64,000 nt of DNA, taken from Blumeriella jaapii. Lineage: Eukaryota > Ascomycota > Leotiomycetes > Helotiales > Drepanopezizaceae. The stretch spans positions 2,666,001 to 2,730,000 of the forward strand of contig VWND01000001.1 of assembly GCA_009599575.1 (NCBI GenBank), written 5' to 3'. Of this stretch, positions 1-64,000 are shown in pieces. Positions within the stretch are counted from its first letter, which is position 1. The number at the start of each line of letters is the position of its first letter. The notes below the pieces were generated by a model that saw nothing but the letters and a program-made list of their open reading frames with translations, was not told where the DNA came from and searched no databases. The translations under genes and the position numbers were made by a program.

Positions 1-447
1 TAAACGACAAAAACCTTTTTATCGAAAAGTTTTACAAAAAAGTTAATAATTTTATTAACAGCGTTTATATAAGCATACAAAATCTTTTAATCATCGGGAA
101 AAAAATCGTTTAATAAAAAAAGCTTTTCGCAAAAAAAATAAAAAGCTTTGGAATATAATTTTTAACAACGTGGCGTTCGTTCCAGATTTTACTATTAATA
201 TTATTTCCGCTAATCTTTTAATTAAAAAAAATTACTAATTTCAAAAATCAAAAAAGCTTTATTTTAAAACGTTAATATCAAACGATCGCCGATTTTTATA
301 TATTTAAATATTTTAAAATCAATTGCTTTTTTTATTCGCATTTTCCACGTAATAATTTAAATTTTTTAAAACGTAATTCGCCCGGCCTAATAATTTATAC
401 AATTCCGAAACGTCGTACGCGTTATAAATTCAAGAAAAGCAGCGTAT
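1..447 (+). mobile_element. Copia C1, left visible piece (protease end to pre-integrase)
   Basis: This piece aligns base for base, apart from transitions, with C2 from about 48743 to 49213. It therefore begins about 2.1 kb into the element, and the C1 5' LTR and gag lie upstream of the window. Around 165-235 the readable fragments (NNVAFV, then an ISV-like stretch) match the end of a Copia protease region, which is followed by the pre-integrase segment. Stop codons break every frame. The element is cut at 447 by A2; the 4 bases GTAT at 444-447 recur at 35867-35870, where C1 resumes. Confidence 0.85.
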
Positions 448-714
448 TGTAAAAGTAGGTAGAAAAACCAGACTAATACGGCCATATGTCGGTGGATAAA
501 ATAGTCTAGGGAATCCCTAAAAAAAAATGAAAAAAGGAAAAAAAAAAAAAATAAAGGTATAAATTGGACTGCGTGCTTATAATACTATTTAAAAGGGTGC
601 TTTGCTTTTATATCTGTTGAAAATAGTCAGTGGCAGAGGGTTTCGGAAGGGTTTATGCTTCGATTATAGCTAAAACTATTAATTCCTATTAATACAAAGT
701 ATTACCGTTTTACA
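448..714 (-). repeat. 3' LTR of A2
   Basis: This 267-bp LTR begins TGTAAAAG on the plus strand and ends CCGTTTTACA. It pairs with 35600-35866. Three further copies of the same LTR are at 11569-11835, 22599-22865 and 56226-56493. It is followed by the A-family 3' untranslated region in reverse. Confidence 0.93.
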
Positions 715-1233
715 TCCTGTTTTAAACAATATATATAATCGTTTTTAACTACGGCCAAAAAAAAACATAATTCTAATAAATGCAATCTAGTCTATCTTAT
801 ATAATCTAAAAACCAATTAATCAAAAACCGAACTTTTTAGCTTTATACTCTTTCGGTCTTCTAACCCGTTTTTGGCCTTTTTGCTATTGGCTTCTGCGGA
901 AAAATAGCGTCTCGCTTATCGTTTAAATTATTTTGTTTACTTTGCTTTTTTAAAAAATAGCTCGATAAATTGTTAATCGAGATATCGTTTAGATTTACGA
1001 ACGTTTTGATAGCTTTTTCGTCGATAATATTATTAAATATCGCCGCGACAAATGCTTTCCACGACTTTTCTGCGTAAATAATAGATTTCAGCTTTTGAAC
1101 GTGGTTTTACGCTTTGCAAAAAGCGCTAAAAAGTCTTGTATTAAAATCGTAGAAATAATCGATTAATTCGTCGTAATTAAAACCGATTAACGCTTTTGCT
1201 TCGCGTAAAACTAATAGGTCGGACCACGGTTAT
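715..1233 (-). pseudogene. A2 extra frame (ORF2), C-terminal end plus 3' UTR
   Basis: Reverse-complement match to A1 positions about 22085-22598. The segment 715-900 is the 3' untranslated region, and 900-1233 is the end of the unrecognised frame downstream of integrase. In-frame stops and missing codons show it is dead. It is interrupted by B1 at 1233/1234 and resumes at 7652. The bases GTTAT at 1229-1233 are the left copy of the B1 duplication. Confidence 0.8.
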
Positions 1234-1498
1234 TGTAACGATTCACTCTGTTGCCACCTCTCGTGTCACCCCAGCAACTACGTATAGTTGCAAGCTCCCT
1301 GGTCTCCTGGTGGGTCTCCTATCAACTGTGGAAACTATCATATATATAAGGCTCTTTTTTCTTAGCAACTTTTGCCTTTTGCAATTGTTAATTCTAAATG
1401 AATATTTTTGTTACAAAACCAAAAGCTCGTTTTATATCATATAAACACGGCGACCAGCTGACTGATCTCTCAGCCCTCCGACTGATTAAATCGTTATA
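1234..1498 (+). repeat. 5' LTR of B1
   Basis: This 265-bp LTR begins TGTAACGATTC and ends CGTTATA. Comparing the six B LTRs suggests original ends of TGTGACGAT and ATCGTCACA, since mutated to TGTAACG and CGTTACA. A TATA-like run (TATATATAAGGC) lies near 1340-1352 and is a likely promoter. Confidence 0.92.
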
Positions 1499-3150
1499 TT
1501 ATTAATAACTTTTTTTTTACGCTAGCGACGGCGTAAACTATTTCTTTTTTCGAATTTCTTACGAATTATACCAAAATGATCGACCGGTCGTAAAAAAGCT
1601 TATTCCGCACTTCGCGAAAAATAGCTTCTGTTTAACGATTCTTTTTTTAACAGAGCTTTTCAGCTTCTGCTACTACACCTTAACCTCCCTTTTTTCAATC
1701 AGCAAAAAAGCAGCCTTTTCCAAAAGCTTTTTTTTCTGAAAAACAGTCTTTTTCCAGAGGAAAAAAAAACAAAAAAAAGGGCAAAGCGCTAACCATTTCG
1801 CTCGCCACCTTTTTCTTGCAGCCTAGCGCTGAAAGCATTTAATTAAAACTTTTGCAAAATCAACTAAAAAAAGCGCAAAAGCGTAAACGACAACTTTTGG
1901 AAATTATACGACTGCGACAGACTTTTTAATCAAAGCGTTTGATAAAATCTATCGAACGTGCTTTTGCCAATCGCGAATCTGCTGCTTTTTCTTTTTTTCG
2001 CAACGTTTCATTTTAATTAATAAACGCTGCAAACTAATTTCCACGCTTTTCGCGAACTTTTTTTAAATTTCCTTTTAACGGCCAAAACCTTAGCGCGCTT
2101 TTTAAACGCTATAGTTTTTATTTATTTGCTGACTTTCGATTAGCTCGTATAAAACGCGTTTCGAATTTTAAGTTTAAATTAAATAATAGTAAAAATTATA
2201 AAACACGTTATTAAAAAACTAAAATTTTCGATAATTTCGAATTTTACTACGACTATTTCGCTAGCGATCGATTTCGCAAAAATTATATATTCGATCAAAC
2301 CGAAAGCGTAATAAAAAAGTTTCTGACTTCGCGTATTTTGAACCGTTCCGATTTTATATTTTCCGAAAAATTAATGAAAAAAGTCGCCGATTTTCTGGCC
2401 GACTTTTTCGACGTTTAAAAAGCCGAAAACGAATTTAAAATACTTGCAATAAGTACGTACGACGATTTAGCGATTTTACCTGCGATTTTTTATTTTCGCA
2501 GCGAACGTTTAAATACGAATTAACAAACAGCTTCGGAACGTTTTCCGCGATAAAATACTAAAGCGTTTACGAAAAAAGTTGCATTTAAAATAAGCGCGTA
2601 CAACGATTTTTAAAAATTAGCTTACCGCCGTTCGACAAAAAAAACAAAATCAATTAGCTAAACGAATTTTATACGCAAATCGCTTTTTAATCAAGTTTAC
2701 CACTTATTAACATAGTAAATTTTTAACCAAAGCGTATTACGAATCAAATCGTACGTACGAAAATCGTTTTAATACTTCACAGGCTTTTTCTCAACCCTCT
2801 GTTCTTTCTTCTTTTCCACGCTAAAACGCTTTTCTTAGCGTTTTTTTTTTTCGATCGGACCAACGATAACGCTCGTTTTTTATTTTATATCAAAAAGTTC
2901 GAGGCCAATTTACACGACCTTTTACGAGCCGACCCTCGGTTTTATTCAAAAGCTTTTTTAGGCTAGTAAATGTAAACGAGATCGAACCGGCCGAAGATTC
3001 GCTTTTTAATAATAATAATAAAAACAAAAACCCTTTTTCAAACGATTTTTAAAACGCATACGAAAAAGTTAAAAACTTTTCCGCCAGTCGAAAAAACGCC
3101 CAGGCCTAAGCAAAGCTTTTTTTTTAAGCGTATTACGCGATATACGTTAT
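1499..3150 (+). pseudogene. B1 leader and gag-region remnant
   Basis: Leader sequence (about 1499-2200) is followed by a stop-ridden frame (about 2220-3150) placed as gag by position, before the protease. Fragments of protein-like sequence run through it, but I see no zinc knuckle or other diagnostic gag motif, so the gag call rests on gene order. A small inverted repeat (TTTACGC / GCGTAAA) sits around 1526-1547, just inside the 5' LTR. B3 (56494-57155) is a third copy of the first part of this stretch and B2 (9215-10850) a second. Confidence 0.55.
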
Positions 3151-3330
3151 TTTAACGTTCGAAAGCTTTTTAATAACGATTTACTAACAATTCCCGTTAT
3201 ATTTATTAAAAATAGCTTTTCGTATAAAATAAAAGCGCTCGCCGATTCTGAAGCGAACGGTTATGCGTTAATCGATTCGGCGCTAATTAAATCTTTTTTT
3301 TTTTTTTTAAAAACTTTTGATTTAATTTCT
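3150..3330 (+). pseudogene. B1 retropepsin (protease) remnant
   Basis: The reading frame contains IPVIFIKNSFSYKIKALADS followed by EANGYALID. This has the shape of a retroviral-type aspartic protease, whose catalytic signature is Asp-Ser/Thr-Gly-Ala. Here the Gly is Glu, a single G-to-A change (GGA to GAA) that would abolish the active site. B2 shows the same region at about 10870-11000. A T-rich stretch and stops follow, so the domain is broken. Confidence 0.65.
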
Positions 3331-3712
3331 TCCGGCTTTTTTTTTTATAAAAAAGTATAATAAAGCTCGTGGCTATTTAATTATACATTTTACGCTTTTC
3401 AATTTTATTATTAATAATCGAATATAATCGTTTATTTTTTTTTTAATTACTAACTTCGGAAATTATAATATAATTTTAGAAAAAGCTTGATTGGCCGAAT
3501 ACCAAGTTTTATTAAATTGTAATAAACGTAAGCTTTATTGGCCGAAGTTTTACCCTTCCACAGCCTTTTACGCTCGTTATATTAAAGTTTTTTATTTGCA
3601 TTCTCGAAAAATTCAATCTCGCTATTAAAACGACGCTGTAAAACGTAACAAAAACCTTAATCAATTATAACAAACCTACGACGTTATGCGGAGCGCGAAA
3701 AGGTCGAATTTT

Positions 3713-3745
3713 ATTCGCGGTGCTAATTTCGATAGCGACGCCAAT
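3713..3745 (+). repeat. 33-bp in-frame palindrome, site B-i (B1)
   Basis: An inverted repeat with left arm ATTCGCGGTGCTA and a right arm ending GACGCCAAT (GACGCTAAT in B2). It reads as 11 codons beginning Ile-Arg-Gly-Ala. It lies between protease and RT of B1. The same site in B2 is 11418-11450. Confidence 0.8.
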
Positions 3746-4229
3746 GGAATAATATAAGAAATTATATTATTTTCCCAGGCTGACGATTTTTCTTTTATTA
3801 TTATTTTTTTTTTTTTTTTTTTTTCGTCAAAACAGCTTTTTTGTTCTACGAAAAACAATTATATTAAAAACCGAAAAAAAGCCCTCGCCGCGATGGCCTT
3901 TCAGTTTAATATAATCGATAATTTAGATAAACAATCTTTTTTTGTACCTTTCAAACGATCAGTTCGAAAACGAGTCTTTTAATTTACTGCTTATCCAATT
4001 TCTATCTGCCAAATTATTACACACGCTTTTAAGCTGATTTTCAGAAAAAAAACAATTGAAATGTTTTTAACCTTTTTATATAAAATCGACAGAATACTAA
4101 ACGACCTTATATATAACACTTTTTTTAAGACCCAATCTTACAGTTTTTTCGAACGTTTAAAACCAACGAAATATCGATTTCGATCTTTTTAACCAGTTTA
4201 ACAAAGCTAATTTCGAATAAACCTTCCTT

Positions 4230-5640
4230 CGAATCTTTTTCTTCGAAATACAAAAACTTCGAACACGTATTTTCTAAGGCCGCTAATAACGAGCTAGCTT
4301 TTTACCGGCCCTACGATTATAAAATCGAACTTATTATAAATAAAAAAAAACTGAAATACACTTTTTTATATAAAATATCGATTTCAAAACTCGAGATTAT
4401 TAAGACTTATTTGCAAAATAATTTTAATAAAAGCTTTATCGAATCTTTCACCGCTTTTTTCGCTGCTTTAATACTTTTCGCTAAAAAACCCGACGGTTTA
4501 CTGCGTTTTTATATCGATTATCGAACTTTTAATAATATCATTCGTAAAAATCGCTATTTTTTTTCTTTTATCGATAAGACTTTTGCTCGTTTTTCGAAAG
4601 CGCGAATTTTTACGAAGCTTAATATTCGTTAAGCTTTTTATAAAATTCGAATAAATCCCGCTAATAAAAAACTGACGACGTTTCGTACGCGTTACGGCGC
4701 TTATAAATGCAAAATGCTATCTTTTGATTTTATTAATAAATTCGCAATTTATTAATATTATATGAACGACGTTTTTTTCGATTATTTAAACGATTTTTGC
4801 ATTGTATATTTAAATAATATTTTTATTTATTCGTCCGACCTTTTGAAATACGTTATATACGTTCGCAAAATGTTTTAAAAGCTTGCTAACGCTAAATTAC
4901 AGGCCGATATTCGAAAGTCTGAATTTAACGTTATTCGGACCCGTTATTTAAGCTTTATTATTTTCATTAAAAATCTAAAAGTAAACTCAGAGAAAATCTT
5001 CGTAATCGTTTACTAAAAGCTTTTTACTATTGTAAAAAGTGTACAAAGCTTTTTTGGTTTTTGTAACTTTTACCGACGTTTTATTCGAAACTACGGTATA
5101 ATTGCAAAGCTTTTGGTTTATTTAACTAAAGCTAACGTTTTTTACAATTTCATTTTTAAATATCAGAAAAGTTTCGATTTTTTTATATTAGTTTTTACTA
5201 TTGCATTAGTTTTATAATATTACAAGCAAAACCTTTTTTGCATATTAAAAACTGACGCTTTCGACGGCGTAATAGCTTTTGTGCTTTCGCAATTTCATAG
5301 CGACGATTGGCTTTTAATCGCTTATTTTAGCAAAACTATAGCTTTCGCAAAGCTAAACTACGTCGTATACGATAAAAAAATGCTCGCAATCGTAAAATCT
5401 TTAAGCAATTTTCGTGCTAAATTAGCTAGCTTAATTTATTAAATTAAAATAATTATTAATTATAAGGTTTTAAAGTATTTTATAACTTTTAAACTTTTAA
5501 ACGCTCGATAAATACGCTAGGCCGAACTTTTCGCCGATTACAACTTTTTTATTACGTATAAATCAAATAAACACAATTTTTTAGCTAACGTATTAATACG
5601 TCGTATAAGCGAATTCGACCGCTAAAACTTTTTTAAACGC
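4230..5640 (+). pseudogene. B1 reverse transcriptase and RNase H remnant
   Basis: Clear Gypsy RT signatures survive: RPYDYKIEL upstream, KKPDGLLRFYIDYRTFNN, and ARIFTKLNIR at about 4600-4632. A fragment FCIVYLNNIFIYSSD (about 4797-4845) occupies the active-site position, where the usual Tyr-Leu-Asp-Asp has become Tyr-Leu-Asn-Asn through two G-to-A changes. The RNase H portion follows with TDAFDGVIAFVLSQF (about 5250-5295). Stops at former Gln and Trp codons interrupt it. The longest open piece is 4411-4632. Confidence 0.9.
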
Positions 5641-7000
5641 ATTTAGCGTTTGCAAATCCTTTTCCGAGCAAATCAGATCGATCACCGCTTTTTAACTGAA
5701 AAACTTCGATCTTTCACGGTTTCCGAAACAGCTGTTTTTATCGTTGAAATAGCTGATTTTTTTTCCGCATTTCGTATCGTTGACCAACTTTTTTACGTTA
5801 ATTGCACAGCTAGCAGCCTGATAGTCTTTCGAAAAAAAGCTGTACGAAACGCTGCGAAAAAAACGACGATAATAATATTCCGTTTTCGTATATATTTGAA
5901 CGCGATCTGCTATTATATTACGGTCGCTTGATAATATTAAACGTCGACCATTTTCGTTTGGCTTTTATACGAGAAATACACGACCAGATTTCTACCGTTT
6001 ATCTTAGCGCTCGCAAAACTACGCAATTGCTTTCGGACTAATATTATTAGCGAGGTATAACAGCTTTCGTAAAATAATATTATCGCAATTGTTACGCTTA
6101 TCGAAAAAGTTTTGTTTTAAAAAATAAGCGCTCCGGCTTTTTTCAGCCTTTTTTTGTTTTTGACCATTTTTGGAAGTACGTTATAATAAACTTTTGCAGT
6201 TTTAACAAAAACAAACACGATTACGACAACGTATTCGTAATAATAAATCGCTTTTCCAAACAAGCTATTTCGATTTTTTATTATAAAAATATCGACGCTC
6301 GAAGCTTCGCTAAATTGTATATATTTTACGTATACAAATATTTTAGTTTTTTAAAAAGTATTATTAACGATCGTAACTTTTAATATTAATTTATTTTCTG
6401 GTTTGAATTAAATAAAATATTCGATACGCAACTAAAGCTTTCGATAGCCGCTTATTCCGAAACCGACGGTCAGACCGAAATTTACAACCAATATTTGCAA
6501 AAACGCTTTCGACTTTTCGTAAATTTTTATTAAAACGATTAAAGCGAATTTTTTTTAATAATGGATTTCGCTTAAATAATCCTTTTTTACGAAAGTTTAG
6601 ATAGCCTTTTATTTTTTGAAATTGTATACGATTATACTTTTTATATTAATTAAAACTGAAAGCTCGACACTTTTTTCTTTTTCAATCTTTTATATAAGCT
6701 AAACGCAAACGAAGCTCGTGCGTACGTTCGCCGCTATTACGACGCTTGGAATCTCGCCAAATCGCATTTTAACAAATTTATAACAAAATGAAAAAAAATA
6801 CAAATAAGTTTCGCCGCGCGATCGATTTTAATATTAGCGATTACGTATAGCTCGATATACGTCCATTTCCGACCTTCCGGCCTTTTCGCAAGCTCGACAA
6901 TTTTACAAACGGCCTTTTTAAAATTGTAGCCAAAATTTTCGACAACGCTTTTAAGCTAAACCTTTTTAGTATTATAAACGTATATTCAGTTTTTCACGCT
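5640..7000 (+). pseudogene. B1 integrase remnant
   Basis: It starts after the RNase H to integrase linker. The zinc-binding region lies around 5990-6100. The catalytic core is around 6190-6560, where fragments match the classic chromovirus string (NKNKHDYDN, INRFSKQA, a downstream SIINDR-like piece, then a TDGQTE-like piece near 6460). Frameshifts and stops separate the fragments. The same region is readable in B2 (about 24630-25870) and on the minus strand in B4 (58422-58616). Confidence 0.85.
5842..5873 (+). repeat. 33-bp in-frame palindrome, site B-ii (B1; one base short)
   Basis: The left arm is GTACGAAACGCTGCG and the right arm runs to GACGATAAT. It is one base shorter than the 33-bp copies at 24860-24892 (B2) and 58923-58955 (B4), because the central A run has lost a base; this shifts the frame. 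It lies in the linker between RNase H and integrase. Confidence 0.7.
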
Positions 7001-7381
7001 AATCGATTGCGTAAAGCAGCTGACGACGCGTTTTTAAATCAGGTTAACCCAGCTTTTGAGCTTATTAATATAATTGGTAAGTTTAAATACGAAGTCGAAA
7101 AATTAATCGCTTGTCGAATGCAGCGAAAGACTTTTTAGTATAAAGCTTTTTAAATAAGCTTAAACGAAGATTTTACGTAGTACTCCGCGTTTGATTTTAT
7201 ATACGCTTTTTTAAAAATGCGCGACTTTTATTTAGCGTATAAAAAACTCTCCGGTCTTTCTGCAAAACTTGTAAACTGGCTGAAGGCGTATTCCGAAAGT
7301 TTGGATTCGTACGATTATTTGAATAATAACGTACTAATGGATAAAAGCTCGAGAGCGCGCTTTTTTCGGACGGGAAAGTAG
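7000..7381 (+). pseudogene. B1 integrase C-terminus with chromo-like domain
   Basis: The fragment KFKYEVEKLIACRMQRKTF (about 7080-7137), followed by a W-lost stretch and EDFT*YSAFDF, has the pattern of a chromodomain (Tyr-Glu-Val-Glu-Lys, then a Trp-containing second half). In chromoviruses this domain follows integrase and directs insertion to heterochromatin. Codons continue to about 7378 and stop just before the 3' LTR. The B2 copy (25871-26152) is open for 93 codons. Confidence 0.8.
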
Positions 7382-7646
7382 TATAACGATTTATTCTGTT
7401 GCTACCTTTCGTATCACCTTAGCAACTACGTATAGTTGCAAGCTCCCTGGTCTTTTGGTGGATTTCCCATTAATTATAGAAACTATTATATATATAAGGC
7501 TCTTTTTTTTTAGCAACCTTTGCTTTTTGCAGTTGTTGATTCTAAGTGAATATTTTTGTTACAAAACCAAAGGCTCGTTTCATACCATATGAACACGGCG
7601 ACCAGCTGACTGATCTCCCAGCCCTCCGACTGATTAGATCGTTACA
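7382..7646 (+). repeat. 3' LTR of B1
   Basis: A 265-bp LTR whose initial TG has mutated to TA (TATAACG). It ends CGTTACA at 7646 and is followed by the duplication GTTAT (7647-7651). It differs from the 5' LTR mostly by C-to-T and G-to-A changes, while CpG sites are largely kept. Confidence 0.92.
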
Positions 7647-8947
7647 GTTATCTGCCGACGAATGCTTTTGAAAAAACTTCGAAGCTTATAAGAAAAACTA
7701 TTCTACGAAATAGTTCGAAAATAATCGTTTGTAATCGAAACCACCGAAAGTGTTATAATTCGCCGCAGTACAAATAATATTAGATAGCTTATCGGAGCGT
7801 CGTTTTCGAAATAGTTTTTGTATTTCTGCGCCGTATAATTATTCGAATAAATTAGTATCGCGCCGTCGGTTTTTTAGATTCTGAATTTAACGAAAACCTT
7901 TTGCTTAATCGAAAAGCTGATAAAAGTTATTTTATTTTTTATTTCGTAGCCTTCGATTTCGTAATCCGATAAAATAGCCGAAGCCATTGCTTTAAACGCG
8001 CTGAAATACGAAAAAACTAAGCTTTTTTAAATAGTTTTAATTAGCTTGGCGTCGTGATATAATTGCAAATAAGCTTCGATTATTTCCGAATTGTATACGA
8101 ATGCAAATAAAACGTAATAGTCGAAAATGGCGTCGGTAAAATCTTCGATCTTTTTCTTTTTTTAAAAATCGGCGATATCGAACTTTGTAACCGTAATACG
8201 ATCGGAACCAGCGAAACTTAAAGCGATCGGAACGTTAAAATATACTACGAAGCGGCAATTTCCAGGATTCCGAATAATTAAAACAGCGAAGTAAAAGCCG
8301 GAATACATTCTAAAAGCTTATTAAATAAAACTATAAAACATATTAGCGAAAAAAGCTGTAGGCGCTTTTTGGGTTTTAACTAATCGGAAATAATACTTGT
8401 ATATAACTACTTTTTTTTTTATAAAATACAGTAATAGCTTGTTTTTTCCGTTATGAAATTTTACGTAATTAACGAATTCGCAGTTTAGTTCGAATAGATT
8501 TTAAAAAACACTTTCGGTCGAAAAGCCAGAAAAATCGGCTTTTAGAAATACTCGTTGCTTTTATTCTTTTACGTTTCAATCGAGCTTTATAATTGCGTTA
8601 AAAGCTTTGGAATCTGCTTTAAAGTTTACGTAATTTAAATAAGCCTTAGCACGTGCTTAAATAGTTTTCGCAATTTTTCGTCGAAATATAAACTGATTAT
8701 TAAAATCAATTTCGAACACGTCGTAATCCGAATTTTTAATAGCAGCGAATCGATCAGCGAAGCCGATAACATCGATTCCTTTTGTAATCAAATCGCAGTA
8801 CGCCGCGTAACAGCGTACGTGAAAATAGCAGAACTTGCCGTTTTTTCTAGCGTTAATATTATTCGTAAAAACAAAATTAAAAAATCGGAATTTCTCAACG
8901 AAAAAAAGCTCGAATAAAAACGGATCACCGTTTTCAAAAGTCTTTTT
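7647..8947 (-). pseudogene. A2 extra frame (ORF2), middle part
   Basis: Reverse-complement match to A1 about 20790-22085. It carries the central and C-terminal part of the unrecognised family-A frame between the B1 and B2 insertions. No known domain is recognised. Stops are frequent. TTTTT at 8943-8947 is the left duplication of B2. Confidence 0.8.
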
Positions 8948-9214
8948 TGTAACGATTCACTCTGTTGCCACCTCTCGTGTCACCCCAGCAACTACGTGTA
9001 GCTGCAAGCTTTCTGGTCTCCTGATGGGTCTCCTATCAACTGTGGAAACTATTATATATATAAAGCTTTTTTCTTTTAGCAACCTCTGCTTTTTACAATT
9101 ATTAATTCTAAATGAATATCTTTGTTACAAAACCAAAGGCTCGTTTTTCATATTATATAAACACGGCGACCAATTGACTGATCTCCCAGCCCTTCGACTG
9201 ATTAAATCGTTATA
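8948..9214 (+). repeat. 5' LTR of B2
   Basis: A 267-bp LTR starting TGTAACGATTC and ending CGTTATA. It pairs with 26396-26662 and keeps the TATATATA-like motif near 9054-9062. Confidence 0.92.
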
Positions 9215-11506
9215 TTATTAACAACTCTTTTTCTACGCTAGCGACGGCGTAAATTATTTTTTCCTTCGAATTTCTCACGAATTATACCAAGGTGATCGAC
9301 CGGTCGTAAAAAAGCTTATTTTCGCATTTTGCGAAAAATAGCTCTTATTCAACGATCCCTCTCTTAGCAAAGCTTTTCAGCTCCTGCTATTACATCTTAA
9401 CCTTTCTTTTAATCAGCGAAAAAGCAGCCTTTCCCAGAAGCTTTTTCTTCTGAAAAACAATCCTCCCCCCGAAAAAAAAAAAACAAAAAAAAAAGCAAAG
9501 CGCCAACCACTTCGCTTGCCATCTCCCAGCTTAGCGCTAAAAGCGTTTAGTTAAGACTTCTGCAAAATCAACTGAAAAAAGCGCAAAAGCGTAAACGACA
9601 ACTTTTAGAAATTATACGACTGCGACAGACCTTTTAATTAAAGCGTTTGGTAAAATCTATCGAACGTGTTTTTGCCAATCGCGAATCTGCTGCTTTATTT
9701 TTTCGCAACGTTTTATTTCAATTAACAAACGCTGTAAATTAATTTCTACGCTTTTCGCGAACTTTTTTTGAATCTCCTTTTGACGGCTAAAACTTTAGCG
9801 CGCTTTTTAAACGCTATAATTCCCATTTATTTGCTAACTTTCGACTAGCTCGTATAAAACGCGTTTCGAACCTTAAGTTTAAATTAAATAATAATAAAAA
9901 TTATAACACGCTATTAAAAAACTAAAGTTTTCGACAATTTCGAATTTTACTACGATTATTTCGCTAGCAATCGATTTCGCAAAAATTATATATTCGATCA
10001 GACCGAAAGCGTAGCAAAAGAGTTTCTGACCTCGCGTATTTTAAACCGTTCCGATTTTACTTTTTCCGAAAAATTAATAAAAAAAGTCGCCGATTTCCTA
10101 GCCGACTTTTCCGACGTTTAAAAAGCCGAAAACGAATTTAAAATACTTGCAATAAATACGTACGACGATTTTTAGCGATTTTATCTGCGATTTTTTATTT
10201 TCGCAGCAAACGCTTAAATACGAACCGATAAACAGCTTCGAAACGCTTTTCGCGATAAAATATCAAAGCGTTTACGAAAAAAGCTGCATTTAAAATAAGC
10301 GCGTATAACGATTTTTAAAAATTGATTTACCGCCGTCCGTCAAAAAAAACAAAATCAATTAGCTAAACGAATTTTATACGCGAATCGCTTTTTAATTAAA
10401 TCTATTATTTATTAAAATAGTAAGTTTTTAATTAAAGCGTACTACGAGTCAAATCGTACGTACGAAAATCGTTTAAATGTTTTATAAGCTTTTTTTCAGC
10501 CTTTTGTTTTTTCTTTTTCTCCACGCCAAAACGCTTTTTTTAGCGTTTTTTTTTTTTCGATCGGATCAACGACAACGCTCGTTTTTTATTTTACATCAGA
10601 AAGTTTAAAAAAGCCAATTTGCACGACTTTTTACGGGCCGACCCTCGGTTTTACCTAAAGGCCCTTTTAAGCTAGTAAATATAAACGAAATCGAGCCGGC
10701 CGAAGATTCGCTTTTTAATAATAATAATAAAAACGAAAATCTTTTTTCAAACGATTTTCAAAACGCATACGAAAAAATTAAAAGCTTTTTCGCTAATCGA
10801 AAACGCTCAAGCCTAAGCAAAACCTTTTTTTTAAGCGTATTACGCGATATGCGTTATTTTAACGTTCGAAAGCTTTTTAATAGCGATTTATTAACAATTC
10901 CCGTTATATTTATTAAAAATAACTTTTCGTATAAAATAAAAGCGCTCGCCGATTTTAAAGCGAACGGTTATACGTTGATCGATTCGGCGCTGATTAAAAC
11001 TTTTTTTTTTTTTTAAAACTTTTGATTTAATTTCTCCCGGCTTTTTTTTTTGTAAAAAAGTATAATAAAGCTCGTAGCCATTTAATTATATATTTTACGC
11101 TTTTCAATTTTATTATTAATAATCGAATACAATCGTTTACTTTTTTTTTAATTATTAATCTCGGAAATTATAGTATGATTTTAAAAAAAGCTTGGTTGGC
11201 CGAATATTAAGTTTTATTAAACTGTAATAAACGCAAGTTTTATTAGCCGAAATCTTATCCTTTTACAGCCTTTTACGCTCGTTGTATTAAAATCTTTTAT
11301 TTGCATTTCCCAAAAATTCAATCTCGCTATTAAAACGACGCTGTAAAACGTAACAAAAACCTTAACTAATTGTAACAGATTTACGACGCTGTGCGAAACG
11401 CGAAAAGGTCGAATTTTATTCGCGGTGCTAATTTCGATAGCGACGCTAATAAAATAATACAAAAAATCATACCATTATTTTTTCAGACTAACGATCCTTT
11501 TTTTAT

Positions 11507-11538
<32 letters not shown>

Positions 11539-11564
11539 CGTCAGAACAGCAGCTTTTTTTCGTT
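9215..11564 (+). pseudogene. B2 leader, gag region and protease remnant
   Basis: Collinear with B1 1499-3840. Leader and gag-region sequence runs to about 10850. A protease remnant at about 10870-11000 again shows IPVIFIKNNFSYKIKALADF followed by an Ala-Asn-Gly-like stretch, so the catalytic Asp-Ser-Gly is lost here too (Asp-Phe). A T run at 11510-11538 corresponds to the T run at 3808-3826 in B1. The piece stops at the A1 insertion; TTAT at 11565-11568 is the duplication. Confidence 0.7.
11418..11450 (+). repeat. 33-bp in-frame palindrome, site B-i (B2)
   Basis: Arms ATTCGCGGTGCTA and AGCGACGCTAAT. It reads IRGANFDSDAN within an open frame at 11391-11573. Same insertion site as 3713-3745 in B1. 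Confidence 0.85.
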
Positions 11565-11568
11565 TTAT

Positions 11569-11835
11569 TGTAAAACGGTGATACTCTGTGTTAATAGGAG
11601 TTGGTAGTTTTAGCTATGGTCGAGGCATGGACCCCTCCGAGATCCCCTGCCATTGACTACTTTCAACAGGTATAAGAACAAGGCACCCTTTTAAATAGTA
11701 CCGCAGGTACGCAATCCAATTCATATTTTTACTTATTCTTTTTTTTCTTTTTTCAGTTTTTTTTAGGAATTCCCTAGACTATTTTACCTACCGATATATG
11801 GCCGTATCAGTTTGGTTTTCCTATCTACTTTTACA
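11569..11835 (+). repeat. 5' LTR of A1
   Basis: A 267-bp LTR starting TGTAAAACGG and ending ACTTTTACA, giving short inverted ends (TGTAAAA / TTTTACA). It is the best preserved of the five family-A LTRs. Confidence 0.95.
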
Positions 11836-11837
11836 TT

Positions 11838-11850
11838 TGGTAATCTACGC
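11838..11850 (+). promoter_or_regulatory. Putative primer-binding site of A1
   Basis: TGGTAATCTACGC begins two bases after the LTR. A primer-binding site pairs with a tRNA 3' end and so normally opens with TGG. A2 keeps the same site with one G-to-A change (35585-35597, reverse strand). The tRNA identity is not assigned. Confidence 0.65.
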
Positions 11851-12530
11851 AAAAATTTAAACTTCGGTGTTTCGTTTTTATACATTCGCCGATGCATCTT
11901 TTAAATTCATAATCAAAGTCGACTTCGATATTTCGTTATTACGGCTTAAAGGACTTTTTATATAGTATTGTTCGCAGCTGTATTATATAAAGGACTTTTA
12001 ATGGCTTTCCTTATTTTGCGCATAGTTATTAAATTACAAAAATGTAATATATTTCAGAAACGTTTGAAATTACGGTCAGGCAATTCTGAACCGTGCGAAG
12101 TTCAAAGCTCGAAAGTCGCTTTTTTGTTTAAAAATAACAAATCGAATATTGGTTCGTACGCTTCGATCGCTGCGCTCGGTCCTTCTGAACTAGATCTTTT
12201 TTGATCAAACGCCTGGCGAGAATTTAACCTTCTGATTTTACGTTTTGTGATTATGGCAATTACAATTTGCGGCTTTTTATTAGAAATAGTAAGAAAATGG
12301 CTGTACGTGCATTGGCCTGAGCCACGGAATATCGAAACCGTGGATTATATAATAATATTATATTAATCCAGTTAATTTATTAAAAAACAAATTCTTTAAT
12401 ATATTACTTAAATATCTGAACGCAATCTTATTTTATTTAATTCTTTTAAAGAACACAAAAACCTTTTTGATAGCTTTTTTATTAAAAACGATTTTTTTTA
12501 TATTAAAGATTTTTAATTTGCAACTTCAGA
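11851..12530 (+). other. A1 5' leader
   Basis: About 680 bases between primer site and gag. A 78-codon open frame at 11968-12204 has a partly matching frame in A2 (35119-35310, reverse), but I recognise no domain in it and treat it as leader or an unassigned upstream frame. Confidence 0.5.
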
Positions 12531-14040
12531 AAACACTTATTCGTTTAATTTAAATTTTATTAACACTTTCGTTAATACCATAGACAACGACGCCTTTCGT
12601 TTTCTTATGCGAGGTCGCATGCCCCTTTTTGGTTCCCTTGGTGCATTTTTATTTAATAGCGCTAATATTACCGATTTTATCGAGAAATATAAAAAAACTT
12701 ATGAGGATTTCGAAGTTTTTAAAACTGAGATGTTCGATAAATTTTCTCGTTATTATGACCTAATTATTAAAAATATTATTAAATCGATAAATAAATAAAA
12801 GACTATTGGGGCTCGAGACTGGCGTAAATTAATTAAAGCTTTGAAATCGGAATTCCGAAACTACGATCGCTAGCAAATTCGCGATACTATCGCTTTTTTT
12901 AAACAGTTTGTTATAACAATTTGCTAAGCTAAAAAACTTAAAGCTTATTGTCGTACTTATACGAGAGTTTTTAACGTTTTCGTTAATAAAAAAGTTTTAA
13001 GCGAGGTTAAGCAGGGAAAATTGTTTTTATTTGGCTTTTTAATTAGCATTCGTAACAAAACTATTAAGCATTTTAAAATTAATAAACAAAATCCCGAAAC
13101 TTTCGATTAATATTTCAAATTTGTGGAATTCGTTTTTAAGCAAGATCAAAGCGAACGTATTATTAAAGCCATGGACCAAAAGAAATTCCTATTTTTTATT
13201 TACAAGAAAAACGTAGAAGCTTTAGTGCAGAAACATGCCCAGCTACTAAAAGTTACCGAAATCGCTAAAAAACAACCAGTTATTATACTATTTAATCGCG
13301 CTGCAAAGCTTACAAACTTGGAAAAGCTTGATAAGAATATCGAAACTTTTGTATTAAAATTTACCGATATTAAAATTCAAAGGCTTTAAAGCAAAATCGA
13401 AGATTTTATGCAGCAGCAGAAGAAACTTTTTTACGTTAACTCGGATAATAAAAACGACCAAGATGGCTTTTATAATAATTATTTCTTTTAAAATGCGCGA
13501 AGTGATTAGTTTCGCTAAGCTATCGTAGGAGTAATGGCTGCCCAGTGGCAACCTTTTCGTATTAGCGATCAGGATCAGCGAAATATTAATTATAATAACG
13601 ATTACTAAAGGAAAGAAGGAAATCAACGCGAAAATCAGAATCGCGGCTATTAAAATGGTAAAAATAATTATTAAAAAAGACTTCGTGGCCTTAAGTGTGA
13701 ATTCTGTAACAACAGAGAAATTTACTGCGAAGAATCTTATATTCGCTTTGAGTGCAAAGCATTTAATTTCTGTATAAATAATAATGTTTATTATATTAAT
13801 AAATACGAAGCGATCTGCTTCGGACCGACGAAAGCAGAAATGGGCCTTTTTAATAAAGCTGAGAATCAGAGCTGGTTGAATATTATTCGCTTAAAAGTGA
13901 AAGGTACGAAATGGAACGATTGCTTAAAAAACAGGAAGGATGCGAAAACGATTTTTATTAATAAAAGAGAAAATATCCCAAAAGGCGTATTAATCAAAAA
14001 GAAAATCCTTATTTTAAGCGTGAATAGAATTTAAATATAT
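12531..14040 (+). pseudogene. A1 gag remnant
   Basis: A Gypsy capsid-like frame: NSANITDFIEKYKKTYEDF near 12654-12710, then an alpha-helical stretch with SINK, ARDWRKLIKALKSEF (12810-12860), TYTRVFNVFVNKKVLSEVKQ (about 12955-13014) and FVFKQDQSERIIKAMDQKK (13126-13182). A Cys-rich segment (CEFCNNREIYC, then FECKAFNFC) at about 13693-13770 stands where a nucleocapsid zinc knuckle is expected; its His is not preserved. Internal stops fall at former Gln and Trp codons. Open pieces are 12607-12798, 13123-13389 and 13840-14034. Confidence 0.8.
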
Positions 14041-15160
14041 AAATGGAAATTAAATACATATATTGCTAATGCAAGTATCGCATCTGCAGATATTATGGCT
14101 GTATAATTAAGCCAGCGAACCATAAGAAAGTAAAATGCTTTTGTTTTATTCGCCAAGTTAACAGGCGTGAAAAAGAACGTCAGAATCGAAAAAGAAAAGA
14201 TTTTGAAATTCGAGAAAAAACCGATAAAATCATTAGAAAAACGCTTATAATAAAAGAAATTAACGACGATATAAAAGATATCGATACCGATATCCCGGTT
14301 TAAATTATTCAGAAAGTACCAGCTTTTAAGCGCTTTTTATTAATGCGAAGCGAAAAATGGATCGACAAATACATTAGCCCCGAAGCAGTCGACGAAGCTA
14401 TTAAAAGAATTATAAAACAAAAGATTAAATTAAAATTCAGCGATTTATTTAGCATAAAAAGGAGATTCGATAAAATTATTAACAAATAGATTTCTGTATT
14501 AAAAAAAAACGAAAAGATTGAAATTATCCGAGGAGAAAACGATTTTGAATTAGAAAAAGATTAGGAAAAAATTTACAACACCGCAGTCAACTTAGCCGAT
14601 AGGAAGAAATCTTCGGAAAAAATCAGCCTTTTGGCTCTCGCTATAAAGACCCAGAAGTTAAAACGACGAAACTGCTTTTATACGGCTATAAAAGCGTTAA
14701 AAATAAAAACAATGCTTGAAAAAAGCACGACAGCTTTCGCTTTATTCGATAATAGAGCCGAAGTCAATTGCATAGACCAGGAAACAGCCGAAGCCAATAA
14801 TATCCCGATTATTATTAATAAGCGAATGATTTACACTACCGTTAATAAAAACACTATTAAATTTAATAAAATTATACGGAATATAAAAGTCGACGTTGAA
14901 AATATTATTATTTATAAAAACTTTTTAATAATAAAAAAATGCTTTTATTTTATTATTTTTAAAATGCTTTGGATTTTGGAAAGTCTCGTCAGTTTTAAAT
15001 ATACCGAAAACGGCCAGATAAAAGCTTTTTTCTGAAATTGAAACCGATCTTTTCAAAGTTAAATCACCGTCGCCGGCGACAAAATCTTTTTAATCGACGT
15101 TTTATCGAAAAACGAATAGCCGGCTTTAGTTTTAAAATAGACGCTGAGTTATAACAAAAC
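14041..15160 (+). pseudogene. A1 pre-protease segment and retropepsin
   Basis: A charged segment (EKWIDKYISPEAVDEAIKRI at about 14355-14414) precedes the protease. The protease frame 14631-15035 holds TTAFALFDNRAEVNCIDQE; the usual Asp-Ser-Gly-Ala active site reads Asp-Asn-Arg-Ala, two substitutions that would kill it. A later KMLWILES fits the Gly-Met-Pro-Trp-Ile flap end of Gypsy proteases. It lies between gag and RT as expected. The A2 copy is at 32393-32800. Confidence 0.8.
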
Positions 15161-15183
15161 TTGAAAAACACTCAGCCAAAAGC

Positions 15184-15216
15184 ATTCGCGTTATTAATCG
15201 AAATAGCACCGCGAAT
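15184..15216 (+). repeat. 33-bp in-frame palindrome, site A-i (A1)
   Basis: Arms ATTCGCGTTATTA and TAGCACCGCGAAT. It reads FALLIEIAPRI inside the open frame 15161-15421, between protease and RT. The A2 copy is 32212-32244. Confidence 0.85.
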
Positions 15217-17056
15217 AAAATTAGCTAATATTAATATTTTTGGCTATCAATTCGGAAATAAAAATTCCGAAGATTTCGTTTTCGTATTAAACAAACCCGA
15301 CCCATATATTTTACTTTTTTGTGTTAATATTAGTATTTTTTACAAGCGTAAAGCTGATAAAATACGATCCGTAAATTTTAGCGAATTCGGTGAAAATATT
15401 TCCGGAAAAATAAACGATTGATTTGAAAAGAATAAAATAATAAAATCATTTTAATTAGTTATTAGCGAGTTCGAAGGATTTATTACCGGCCGATTTTCCA
15501 GCTTATTATTTGGCAGCCGATTTACAAAAGAACGATTTGATAATTTAGTAATCGGAATTCAATTTTTGTTAAAAAAAAAAAAGGTTTTGTACGAAATCTT
15601 ACGCAACCGAAAAAAAGCTATGGCTTTCGATTTTACCGAAATGGGCCAATTCAGTTTTAACGTTACGCTTTATATCGATATCAAAACCGTGCTTTACGAA
15701 GCTTGGCAAGAAAAAACCTTTTCAGTTCTTAAAACCTTTTAGAATAAGATAGTCGAAATGCTAAAAGAGCGAATTAAACAAAAGATCTTCGAGTTTTGCT
15801 ACGGCTTATACAGGAACAAATGGTTTATCGTTGCGAAAAAAAAGAAAAGCATTTACAAATTTATTATCGCAATCGTCGAAATAAACAAAATAACGATACG
15901 AAACGCTAACGTGCTATCTAACGTCGATTAATTTTCAAACGAATTCGCAGAATTAACGATCGCTTTTTTTTTCGATTTGTTTTCCGGCTACGATCATTTA
16001 GTGCTTAATCTACGATTTCGAAATATAATAGCAATTCAAATTCTAATCGGTTTACTGCGCATAACAAAAGTACTTATGAAAGCTATTAATTCAGTCGCTT
16101 AATTCGTAAGAGTCGTATATAAGGTTTTTATAACTTGCATTTCCGATATTATTTTGCTTTACGTTGACGACGTCGAAATAAAAGGCTTTAGATTATATTA
16201 TAATAATAAAAAGATTTTTTTTAAAGTTCGACGCTATATAATAAAATATATTTAAAATATCGACAAAATTATAATTTGCTTCGAAAAAGCCAAAGCTATT
16301 ATTGGCTTTCGATTAAAATTCTGTATATTCGAAATAAATATCGTTGGTTATATAACTAACAGCGCTGGCCGCTATTTTTAACGAAAGAAAATTAAAAAGA
16401 TCTGCGAATAAAAAAGATATAAAAATATTACCGAAGCTAAAGCTTTTATTAGCGTTGTGATTTACTACCGCAATTGAATTAAAAACTTCTTTTAAAAAAC
16501 CGTATTTATTTACGCTACGATAAAAAAAAAAGTCGATTTCGTTTGGGAAAAAAAACAAAACAAAGTTATGGAAATTCTCAAAAACGATTTTTTATCGGTT
16601 TTATCGCTTGTGCGGATCGATTATAGCCCAGACGCAAAAAAAATCATTTTGATTATCGACGCTAATATTTTCGGTTGGGAAGCTATATTGCAATAAGTCG
16701 ATAAAAACAAAAAACGACACTTTTTACGATTCGAAAGCGGCCTATAGTTTTTCGCGGAAACACGCTACGATGTTATTAAACGAAAATATCGAAGCGCTTT
16801 TAAAGCAATAAAAAAAATAAAAAGCGAATTGTACGGCGTATATTTCATTTTGGAAACAAACGCAAAAGTTTTTGTCGATCAACTGAATAAAAAAGCCAAT
16901 GATTTATTAAAAGCGCTCGTTATCAATTGGATAGCTTGGATGCGATTTATAGATTTCGAAGTTAAACATATTAAAAAAACAATTAATACAGCGGCAAACG
17001 GCTTTTTCAAACGAAAACGCTTTTATTCGTTTGATTTCGCTAAACAAAGCGAATAA
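15217..17056 (+). pseudogene. A1 reverse transcriptase and RNase H remnant
   Basis: Gypsy RT fragments: KWFIVAKK at about 15818-15842, FDLFSGYDHLVLNLRFRN (15970-16025), and the active site YVDD at 16160-16171, intact, within ILLYVDDVEIKG. The thumb and RNase H region follow with AKAFISVVIYYRN, VDFVWEKKQ and IDANIFGWEAILQ (about 16657-16695). The RNase H ends with LYGVYFILETNAKVFVDQLN and a TAANGFFKRKR stretch (16829-17056 open). Stops remain at former Gln and Trp codons. C1 is inserted just upstream of the YVDD site in the A3 copy. Confidence 0.92.
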
Positions 17057-17130
17057 AATATTAACGAATAAATTGCTAACGAAATCGGCTGCTTCGCTAT
17101 TTGCGCTTTGGGTTTTATAAAGCCAAAACT

Positions 17131-17163
17131 ATTCGCGTTGCTATTTCGGCTGGCACCGCGAAT
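17131..17163 (+). repeat. 33-bp in-frame palindrome, site A-ii (A1)
   Basis: Arms ATTCGCGTTGCTA and TGGCACCGCGAAT around a 7-base loop; 11 of 13 arm positions pair and one more is a G-T wobble. It reads FALLFRLAPRM in the linker between RNase H and integrase. Confidence 0.9.
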
Positions 17164-17193
17164 GAAAAACACTAATTTTCGGACCGAAAAAGC

Positions 17194-17226
17194 ATTCGCG
17201 TTATTATCTCGGCTGGCATCGCGAAT
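17194..17226 (+). repeat. 33-bp in-frame palindrome, site A-iii (A1)
   Basis: A second copy 63 bp downstream of the first, in the same orientation and phase, reading FALLSRLASRI. The 30 bases between the two are unrelated to the palindrome. Confidence 0.9.
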
Positions 17227-17289
17227 AAATTTGATCGAAAACGATCGGAATAAACCGATTAGCGACGAAAATAAATTTTTAATCGACAA

Positions 17290-18570
17290 TTACGAGATCG
17301 ACGATTTTTATTTAATCGCATATTATTTAATTATTTTATTCAAACTATTTAGCGTGCCAAACTATCAGTTTAAGTTATTTAAAAACCAAGCTTTCGATTA
17401 TATTTTGGCCGACAAAAAGTTATACAAAATAAAAAATAATATATATCAAAAACGCTTAGTAGTAAATAATAAAGCCGATAAGTTTTAAATCATAAAAAAA
17501 GCTTACGAAAAAGTGTTTTATAAAAAAGCTAAAACCATTTATTACCGAATCAAAAACGATTTCTGATGGAAAAAATGCTTCGAAGATTGCAAAGCTTTTG
17601 TTAAAAATTGCATTTTTTGCCAAAAACGGAAACCTGGCCGAAAAAAAAACTTATTATATTCGACGTGGTTTTCTGAAGTATAAAAAAAAATCAATTTCGA
17701 TATTATACGCGTGTTAATCACCGATCGCGGTTATATATGCTTCGTACTCGCTATTAACGATTTATTTAAATGGTTTAAAAAGCGATTTTTCCGAAACGCT
17801 ATTTCCGAAGCTATAGCGATCTTTTTTTAGGAAAACGTTGTTTGTCGATACGGTTTGTTTAACAAATTAAACGTCGATAATAGATTCGAAAACAAAAGCG
17901 TTATTAAGATTTTCATAAAAAAATACGGGATTTAGCGTATTTAAATCTCAGCCTACAATTCGAAAAGCAACGGATCCGTGGAACGAGGCTATAAAAATAT
18001 TTTTAACGGCTTTTTAAAAGCCATTCGAAAGGGCTATAAGCGTTGGTCGCGGAAATTCTCGGGAATGCTTTTTGTTATGCGCATATATATATACGCTTTT
18101 ATTAGAATAATTTTATTTTTTATTTAATACGGCAGAAACGCTCGACTGCTTCTAAAAACAAAATGGTTTGTATAAAAGCTTTATAACGTAATCAAAATGA
18201 AAACGAAAGCTGATTTATTAATAATAAAATTTAAACAGCTAAACTACCGCGATATAAATATGGAAAAAATAATTTTAAAAAAGAAAAAATATAAAAAAGC
18301 AGCTAAAGAAATTTAAAATAAAACCAAGGTTTTAAAAAAGACGCTAATCAAAAAAAAAGATTTAGTTCTAGTTTACGACGTTTAGCGCGCTATCGATAAA
18401 TCGGCCGATATTAAGCTTGATTATAAATGGCTCGGATTTTACGAAGTATGCGAGGCCGAATTAAATAAAAGCTATTATAAGTTTACGAACTCGATGAAAC
18501 AAAACTGAAAGAAACGTTCGCCGCCAACCGGTTAAAGCGATTTTACAAAAAAAACTAATAAATTTACCTT
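17290..18570 (+). pseudogene. A1 integrase remnant
   Basis: The zinc-binding part shows KCFEDCKAFVKNCIFCQKRK (about 17575-17632), with the Cys pair intact. The catalytic core follows: NFDIIRVLITDRGYICFVLAI (first Asp region), then GLFNKLNVDNRFENKS (second Asp), then ISAYNSKSNGSVERGYKN with the final Glu at about 17983. A C-terminal part carries KADLLIIKFKQLNYRDIN and VYDV*RAIDKSADIKLDYKW. Stops are few relative to A2 and A3, so the family's integrase is recognisable end to end. The catalytic Asp, Asp, Glu residues look present. Confidence 0.9.
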
Positions 18571-18730
18571 TTGGATTTTAAATCAAATAGCGACTCCGAT
18601 TTCAGCGATTCCGACGACGACTCCGACCAGAGCGATTATATTTCTAAAAAAAAAGAAACTTTTGGAAAGGTCTGGAAACAATCGAACGATAATCCCGCTG
18701 CTGAAAGCACAGTTTAAATCGTAATTTCAT
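18571..18730 (+). pseudogene. Acidic Ser/Asp tail of A1 pol
   Basis: After integrase, the same frame continues into SNSDSDFSDSDDDSDQSDYI and then a basic stretch, ending at a stop near 18717. The acidic run is also visible in A2 (about 28800-28855, reverse) and A3 (about 43970-44020). Its role is unknown; acidic tails in integrases of other LTR elements can guide targeting, but that is only an analogy. Confidence 0.65.
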
Positions 18731-19210
18731 TTATGACCGAGAAGGAGAAAGATATATATAAGATTGTTTACTAACTGTTTTATTATTTTTATTATTTATT
18801 GTTTTCCTTTTTATTGTATATTGTTTTATTGTTTTTGTTTTGCTTTGTTTGTATACAATTTAATTATTCTGTTCCATATATATTGTTTATTTTTAAAACC
18901 TTTTTTTATATTATTTAAGACATTTATTATACTTTTCTTTGTTTAATTGTACTTTTGTTTATTAAAACAAAAGCTTTGTATATATTTGAGCCGCATATTT
19001 GATATATTTATATTGCTCGCACACTTTACGAAAACTATTTTTTATATATTTTATTATTTGCTATTTTCTGTATTGTTTACTTTTTTCGTTGTTTTGAACG
19101 GGTGCTTGTCTAAACAATTATAATTTATTAGAAAAACAGTATGCGGATCTCCGTAATTTTTGGATATAAATACTTTACAATTCCCGTACTTTTTTTCAGC
19201 TACTTTTTAA
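18731..19210 (+). other. AT-rich spacer of A1 between pol and extra frame
   Basis: A T-rich stretch of about 480 bases with no credible gene. A 60-codon hydrophobic frame at 18764-18946 is a by-product of T-rich sequence. The same spacer is conserved in position in A2 (28151-28700) and A3 (44150-44635), so it may hold signals for expression of the downstream frame. Confidence 0.5.
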
Positions 19211-22200
19211 TAAACACAATATATTCTTTTAATTAACAAACCTATCGATATTATATCGTTTTCTAAGCAAAGCGTTGCTAAACTTAGCAAATTTATTTTT
19301 AATTTACTTTGGAACGAAACTATTATACGCAATCTTTTCGAATTTAAGCAAGCATATAATGCCGTTATTTTAGATTAATAAGCAGCTTTCGTAAAAACAT
19401 TTATAAAGCAATTCGATATAATAATTGAAAACGTTAACGAATTTTTATTCGATTACAAAAGCTTCGTTAAAGCTGAATTCGTTCGCAAAAGTTTTAATTA
19501 CGATAAATTCCTGTTAAATTACGACAACGCTTTAAAAGCTTTCGCCGGAGCAAAAAAAGTTCGAAATAACAAAAAGAAAATAACAGACCGGATTTTGCGC
19601 TTTTTGTCAAATCAGCGAAAAAAGAATATTTAAAAATACGTTTTTAGCAAAATTATCGGTGTTATTTTATTTCGGCATTTCGTTCGCTTTTTCGAACTAT
19701 TACCTTTACGAAGAAAGGAGTTTGGATACTAAACGCTTATATTTTCAAAGCGCAAGCTTTAAAAGCTAATAATCCAAAAGCCCGCAGATTTATAAGCTTT
19801 TTTATAGCTGTTTGCAAATTGGTCGACGACGTTATGCAGTCGCCAGAAAAAGTTTTAATCGGCTGCGAAACCCTAAGTCTGATCTTTTTTTAAAGCAAAG
19901 AATTAAGCGTCGTTAAATGCGGCATTTTTATACCGAACGAAAAAAACGATGCTATTCCGACGTTTTAAACCTACGACGACGAAAAAAACGAAGAAATTAA
20001 TATTATTTTCGTTTAATTCGAAAAGATATACGTAATAACAATTAATATTTTTAGGGCAGCTAAAACAATTCGACGACTTTCATTTTTAACTGTCGAAAAC
20101 GAGTCCGAGAACGAAACCAGAAGCGTGATAATAAACAATCGCTTATTCGAATATAAAAAACTTATTATACTTATAAATATAATTCCGGAAGAAATAAAAA
20201 CAAAAAACGTAAAAAAGCGCGCCGATATTTTCGAAATCTTTTTTGTTCGAAAAAAAAAACCATTCGCGTCGTTAGCAAAAAAAGCACCGCGAATGAAAAC
20301 AGCCGGAAATCAACGCCGAGCCACAGGCTTTAAGCCAATTAATAAAAAACGCGACGATTTTACAAAATCAGATTTAAAAAACCTTAGCATTTCGAAAGAA
20401 AAAAATTCAAACGATTTTGAATCTAATCTTTTAAAACTGAATACGCAAATATCAAAAACGCTTATTGCGTTTAAAAACGTCGAACCGCTAATACTTCAAA
20501 CTTTAATAAAAACATTTAAAATTTCGATTATTGCGCGATTCGACCGAAAAAGCTTAGAAAAAAATATCGAAATTATCGCGAAAAAAATTATACAAAAAGC
20601 ATAAAATCAGATTACTTTGCTTAAAACTTTCGCTTTCGACGACGAAACGATTCAAAAGTTTTATTTCGATACTTTTATACAAAAACCAAATAAATCCGTC
20701 AGTTTTTTCTCTTTTGCTTCGAACGAAAACTGAATCAAACCTTTTTCGAAAGATTGCAAATATAATACGCTAAAGTAAATAAAAAAGACTTTTGAAAACG
20801 ATAATCCGTTTTTATTCGAGTTTTTTTTCGCTAAAAAACTCCGATTTTTTAATTTCGTTTTTACGAATAATATTAACGCTAGAAAAAACGGCAAGTTTTG
20901 CTATTTCTACGTACGCTGTTACGCGGCGTATTGCGATTTAATTATAAAAGAAATTAACGTTATCGGTTTCGCTGATCGATTCGCTGCTATCAGAAATTCG
21001 AATTACGACGTGTTCGAAATTGATTTTAATAATCAATTTATATTTCGACGAAAAACTGCGAAAACTACTTAAGCGCGTACTAAAGCTTATTTGGGCTACG
21101 CAAATTTCAAAGCAAACCCTAAAGCTTTCAGCGCGATTATAAAATTCGACTAAAACGTGGAAAAATAAAAGCAACGAATATTTTCAAAAGCCGACTTTTT
21201 TGGCTTTTCGACCGAAAAAGTGCTTTAAAATCTACTTGAACTAAGCTGCGAATTCGTTAATTACGTAAAATTTCATAACGAAGAAAACAAGCCATTGCTG
21301 CATTTTATAAAAAAAAAAATAGTTATATATAAATACTATTTCCGACTAGTTAAAACCCAAAAAGCACTTACAGCTTTTTTCGCTAATATGCTTTACAATC
21401 TCATTTAACAAGCTTTTAAAATGCATTCCGGCCTTTATTTCGCTGCTTTAATTATTCGAAATTCCGAAAACTGCCGCTTCGTGGCTTATTTTAACGTCCC
21501 GATCGCTTCAGGCTTTATTAGTCCCGACCGTATTACAATTATAAAATTCGATATCGCCGATTTTTAAAAAAAGGAAAAAATCGAAAACTTTACCGACGCC
21601 ATCTTCGACTACCACGTTCTGCTTGCTTTCGTATATAATTCGGAAATAATCGAAGCTTATTTGCAATTATACTACGACGCCAAGCTGATTAAAATCATTT
21701 AAAAAAGCCTAGCTTTTTTGTATTTCAGCGCGTTTAAAGCGGTGGCTTTAGCTATTTTATCGGATTACGAAACCGAAAGCTACGAAATAAAAAATGAAAT
21801 AACCTTTATCAGCTTTTCGACTAAGCAAAAGGTTTTCGTCAGATTCAGAACCCAAAAAACCAACGGCGCAATATTGGTTTATTCGAATAATTACACGGCG
21901 CAGAAATACAAAAACTATTTCGAAAACGATAATCCGATAAGCAATCTGATATTATTTATACTGCGGCGGAAACAATTATAGCATTTTCGATAGTTTCGAT
22001 TGCAAACGATTATTTCCGAACCATTTCGTAGAATAGTTTTTCTTATAAGCCTCGAAGCTTTTTCAAAAGCATTCGTCGGTAAACAATCGTGGTCCGATTT
22101 ATTAGTTTTACGCAAAGCAAAAGCGTTAATCGGTTTTAATTACGACGAATTAATCGATTACTTCCACGATTTTAATATAAGACTTTTTAGCGCTTTTTGC

Positions 22201-22400
22201 AAAGCATAAAACCACGTTCAGAAGCTGGAATTTATTATTTACGAAAAAAAATCGTAAAAAGCATTCGTCGCTGCGACGCTTAATAATATTATCGACGAAA
22301 AAGCTATCAGAACGTTCGTAGGTTTAAACGATACCTCGATTGATATTTTATCGAGCCACTTTTCAAAAGAGCAGAGTAAATAAAATAATTTAAACGACAA
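19211..22400 (+). pseudogene. A1 extra reading frame (ORF2) of unknown function
   Basis: A frame of about 1,000 codons, interrupted mainly by stops at former Gln or Trp codons. It starts near TNLSILYRFLS (about 19218) and runs to about 22380, followed by the 3' UTR. Longest open pieces: 20125-20604 (159 codons), 21718-21981 and 22000-22209. Visible sequence includes KCGIFIPNEKNDAIPTF, an acidic YDDEKNEE stretch, the palindrome-derived FASLAKKAPRM, and a Cys-containing KFCYFYVRCYAAYCDLI (about 20893-20943). I recognise no domain; it is not an obvious envelope, since no signal peptide or membrane segment stands out. The same protein-like sequence persists in A2 and A3. It could be a captured host gene or an element-specific protein. 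Confidence 0.7.
20262..20294 (+). repeat. 33-bp in-frame palindrome, site A-iv (A1)
   Basis: Arms ATTCGCGTCGTTA and AAGCACCGCGAAT. It reads FASLAKKAPRM within the open frame 20125-20604 of the extra ORF. Copies are at 27159-27191 (A2) and 45644-45676 (A3). Confidence 0.88.
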
Positions 22401-22598
22401 GCGAAACGCTACCCTTCCGCAGAAGCCAATAGCAAAAAGGCTAAGAACGGGTTAAAAGACCGAAAGAGTATAAAGCTAAGAAGTTCGGTTTTGATTAATT
22501 GGTTTAAATTATATGAAATAGACTAGATTGCATTTGTTAAAATTATGTTTTTTTTTGGTCGTAGTCAAAAACGATTACGTATATTGTTTGGGACAGGA
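22401..22598 (+). other. A1 3' untranslated region and polypurine tract
   Basis: Non-coding stretch between the extra frame and the 3' LTR, ending in GGGACAGGA (22590-22598), a plausible but short polypurine tract. It matches 715-900 (reverse) and 56020-56225. Confidence 0.6.
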
Positions 22599-22865
22599 TA
22601 TAAAACGGTAATACTTTGTGTTAATAAAAGTTGGTAGTTTTAGCTATGGTCGAGGCATAAACCCCTTCGAAACCCTTTGCCATTAACTATCTTCAACAGG
22701 TATAAAAGCAAAGCACCTTTTTAGATAGTACCGCAAGCACGCAGTTTAATTCATACCTTTATTTATTCTTCTTTTCCTTTCTTCAGTCTCTTCTAGAAAT
22801 TCCCTAGACTATCTTACCCACCGATATATGGCCGTATTAGTCTGGTTTTCCTACCTACTTTTATA
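22599..22865 (+). repeat. 3' LTR of A1
   Basis: A 267-bp LTR. Its first dinucleotide has changed from TG to TA and its last from CA to TA. It is followed by the duplication TTAT. Confidence 0.93.
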
Positions 22866-25800
22866 TTATAAAAAACAATTATATTAATAACCGAAGAAAA
22901 GCCTTCGCCGCGATGGCCTTTCAGTTTAATATAATCGATAGTTTAAATAAGCAATCTTTTTCTAAACTTTTCAAACGACCAGTTCGAAAACGAATCTTTT
23001 AATTTATTGCTTACTCAATTTCTATCTGCCAAATTATTGCATACGCTTTCAAGCTGATTTTCAGAAAAAAAGCAGTTGAAATGTTTTTAATTTTTTTATA
23101 CGAGATCGATAAAATACTAAACGATTTTACGTACAACACTTTTTTTAAAACTTAATTTTATAATCTTTTCGAACGTTTTAAAATTAATAAAATATCGATT
23201 TCGACCTTTTCAATCAGTTTAGCAAAGCTAATTTCGAATAAACCTTTTTTCGAATTTTTTCCCTCGGAATACAAAAACCTCGAATACGTGTTTTTTAAAG
23301 CCGCCAGTAATAAGCTAGCTTTTCACCGGCCTTACGATTATAAAATCGAGCTTATTATAAATAAAAAAAAATCTGAAATACATTTTTTTATATAAAATAT
23401 CGATTTCAAAGCTCGAAATTATTAAAACCTATTTGCAAAATAATTTTAACAAAAGCTTTATCGAACTTTCCACCGCTTTTTTGCTGCTTCAGTGCTTTTC
23501 GCCAAAAAACCCGACGGTTTATTGCGTTTTTATATCGATTACCGAGCTTTTAATAATATTATTCGTAAAAATCGCTACTTTTTTTTTTTTATCGATAAAA
23601 CTTTTGCTTGTTTTTCGAAAGCGCGAATTTTTACGAAGCTCGATATTCGTTAAGCTTTTTATAAAATCCGAATAAATTTCGCTAATAAAAAACTGACGAC
23701 GTTTCGTACGCGTTACGGCGCTTATAAATGCAAAATGCTACTTTTTGGCTTTACAAACGGATCCGCAATTTATTAACGTTATATAAACAACGTTTTTTTC
23801 GATTATTTAAACGATTTTTGCATTGCATACCTGGATAATATTTTTATTTATTCGTCCGATCTTTTAAAATACGCTATATACGTTCGCAAAATATTTCAAA
23901 AGCTCGCTAACGCTAAATTACAGGCCGATATTCGGAAGTTTAAATTCAACGTTATTCGGATCCGTTATTTAAGCTTTATTATTTTTATTAAAAGCTTAAA
24001 AATAAATTTAAAAAAAGTCTTCGTAATCGCTTATTAAAAGCCTTTTACTATTGTAAAAAATATATAAACTTTTTTGATTTTTGTAACTTTTATCGACGTT
24101 TTATTCGAAACTACGATATAATTGCAAAACCTTTGGTTTATTTAATCAAAGCTAACGTTTTTTATAATTTTATTTTTAAATATCAGAAAAGTTTCGACTT
24201 TTTTATATTAGTTTTTATTATTACATCAGTTTTATAATATTATAAGCAAAATCTTTTTTGTATATTAAAAACTGACGCTTCCGACGGCGTAATAGCTTTT
24301 ATGCTTTCGCAATTCTATAATAACAATTAGCTTTCAATCGCTTATTTTAGCAAAATTATAATTTTCGCAAAACTGAACTACGTCGTATACGATAAAAAAA
24401 TGCTCGCAATCGTAAAATTTCTAAGCAATTTTCGTATTAAACTGATTAATTTAATTTATTAAATCAAAATTATTACTAATTATAAAGCTTTGGAATATTT
24501 TATAATTTTCAAACTTTTAAACGTTCGATAAACACGCTAAGCCGAGCTTTTCGTCGATTACAACTTTTTTATTATATACAAATCAAATAAACATAATCTT
24601 TTAATTAACGCATTAACACGTCGTACGAGCGAATTCGATCGCTAAAACTTTTAAACGCATTTAGCGCCTGCAAATATTTTTTCGAGCCGATTAAATCGAT
24701 CACCGCTTTTTAATTAAAAAACTTCGATTTTCTACGGTTTTCGAAACAGCTGTTTTTATCGTTAAAATAGCTGATTTCTTTTTCGCATTTCGTATCGTTA
24801 ACCAGCTTTTCTACGCTAATCGCACAGCTAGCAGCCTGATAGCTTTTCGAAAAAAAGCTGTACGAAACGCTACGAAAAAAAACGACGATAATAATATTTC
24901 GTATATATTTAAACGCGATTTGCTGTTATATTACGGTCGCTTAATAATACTAGACGTCGATTATTTTTGTTTGGCTTTTATACGAGAAATATACGATCAA
25001 GTTTCCATCGCTTATTTCAGCGCTCGCAAAATTACGCAATTGCTTTCGGACTAATATTATTAGCGAAATATAATAGCTTTCGTAAAACAATACTATCGCA
25101 ATTATTACGCTTATCGAAAAAGTTTTGTTTTAAAAAATAAGCGCCCCGGCTTTTTTCAGCCTTTTTCTGTTTTTAATCATTTTTAAAAGCACGTTATAAT
25201 AAACTTTTGCAATTTTAACAAAAACAAATACGATTACGATAACGTATTCGTAATAATAAATCGCTTTTCCAAGCAAGCTATTTCGATTTTTTGTTATAAA
25301 AATATCGACGTTCGAAGCTTCGTCAAATTGTATATATTCTACGTATATAAGTATTTTAGCTTTTTAAAAAGTATTATTAGCGATCGTGGCTTTTAATATT
25401 AATTTACTTTTTAATTTGAATCAAATAAAATATTCGATACGCAATTAAAGTTTTCGACAGCCGCTTATTTTAAAACCGATAATCAAACCGAAATTTACAA
25501 TTAATATTTGCAAAAACGCTTTCGATCTTTCGTAAATTTTTATTAAAACGATTAAAGCGAATTTTTTCTAATATTAAATTTCGCTTAAATAATTCTTTTT
25601 TACGAAAGTTTAGATGGCTTTTTACTTTTTAAAATTATATACGGTTATATTTTTTATATTAATTAAAACTAAAAGCTCGATACTTTTTTTTTTTCTAATT
25701 TTTTATATAAGTTAAACGCAAACGAAGCTCGTGCGTACGCTCGCCGCTATTACGACGCTTGAAACTTCGCCAAATCGCACCTTTAATAAGCTTACGATAA

Positions 25801-26395
25801 AATAAAAAAAAATGCGAATAAGTTTCGCCGCGCGATCGATTTTAACGTTAACGATTACGTTTAGCTCGATATGCGTTTATTTTCGATCTTCCGGCCTTTT
25901 CGCAAGCTCGACAATTTTATAAACGGCCCTTTTAAAGTTATAACCAAAATTTTCGACAACGCTTTTAAATTAAATCTTTTTAGTATTATAAACGTACATT
26001 CAGTTTTTTACGCTAATCGACTGCGTAAAGCAGCTAACGACGCGCTTTCAGGTCAGGTTAACTCAGCTTTTAAATTTTTTAATATAATTAATAAATTTAA
26101 ATATAAAATCGAAAAATTAATCGCTTATCGAATACAGCGGAAAACCTTTTAATATAAAACTTCTTAGATAGGCTTAGATAAAAATCTTACGTAGTATTCC
26201 GCGTCTGATTTTATATACGCTTTTTTAAAAATGCGCGACTTTTATTTAGCGCATAAAAAGCTTCCCGGTTTTTTTGCAAAATTTATAAACTGGCTGAAAG
26301 CGTATTTCGAAGATTTAAATTCGTACGATTATTTGAATAACGACGTATTAATAAATAAAAGCTCGAAGGCGCGCTTTTTTCGGACGGAAAAATAA
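22866..26395 (+). pseudogene. B2 pol, right part: RT, RNase H, integrase, chromo-like domain
   Basis: B2 resumes after A1. RT is at about 23230-24000 (KNPTVYC, KAREFLRSS-like frame, and CRAYNNIIRKNRYF-type fragments). RNase H follows with TDASDGVIAFMLSQF (about 24270-24315). The integrase core lies about 25200-25600. The C-terminus is open over 25871-26152, with FRKLDNFINGPFKVITKIFD and KFKYKIEKLIAYRIQRKTF, matching the chromo-like end of B1. The active site Tyr-Leu-Asp-Asn at about 23825-23838 has lost its second Asp. Stops are at Gln and Trp codons. Confidence 0.88.
24860..24892 (+). repeat. 33-bp palindrome, site B-ii (B2)
   Basis: Arms GTACGAAACGCTACG and AACGACGATAAT. It lies in the RNase H to integrase linker and is the same site as 5842-5873 (B1) and 58923-58955 (B4). 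Confidence 0.75.
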
Positions 26396-26662
26396 TGTAA
26401 CGATTTATTCTGTTGCCACTTTTCGTATTATCCCAGCAATTACGTATAGCTGCAAGCTCTCTGATTTTCTGGTGGGTTTTTTATTAATTGTGGAAATTAT
26501 TATATATATAAGGCTTTTTTTTCTTAGCAACCTTTGCTTTTTGCAGTTGTTAATTTTAAATAAATATTTTTGTTACAGAACCAAAGGCTCGTTTTTTATA
26601 CCATATGAACACGGCGACCAGTTGACTGATTTCCCAGCCCTCCGACTGATTAGATCGTCACA
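26396..26662 (+). repeat. 3' LTR of B2
   Basis: A 267-bp LTR beginning TGTAACG and ending GTCACA, the latter probably the unmutated form of the terminus. It is followed by the TTTTT duplication (26663-26667). Confidence 0.93.
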
Positions 26663-26667
26663 TTTTT

Positions 26668-28150
26668 TATTTGCTTTAGCGTGTTACATTTGCAATCTTC
26701 CGAAAAAGGCTTGATCCAGTTTTCGTTCGAAGCAAAAAAAAAAAAGCTGACGGGTTTATTTAATTCTTATATAAAAATATCGAAATAAAATTTTTAAATC
26801 GTTTCGTCGTCGAAAGCGAAAGTTTTAAGCAAGATAATCTAATTTTGTACTTTTTGTGTAATTTTTTTCGTGATAACTTCGATATCTCTTTTTAAGCCTT
26901 TTCGGTCGAGTCGTGCAATAGTCGAAATCTTAAATGCTTTTATTAAAATCTGAAATATTAACGGTATTAATACGACGTTTTTACGCAGCAAGCGTTTTTA
27001 GTATTTACGTATTTAGCTTCGAAAAATTAGATTCAGAATTATTTAAAATCTTTTTTTTCGAAATGCCGGCGTTTTCCGAATTTAATTCCGTAAAATCGTC
27101 GCGTTTTTTGTTAATTAGCTTAAAAGCTGTAGCTCGGCGTCGATTTCCGGCTGTTTTTATTCGCGGTGCCTTTTTTGCTGGCGACGCGAATAGTTTTTTT
27201 TTCCGAATAAAAAAAGTTTCGGAAATATCGGCGCGCTTTTTTACGTCTTTTGTTTTTACTTTTTTCGAAATCGTTTTTATAAATATAATAGGTTTTTTGT
27301 ATTCGAATAAACGGTTATCTGCTATTACGCTTTTGGTTTCGTTTTCGAATTCGTTTTCGATAATTAAAAATAAAAATCGCCGAATTGTTTTAGCTGCTTT
27401 AAAAATATTAATTGCTACCGCGTGTATTTTTTCGAATTAAACGAAAATAATATTGGCTTTTTCGTCCTTTTCGTCGTCGTAGATTTGAAATATCGAAATA
27501 GCGTCGTTTTTTTTTTTCGGTATAAAAATGCCGCATTTAGCGATATTTAGTTTTTTGCTTTGAAAAAAAATTAAATTTAAAGTTTCGCAGCCGATTAAAA
27601 CTTTTTTTGGCGATTACATAGCGTCGTCGACCAGTTTGCAAACAGCTGTAAAAAGGCTTGTAAATCTGCGGGCTTTTGGATTGTTAGCTTTTAAAGCTTA
27701 CGCTTTGAAAATATAAGCGTTTAATACCCAGACTTTTTTTTTAATAAAAGTAATAGTTTCGAAAAAGCGAGCGAAATGCCGAAGTAAAATAACACCGGTG
27801 ATTTTGTTAAAAACGTATTTTTAAATATTTTTTTTTCGTTGATTTAACAAAAAACGTAATATTCGGTTTGTTATTTTCTTTTTATTATTTCGAGCTTTTT
27901 TTGCTTCGGCGAAAGCTTTTAAAACGTTATCGTAATTTAGCAGGAATTTGTCGTAATTAAAGTTTTTGCGAACGAATTCAGCTTTAACGAAGCTTTCGTA
28001 ATCGAATAAAAATTCGTTGACGTTTTTAATTATTATATCGAATTGTTTTATAAACGTTTTTATAAAAGCTGCTTATTAATTTGAAATAGCGGTATTATAT
28101 GCTTGCTTAAACTCGGAAAAATTGCGTATAATAGTTCCGTTTTAAAATAA
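26668..28150 (-). pseudogene. A2 extra frame (ORF2), N-terminal part
   Basis: Reverse-complement match to A1 about 19215-20780. Fragments of the same protein as A1 can be read on the minus strand. A plus-strand open frame at 26934-27440 is an antisense shadow of it. It contains the palindrome at 27159-27191. Confidence 0.78.
27159..27191 (-). repeat. 33-bp palindrome, site A-iv (A2)
   Basis: On the plus strand it reads ATTCGCGGTGCCT ... GGCGACGCGAAT, the reverse of the A1 copy at 20262-20294. Confidence 0.88.
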
Positions 28151-28700
28151 ATTAAAAATAAATTTACTAGGTTTAGCAACGTTTTATTTGAGGAACGATA
28201 TAATATCGATAGATTTGTTAATTAGAAAAGTATATTATATTTATTTAAAAAGTAATTGAAAAAAAGTACGGAAATTATAAAATATTTATATTCAAAAGTC
28301 ACGGGAATCCGCATGCTATTTTTCCAATGAATTATAACTGTTTAGGTAAGTATCCGTTCAGAACAACGAAAAAAGTAAACAGTGCAAAAAGTAGCAAATA
28401 ATAAAATGCATAAAAGATAGTTTTCGTAAAATATGCGAACGATATAAATGTATCAGATATGCGGCTCAAATATATACAAAGCCTTTGTTCTGAAAAACAA
28501 AAGTATAATAAATATCTTAAATAATATAAAAAAAGGTTTCAAAAATAAACAGTATATATAAAACAGAATTAAATTATATACAAGCAAAGCAAAACAAAAA
28601 CAATAAAACAGTATATAAAAAAAAAAAAAAATAAATAATAAAAACAATAAAATAATTAATAAATAATCTTATATGCATCTTTCTTTTTTTCGGTCATAAA
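28151..28700 (-). other. AT-rich spacer of A2
   Basis: Equivalent of 18731-19210 in A1. Only short T- or A-rich frames occur and I see no gene. Confidence 0.5.
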
Positions 28701-30060
28701 TGAAATTACGATTTGAATTATGCTTTTAACAGCGGGATTATCGTTCGGTTGTTTTCAGACTTTTTCAAAAGGTTTTTTTTCGTTAAAAGTATAATTATTT
28801 TAATCGAAATCGTCGTCGAAATCGTTGGAATCGAAATCGCTATTTAAATCAAAATCTAAAAAATAAATTTGCTGGTTTTTTTTGTAAAATCGCTTTAACC
28901 GGTTGGCGGCGAACGTTTTTTTCAGTTTTATTTTATCGAATTCCGTAAGCTTATAATAGCTTTTATCCAATTCGGCTTCGCATATTTCGTAAGGTCCGAG
29001 CCATTTATAATTAAGTTTAATATCGGCCGATTTATTAATAGCGCGCTAAACGTTGTAAATTAAAACCAAATCTTTTTTTTTGATTAGCGTTTTTTTAAAA
29101 CTTTGGTTTTATTTCAGATTTTTTTAGCTGTTTTTTTAAATTTTTTTTTTTTTAAAATTATTTTTTTTATATTTATATCGCGGTAATCGAATTACTTAAA
29201 TCTTATTGCTAATAAATTTGCTTTCGTTTTTATTTTGATTACGTTATAAAACTTTTATATAAACCATTTTATTTTCAAAAGCAGTCGAGCGTTTTTGCCG
29301 TATTAAATAAAAAATAAAATCATTTTAATAAAAACGTATATATATATACGCATAGCAAAAAGCATTTCCGAAAATTTCCGCGATTAACGCTTATAATCTT
29401 TTCGAATAGCTTTTGAAAAGCCGTCGAAAACATTTTTATGATTTTATTTAACGGATCCGTTGCTTTTCGAATTATAAGCTAAGATTTAAATACGCTGAAT
29501 ATCGTATTTTTTTATAAAAATTTCGACAACGCTTTTGTTTTCGGATTTATTATCGACGTTTAATTTGCTAAACAAGCCGTATCGATATACAACGTTTTTT
29601 TAAAAAAAAATCGTTATAACTTTTAAAATAGCGTTTCGGAAAAATCGCTTTTCAAATTATCCGAATAAATCGTCGATAGCGAATACGAAATACGTATATT
29701 CGCGGTCGATAATCGGTACGCGTATAACGTCGAAATTAATTTTTTTTTAAATTTCAAAAAACCACGTCGGATATAATAAATTTTTTTTTCGGCCAGGCTT
29801 TCGTTTTTAATAAAAAATGCAGCTTTTAACGAAAGCTTTGCAGTTTTCGAAACATCTTTTTTACTAAAAATCGTTTTTAATTCGGTAATAAATAGCTTCA
29901 GCTTTTTTATAAAACATTTTTCGTAGGCTTTTTTTATAATTTGAAATTTATCGGCTTTGTTATTTACTATTAAGCGTTTTTAATATATATTATTTTTTAT
30001 TTTATACAGCTTTTTATCGGCTAAAATATAATCGAAAGCTTGGTTTTTAAATAATTTAAA
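28701..30060 (-). pseudogene. A2 integrase with acidic tail, remnant
   Basis: Minus-strand match to A1 17290-18720. The acidic Ser/Asp tail lies at about 28800-28855. It is more heavily mutated than the A1 copy. The catalytic and zinc-binding regions are recognised by collinearity with A1 rather than by clean reading. Confidence 0.8.
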
Positions 30061-30202
30061 TTAATAATTTAATACGTTAAATAATTTAAATAAAATAATT
30101 AAATAATATACGATTAAATAAAAGTTTTCGATTTCGTAATTATCGATTAAAAGTTTATTTTCGTCGTTAATCGGCTTATTCCGATCGTTTTCGATTAAAT
30201 CT

Positions 30203-30235
30203 ATTCGCGGTGCCAGCCGAAATAATAACGCGAAT
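30203..30235 (-). repeat. 33-bp palindrome, site A-iii (A2)
   Basis: Plus-strand arms ATTCGCGGTGCCA and AATAACGCGAAT. On the minus strand it reads FALLFRLAPRI inside the open frame 30061-30321. Confidence 0.9.
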
Positions 30236-30265
30236 GCTTTTTCGGCCCGAAAATTAATATTTTTT

Positions 30266-30298
30266 ATTCGCGATGCCAGCCGAAATAGCAACGCGAAT
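30266..30298 (-). repeat. 33-bp palindrome, site A-ii (A2)
   Basis: Plus-strand arms ATTCGCGATGCCA and TAGCAACGCGAAT; the minus strand reads FALLFRLASRI. The 63-bp spacing from its neighbour matches A1. Confidence 0.9.
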
Positions 30299-30329
30299 GG
30301 TTTTGGCTTTATAAAACCCAAAGCGCAGA

Positions 30330-32205
30330 TAACGAAGCAGCCGATTTCGTTAGCAATTTATTCGTTAATATCTTATTCGTTTTATTTAGCGAAATCAAAT
30401 AAATAAAAGCGTTTTCGTTTAAAAAAACCGTTTGCCGCTATATTAATTATTTTTTTAATATGCTTAATTTCGAAATTTATAAATCGCATTTAAATTATTT
30501 AATTAATAACGAGCGCTTTTAATAAATTATTAGCTTTTTTATTTAATTAATCGACAAAAACTTTTGCGTTTGTTTTTAAAATAAAATATACGTCGTACAA
30601 TTCGCTTTTTATTTTTTTTATTATTTTAAAAGCGCTTCGACATTTTCGTTTAATAATATCGTAGCGTGTTTTCGCGGAAAACTATAAGTCGCTTTCGAAT
30701 CGTAAAAAATGCCGTTTTTTGTTTTTATCGATTTATTGTAATACAGCTTTTCAACCGAAAATATTAACGTCGATAATTAAAATAATTTTTTCTGCGTTTA
30801 AATTATAATCGATCCGCATAAATAATAAAGCCGATAAAAAGTCGTTTTTAAAAACTTTTATAGCTTTGCTTTGCTTTTCTTCCTAAACGAAATCGATTTC
30901 TTTTTTATCGTAGCGTAAATAAATATAGTTTTTTAAAAAAAGTTTTTAATTTAATTGCGATAATAAATCATAACGCTAATAAAAGCTTTAGCTTCGGTAA
31001 TATTTTTACACTTTTTCTATTCGCAAATCTTTTTAATTTTCTTTCGTTAAAAATAGCGGCCAGCGCTATCAGTTATATAACTAACGATATTTATTTCGGA
31101 TATGCAAAATTTTAATCGAAAACCAATAATAGCTTTAGCTTTTTCGAAGCAGATTATAATTTTGTCGATGTTTTAAATATATTTTATTATATAGCGTCGA
31201 ATTTTAGGAAAAATCTTTTTATTATTATAATATAATCTAAGGCTTTTTATTTCGACGTCGTTAACGTAAAAAAAAGCAATATCAAAAATGCAAATCATAA
31301 AAACCTTATATACGATTTTAACGAATTAAGCGATTGAATTAATAGCTTTTATAAATACTTTCGTTATACGTAATAAACCGATTGGAATTTAAATTGCCGT
31401 TATATTTCGAAATCGTAAGTTAAATATTAAATAGTCGTAATTTAAAAACAAATCGAAAAAAAAAGCGATCGTTAGTTTTGCGAATTCGTTTGAAAATTAA
31501 TCGACGTTAAATAGCATGTTAGCGTTTCGTATCGTTATTTTGTTTATTTCGACGACTGCGATAATAAATTTGTAAATATTTTTCTTTTTTTTCGCAACGA
31601 TAAACCATTTGTTTTTGTATGGGCCGTAGCAGAATTCGAAGATTTTTTGCTTAATTCGTTTTTTTAGCATTTCGACCATTTTATTTTAAAAAGCTTTAAA
31701 AACTGAAAAGGTTTTTTCTTGCCAGGCTTCGTAAAATACGGTTTTAATATCGATATAAAACGTAATGTTAAAGCTGAATTAGCTTATTTCGGTGAAATCG
31801 AAAATTATAATTTTTTTTCGGTTGCGTAAAACTTCGTACAAAATCTTTTTTTTTTTTAGCAAAAATTAAATTCCGATTGCTAAATTATCAAATCGTTTTT
31901 TTGTAAATCGGCTGCCAAATAATAAGCTGAAAAATCGGCCGGTAATAAGTCTTTCGAGCTCGCTAATAACTGATTAAAATAGTTTTATTGTTTTATTTTT
32001 TTCAAACTAATCGTTTATTTTTCCGAAAATATTTCTACCGAATTCGCTAAAATTCACGAATCGTATTTTATCAGCTTTACGCTTATAAAAAATGCTGATG
32101 TTAATACAAAAAGGTAGGATATATAAATCGGGTTTGTTTAATACGAAAACGAAATCTTCGGAACTTTTATTTCCGAATTAATAGCTAAAAATATTAATAT
32201 TAATT
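30330..32205 (-). pseudogene. A2 RNase H and reverse transcriptase remnant
   Basis: Minus-strand match to A1 15230-17100. An open piece at 31497-31679 reads KRIKQKIFEFCYGPYKNKWF, the RT start. The active-site region lies around 31250-31275. Stops are dense. Confidence 0.82.
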
Positions 32206-32211
32206 AATTTC

Positions 32212-32244
32212 ATTCGCGATGCTATTTCGATTAGCGACGTAAAT
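32212..32244 (-). repeat. 33-bp palindrome, site A-i (A2)
   Basis: Plus-strand arms ATTCGCGATGCTA and TAGCGACGTAAAT. The last arm has one G-to-A style change compared with A1. Confidence 0.85.
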
Positions 32245-33400
32245 GCTTTTAGCCGAGTATTTTCCAGGTTTTATTATAGCTTAGCGTCTGTTTTAAAGCC
32301 AAAGCCGGCTATTCGTTTCCCGATAAAACGTCGATTAAAAAAACCTTATCGCCGGCGACGATAATTTAATTTTGAAAAAATCGGTTCCAGTTTCAAAAAA
32401 AAGCTTTTATTTGGCCGTTTTCGGTGTATTTGAAATTAACGAAACTTTTCAAAATCCAAAGCATTTTAAAAATAATAAAATAAAAGCATTTTTTTATTAT
32501 TAAAAAGTTTTTATAAATAATAATATTTTTAACGTTTATTTTTATATTTCGTATAATTTTATTAAATTTAATAATATTTTTATTAACGATAATATAAATT
32601 ATTCGTTTATCGGTGATAATCGGAACGCTATTAGCTTCGGCTGTTTTTTGGTTTATGCAATTAACTTCGGCTTTATTATCGAATAAAGCGAAAGCGGTCG
32701 TACTTTTTTTAAGCATTATTTTTATTTTTAACGCTTTTATAACCGTATAAAAGCAGTTTCGTCGTTTTGACTTTTGGGTTTTTATAGCGAGGACCAAAAA
32801 GCTGATTTTTTTCGAAAATTTCTTTCTATCGGCTAAATTGACTGCGATATTATAAATTTCTTTTTAATCTTTTTTTAATTTAAAATCGTTTTTTTTTCGG
32901 ATGATTTCAACCTTTTCGTTTTTTTTTAATGCAAAAATTTGTTTATTAATAACTTTGTCGAATCTCCTTTTTATACTAAACAAATCGCTGAATTTCAATT
33001 CGATTTTCTGTTTTATAATTTTTTTAATAGCTTCGTCGACTGCTTCGAAGCTGATATATTTATCGATTTATTTTTCGCTTCGCATTAATAATAAACGCTT
33101 AAAAGCTAGTACTTTCTGAATAATTTAAATCGGAATATCGATATCGATATTTTTTATATCGTCGTTAATTTTTTTTATTATAAGCGTTTTTTTAATAGTT
33201 TTATCGTTTTTTTTTTCGAATTTCAAAATCTTTTTTTTTTTTCGATTTTAACGTTTTTTTTCATATTAATTGATTTGGCGAATAAAACAGAAGCATTTTG
33301 CTTTTTTATAATTCGCTAGCTTAATTATACAACCATAATATTTGCAAATGCGATAATTGCATTAGCAATATATATATTTATTTTTTATTTATATATTTGA
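32245..33400 (-). pseudogene. A2 protease and pre-protease remnant
   Basis: The open frame 32393-32797 reads AFALFDNKAEVNCINQKTAE, the same protease as A1; the active site is Asp-Asn-Lys-Ala in place of Asp-Ser-Gly-Ala. A charged pre-protease segment lies above it. Confidence 0.8.
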
Positions 33401-34900
33401 ATTCCATTTACATTTAGAATAAAGGTTTTTTTTTTGATTAATACGCTTTCGGGAATATTTTTTTTTTTTTAATAAAAATCGTTTTCGTATTTTTTTTGTT
33501 TTTCAAGTAATCGTTCCATTCCGTATCTTTTATTTTCAAGCGAATAATATTCAACCAGCTCTGGTTTTCAGCTTTATTAAAAAAGCTTATTTTTGCTTCC
33601 GTCGGGTCGAAGCAAATCGCTTCGTATTTATTAATATAACAAATATTATTATTTATACAAAAATTAAATACTTTGCATTTTAAGCGAATATAAGATTTTT
33701 CGCAGTAAATTTCTTTGTTATTACAAAACCTATATTTAAGGCCACGGAATCTGTTTTAATAATTATTTTTATTATTTTAATAGCCGCGATTCTGATTTCC
33801 GCGTTGGTTTTTTTTTTTTTTTTTTTAATAATCGTTATTATAATTAGTATTTCGCTAATTCTGATCGCTAATACGAAAAAGTTGCTATTAAGCAGTTATT
33901 ACTTTTACGATAATTTAGCGAAATTAATAGCTTCGCGTATTTTAAAAAAAATAATTATTATAAAAGCTATTTTAATCGTTTTTATTATCCGAATTAACGT
34001 AAAAAAGTTTTTTCTGCTATTGTATAAAACTTTCGATTTTGCTTTAAAATTTTTGAATTTTGATATCGGTAAATTTTAATACGAAAATTTCGATATTTTT
34101 ATTAAGCTTTTCCAAACTAATAAATTTTGCAAAACAATTAAATAATATAATAATTAACTGTTTTTTAGCGATTTCGGTAACTTTTAGTGGCTGGGCATAT
34201 TTCTGCATTAAAGTTTTTACGTTTTTTTATAAATAAAAAAAAAAGAAATTTCTTTTGGTTTATAGCTTCGATAATACGTTCGCTTTGGTTTTGTTTAAAA
34301 ACGAATTTCACAAATTTAAAATACTGATCGAAGGTTTTAAGATTTTGTTTATTAATTTTAAAATGCTTAATAATTTTATTACGAATGCTAATTAAAAGGC
34401 CAAATAAAAATAATCTTTTTTATTTAATTTCGCTTAAAACTTTTTTATTAACGAAAACGTTAGAAACTTTCGTATAAGTACGATAATAAGCTTTGAGTTT
34501 TTTGGCTTAGCGAATTATCATATCAAATTATTTAAAAAAAGCGATAGTATCGCGGATTTGCTAGCGATCGTGGTTTCGGAATTTTGATTTCAAAGCTTTA
34601 ATTAGCTTGCGCTAGTTTCGAACCCTAATAGTCTTTTATTTATTTATCGATTTAATAATATTTTTAATAATTAAATTATAATAGCGAAAGAATTTATCGA
34701 ATATTTTAGTTTTAAAAACTCCGAAATTCTTACAGGTTTTTTTATATTTTTCGATAAAATCGGTAACGTTAGCGCTATTAAATAAAAATACATCAGAGAA
34801 ACCAAAAAAGAGTATGCGGCCTCGCATAAAAAAACGAAAAGCGTCGTTGTTTATAATATTAATAAAAGTATTGGTAAAGTTTGAATTAAATAAATAAATA
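33401..34900 (-). pseudogene. A2 gag remnant
   Basis: Minus-strand match to A1 gag. The frame 34636-34827 reads NSANVTDFIEKYKKTCKNF, like A1 12607-12798. The Cys-rich segment lies near 33660-33750. Confidence 0.78.
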
Positions 34901-35599
34901 TTTTCTAAAGTTGCAGGTTAAGGGTTTTTAGTATAAAAAGAATCGTTTTTAATAAAAAAGCTATTAAAAAAGTTTTTGTGTTTTTTAAAAAAATTAAATA
35001 AAATAAAATTGCGTCCAGACATTTGGATAATATATTGAAAAACTTGTTTTTTGGTAAATTAACTGAATTAATATAATATTGTTATATAATCCACGGTTTC
35101 GATATTCCGTAGCTTAAGCTAATGCACGTATAGCCATTTTTTTATTATTTTTAATAAAAAGCCGTAAATTGTAATTGCTATAATCACAAAGCGCAAAATC
35201 AAAAGGTTGAGTTTTCGCCAGGCGTTTAACCAAAAGAGATTTAATTTAAAAAGGCCGAGCGCAGCGGTCGAAACGTACGAACCAATATTCGATTTGTTAT
35301 TTTTAAACAAAAAAGCGATTTTCGAGTTTTAAATTTCGCACGGTTCAGAATTGCTTAACCGTAATTTTAAACGTTTTTAAAATGTATTATACTTTTGTAA
35401 TTTAATAATTATGCGCAAAATAAAAGAAGCTATTAAAAGTTCTTTATATAATGCAACTGCGAATAATATCATATAAAAAGTTTTTTAAGCCGTAATAGCG
35501 AAAATATCGAAATCGATTTTGATTGTAAATTTGAAAAATGCATCGGCGAATATATAAAAACGAAACACCGAAGTTTAAATCTTTGCGTAGATTACTAAA
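34901..35599 (-). other. A2 leader with primer-binding site
   Basis: Leader equivalent to A1 11838-12530. The primer-binding site is at 35585-35597, reading TAGTAATCTACGC on the minus strand; the expected TGG has become TAG by one G-to-A change. Confidence 0.6.
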
Positions 35600-35866
35600 T
35601 GTAAAAGTAGATAGGAAAACCAGACTGATACGGCCATATATCGGTAGGTAAAATAATCTAGGAAATCCTTAAAAAAGACTAAAAAAAGAAAAAAAAGAAT
35701 AAGTAAAAATATGAATTGGACTGCGTGCTTATGGTACTATCTAAAAGGATGCTTTGCTTTTATACCTGTTGAAAGTAGTTAATAGCAGGGGGTTTCGGAA
35801 GGGTCCATGCCTCGATCATAGCTAAAACTACCAACTCCCATTAATACAAGGTATCACCGTTTTACA
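35600..35866 (-). repeat. 5' LTR of A2
   Basis: A 267-bp LTR, TGTAAAAGTAG to CCGTTTTACA, followed by GTAT (35867-35870) and then by C1 sequence. Confidence 0.93.
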
Positions 35867-35870
35867 GTAT

Positions 35871-36640
35871 TTACGTACGATCGAAATAACGATGCGCGCT
35901 TATAACACTTTCGTTTTGGCCATTTAAATAAAAACGCGTTCGAAAAGCTGATCGAAAATATTCGTAAAATAAAAATCAAAAGCTTAATCAAAATAAAATG
36001 CAAAAAATATGCTATTACGTATTTAAAATAAATAATTTTAAAAGCAATATTAAAAAACAAGTTTTTCAAATTTTTTTTTTGCATCGGCTAAGATTTTTAC
36101 AATTATTTCAAAAGTCGTAAAAAAGCTTACAACGGCTCGACGTAAATATTTCTAATAAAAAACGAATATAATAAAAAGATTTAAACTTTCGCTATTAAAA
36201 CGAAAAATATAAAAATCGTTCTAAACCGTTTCCAAACGTTCGACGCATAAATAAAACGTTAATATAACTTTTCCATTTGCAAAATTCGATAAAATAACAA
36301 ATCGTCGATAATTTCAAAGCAAAAAAATATTATTTCGAAATACTAAAAATAAACGAAGCGCGAAAGCATCGATCTGGAATTAATTTTATTTTACGTGCAT
36401 CAGTCAAATAGCTCGATCGAACGAGCAAAGAAAAAAGTAATTAAGCGTTTGATAAAAATAAAAATTAAAACGGGCCTTTCAATTTTCCTTTGGCCCGAAA
36501 CGATAAAAACAGCAGCGTATTTATATAATATATCGCCGCTTGCGAAAAAATAATTTAAATTTTTAAATAAAGTTTTGCATAATTAATTCAGGTAATATTT
36601 CCGATATTACAATCCTGTTATTATAAAAGCGCGTACGGCC
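35871..36640 (+). pseudogene. C1 integrase remnant
   Basis: Copia integrase by collinearity with C2 49214-50030. The sequence around 36399-36590 reads HQSNSSIERAKKK and LSIFLWPETIKTAAYLYNIS, the classic end of the Copia integrase core (the Glu of IERA marks the final catalytic residue). Stops break the frame. Confidence 0.82.
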
Positions 36641-38159
36641 GATCTCAAACCAAATTAAAGCAAAGTTTATACGTACGAAGCTCGTACGTATTTAATAATA
36701 AAAAATCGAAAAGCCATAAAACACAAAAAAGAATTTAAGATTTTTCCGAAAAAACATATCGAATATTTAATTAAATATAACGCTTTTAATATTTACAAAA
36801 TCTAAATGCTTTAGCTAATGCGTATAATTACGAGCCGAAACGTAATATTTAACGAATTTAAATTTTATTTTTCGAAGGCTAAAAATCCAAGTTTTATAAT
36901 TAAACTAAAGCTTTAAAAAACCGTAAAGTTTATCGAAAACGCGAAAAACGAAAAAGCTTAAAACGCTAAATATTAAATATTAGCGGACGGTTTTAATAAC
37001 GGCGCAAACCAGCAAAACTCGGTATGCTAAAAAAGAAATAATACAAAAAAAAAGCTATTATTATAAAACGAGCAACTTTTAGATTTTATAAAAAAAAATA
37101 AAAGTTTTTTTCCACCGGAGCCGCTATTAAAATCAAAACCGATTTTAAGCTTTTTTAATAGACTTTTAAAGCCAACGAAAAAAAAAAAAAAACATTTTAA
37201 TACCAATGGATTTAAACATTCCAAAAAAAGCCAAATCCTCGAAAATAATAAACCTAATAAAAATCGAAGCGATCGAGCCTTTTTTTACGATCAATTTAAA
37301 CGTTTAAAGCTCGGGAATAATAATCTTTTATAAAAGCTTTTTCGATAAAACTATTATCGATCAATCTTAATTTTTAAAATTAATTATTAATCGGAAATAT
37401 GCAAAGTATATTCGAAACATTTTGACCGACGCGATAAAAACGTTAAAAAGTTATAAAATTCAAAAAAAAATAATAAATTAGCAAAATTTATTATTGCAAA
37501 ACAAAATAAAACAAAGCAAAACTTTAAAAAATCCTTCGGCGCGAGCATAAAAATAGCTTTATACGAAAAAGCGCGCAATTTAATTTTTTAAATTATAATT
37601 AAAAGCTATCGCTCGGCAAATCAAACGCTAGATCGATTTAAAATAAAACAGCTATCTGAACGTTTACTTTTGAAAACTTTTCCAAAGCTGACTATTGAAA
37701 AAAAAGCATTATTTAAAAAAAATAAAAAAAACAAATCGAAGTTTCCGATAAGCGATAAAAAGCAATTGATTTCAAAAATTTTTAAACGAAATCGTACAAA
37801 TTTCATTTTATATTAGCCGGATAAACCGGAAATATACGCTACGATATGCGAAATCTTTTAATTAATAGCTTTATTTACTAAATAACAAATCGACGAATTC
37901 GTTTATACGTTTTAAACAAACGAGCCGATTTAAATAAATAAAAAAAACCTTTAGGCTATCCACGCAATAATAGCAGTTTTAATAAAAGAAAAATCGGTAA
38001 AAAATATTTAATTTTCCGATTAAAAACAACATCGGAATAATTTATTAAAAGCTTTAAAAAACTAAAACGAATTAAAAAATCATCAAATAAAAAAGCAATT
38101 TAAAAAAAAAGCAAAAACCGAAATCAAAAACTTAAAAACCAGAAAATACTAAAAGATTA

Positions 38160-39620
38160 TTAAAAAAAATAAAATTATAAAACCCATTTTATTTAAATAA
38201 ATTTTCATATATAAAACAAACAGCTTAAGCGAATTGCAACGATGCAAATCGAAATTAATCGTAAAAAAAAATCTTTAAAACGAAGCTTTAATCTTTTTTA
38301 TATACGCAGTAATATTCGCAGCCCGTTTTTTCCGAACGGTTATAACGCTAACGGCTTATTTCGATCTGAAAATCAAACAATTCGATATGATTAATGCATT
38401 TGTTAATACAAAACGAAACTTTAAAAATAAGCTAATTACGTATTATCTGCTTGATAAATTCAAATAACCAGATATAATAATATAGCTAAACCGAGCTTTA
38501 AATAAATTAAAAAACTTTCCAGTTTTATAATACAGCGAATTCGCTAATATTTTTAAAAAATTAAAACTCGAATTAATAAGCGAAAAGCTTTATATATTCG
38601 CCAACGAAATGCGAAGCGTATATATAGCGTTTTACGTCGACGATATTTAAATTTTATACCACGCTTTTTATTCGTCAAAAGCCGACGAAATTATTTTCGG
38701 TCTGAAAAAAGCTTATAAACTTATAAATATAAAAAATCTAAACTATTTTTTCGAAATTCGTATTTTACGAAATAAACAAAAAAAAAGTCTTTCTGCTTTA
38801 CGATTTGTATATCGAAAAAATCGCTACGAAGTTTAATATATGCAAAAAGCGCTTTTTAAATACGCTTTTTTTAATTTGCGAATTTGTTAAAAACCCAAGC
38901 GTAGCTACGCTTCCGCAGATTAAAAAGTATTAAAAAAAGGTCGGTTTAATTTTATATACGGCTATTATATTTCGATTCGACGTGGCCTTCGCAGCTTTTC
39001 AGTTTTTTTACTTTCTTACCAATTTAAATTTCCAATATTTCGAGGCAGCCAATTAAACGCTTCGATATTTTTACGAAACGAAGTTTCTAAAAATTATTTA
39101 TAATCGGAAAAAGCGAAAAAACCAATTAATAATTTTCATCGACGCTTTTTTCGCCGACGACCCAAAAATTCGAAAATCTTTTTAAAATTATATTTTTTTT
39201 TTTCGAAAATGCTATTTTGTAAAAAGCTGTACGATAAAACATAATTACCACTTTTTTTATTAAAGCGGAACTATTTACTTATATAACGACCGTAAAAAAA
39301 ATAATAGCATTTCAACGTTTTTTCAAAAAGCTTCGATTCGATATTATTTCTAAATAAAACGTATATTACGACAATTAGCAAACGATCAGGCTAATCGTAA
39401 AAAACAAAAAAATTTTTTTTACGAAATTCCGCTACGTCGATATAAGCAATATATAAATTCGTCAAAAATACCAAAATAAAAAGTTCAAAATCATATACTT
39501 TTTAATAAATAAAATGCACGCAAACGATTTTATTAAAAATCTAATCCGATAAAAATACGAAAGTTTCGTTAAATTTCTTAATTTACGGAATTTTCGAAGC
39601 TTTGTCGAAAAGCTCGACCA
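38160..39620 (+). pseudogene. C1 reverse transcriptase and RNase H remnant
   Basis: Copia RT: FANEMRSVYIAFYVDDI with YVDD at 38633-38644, preceded by TVIALTAYFDLKIKQFDMIN (about 38336-38395). RNase H follows from about 38940 and ends near 39600, with a terminal part that reads VDISNI and an NKMHANDFIKNL-like stretch. The region 36640-38160 links integrase to RT and has only fragmentary frames. Confidence 0.85.
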
Positions 39621-40237
39621 ATCGAGCTGAAAAGCTTGCATTTTGCAAACGTATATTTATTTAAACAGATTTTTATTAAAACTTAAAACGCAGCAAAACT
39701 ATTTTCCAATCAAAAAAAATCCGAATTTTTCGCAAACTTAAAAACTCAAAACCAAACCGCTTAACTTTGCAAAAAGTCAAAAATATAACCCGCTAAAATA
39801 ACAATCCGCGTCCGACGCTTCGCGATAATTAAATCTAAAATAAATTCCGCGAAAAACCTTTTAAATATAATTGCCACCGGTTATACAGCCGGAATATTTC
39901 TTTTTTTTTGCGAAGCTTTACTAAGCTAAAAATTAAAAACGTTCGGCAAAAAAGTCGCCGCGAAATTTCTTTTTAAATTTTCAAAAACGAAAGCATTTTT
40001 TAATAAATCGTAGCCAAATCTTATTCCGCTAATACGTAAAGCAAGCGTAGAAATTTCCATTCGAAAAGTAAAAAGCTAAAAAATCCTACGAGCCGCGGCG
40101 AGCTTCGCGTTAATAATACGCTTTATAATTATTAATTTTGCTTTTGAGTTACGATCGATTTAAAAGCTTATTTTTTTGCATTTTTAAAGCCGTTTTAATC
40201 GTAAAATAAAAAATAACCGTTATATTTTAAAAATCGA

Positions 40238-40861
40238 TTAATAAAAACGATAAAGTTTTTCGATATAATTAACCGCGTTAATAATTTTATTAATCCGAGT
40301 TTTAAAAACGAAAAACCACGCAATTATAACGTTCGCGTCGGCCGAAATATACGACGTATTAATTGCGTAGCACCGATAGCAATAAGCTTTAGCTAAATTC
40401 GATAAGCAATCGTAATTTAAATTTCTAATTGTTTCGCGAGCAATATAAATCATATAAAAAATAAAATTAAAAAGCTTAAAAATAACAAACTTCCTGGCTT
40501 TAATGCGAACGCGTTTTAAAAAACGATTATCGTCGTTATTTCCATTTTTATTCTCTCCGCTTTAATAACCTCCGGCCGCTCTTTTTCTAAAAGCGCCAGC
40601 GTTCTGCCTTTTTTCTCCGGAAATGCTATCAAAACCGAAACTACCGCTAATAGCTTTTTCACCGCCAACAGCGTTTCCGCCACTTTTTTCAGGCGTTATA
40701 TCGGCATTTTCGAGGCCAAGCAAATATAAATCTCCGAAAAAACCGTTCAAAAACGAAATATCGAAAAAGTCGCTTTTTTCGAAAAAATCAAAAAAAAACG
40801 AATTAACCGAAAAAACCGATTGATTACGCAAAATAAACTTCGCAAAACTCCGATTACGCAA
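40238..40861 (-). pseudogene. C1 antisense frame between pol and 3' LTR
   Basis: On the minus strand two frames (40861-40562, then 40453-40238) join across stops and give a Gly-rich segment followed by NLNYDCLSNLAKAYCYRCYAIN. The C2 copy (53592-54230) shows CYRCYAISTLC, a Cys-x2-Cys-x6-Cys motif; in C1 the third Cys is Tyr through one G-to-A change. Extra antisense frames downstream of pol are known in some plant and fungal LTR elements. Which strand is truly coding is not proven. Function unknown. Confidence 0.45.
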
Positions 40862-41206
40862 GCGCCGAAGATTAAAAATCCGAAAAGCTGGGCCAATTGA
40901 TTTCGTAAAGCTACGCGGACGATCTTTTTTAAATATAAAAAAAATTATATCGATATTTCTAATTAAAATAATAAAGCCTGAATTTATTAAAAAATTAATA
41001 AAAAAATAAAAAAGTTAAGGTTTTCAAAAGCGACGAAACGCTTATTTAAGCTGAATTGGTTTTATTTACGCTTCGCAACGATAAAAAATATAAAACAAAT
41101 TATATAAATATTGCAATATCGCGTTACGGCCGCATTCGGACGACAAAAAGACTTTCCCGCGTTTTAAAAATAATTAATCACCGGATTAGCAATCAGCTAA
41201 AAAATA

Positions 41207-41508
41207 TATTGCGTTATACTTATATTTTTTTATTTTCTTTTATTTCTTTTATTTCAGATTTATTTTTCTTATACGCTTTTAATAATTAAATATTCCTGAA
41301 ACTCGAAAAAGCTCGTAATTACGTAATAACGAGCCTTTTCGAAAACTAGTTTTTCCGAGCGAATAACTAAGCGAGCCCGAACCTTCCGTCTTCTGCGGAA
41401 AGCTCGCCAGTCAGATTTAGAACAATACAAGTAATATTTTACTGCATATAATTCATCCGTCCCAGCCTCCGGTGAGGGTTCCTACCGACTATTCAGCTAT
41501 GCACGACA
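41207..41508 (+). repeat. 3' LTR of C1
   Basis: A 302-bp LTR ending TGCACGACA. Its start has mutated from TG to TA (TATTGCG). It contains a conserved CpG-rich block (AGCGAGCCCGAACC) that has resisted mutation. It matches 46638-46939 and 54569-54870. Confidence 0.92.
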
Positions 41509-41513
41509 TTTTT

Positions 41514-42445
41514 ATAACTTGCATTTTTGATATTGCTTTCTTTTACGTTAACGACGTTAAAATGAAAAGTTTTAAATTATATTATAATAATAAAAAAATC
41601 CTTTCTGAAATTCGACGTTATATAATAAAACATATTTAAAATATCGATAAAATTATAATCTGCTTCGAAAAAGCCAAAGCTATTATTAGCCCTCGATCAA
41701 AATTTTGCATGCCCGAAATAAATATCGTTGGTTATATAATTAACAGCGCTAGCCGCTATTTTTAACAAAAAAAAATTGAAAAGATTTGCGAATAAAAAAG
41801 ATATAAAAATATCACCGAAGCTAAAGCTTTTATTAGCGTTATGATTTACTACCGCAATTAAATTAAAAACTTTTTTTAAAAAGCTGCTTTTATTTACGTT
41901 ACGATAAAAAAAAAGTCGATTTCGTTTAAAAAAAAAAGCAAAGCAAAGCTATAAAAGTTTTTAAAAACGACCTTTTGTCGGCTTTATTATTTATGCGAAT
42001 CGATTACAGCCCAAACGCAAAAAAAATTATTTTAATTGTAAACGCTAATATTTTCGGTTGAAAAGCTATATTGCAACAAATCGATGAAAACAAAAAACGG
42101 CATTTTTTACGATTCGAAAACGATTTATAATTTTTCGCGAAAGCATGCTACGATATTATCAAACGAAAATATCGAAGCGTTTTTAAAAAAATAAAAAAAA
42201 TAAAAAGCGAATTATACGACGTATATTTTATTTTAAAAACGAACGCAAAAGTTTTTATCGACTAATTAAATAAAAAAGCTAATAATCTATTAAAAGCGCT
42301 TGTTATTAATTAAATAATTTAAATGCGACTTATGGATTTCGAAATCAGACATATTAAAAAAATAATTAATATAGCGGCAAACGGCTTTTTTAAACGAAAA
42401 CGATTTTATTCGTTTGATTTCGCTAAGCAAAGCGAATAAAATATC
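41514..42445 (+). pseudogene. A3 RT end and RNase H remnant
   Basis: It reads IAFFYVNDVKMKSF at about 41536-41575: the active site YVDD is now Tyr-Val-Asn-Asp through one G-to-A change. The RNase H follows to about 42440 with many stops. C1 is inserted just upstream of the RT active site. Confidence 0.85.
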
Positions 42446-42513
42446 GACGAGTAAATCGCTGACGAAATCGGCTGCTTCGTTATTTGCGCTTTGGGTTTTA
42501 CAAAATCGAAACT

Positions 42514-42546
42514 ATTCGCGTTGCTATTTCGGCTGGCATCGCGAAT
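42514..42546 (+). repeat. 33-bp palindrome, site A-ii (A3)
   Basis: Arms ATTCGCGTTGCTA and TGGCATCGCGAAT. It reads FALLFRLASRI within the open frame 42491-42751. Confidence 0.9.
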
Positions 42547-42576
42547 AAAAAACATTAATTTTCGGGCCGAAAAAGC

Positions 42577-42609
42577 ATTCGCGTTATTATTTCGATTAGC
42601 ACCGCGAAT
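42577..42609 (+). repeat. 33-bp palindrome, site A-iii (A3)
   Basis: Arms ATTCGCGTTATTA and TAGCACCGCGAAT. It reads FALLFRLAPRI, 63 bp after its neighbour as in A1 and A2. Confidence 0.9.
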
Positions 42610-42759
42610 AAATTTAACCGAAAACGATCGGAATAAACCGATTAACGACGAAAATAAACTTTTAATCGATAATTACGAAATTAAAAACTTTTATTTAATC
42701 GTATATTATTTAATTATTTTATTTAAATTATTTAGCGTATTAAACCATTAGTTTAAATT

Positions 42760-44100
42760 ATTTAAAAACCAAGCTTTCGATTATATTTTAGCCGATAAAA
42801 AGCTATACAAAATAAAAAATAATATATATTAAAAACGCTTAATAGTAAATAACAAAATCGATAAATTTTAAATTATAAAAAAAACCTACGAAAAAATGTT
42901 TTATAAAAAAGCTAAAGCTATTTATTACCGAATCAAAAACGATTTTTAATAAAAAAAATGCTTCGAAAATTGCAAAACCTTCGTTAAAAGCTGCGTTTTT
43001 TGCTAAAAACGAAAACTTAGCCGAAAAAAAAACTTATTATATCCGACGTAGTTTTTTAAAATTTAAGAAAAAGTTAATTTCGACGTTATACGCGTATCGA
43101 TTACCGACCGCGAATATATATGCTTTGTATTCGCTATCGACGATTTATTTAAATAGCTTAAAAAGCGATCTTTTCGAAACGCTATTTTCGAAGCTATAGC
43201 GACTTTTTTTTAAAAAAAAACGTTGTATATCGATACGGTTTGTTTAGCAAATTAAACGTCGATAATAAATCCGAAAACAAAAGCGTTATCGAAACTTTTA
43301 CAAAAAAATATAAAATCCAGCGCATTTAAATCTCAGTTTACAATTCGAAAAATAACGAATTCGTTAAACGAAGCTATAAAAATATTTTCGACGAATTTTT
43401 AAAAGCTATTCGAAGGAATTATAAGCGTTGGTCGCGGAAATTTTCGGAAATGCTTTTTGCTATACGCATATGCATATACGCTTTTACGAAAATAATTTTA
43501 TTTTTTATTTAATACGGCAAAAACGCTCGATTGCTTTTGGAAACAAAATGGCCTTTGTAAAAGTTTTATAATATAATTAAAATAAAAACGAAAGCAAACT
43601 TATTAATAATAAAATTTAAACAGCTCGATTACCGCGATATAAATATAAAAAAGATAATCCTAAAAAAAAAGAAATATAAAAAAGCAATTAAAAAAATCTG
43701 AAATAAAACCAAAATTTTAAAAAATACGCTAATAAAAAAAAAATCTGATTTTGGTTTACGACGTTTAACGCGCTATTAATAAATCGGCCGATACTAAGCT
43801 TAATTATAAATAGCTCGGATTTTACGAAATATACGAAACCGAGTTGGATAAAAGTTATTACAAATTTACGGAATTCGATAAAACAAAACTAAAAAAAACG
43901 TTCGCTGCTAACCGGTTAAAGCGATTTTACAAAAAAAACTAGCAAATTTATTTTTTGAATTTTAAAATAAAAACCGATTCCGATTCCAGCGGTTCCGACG
44001 ACGAATCCGATTAAAACGATTATATTTTAAAAAAAAAAAAAACTTTTAGAAAAATCTGAAAACGACCGGACGATAATTCCGCTGCTAAAAGCACAATTTA
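42760..44100 (+). pseudogene. A3 integrase with acidic tail, remnant
   Basis: Collinear with A1 17290-18720 but much more damaged, with stops at nearly every former Gln and Trp codon. The acidic Ser/Asp tail lies at about 43970-44020. The AT-rich spacer follows (44150-44635) and holds only a T-rich hydrophobic frame. Confidence 0.8.
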
Positions 44101-44635
44101 AATCGTAATTTTATTTATAACCGAAAAAAAGAAAAATATATATAAAATTGTTTATTAATTGTTTTATTGTTTTTATTATTTATTATTTCCTTTTTTATTA
44201 TATATTATTTTACTGTTTTTGTTTTGCTTTGCTTACAATTTAATTATTTTATTTCATATATACTGTTTATTTTTAAAACCTTTTTTTATATTATTTAAAA
44301 CATTTATTATACTTTTTTTTTGTTTAATTATACTTTTATTTATTAAAACAAAAACTTTGTACATATTTAAGCCGCACGTCTAATTTATTTATATTGCTCG
44401 TATATTTTACGAAAACTATTTTTTATGCATTTTATTATTTGCTACTTTTTGTATTATTTATTTTTTTCGTTATTCTAAACGGATATTTATTTAAACAATT
44501 ATAATTTATTAAAAAAACAATATACGAATTTCCGTGATTTTTAAATACAAATATTTTACAGTTTTTGTACTTTTTCTTAATTATTTTTTAATAAATATAA
44601 TACACTTTTTTAATTAACAAACTTATCGATATTAT

Positions 44636-46632
44636 ATCGTTTTTTAAACAAAGCGTTGCTAAACCTAGCAAATTTATTTTTAATTTATTTTAAAACGAAA
44701 CTATTATACGCAATCTTTCCGAATTTAAACAAATATATAATGCCGCTATTTTAAATTAATAAACAGCTTTCGTAAAAATATTTATAAAGCAATTCGATAT
44801 AATAATTAAAAACGTTAACGAATTTTTATTCGATTATAAAAGCTTTGTTAAAACTGAATTCGTTCGCAAAAGCTTTAATTACGATAAATTTCTGCTAAAC
44901 TACGATAACGTTTTAAAAGCTTTCGCCGAAGCAAAAAAAGCTCGAAATAACAAAAAAAAAATAATAAACCAAATTTTGCGCTTTTTGCCAAATCAACGAA
45001 AAAAAAATATTCAAAAATACGTTTTTAGCAAAATTATCGGTATTATTTTACTTCGGCATTTCGCCCGTTTTTTCGAAACTATTATTTTTACGAAAAAAGA
45101 AATCTGAATATTAAACGCTTAGATTTTTAAAACGTAAATTTTAAAAGCTAATAATTCAAAAGCCCGTAGATTTACAAGCTTTTTTATAACTATTTGCAAA
45201 TTAATCGACGACGCTATGCAATCGCTAAAAAAAGTTTTAGCCGGCTGCGAAATCTCAAATCTGACTTTTTTTTAAAGCAAAAAACTAAGCGTCGCCAAAT
45301 GCGGCATTTTTATACCGAAAAAAAAAAACGACGCTATTCCGATATTTTAAATTTACGACGACGAAAAAAACGAAAAAGCGAATATTATTTTCGTTTAATT
45401 CGAAAAAATATACGCGATAGCAATTAATATTTTTAAAACAATTAAAATAATTCGACGATTTTCATTTTTAATTATCGAAAACGAATTCGAAAACGAAATC
45501 AAAAGCGTAACGGCAAACAACCGATTATTCGAATATAAGAAATTTATTATATTTATAAAAACGATTCCGAAAAAAATAAAAATAAAAAACGTAAAAAAGC
45601 GCGCCGATATTTCCGAAACTTTTTTTATTCGAAAAAAAAGATTATTCGCGTCGTTAATAAAAAAAGCACCGCGAGTAAAAACAGCCGGAAATCGACGCCG
45701 AGCTATAACTTTTAAATTAATTAACAGAAAACGCGACGATTTTACGAAATCAAATTTAAAAAACGCCGGCATTTCGAAAAAAAAAAATTCAAACGATTTT
45801 AAATCTGATTTTTCGAAATTAAATACGCAAATATTAAAAACGCTTGCTGCGTTTAAAAACGTCGTATTATTACCGCTAATATTTCAGATTTTAATAAAAG
45901 TATTTAAAATTTCGATTATTATACGATTCGATCAAAAAAAGCTTAAAAAAATATATCGAAGTTATCGCGGAAAAAATTATATAAAAAGCATAAAATTAAA
46001 TTATTTTGCTTAAAACTTTCGTTTTCGACGACGAAACGATTTAAAAATTTTATTTCGATATTTTTATATAAAAACCAAACGAATCCGTCAGCTTTTTTTT
46101 TTTGCTTCGAACGAAAACTAAATTAAGCTTTTTTCGAAAAATTGCAAATGTAATACGCTAAAGCAAATAAAAAAAACTTTTAAAAACGATAACCCGTTTT
46201 TATTCGAGTTTTTTTGCGCTGAAAAACTCCGATTTTTTAATTTCGTTTTTACGAATAACGTTAACGCTAAAAAAAACGGCAAATTCTGCTATTTTTACAT
46301 ACGTTATTACGCGGCGTACTGCGATTTAATTACAAAAGAAATTAACGTTATAAGCTTCGCTAATCGATTCGCTGTTATTAAAAATTCGGATTACGACGTA
46401 TTCGAAATTGATTTTAATAACCAATTTATATTTCGACGAAAAATTACGAAAATTATTAAAGCGCGTGCTAAAGCTTATTTGGGCTACGCAAACTTTAAAA
46501 CAGATCCGAAAACTTTTAACGCGATTATAACGTTCGATTAAAACGTAAAAAAATAAAAGCAACGAGTATTTTTAAAAGCCGACTTTTTTAGCTTCGCAAC
46601 CGAAAATATATTTTAGAATTTATCCGAACTAA
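44636..46632 (+). pseudogene. A3 extra frame (ORF2), N-terminal and middle part
   Basis: Same unrecognised protein as A1: KCGIFIPKKKNDAIPIF, a YDDEKNEKAN acidic stretch and a KFCYFYIRYYAAYCDL Cys segment are readable. An antisense shadow frame is seen at 45395-45772. It is broken at 46637 by C2 and continues at 54876. Confidence 0.75.
45644..45676 (+). repeat. 33-bp palindrome, site A-iv (A3)
   Basis: Arms ATTCGCGTCGTTA and AAGCACCGCGAGT. The last arm has one A-to-G change. It reads FASLIKKAPRV. Confidence 0.85.
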
Positions 46633-46637
46633 GCTGC

Positions 46638-46939
46638 TGTTGCGCTATATTTACATTTTTTTATTTCCTTTCATTTCTTTTGTTCCAGATTCATTCTTCC
46701 TGTACGCTTTCAATAGTTAGATGTTCCTGGAGCTCGGAAAGGCTCGTAGTCACGTAATAACGAGCCTTCTCGGAGACTAGTTTTTCCGAGCGACTGACTA
46801 AGCGAGCCCGAATCTTCCGTCTTCTGCGAAAAGCTCGCTAATTAAACTTAAAACAATACAAGTAACATTTTATTGCATACAATTTATCCGTCCCAGCCTC
46901 CGGTAAAAGTTCCTACCGATTATTCGGCTATACACGACA
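46638..46939 (+). repeat. 5' LTR of C2
   Basis: A 302-bp LTR starting TGTTGCGC, the unmutated TG start, and ending ACACGACA. It retains the CpG-rich AGCGAGCCCGA block. Confidence 0.93.
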
Positions 46940-46950
46940 ATTATAAGCCC
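46940..46950 (+). promoter_or_regulatory. Putative half-tRNA primer site of C2
   Basis: ATTATAAGCCC follows the LTR directly. It matches GTTATGAGCCC, complementary to the anticodon region of initiator tRNA-Met used as a half-tRNA primer by Drosophila copia and relatives, with two G-to-A changes. The match stops after 11 bases. Confidence 0.5.
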
Positions 46951-47379
46951 CGAAGCCAATTAATAAGCTTCTTTTTGCAATATATACGCTAAAAGACTCG
47001 TTGGAAGCTTTCACCGGTCAATCTATTCGAATTGTTAAAAAATATTCGTAGAAAATTATATTTTACAAAGTTTTTTTTATTTAGCAAAAGGCCACGAATC
47101 GATAAAAAGCTATTGAAAATGCGGAAAGCATTAATTTTTCGATCTTTTTAATTTACAAATCTTATTTTTATTTTTTTACTTTTTTTAATCTAATTAATCG
47201 ACCTTTTATAACGAAAATAATATATCGGCCTTTACGAAAAAAAAAATTTTCTTTTACGACCCAAAATCGTGAATCTTCTAATTAAAAGCGTACAAATTTC
47301 ACCGATCAGGGATTTTTCCCTTCGATTATACCGATCCTAATCTTTTACTTCGCTTTTTTATTAATAAACGACCATAAAA

Positions 47380-48740
47380 ACAGTTTTTTTATTAGTTTAT
47401 CGATCAGAAAAACAAAAAGCGCTAAGCAGACTACGATCGAAAATACGCCGAATACAACGGCATAACCGAGGCAGAAAAAGCCGCCGTTACGATTAATAAC
47501 CTTTTCGACAAACCTCGACCAGCTAATCTGACTTTCGACGATTTAAAAAATAAAATCGATCATTTTTCGAAAAACCATTTAAAAAAGCTTAAAAAATAGC
47601 AAAAGTACGTTACTGCCTATTAAAAATTGCTCGACTAAATCTTTTTAATTATAAAAACTAATTTAATAAACTTTGCAATTGCTTAATCGGAAATTAACGC
47701 TATTAATAATAAAAAAGCGTACGCCATTTTTTATATTGATTTGCAAGAAAATTCGTTGATAAATAAAAATATGCGAAAAGTCAAGAATTTATATTATAAA
47801 AAAAAGCAGAAATTATTTTAAGCACTCGTTCGTATTTTGAAAAAAAATATTACTTCTGCATATTTTTCCGTAATTAGCTCCGTCAGATCTGACTACAAAA
47901 ACACTTTTCGTAAAGCGTACAACGGAAAAATAAAATATAACCGAATAAATAAAAAAATAGCAGACCGCTTATAAAGCAGCTGTCGAATATAAAATTTCTA
48001 ATATAAATGGCCGCCACGCTACCACCGATTTTCTCGATGCAATCGCCGTATATATTAATTTATAATAGACGAACGGCAAAAAAGCTAAGTATCTGAAAAA
48101 CGAACTTGCCGGCCTTTTTATAAAAAAGATTCTAATCGAACTAAGCTTTATAATTTCTTTTTTTAAAAACAATCGAGGATTCGATAATTCAAGCCGAAAA
48201 ATCGGAGTTTTCGCCATTTTTCTTTTCGATTCTGAAAACAACGATATTTCGAAAGATCGTAGAAAAAAAAAAAAAAAAAAGTAAAAAAAAAAAAGAAAAG
48301 AAATATAACTGCCTATACGACATTTTCAAAAAGCGTCATTTCTATCTCCCAACCGATTGTAAAAAGCTTTTATACGCAATAAATAATCGTTATGAAAAAA
48401 AAAAACTTTTTTTTTAACTTTTTAAATAGGCAGAAAATTACTAAAATGCGAAAAAAAGCTGTTTTTTAATTATAAAAAAGCCTTAAAAACTTTAAATAAA
48501 AAAAATATTAAAATGGTCGCAATTAATAAAATTCTTAAAATTCTAATAATCAAATCAAAACAAATTCCAAAGTTAACTTTTAAAAACGACCAAAAAAAAT
48601 CCTTTATCGCAACTTTTTGTTTTTCTTGTTTTAATACGATTAAAAAACATTTCGAAATTAACGTTTTGGCTTTAAAATTTAATTAATATTATTTTTTGGA
48701 CAAAAGTACTTTTTTTAACAATTGTTTTAAAATTTATTTA
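47380..48740 (+). pseudogene. C2 gag region remnant
   Basis: After a leader (46951-47380) a frame with many stops reads EYNGITEAEKAAVTINNLFD (about 47450-47510) and a helical, Lys-rich downstream part, as expected for a Copia gag. No zinc knuckle is visible. The start codon is not identifiable. Confidence 0.55.
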
Positions 48741-49390
48741 ATAAACGACAAAAACCTTTTTATCGAAGAGTTTTATAAAAAAATTAATAATCTTATTAAT
48801 AGCGTTTATATAAGCATATAAAGTTTTCCAATCGTCGGGAAAAAAAATCGTTTAATAAAAAAAGCTTTTCGCAAAAAAAATAAAAAACCTTAAAATATAG
48901 TTTTTAACAACGTAGCGTTCGTTTTAGACTTTATTATTAATATTATTTCCGTTAGTTTTTTGGCTAAAAAAAATTATTAATTTCAAAAATCAAATAATAC
49001 TTTTCGTTTTAAAAATTTTGAAAGCTTTATTTTAAAACGTTAATATTAAACGATCGCCGATTTTTCTATATTTAAATATATTAAAATCAATTGCTTTTTT
49101 TGTTCGTATTTTCTACGTAACAATTTAAACTTTCTGAAACGTGATTCGCCCGGCTTAATAATTTATACAATTCCGAAACGTCGTACGCGCTATAAATTCA
49201 AAAAAAGCAGCGTATTTACGTACGATCGGAATAACGATGCGCGTTTATAGCATTTTCGTTCGGGCTATTTAAGTAAAAACGCGTTCGAAAAACTAATCGA
49301 AAACATTCGTAAAATAAAAATCAAAAGCTTAATTAAAATAAAATGCGAAAAGTATATTATTACGTATTTAAAACAAATAATTTTAAAAGC
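48741..49390 (+). pseudogene. C2 protease end and pre-integrase segment
   Basis: Fragments NNVAFVLDF and a following ISVS stretch match the end of a Copia protease (about 48898-48970). The pre-integrase pattern RL*HFRSGYLSKNAFEKLIEN lies at about 49235-49300, corresponding to the Leu-Trp-His-x-Arg-x-Gly-His zinc-binding motif with its Trp codon lost. The A2 insertion site in C1 corresponds to 49213. Confidence 0.65.
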
Positions 49391-50040
49391 AATATTAAAA
49401 AACAAATCTTTTAAGCTTTTTTTTCGTATCGGCTAGGATTTTTACGATTATTCCAAAAGTCGTAAAAAAAGCTTATAACGGCTCGACGTAAATGTTTTTA
49501 ATAAAAAACGAATATAATAAAAAGATTTAAATCTTCGTTATTAAAACGAAAAATATAAAAATTGTTTTAAACCGTTTTCAAACGTTCGACGCATAAATAA
49601 AACGCTAATATAATTTTTCCATTTGCAAAATTCGATAAAATAACGAATCGTCGGTAATTTCAAAGCAAAAAAATATTATTTCGGAATATCAAAAATAAGC
49701 GAAGCGCGAAAGTATCGATTTAGAATTAATTTTATTCTACGTGCATCAGCTAAATAGCTCGATCGAACGAGCAAAAAAAAAAATAATTAAGCGTTCGATA
49801 AAAATGAAAATTAAAACGGGCCTTTCAATTTCCTTTTGGCCCGAAACGATAAAAGCAGCAGCGTATTTATATAATATATCGCCGCTTGCGAAAAAACAAT
49901 TTAAATTTTCAAATAAAATTTTGCACAGCTAATTCAGGTAATATTTCCGATACTACGACCTTATTATTATAAAAGCGCGTACGGCCGATTTTAAACCAAA
50001 TTAAAGCAAAGTTTATACGTACAAAGCTCGTGCGTATTTA
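49391..50040 (+). pseudogene. C2 integrase core remnant
   Basis: The clearest piece is the open frame 49741-49932: NSSIERAKKKIIKRSIKMKI then LSISFWPETIKAAAYLYNIS, the classic end of the Copia integrase core. Upstream are FDA*IKR, ICKIR*NNESS and ELILFYVHQL segments. The expected second Asp reads Asn (DN to NN change). Confidence 0.85.
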
Positions 50041-51540
50041 ATAATAAAAAATCGGAAAATTATAAAACATAAAAAAAAATTTAAAATCCTTCCGAAAAAA
50101 CATATCGGATATTTAATTAAATATAACGCTTTTAATATTTACAAAATCTGAATACTTTAGCTAATACGTATAATTACAAGCCGAAACGTAATATTTAACG
50201 AATCCAAGTTTTATTTTTCGAAAGCTGAAAATCCAAATCCTATAATTAAACTAAAGTTTTAAAAAACCGTAAAGTTTATCGAAAAAAACGCGAAAAACGA
50301 AAAAAAAAGCTTAAGACGCTGAATATTAAATATTAGCGGGCGGTTTTAATAGCGGCGCAAACCAGCAAAATTCGATATGTTAAAAAAAGAATAATACAAA
50401 AAAAAAACTATTATTATAAAACGAGCAATTTTTAGATTTTACAAAAAAAAAAATGAAAATCCTTTTTCACTGAAGCCGCTATCAGGACCAAGATTTATTT
50501 CAAGCCCCCTTAATAGACTTTTAAAGCCTACGGTGAAAAAAGAAAAACATTTTAATATTAATAAATTTAAATATTCCAAAAAAAACCAAATCTTCGAAAA
50601 TAAAAAACTTAATAAAAGTCGAAGCGATCGAGCCTTTTTTTACGATTGATTCAAACGTTTAAAGCTCGGAAATAATAGTTTTTTATAAAAGCTTTTTCGA
50701 CAAAACTATTACCGATCAATTTTAATTTTTAAAATTAATTATTAATCGAAAATATATAAAACATATCCGAAACATTTTAACCGACGCGATAAAAGCGTTA
50801 GAAAATTATAAAAATCTAAAAAAAAGTAATAAACTAGCAAAGCTTATTATTGCAAAACAGAATAAAACAGAGCAAAGCTTTAAAAAGTTTTTCGGCGCGG
50901 GCATAAAAATAGTCTTATACAAGAAAGCGCGCAATTTAACTTTTCAAATTATAATTAAAAGCTATCGCCCGGCAAATCAAGCGCCAAATCGATTTAAAAT
51001 AAAACAGCTATTTAAACGCTTGCTTTTAAAAGCTTTTTTAAAGCTAATTACTAAGAAAAAAATATATATTCAGAAAAAATAAAAAAAAATAAATCGAAGT
51101 TTCCGATAAGCGATAAAAAGCAGTTGATTTTAAAAACTGCTAAACGAAATCGTACAGATTTTATTTTATATTAGCCGGATAGACCGAAAGTGTACGCTAT
51201 AATATACGAAATCTTTTAATTAATAGCTTTATTTATCAAACAACAGATCGACGAATTCGTTTATACGTTTTAAACAAACGAGCCGATTTAAATAAATAAA
51301 AAAAACTTTTAGATTGTCCACGCAATAATAGCGGCTTCGATAGAAAAAAAATCGGTAAAAAATATTTAACTTTTCGATTAAAAACAATATCGAAATAATT
51401 TTTCGAAAGCTTTAAAAAACTGAAACGAATTAAAAAACCATTAAATAAAAAAGCAATTTAAAAAAAAAGCAAAAACCGAAATTAAAAACTTAAAAACCAG
51501 AAAATGCTGGAAGATTGTCAAAAAAAATAAAACCATAAAG
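50041..51540 (+). other. C2 integrase-to-RT linker region
   Basis: About 1.5 kb of stop-ridden, AT-rich sequence between integrase core and RT. Copia polyproteins have a linker here; no domain is recognised. Confidence 0.5.
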
Positions 51541-52300
51541 CCTATTCCATTCAAATAAGTTTTTATATACAAAACGAACAGCTCAGGCGAATTACAGCGG
51601 TGCAAATCGAAACTAATCGTGAAAAAAGACTTTTAAAACGAAGCTTCAATTTTTTTTATATACGCAGCTATATTCGCAGCCCGTTTTTTCCGAACGGTTA
51701 TAGCGCTAACGGCCTATTTCGACCTGAAAATCAAATAATTCGATATAATTAATACTTTCGTTAATACAAAACGAAACTTTAGAAGTAAGCTAATTACGTG
51801 CCATCTGCTTAATAAATTTAAATAACCAAATATAATAGTATAGCTAAACCGAGTTTTATATAAATTAAAAGATTTTTCAGCTTTATAATACGGCGAATTT
51901 GCTAATATTTTGAAAAAGCTGAAGCTCGAATTAATAGGCGAAAAGCTTTATATATTCGCCAACGAAGTACGAAACGTATACGTAGCGTTTTACGTCGACG
52001 ATATTCAAATTTTATACTACGCTTCCTATTCGTTAAAAGCCGACGAAATTATTTTCGGTCTGAAAAAAGCCTACGAATTTATAAGTATAAAAAATCTGAA
52101 TTATTTTCTCGAAATCCGTATTTTACGAAATAAACAAAAAAAAAAAATCTTTTTGTTTTACGATTCGTATATCGAAAAAATCGCTACGAAGTTTAATATA
52201 TGCAAAAAGCGCTTTTCAAATACGCTTTTTCCAATCTGCGAATTTATTAAAAACCCAAGCGTAGCCACGCTTTCGCAAATTAAAAAGTATTAAAAAAAAA
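51541..52300 (+). pseudogene. C2 reverse transcriptase remnant
   Basis: The open frame 51910-52293 reads KLYIFANEVRNVYVAFYVDD (YVDD at 51991-52002, intact), then GLKKAYEFISIKNLNYFLEI, the Copia RT active site and following segment. Upstream fragments show TYFDLKIK and FDMIN-like sequence. This is one of the longest readable pol segments in the C family. Confidence 0.9.
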
Positions 52301-52990
52301 TCGGTTTAATTTTGTATACGGCCATTATGCTTCGACCCGACGTGGCCTTCGCAGCCTTTCAGCTTTTTTACTTTCTAACCAACCTAAGTTTCCAATATTT
52401 CGAGGCAGCTAATTAAACGCTTCGATATTTTTATAAAATAAAATTTTTAAGAATCGTTTACAATCGGGAAAAGCGAAAAAACCAATTGATAATTTTTACC
52501 GATGCTTTTTTTGCCGACGACTCAGAAACTCGGAAATCCTTTTAAAATTATATTTTTTTTTTTTCGGAAATGCTATTTTGTAAAAAGCTATACGACAAAA
52601 TATAATCACCACTTTTTTTATTAAAACGGAACTACTTGCTTATATAGCGATCGTAAAAAAAATAATAATATTCCAACGTTTTTTCAAAAAGCTTCGACTC
52701 GATATTATTTTTAAATAAAACGTATATTACGATAACTAGCAAACGATCAGACTAATCGTAAAAAACAAAAAAAAAATCTTTACGAAGCTTCGCTACGTCG
52801 ATATAAACAATATATAAATTCGTTAAAAATATTAAAATAAAAGATTTAAAATCATATACCTTTTAATAAATAAAATATACGCAAACGGTTTTATTAAAAA
52901 TCTGACCCGATAAAAGCACGAAAATTTCGTTAAACTTTTTAATTTACGAGATTTTCGGAACTTTATCGAAAAGCTCGATTAATCGAGCTA
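52300..52990 (+). pseudogene. C2 RNase H remnant
   Basis: It reads GLILYTAIMLRPDVAFAAF (about 52303-52360), then TDAFFADDSETRKSF (about 52498-52545, the first Asp region) and an N-terminal-to-C-terminal run ending INKIYANGFIKNLTR near 52915, as in fungal Copia RNase H. Stops at Gln and Trp codons. Confidence 0.85.
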
Positions 52991-53591
52991 AAAAGCTTGC
53001 ATTTTGCAAGCGTATATTTATTTAAATAAACTTTTATTAAAACTTAAAATAGCAAAAACTATTTTTTAAGCAAAAGAAATCCGAATCTTTCGCAAACCCA
53101 AAAACTCAAAACCAAACCGCTTAGCTTTATAAAAAATCAAAAATATAATTTGCTAAAATAATAATCCGCGCCCGACGCTTCGCGATAATCAAGCCTGAAA
53201 TAAACTTTCCGATAAGCCTTTTAAAAACAGCTGCCGCCGGCTATGCAGCCGGAGCATTTTCTTTTTTTTACGAAGTTTTACCAAATTAAAAACCAGAAAC
53301 GTTTAGCAGAAAAATCGCCGCGAAATTCTTTTTTAAATTTTTAAAAACGAAAGTATTCGTTAATAAATCGTGGCCAGGCTTTATTCCGCCAGCACGTAAA
53401 GCAGGCGTAAAAGTTTTCATTCGAAAAGCAGGAATTTAAAAAACCTTACGAGCCGCGGCGAGCTTCGCGTTAATAATACGCTTTATAATTATTAATTTTG
53501 CTTTTGAATTACGATCGATTTGAAAAGCTTACTTTTTTTTTATACTTTTAAAAGCCGCTTTAATCGTAAAATAAAAAATAACCGTTATATT

Positions 53592-54230
53592 TTAAAAATC
53601 GATCAGCAGAAACGATAAAGTTTTTTCGATAAAACTGATCGCTTTAATAATTTTATTAATCCGAATTTTAAAAACGGAAAACCACGCAGCTAAAACGTTC
53701 GCGTCGGCCGGAATGCATAACGTGCTAATTGCGTAGCATCGATAACAACGAGTTTTAATCAAATTCGATAAGCAATCGTAATTTAAATTTCCAATTGCTT
53801 CGCGAGCAATATAAATCATATAAAAAATAAAATTAAAAAGCCCAGAAATAGCAGGCTTTTTGGCTTTAATGCGAGCGCGTTTTAAAAAACGATTATCGTC
53901 GTTATTTCCATTTTTAATTTTTTCGCTTTAATAACCCTCGGCCGCTTTTTTTTCAAAGGCGTCAGTATTTTGCCCTTTTTTTTCGGAAATGCTATCAGAA
54001 CCGAAACCACCGCTAATAGCTCCTTTACCGCCAGCAGCGTTTTTTTTACTTTCAGGCGCCATATCGGCATTTTCGAGGCCAAGCAAATATAAATTTTCGA
54101 AAAAACCGTTTAAAAACGAAACATCGAAAAGATCGCTTTTTTCGAAAAGGTCGAAAAAAAACGAATTAGCCGAAAAAGCCGATTAATTACGCAAAATAAA
54201 CTTCGTAAAACTTCGATTACGCAAGCGCCG
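53592..54230 (-). pseudogene. C2 antisense frame between pol and 3' LTR
   Basis: The minus-strand frame reads GLENADMAP, a Gly/Ala-rich stretch, DNRFLKRARIKAKKP, then NLNYDCLSNLIKTRCYRCYA and STLCIPADANVLAAWFSVFK. The Cys-x2-Cys-x6-Cys motif is intact here. Only two or three stops interrupt it, fewer than in most of the element. The C1 copy is at 40238-40861. It may be an extra gene of the element or a captured host fragment. Function unknown. Confidence 0.5.
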
Positions 54231-54568
54231 AAAACTGAAAATCCGAAAAGCTAGGCCAATTGGTCGCGTAAAGCCACGCGGACGACCTTTTTTAAATATG
54301 GAAAAAGCTATATCGATGTTTTTAATTAAAATAATAAAGCCTGAATTTATTAAAAAACTGGTGGGAAAATAAAAAAATTAAGATTTTCAAAAGCGACGAA
54401 ACGCTTATTTAAGCTGAATTAGCTTTATTTACGCTTCGCAATAACAAAAAATATAAATAAGCTATATAAATATTGCAATATCGCGTTACGGCCGCATTCG
54501 AACGATAAAAAAACCTTTCCGCGCTTTAAAAATAACTGATCACCGGATTAGCAATTAATTAAAAAATA

Positions 54569-54870
54569 TATTGCGCTATATTTATATTTTTTTATTTCTT
54601 TTTATTTTTTTTGTTTCAGATTTATTTTTTTTATACGCTTTCAGTAGTTAAATGTTTCTGAAGCTCGGAAAAGCTCGTAATCACGTAATAACGAGCCTTT
54701 TCGAAGATTAGTTTTTCCGAGCGACTGACTAAGCGAGCCCGAACCTTCCGTTTTCTGCGGAAAGCTCGCCAATTAAACTTAGAATAATACAAGTAACATT
54801 TTACTGCATATAATTCATCCGTCCCAGCCTCCGGTGAGGGTTCCTACCGACTATTCGGCTATGCACGACA
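54569..54870 (+). repeat. 3' LTR of C2
   Basis: A 302-bp LTR with start mutated to TA (TATTGCGC) and end TGCACGACA, followed by GCTGC. Confidence 0.93.
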
Positions 54871-56225
54871 GCTGCGAATTCGTTAATTACGTAAAGTCGT
54901 ACAACGGAAAAAACGAATTACTGCTGTATTTTATAAAAAAAAAAAAATTATATATAAATATTATTTTCGATTAATTAAAATCCAAAAAGCGCTTACAGTT
55001 TTTTTCGCTAATATATTATATAATTTTATTTAACAAACTTTTAAAATACATTTCGGCTTTTATTTCGCTGCTTTAATTACTCGGAACTTTGGAAATTGCT
55101 ATTTCGTAGCATATTTTAACGTTCCGATCGCTTTAAATCTCGCTGGTTCCGACCGGATTATAATTATAAAATTCGATATCGCCGATTTTTAAAAAAAAAA
55201 AAAGATCGAAAACCTTATCGACGCTATTTTCGACTATTACGTTTTGTTTGTATTCGTATATAATTCGGAAATAATCGAAGCTTATTTGTAATTATATCAC
55301 GACGCTAAGCTAATTAAAACCATTTAAAAAAGCTCAGTTTTCTCGTATTTTAACGCGTTTAAAACAATAGCTTTAGCTATTTTATCGAATTACAAAACCG
55401 AAAGCTACGAAATAAAAAATAAAATAACTTTTATTAGCTTTTCGATTAAGCAAAAGGTTTTCGTTAAATTCAGAATCTAAAAAACCGACGGCGCAATATT
55501 AATTTATTCGAATAATTATACGGCGCAGAAATATAAAAATTATTTCGAAAACGACGCTCCGATAAACAATCTGATATTATTTATTTTGCGATAAAAGCAA
55601 TTATAGCATTTTCGGTGATTTCGATTATAAACGACTACTTCCGAACTATTTCGTAAAATAATTTCTTTTATAAACTTCGAAGCTTTTTCAAAAATATTCG
55701 TCGGTAAATAATCGTAATCCGATTTATTAGTTTTACGCGAAGCAAAAGCGTTAATCGGTTTTAATTACGACGAATTAATCGATTACTTTTACGATTTTAA
55801 TACAAAACTTTTTAGCGCTTTTTGCAAAGCGTAAAACTACGTTTAAAAACTGAAATTTATTATTTACGAAAAAAAGTCGTAAAAAGCATTCGTCGCGGCG
55901 ATATTTAATAATATTATCGACGAAAAAGCTATAAAAACGTTCGTAAACTTAAACGATATTTCGATTGATATTTTATCGATTTATTTTTAAAAAAAGCAAA
56001 ATAAACAAAATAATTTAAACGATAAGCGAAACGCTATTTTTCGCAAAAGCCAATTGCAAAAAGGCTAAAAACGGATTAAAAGACCGAAAAAGTATAAGGC
56101 TAAAAAGTTCGGTTTTTAATTAATTGGTTTTTAAATTAAATAAAATAAATTAAATTGTATTTATTAAAATTATATTTTTTTTTAATCGTAATTAAAAACG
56201 ATTATATATATTATTTGGAACAGAA
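54871..56225 (+). pseudogene. A3 extra frame (ORF2), C-terminal part and 3' UTR
   Basis: A3 continues after C2. It is collinear with A1 about 21244-22598. The frame runs to about 56010 with many stops; 56020-56225 is 3' UTR. The sequence AATTCGTTAATTACG following the duplication is the direct continuation of the A family at the C2 site. Confidence 0.8.
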
Positions 56226-56493
56226 TGTAAAACGGTAATACTTTGTATTAATAAAAATTAGTAATTTTAGCTATAGTCGAGGCATAGATCCTTCCGAAAC
56301 CCTTTGCTATTAATTATTTTTAATAAGTATAAAAGCAAAGCATCCTTTTAGATAGTATTATAAGCACGCAGTCCAATTTATACCTTTACTTATTCTTTTT
56401 TTTTCTTTTTTTAGTTTTTTCTAAGAATTTCCTAGATTATCTTATTCACCGATATGTGGCCGTATCAGTCTGGTTTTCCTACCTACTTTTACA
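56226..56493 (+). repeat. 3' LTR of A3
   Basis: A 268-bp LTR, TGTAAAACGG to ACTTTTACA, followed by TTAG (56494-56497), which would be the right copy of a 4-bp duplication; the left copy is outside the window. Confidence 0.92.
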
Positions 56494-57155
56494 TTAGCAG
56501 AGCTTTTTAGCTTCTGCTATTACATTTTAACTTTTCTTTTTTTAATCAGCGAAAAAGCAGCTTTTTTCAAAAGCTTTTTTTTTTAAAAAACAAGTTTTTT
56601 TTTTTTTCCGAGGAAAAAAAAACAAAAAAAAAAAAAGGCAGAGCGCCAACTATTTCGCCTGCCACTTTTTTTTTGCAGCTTAGCGCTGAAAGCGTTCAGT
56701 TGAGACTTTTGCAAAATCAATTGAAAAAAGCGCAAAAGCGTGAACGATAATTCCTGGAAATTATACGATTGCGATAAATTTTTCAATCAAAGCGTTTAGT
56801 AAAATCTATCGAACGTGCTTTTGCTAATCGCGAATCTGCTGCTTTTTTCTTTTTTCGCAACGTTTTATTTTAACTAACAAACGCTGTAAACCAATTTCTA
56901 CGCTTTTCGCGAATTTTTTTTGGATTTTTTTTTAACGGCCAAAATTTTAGCGCGCTTTTTAAACGCTATGATTTTTATTTATTTGCTGATTCTCGACTAG
57001 TTCGTATAAAGCGCGTTCCGAATCTTAAGTTTAAATTAAATAATAGTAAAAATTACAAAGCACGCTATTAAAAAACTAAAGTTTTTAATAATTTCGAACT
57101 TTACTACGATTATTTCGCTGGCGATCGATTCCGTAAAAATTATATACTCGATCAG
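56494..57155 (+). mobile_element. Gypsy element B3, 5' leader fragment
   Basis: It resumes after A3 and matches B1 1647-2295 and B2 9364-10003, so it lies in the leader and start of the gag region. It is cut at 57155 by B4. ATCAG (57151-57155) would be the left B4 duplication. The rest of B3 is outside the window on both sides. Confidence 0.85.
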
Positions 57156-57421
57156 TGTGACGATCTAATCAGTCGGAGGGCTGGGAGATCAGTCAACTGG
57201 TCGCCGTGTCATATGATATAAGAAACGAGCCTTCGGTTTTGTAACAAAAATATTCATTTAGAATCAACAACTGCAAAAAGCAGAAGTTGCTAAAGGAAAA
57301 AAGCCTTATATACATGAATAGTTTCTATAATTAATAGAAAGACCCACCAGGAGACCAAAGAGCTTGCAGCTATACGTAATTGCTAAGATGATACGAGGAG
57401 CCAAAAAAGTGAATCGTCATA
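57156..57421 (-). repeat. 3' LTR of B4
   Basis: A 266-bp B-family LTR in reverse. It begins TGTGACGATC, close to the inferred original terminus. The CpG and C-rich blocks (CCTCCGACTGATT on the minus strand) are well kept. Confidence 0.92.
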
Positions 57422-58922
57422 CTACCCCCCCGTCCGAAAAAAGCGCGCCTTCGAGCTTTTATTTATTAGTACGTCGCTATTTAAATAATCGTACGAGTCC
57501 AAACCTTCGAAATACGCTTTCAGCCAATTTACAAGTTTTGCAAAAGGACCGGAAAGCTTTTTATGCGTCAAATAAAAGTCGCGCATTTTTAAAAAAGCAT
57601 ATATAAAATCAGACGCGGAGTATCACGTAAGATTTTTATTTAAGCTTATTTAAAAAGCTTTGTATTAAAAGGTTTTCCGCTGCATTCGACAAGCGATTAA
57701 TTCTTCGATTTCGTATTTAAGCTTACTAATTATATTAATAAATTCAGAAGCTAAATTAATCTGACCTGGAAACGCGTCGTTAGCTGCTTTAACGCAGTCG
57801 ATTAGCGTAAAAAACTAAATATACGTTTATAATATTAAAAAAGTCTAGCTTAAAAGCGTTGTCGAAAATTTTGGCTACAATTTTGAAAAGGCCGTTTATA
57901 AGATTGTCGAGCTTGCGAAAGGGCCGGAAAATCGGAAATAAACGCATATCGAGCTATACGTAGTCGCCGACGTCAAAATCGATCGCGCGGCGAGATTTCT
58001 TCGTATTTTTTTTTTATTTTGTCGTAGGCTTATTAAAAATGCGATTTGGCGAGGTTTCAGGCGTCGTAATGGCGGCGAACGTACGCACGAACTTCGTTTG
58101 CGTTTAATTTGTATAAAAAGTTAAAAAAAAAAAAAAATCGAGCTTTCAGTTTCAATTGATATAAAAAGTATAACCGTATACAATTTTAAAAAGTGAAAAG
58201 TTATTTAAATTCTCGTAAAAAAGAATTATTTAAGCGAAATCTATTATTAGGAAAAATTCGTTTTAATCGTTTTGATAAAAATTTACGAAAGGTCGAAAGC
58301 GTTTTTACAAATATTAGTTGTAAATTTCGGTTTGATCGTCGGTTTCAAAATAAACGGCTGTCGAAAGCTTTAATTGCGTACCGAATATTTTGTTTAATTC
58401 AGACCAGAAAATAAATTAATACTAAAAGCCACGATCGTTAATAATACTTTTTAAAAAGCCAAAATACTTGTATATATAAAATATATACAATTTGGCGAGA
58501 CTTCGAACGTCGATATTTTTATAGCAAAAAATCGAAATAGCTTGTTTGGAAAAGCGATTTATTATTACGAATACGTTATTATAATCGTGTTTATTTTTAT
58601 TAAAATTGCAATCCATTGTAACGTGCTTTTAAAAATGGTTAAAAACAAAAAAAAGCTGAAAAAGGCCGGAGCGCTTATTTCTAAAAACAAAACTTTTTCG
58701 ATAAGCGTAGCAATTGCGATAATATTGTTTTACGAAAGCTGTTATACTTCGCTAATAATATTGGTCCGAAAGCAATTGCGTAATTTTGCGAGCGCTGGAA
58801 TAAGCGGTAAAAATCTGGTCGTATATTTTTCGTATAAAAGCCAAACGAAAATAATCGACGTCTGATATTATTAAGCGACCGTAATATAACAGCAGATCGC
58901 GTTTAAGTGTATACGAAATATT
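57422..58922 (-). pseudogene. B4 integrase and chromo-like domain remnant
   Basis: On the minus strand, the end of pol (about 57440-57740) carries the chromo-like segment. The integrase core is clearest at 58422-58616: NKNKHDYNNVFVIINRFSKQ, then KYFGFLKSIINDRG. The zinc-binding part at 58752-58967 reads GRLIISDVDYFRLAFIRKIY and QLLSDQYY. The first frame runs directly into the palindrome at 58923-58955, proving that the palindrome is in the pol frame. Stops are fewer than in B1 and B2. Confidence 0.88.
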
Positions 58923-58955
58923 ATTAGCGTCGTTTCTTTTCGTAGCGTCTCGTAC
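58923..58955 (-). repeat. 33-bp in-frame palindrome, site B-ii (B4)
   Basis: On the minus strand it reads VRDATKRNDAN in the pol frame, with arms GTACGAGACGCTA and ACGACGCTAAT. Element D is inserted at its very edge (58955/58956). Confidence 0.85.
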
Positions 58956-59227
58956 TGTTGGTATCACATAAGAGGGGGGTTGTGTTGTGTATACACAGGG
59001 TTGAGATATTGCAATAACTGGGGTTGTATTGCGAAAGAGATCTAAGAAGTAAACTAGCTACCGCACGGAGTATATATAAGTAGGGCTGCACGCTTGCAGC
59101 CTACCATCACGTGGTGTGATCATGTGATTGTGCGCATGATCAACCACCACCATATACCCACACTGGCAACTCTTTTATAAAAATCAACCATAGCTAAATA
59201 GTTAGCTAGACTTCTTTTAATTATACA
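58956..59227 (-). repeat. 3' LTR of D
   Basis: A 272-bp LTR, with plus-strand ends TGTTGGTATC and TTATACA. On the minus strand it holds CTTATATATACTCC, a TATA-like element. An inverted repeat GATCATG / CATGATC lies at 59118-59141. A purine-rich tract on the minus strand (GGATAGAAAGAGAG, 59246-59260) lies just outside and is a probable polypurine tract. The sequence is GC-richer than the rest of the window. The inner boundary is inferred from one LTR only. Confidence 0.7.
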
Positions 59228-59243
59228 TATAATCGTCTCCTTT

Positions 59244-60050
59244 CTACTCTCTTTCTATCCAACCTTTTATTCTTACGTCAATTTCGTTTTTGTCAATAAA
59301 AGTAGTAAAAGCCTTATTAGGGTTTGCCTTCGTTATAGCATCCGCCGGATTGTTTTTTCCGTTAATCCATTTAACCTCTGATAACTCTTTCTTTTTATAG
59401 CTCTGGCGGAAAGTTATAATATCGATTATAAGGCGTTTCTTTTTTATTGTTTTTAATTTAACCAAACACTCGTATAAAAAGTATGAATCAATGCAAACTA
59501 CTATTGGAATATCGGAAAGATTAAGCTTTTGAGTAATTATACGTAGAATTGTAGCGATGCAAATAGCGATATCTATCCCAGAGACTATTCCGTATATTTT
59601 TAAAGCTAGTACGCGTCGTATAACTCTTTAACACTTGGTTGAGCTTGCTGCAATTAGATTTCCTTTTATTTTAAATGAATTGTTAAGCTGCATTTTATTA
59701 GCTAGAAAGACCTCGTAGCTAATTTGCGAATTGCAATCTTTGTTATTAGCAAATAAGCCGTTAATAAATACAAATAACTTTGCAATAGCAAAATCGATTT
59801 ATATAAATAAAAGTCTTCGATTTTAATTCTTTATTATTTATCGAATTCGCTTATTAATTGTATCGATATCTAACTGAACAAGGTTTTCCACTTGTATTTA
59901 TGCAATTATTGAAAAGTCGAAAATAGCCTCGGATTAACACAGACTAGCAATATAAGCTTTTCGAGCGCGCTGGGCGAAATAATTGCTCCCATCGTCCTTA
60001 ATTAGCTCGAGTTTTTTTGCTTGATTTTTCTGTTTGAGAAAAATAAAACC
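59244..60050 (-). pseudogene. D RNase H
   Basis: The C-terminal open frame 59244-59465 ends the polyprotein with ELSEVKWINGKNNPADAITK and FIDKNEIDVRIKGWIERE, the typical end of fungal Copia elements. Upstream, FVFINGLFANNKD (Asn for the usual first Asp), STKC*RVIRRVLALKIYGI (Lys for Glu) and PIVVCIDSYFLYE (Asp kept) are seen. The Asn and Lys at catalytic positions fit single G-to-A changes. It ends at a TAG (59244-59246), just before the polypurine tract. Confidence 0.9.
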
Positions 60051-60800
60051 ATTATTTAACTTATATAAAGCTTCTTTATTAAAGGTCAAAACGTTGCTTT
60101 TATTCAGTATATCCTTAAGCTTTGCATTAAAATCTGCTGCTTACAATTCGGCCTTTTTCAAAGCCGAGAAAACGTCGTCTGCTAGCTGCAACGTGTCGTC
60201 TGTTTGCATTTCCACGATTGCGAAAGCAAAAGTAATAAAAATAAATAAGCAAAGGTCGTATATTAACGTAGTTATATAAAGCTTGTTTTTATAATATTTA
60301 TAATACGTATTTTATTAATGCGTGCCTGCTTTTGCTATACCGTATAAAAGCTTATAAATCAGCAAAATCGAACCTTCTGAATAGCTAAATCGTAGCTCTT
60401 TAGAAAAATTCGCTAAAATCTGTTTTTCTAAAAACCGATTGGCGCTTATATAAGCTTATATAATATTTCTCAAATGTAATATAACGTTGTAAATATATTC
60501 GAAAGTTGAAACGAAAGCTATAATCAATCTTTGGCTATTTCGCTAAATAATAAATAATTAAATGAAAATATCGTACTTTTTATCGTCGTTGTAAGCTTAA
60601 ATTACCAATCTAGATTTCTCGAATAATATAGCTGTATTTTTGCTTTTGATTTTATTTATAATTCGTAAATTAAAAATTCGGCCGTGGTAAAAAATGGGAT
60701 TGTATTATACAATTTCAAAAACGCTTTTTTCGATCAAACCTTTTACTTCCATTCTTCTAAAAGCTTCAAAAGGGTTTCGCCGGGGGTTATGATAATACCT
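60050..60800 (-). pseudogene. D reverse transcriptase
   Basis: The start matches Copia RT: RLVI*AYNDDKKYDIFI (about 60570-60625), LLYGIAKAGTH (about 60305-60340), then VEMQTDDTLQLADDVFSALK with the active-site Asp-Asp at about 60193-60204. Thr-Asp-Asp-Thr in place of Tyr-Val-Asp-Asp is characteristic of a group of fungal Copia elements. Scattered stops. The plus-strand frame 60034-60279 is a shadow. Confidence 0.87.
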
Positions 60801-60985
60801 TTTTGACGTAGCTTGACTAAGCATTCAGCGTCTGCTTTTTTTTTATGTATAAAGTAGCTTGCAATACAGTCGTCGAATAAGTTGATTTTAGTAATCTTTG
60901 TAAAAAACAATATGTTAATATTATTTTTTTTTAAATTTCTTCTTTTCAGTTCGTAAAACTCGTCAGTTATAAGTAACTGCTGTTG

Positions 60986-61483
60986 CTATTGCTTTTTAAT
61001 CTTTCGGGAAAGAACGCGTATTTTGGTGCTTTGGCGAACTTGTGTAGTTTTTGGAAGTTGAATTAATGGTGCAATCAGCTTTGCAACAGGCTGTACAATT
61101 GCAATTGATGCAACAGGCTGTACAATTGCAATTGATGCAACAGGCTGTATAATTATAGCTAATGATGCAACCTTTTCCTTCTTAACAACTGATTCAGAAG
61201 GGGGTTTCATCGTTTTTAATTCGCTATAATAAGGCTTAATTGACGTAATTCGGAAATCTGAAGCTTTATCGTTGATTTAAACTTTGCAGATATTGCTATT
61301 TCTTAAAATGAGCTTATAAAAACCTGACCAATTTCTCTTTTTTTTGTATACGCGTACATTTGATTGCAAAAAGAGATTAAAAATGTTTTTAAAATATTCG
61401 GGCCGTTTTTAATGCGTAAGGCTTCGGAAACTTTGCGTTCGGCCTGAATTCGTCGAATTTCTTAAATTGCAAAACGTAATATA
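60986..61483 (-). pseudogene. D integrase-to-RT linker with 9-residue repeats
   Basis: The open frame 60986-61210 has three 9-residue units of the type IAIVQPVAS, encoded by a tandem 27-bp repeat (61084-61137) with a third, diverged unit (61138-61167). The segment continues to the end of integrase at 61484. Repeats in a linker tolerate length change; their role is unknown. Confidence 0.75.
61084..61167 (-). repeat. 27-bp tandem repeat, three units
   Basis: Plus-strand units start CAACAGGCTGTACAATTG at 61084 and 61111; the two are identical. A third unit at 61138 is three bases longer and diverged. Confidence 0.9.
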
Positions 61484-62060
61484 TCACGTCTTTTCGTTAT
61501 AAAAGCAAAAAAAAAAGCGTCTGTTTTTTGATAAACGGAGGTATGCATCGTATATTAGCAAAATGGATATAATACTATCTGGATTTGCAATATCGTTTAT
61601 AATTTTAAAAGCTATTTTCAGGATTATATGCTTATCGAAGCTTTTATTTTTTAATTGCTTTTTCAAAATATTATAAATTCGTTTGAAAAGGCCGTGGTAA
61701 CGTTCCATTTTGCTAATATTATTATAAGCTTCGACTGGAACGATTTTAATATCATATTTTATAAAACGTGCTTATTAACGAAATTCCTAGGAAATTAAAT
61801 TGGTTTTTGAATTAACGATAATTACGTCGGGTGAATCTAAATAAAAATCGATTTAATGCAGCCGAAATATATCTTATACGTGTTTTGCAATTATATTTTT
61901 TAAAAAACCATCAGAGCTGTAAATGATAGCTAAATCCACGATATAAAAGACCGAGTCGCCGTTAATATATATAATATTCACAATTATTAAATAATTAAAT
62001 TCGTAATCGTTTTTTAATAAAATCTTAAATCGGCGAAAAGCTTGCTCGTGTAATTAGCAT
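61484..62060 (-). pseudogene. D integrase core and C-terminus
   Basis: The open frame 61484-61708 reads MERYHGLFKRIYNILKKQL and DANAYL-type LLIYDAYLRL, matching the end of the fungal Copia integrase core. Upstream, YIVDLAIIYSS contains the first Asp, DVIIVNSKTNLIS has Asn in place of the second Asp, and the final Glu is in the KMERYH piece. The Asn again fits one G-to-A change. Confidence 0.85.
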
Positions 62061-62560
62061 TAAAAACAGTATTTTGCAATCTTTTTTAAAATAGCAATTT
62101 CGAATTTCTGCTTTGCTCGTTCCAAAATAGCTGCAAAGCGCTGTACAAAAAAATGTTTTTTATCGTTTGTAAATCTGGCGTAATTTCAGTTTTGTAAAAT
62201 AGTAAAATAAGGTTTCTTGGGTATTAAGCAGCATAAATAGGTATTTCCATTTCCGAACTATTGGTACGCCAAAGCTATTTTTTTATATAAGCATATTATG
62301 CAAATTATCGAAATAAATATAAAAAGCATTTATATTTTTTAGACAAATCAAAAAAAAAGTATTAATATCAACGATATGGAACTTGATTTTGCCGATAAAT
62401 ATTGCAACAAAAACTGTTTTTTGAATATTTGCAAAAGTTATTCCAAAACTAATCGTATTTTTTTTCGAAAAAAAAGTTAAAAGCAAGCTAAAATAGCAAT
62501 TTTTTAAAAGCTTTGAACTGAAATATACTATCTGAAAACTTGCCAGCTGCATCCGAATCT
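62061..62560 (-). pseudogene. D protease and pre-integrase segment
   Basis: The open frame 62283-62552 reads GITFANIQKTVFVAIFIGKI, FHIVDINTFFLICLKNINAF and YFDNLHN, the Copia protease C-terminal half found in fungal elements. The pre-integrase zinc segment follows on the minus strand at about 62060-62230. The N-terminal catalytic Asp region of the protease is not cleanly readable. Confidence 0.8.
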
Positions 62561-64000
62561 GAAAAAAAAAAAAAAAATCCTTGGAACTTATATAAAAAGT
62601 ATTTCGAGCCTAAAATATACGTTTTTAATAAGAGTTTATCGTTCTTCTAAATGGAAAGATTTATAAGGTCAAGCTTTATAAAAGCGTGGTAAGCAGATCG
62701 TTTTTGTAAAATAGTCAAAACTTCGACTTCTACTATTTTGCCAGCTTTTATATAAAAAGTTTGAATAAAAAAAAAATTGTCGTTTTAATATTTATTCCCA
62801 TCGTAATAGCCGTTTTCGGCGTTTCCATATGTTGTATTAACCGGAAAAGAAGGAAAAAGCGTCTTCCAATCCTTCGACGCTTTCGTATTGCGTAAGGAAG
62901 CTTGTGTATTATTATACAATCGAGAGAGCTCCAGTAAAATAAGCTTTATTAGCGCTGTATTCGTCGTATGCCTTTTTACGTTTTTCTAAGAAGTGTTTTA
63001 TTAATCAGCAGTTTATCTTTTTGCATATCTAACATTTTTTAAATTGGGAAAAAAACTGCTAGAACTGCCTGAATAGCCTTCTCGGCCTCGTCCTTCTCTA
63101 AATGAGCTTTTGCTTTAGTAGCTTCTACCGAAACGTTCTTCGCGATTTTTTATTTTTGTAAATACGGTCTGTGTAATAGCTTTCATTTTGATTTGCAAAA
63201 GTTTGAAAAAGCTGGGGGGTGATAAGGGTCAACTTTCGCAGCTGAACTTCTCGTTTAATAATCCCAATTGCGTTGCGTAGCTGAAATGCGACGCCTTTAT
63301 ACGTATTTGCAAAATCTATTTAAACGTATCTGTATTTTTATACGCCATTGCAAGCGCTGATAACCTGATTTCGCAAATAATTGTCTGATTCGTACTTTTC
63401 GATAAAAGCTTGTTAATATAGCGCTAGTCTTTCGAAAATAATTTTTAAGCATTCCAAGCGCGACTTGCTAAGGTTTTCAGCCTGTATTCCTTTGTATATA
63501 ATTGTACGCTATGCTGTTAAATAAAGCTTGCGATTTTTAATCGTTTCGAAATAAGCTTTTATAAGATTAATTATCACGCCAAACTAATAGTTTTTACGAA
63601 TTATAATATTACAATAATAAGCGTCAGCTGCTTTTTTAAGCATATGCGGAAAAGCCTTTGCGTACAAGCTTTCGGAAAAATTGCATAAATCGCACAAACT
63701 GTAAAACTTTTTTAGCTTTACGTAAAATATATCCCATATTTTCACCATCGTATTTTATCTTATTTTTATAATACATCTTGCTGAGATTCAAAACTAGCTG
63801 TGCAAAATTATTTCTTTTGTAAAATCTGATTTCTGCTTTTTCGTCGTCGCTTTTATCGAAAAAATCAAAGTCGTTACTCTTAACCTTAAGAATCTTCGTT
63901 TTGTTTTTAAAATTATATAACGTTTTGCCTCGTATAAAAAGTATATTACGTACGCTATTATCGCTACTTTTAATAAGTATTTTAATTATTCGTAACGCAT
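62561..64000 (-). pseudogene. D gag, partial at the window edge
   Basis: On the minus strand, about 63100-63750 reads helical capsid-like sequence (SESLYAKAFPHMLKKAADAY, QAENLSKSRLECLKIIFERL, NAIGIIKREVQLRK). A zinc knuckle of the form Cys-x2-Cys-x4-Cys-x4-His lies at 62992-63040, its codons being C*ICKKINC*LIKH (stops in place of two residues). That arrangement is usual in fungal Copia gag. The N-terminus lies beyond 64000. Confidence 0.8.

Follow-up and report, generated by a model that had tools for sequence, protein, structure and literature searches.

A palindromic unit in two families of LTR elements

We found that a 33-bp palindrome is a real unit of the DNA analysed here, and that it occurs at five sites in the Pol coding sequence of two families of LTR elements, A (11.3 kb) and B (6.4 kb). 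With moderate confidence, we regard it as an old palindromic mini-element that inserted in Pol of both families and was then amplified by its hosts.

The window, i.e. the whole stretch of 64,000 nt that was analysed, lies in contig 1 (3,094,099 bases) of a 47.4-Mb, 91-contig genome. A contig of several megabases suggests a nuclear location. The GC content of the window is 29%, and it contains no start-to-stop open reading frame of at least 200 aa. Self-comparison revealed a nest of LTR elements, whose boundaries are our reading of the matches:

1234..7644, + strand: element B1, with LTRs of about 265 bp, inside A2 (self-comparison; Pol homology by tblastn)
8948..26665, + strand: element B2, interrupted by A1 and inside A2 (reading of nested self-comparison matches)
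11566..22867, + strand: element A1, 11.3 kb with LTRs of about 267 bp, inside B2 (reading of self-comparison)
26666..35869, - strand: main piece of element A2, with the remainder at 7645-8948 and 448-1234 (reading of self-comparison)
41509..46637, + strand: the part of element A3 in which its palindromes lie, A3 being broken by another element (reading of self-comparison)

The elements are decayed. In the single 1.1-kb stretch counted, 125 transitions and 2 transversions separate A1 from A2 outside the palindrome, the transition-heavy pattern that repeat-induced point mutation would leave. The protease-to-RT stretch of B1 (3347-4174, frame 2, which is also the frame of B-i) matches a homologue with a protease domain at 22% identity, and RT homology starts from about 4231 in a different frame of this decayed copy (both by tblastn). 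The B Pol homologues listed include Drepanopeziza, Diplocarpon, Podosphaera and Monilinia, which makes a fungal host from this group probable. A Pfam search with ten decayed fragments gave one RVT_1 and two DUF matches, all three under their cut-offs, and an Rfam search of the whole window gave no match.

Elsewhere in the genome, the B stretches at two loci with 49% GC (L029, L035) are far less decayed than the others, as judged from the 2.4-kb stretches read. Little-decayed copies beside heavily decayed ones indicate either repeated amplification of B or local escape from decay. Further RT-like stretches are 46% (L026:6551-7012) and 40% (L025:9543-9932) identical to B; a profile scan found no palindrome in the former (best score 1.3) and a B-i copy at 3250 only in the latter. 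At L017:1531-1540, the 3' edge of an A-i palindrome directly abuts a B element.

Copies of the palindrome in the window

We identified 13 copies, listed below with the strand on which position 8 is T. All are based on both the reading of the sequence and the profile search.

15184..15216, + strand: A-i palindrome of A1
17131..17163, + strand: A-ii palindrome of A1
17194..17226, + strand: A-iii palindrome of A1, 30 bp after A-ii
20262..20294, + strand: A-iv palindrome of A1
32212..32244, - strand: A-i palindrome of A2
30266..30298, - strand: A-ii palindrome of A2
30203..30235, - strand: A-iii palindrome of A2
27159..27191, - strand: A-iv palindrome of A2
42514..42546, + strand: A-ii palindrome of A3
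42577..42609, + strand: A-iii palindrome of A3, with the centre TTTCGAT
45644..45676, + strand: A-iv palindrome of A3
3713..3745, - strand: B-i palindrome of B1, with the orientation mark as in A and antisense to B Pol
11418..11450, - strand: B-i palindrome of B2

The 11 A copies and two B-i copies score 39.1 to 58.3, and the maximum in 20 Markov-shuffled windows is 14.9. Since the profile was built on the 11 A copies, the independent scores are those of the two B-i copies (39.1 each).

An earlier reading made from the sequence alone (the sequence-only reading) had counted 16 copies at six sites. Thirteen copies and five sites were recovered; the three copies of the sixth site, B-ii, were rejected on the profile and on less decayed B copies. 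The B-ii place at 58923 scores -3.2, and those at 5842 (5842..5874, + strand) and 24860 do not appear in the list of the 40 best places. When B-i was included in the profile and its centre columns were left out of account, 58923 reached 14.3, just over a cut of 14 that has no null behind it. Five less decayed B copies carry at B-ii a stretch of variable length without a palindrome. This stretch is ACGACGATAATAATA-like, as seen at 5842-5880 of the window and in L038-L042. The claimed B-ii stretch lies near the end of one tblastn Pol match and the start of the next.

Anatomy and edges of the unit

The unit consists of two 13-bp arms and a variable 7-base centre, about 33 bp in total. A perfect palindrome built from the arms as written in the sequence-only reading has 0 matches in the genome. 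In the 13 window copies, the 13 outer pairs include 8 to 11 Watson-Crick pairs, and positions 8 and 26 are mispaired in every copy. This common mispair indicates common descent and serves as an orientation mark. By this mark, all A copies are sense to Pol and B-i is antisense, which bears out the opposite orientation claimed for the two families. As a result, the peptides differ and the DNA is common to both.

Agreement between the five sites ends sharply. In purine/pyrimidine code it is 0.90 inside the 33 bp, compared with 0.52 to the left and 0.54 to the right (60 bp on each side), which supports the earlier claim of one palindromic unit in two families. Beyond the unit, unbroken agreement covers one pyrimidine 5' and a purine, A and A 3'; an A at -5 is also common. 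By position, all 13 window copies fit Y-ATT...-R. That the edges are sharp at all five sites is an argument that a unit was inserted. The GC content per copy is 13 to 18 of 33 (mean 47% over 13 copies, versus 29% in the window). The raw identity of A-iv and B-i is 27/33, one more than the 26 reached by the top AT-rich match of A1 with B1; chance is the less likely source of the A-iv/B-i match because its GC is 18/33, compared with 4 to 11 in the AT-rich matches.

We surveyed the centres in 68 places picked by T at position 8 and by score, in which overlapping loci double some places and the rejected 58923 is included. The usual centres were ATCGAAA at A-i, TTTCGGC at A-ii and A-iii, GCAAAAA at A-iv and TCGAAAT at B-i. 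At all four A sites, AAA precedes the unit and A-rich bases follow it; B-i has no such pair. We found no clear target duplication in the flanks of the five sites. RNA folding of single copies is modest, with z from -2.7 to +0.4 in six folds (for one of them, L035, the piece folded was off by one base).

Reading frame

Among 13 B copies, the two with 49% GC have a frame through B-i that stays open for 415 and 469 aa, in both cases up to where the fetched piece ends. The other copies are more decayed, and the open stretch of this frame is 325 aa in L030, 28 aa in B1 and 30 aa in L033. The peptide is (T/I)RGANFD(G/S)DAN, in agreement with the IRGANFDSDAN-like reading given before. Homologues that match the 469-aa stretch over its full length contain reverse transcriptase domains.

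The A copies read are decayed, and their frame was judged from stops. Over 333 bp, summed over copies, the claimed frame and the next of the six frames contain 5 versus 9 stops at A-i, 7 versus 9 at A-ii, 9 versus 14 at A-iii and 0 versus 1 at A-iv. The claimed frame therefore has the fewest stops at all four sites, with a tie with another frame in one A-i copy. It reads K-x-F-A-x-x-x-x-x-A-P/S-R, and at A-ii and A-iii it continues into a weak Pol match (17330-17620, 25% identity, E 3e-4). None of the 994 candidate homologues of the A-ii/A-iii linker reached an E value of 0.01. In A1, A-i has the same phase as A-ii and A-iii, and A-iv has a different one, which makes the in-frame reading of A-iv probable rather than proven. 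On sequence grounds, the A sites are probably read in frame. In-frame reading, as proposed at the outset, is thus supported by open frames at B-i and is probable at A by fewest stops.

Genome-wide search for other contexts

The strict pattern ATTCGCG-N15..23-CGCGAAT matched 1,089 places in the genome, and its reversed-pattern control matched 2. Because this pattern reads identically on both strands, the two strand counts amount to one set. The unit is 33 bp long, with single 32-bp variants among the approximately 100 places listed and among the A-i copies listed.

Other contexts were sought by asking for flanking bases that A lacks. A purine before the unit was found at 3 strict places on either strand, all of them A. 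C or G at -3 gave 6 matches, namely 4 in A and 2 chance-like ones in GC-rich DNA. With a looser form of the pattern, C or G at -3 gave 69 matches (68 B-i-like by sequence and one A-iv), and all ten of the B-i-like places that were fetched were B copies by flank. C or G at +3 gave 5 matches, comprising 2 A loci already found by the -3 filter and 3 chance-like places, two of them unfetched. A search for the right arm by itself, again with C or G at +3, gave 8 matches, 2 of them A, against 4 in the control; among such right arms, there was no excess of solo ends that would point to a parent transposon.

We found no context besides A and B in these flank-filtered searches. If flanks are random, the purine filter alone would reveal three quarters of other sites; a fixed target preference could hide sites, and strongly diverged copies are missed. 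Occurrence outside the two families, which the sequence-only reading had envisaged, was therefore not seen within the reach of the filters. Neither a host gene nor any other third sequence was thus seen to have received the unit independently. A source copy of the unit was not found in the genome, and a degenerate 33-base pattern gave 0 matches in GTDB bacteria and archaea and IMG/VR. The exact A-iv string with a GAAA flank also gave 0 genome matches, a result without weight since the query mixed two copies.

Empty sites and homologues

In the host genome, 267 A-i sites are filled and 0 are empty, indicating that the insertion predates amplification. Joined flanks of B-i gave 12 matches (control 2), none with the expected bases, in a search that had no filled control. 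The empty sites anticipated among the host's own copies were thus absent at A-i, and none of the expected form was found at B-i.

The closest homologue of B is P0122 (Diplocarpon coronariae), with 42% over 93% in the protease-connector stretch. It has a gap at B-i of 18 aa by MAFFT or 21 aa by BLASTP, spanning the 11 aa of the unit. A second homologue, P0123, shows the same gap in a four-sequence alignment, and its BLASTP match stops before the B-i site; the alignment of P0124 ends short of the site. This suggests that the B-i stretch is extra in B and leaves the length of the insertion not fixed at 33 bp. The claim that relatives lack the stretch therefore holds for the two closest homologues that reach B-i in the alignment, but the gap, measured in P0122, is 18-21 aa and not 11. 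The linker around B-i is poorly conserved. We inspected 120 listed homologues of the B stretch out of 1,305. Of the 120, 17 align to the first 260 aa of the query, starting before residue 55, at 24-30% identity, which is too low for gap placement. An RGANF-type or FALL-type motif was found in none of the 120.

Exchange between sites

Both flanks of one copy (L043) mark it as A-i, and its centre is GCAGAAA, like A-iv variants among the matches listed. Inside the 33 bp, L043 has 2 transversions against both A1 and A2; outside, over about 1,060 bp, it has 1 to A1 and 3 to A2. By eye, it is the sole A-i copy with an A-iv centre among about 100 listed of 267. With this one clear case, exchange between sites that is limited to the palindrome seems to have occurred during or after amplification. 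The centre TTTCGAT, present in 3 of 19 A-iii places, is the reverse complement of the A-i centre and could reflect exchange with inversion, or mutation. At L044:501-533, the centre of an A-iii copy is TTTTTGC, which equals the usual A-iv centre read on the opposite strand.

Origin of the unit

In the reading that we favour, a palindromic mini-element of about 33 bp would have entered Pol coding sequence long ago, four times in A and once, in the opposite orientation, in B. The frame would have been kept because the length is a multiple of three and the frames of the unit are mostly open. The unit appears to sit in linkers between Pol protein domains, and the two families would then have amplified and carried it along. 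Each placement would be a separate insertion at the DNA level, and five placements suggest that the unit was once mobile. The tiny mobile palindrome of the earlier reading stands to this extent; its mobility is something that we infer and did not see. A point against separate insertions is that the A sites all have the same orientation and AAA before the unit, and that three share one phase in A1. This uniformity could be due to spread within A by duplication, or to a role at the peptide level.

A serious rival, which we judge rather unlikely, is that recombination spread the unit among A and B. Here, a passive sequence would have a single origin in A, multiply by short duplication or conversion, and reach B once by template switching or conversion. 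The single orientation at four A sites agrees with this, as does a best frame in which the unit is read alike in all of them; A-ii and A-iii, separated by 30 bp, usually have one centre in common, L043 carries an A-iv-type unit changed within the 33 bp only, and a third context was not found in flank-filtered searches. However, agreement ends 1 base 5' and 3 bases 3' of the unit, so that duplication must have copied almost exactly the palindrome each time, and the inverse orientation in B requires an inversion or an insertion anyway. An insertion of another kind, a minimal MITE made of two terminal inverted repeats of a DNA transposon back to back and moved by transposase in trans, would explain the inverted-repeat build and the fixed edges (a purine before ATT at 3 strict places only; Y-ATT...-R in 13/13). 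We consider it improbable, given the 8 single right arms (2 of them A copies) against 4 in the control, and flanks without a consistent target duplication.

A selected peptide or RNA hairpin, e.g. a cleavage or binding motif at Pol domain borders with the palindrome as by-product, would account for the reading shared by the A sites and for copies that fold better than shuffles. But where A sites share residues, their codons agree as well, transitions aside, and B reads the other strand as a different peptide. That A and B read opposite strands of common DNA argues against a selected peptide, and we hold this explanation to be very improbable. That A and B resemble each other by chance, or through ancestral homology, is scarcely credible. 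The 27/33 match of A-iv and B-i is one above the best AT-rich match and B-ii is at chance level, but B-i scores 39.1 against a shuffled maximum of 14.9, and flank agreement in purine/pyrimidine code is not above about half.

Relation to known palindromic elements

MITEs and REP-type palindromes are small inverted-repeat elements without coding capacity. Unlike these, the unit came with no target duplication, parent element or solo-arm excess in our searches.

Rickettsia palindromic elements (RPEs) are palindromic repeats in open reading frames that are translated in frame at several unrelated sites (PMC3767692, PMC10969869). The unit resembles them in lying in frame in open reading frames (415/469 aa at B-i; by fewest stops, and more weakly, in the decayed A copies). 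RPEs are bacterial, 100-150 bp long and present in many host genes, whereas the unit is probably fungal, 33 bp long and was found in two retrotransposon families by flank-filtered searches for little-diverged copies. GC clusters of yeast mitochondria are GC-rich palindromes (GC42 has 42 nt) that occur in frame in the var1 coding region and undergo conversion and shuffling between copies (PMC4478555, PMC8811140). Here too a GC-rich palindrome (mean 47%) of similar length lies in frame in AT-rich DNA (29%). The clusters, however, are mitochondrial and mostly intergenic, have AG/TAG end repeats and vary in presence and absence; the unit lies on a 3.09-Mb contig at coding sites, was seen with AAA before and A-rich bases after it at the A sites and with no such pair at B-i rather than with AG/TAG ends, and has 0 empty sites at A-i and none of the expected form at B-i. 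PARCELs are coding repeats with dyad symmetry, some of them in eukaryotic microbes (PMC2996958); unlike their 25-residue tandem repeats, the units here are single and of 11 codons.

By analogy, the palindrome would work like RPEs and yeast GC clusters, and by the features compared it is a member of neither. We propose, tentatively, that it may be a nuclear eukaryotic counterpart of RPEs, spreading by itself and in frame into Pol linkers, using retrotransposons as vehicles and still exchanging its centres. The sequence-only reading knew of no published precedent. At the level of titles and abstract openings, no paper that we found describes a palindrome of this kind in a nuclear retrotransposon; in-frame GC-rich palindromes in yeast mitochondrial var1 are in print (PMC8811140), and the claim has to be narrowed accordingly.

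Genes of Rickettsia and Wolbachia, as well as the mitochondria of yeast, are known to contain in-frame palindromes; the present ones lie in retrotransposon polyproteins on a multi-megabase contig, in hundreds of copies. If the insertion is confirmed in relatives, the unit would offer a testable case of very short DNA adding peptide linkers, and of a parasite riding on a parasite. Its many decayed copies would also permit palindrome-limited exchange to be measured. Among the matches listed, two common forms of the A-i left arm, ATTTACGTCGCT and ATTCGCGTTATT, recur across contigs and may represent subfamilies or different courses of decay.
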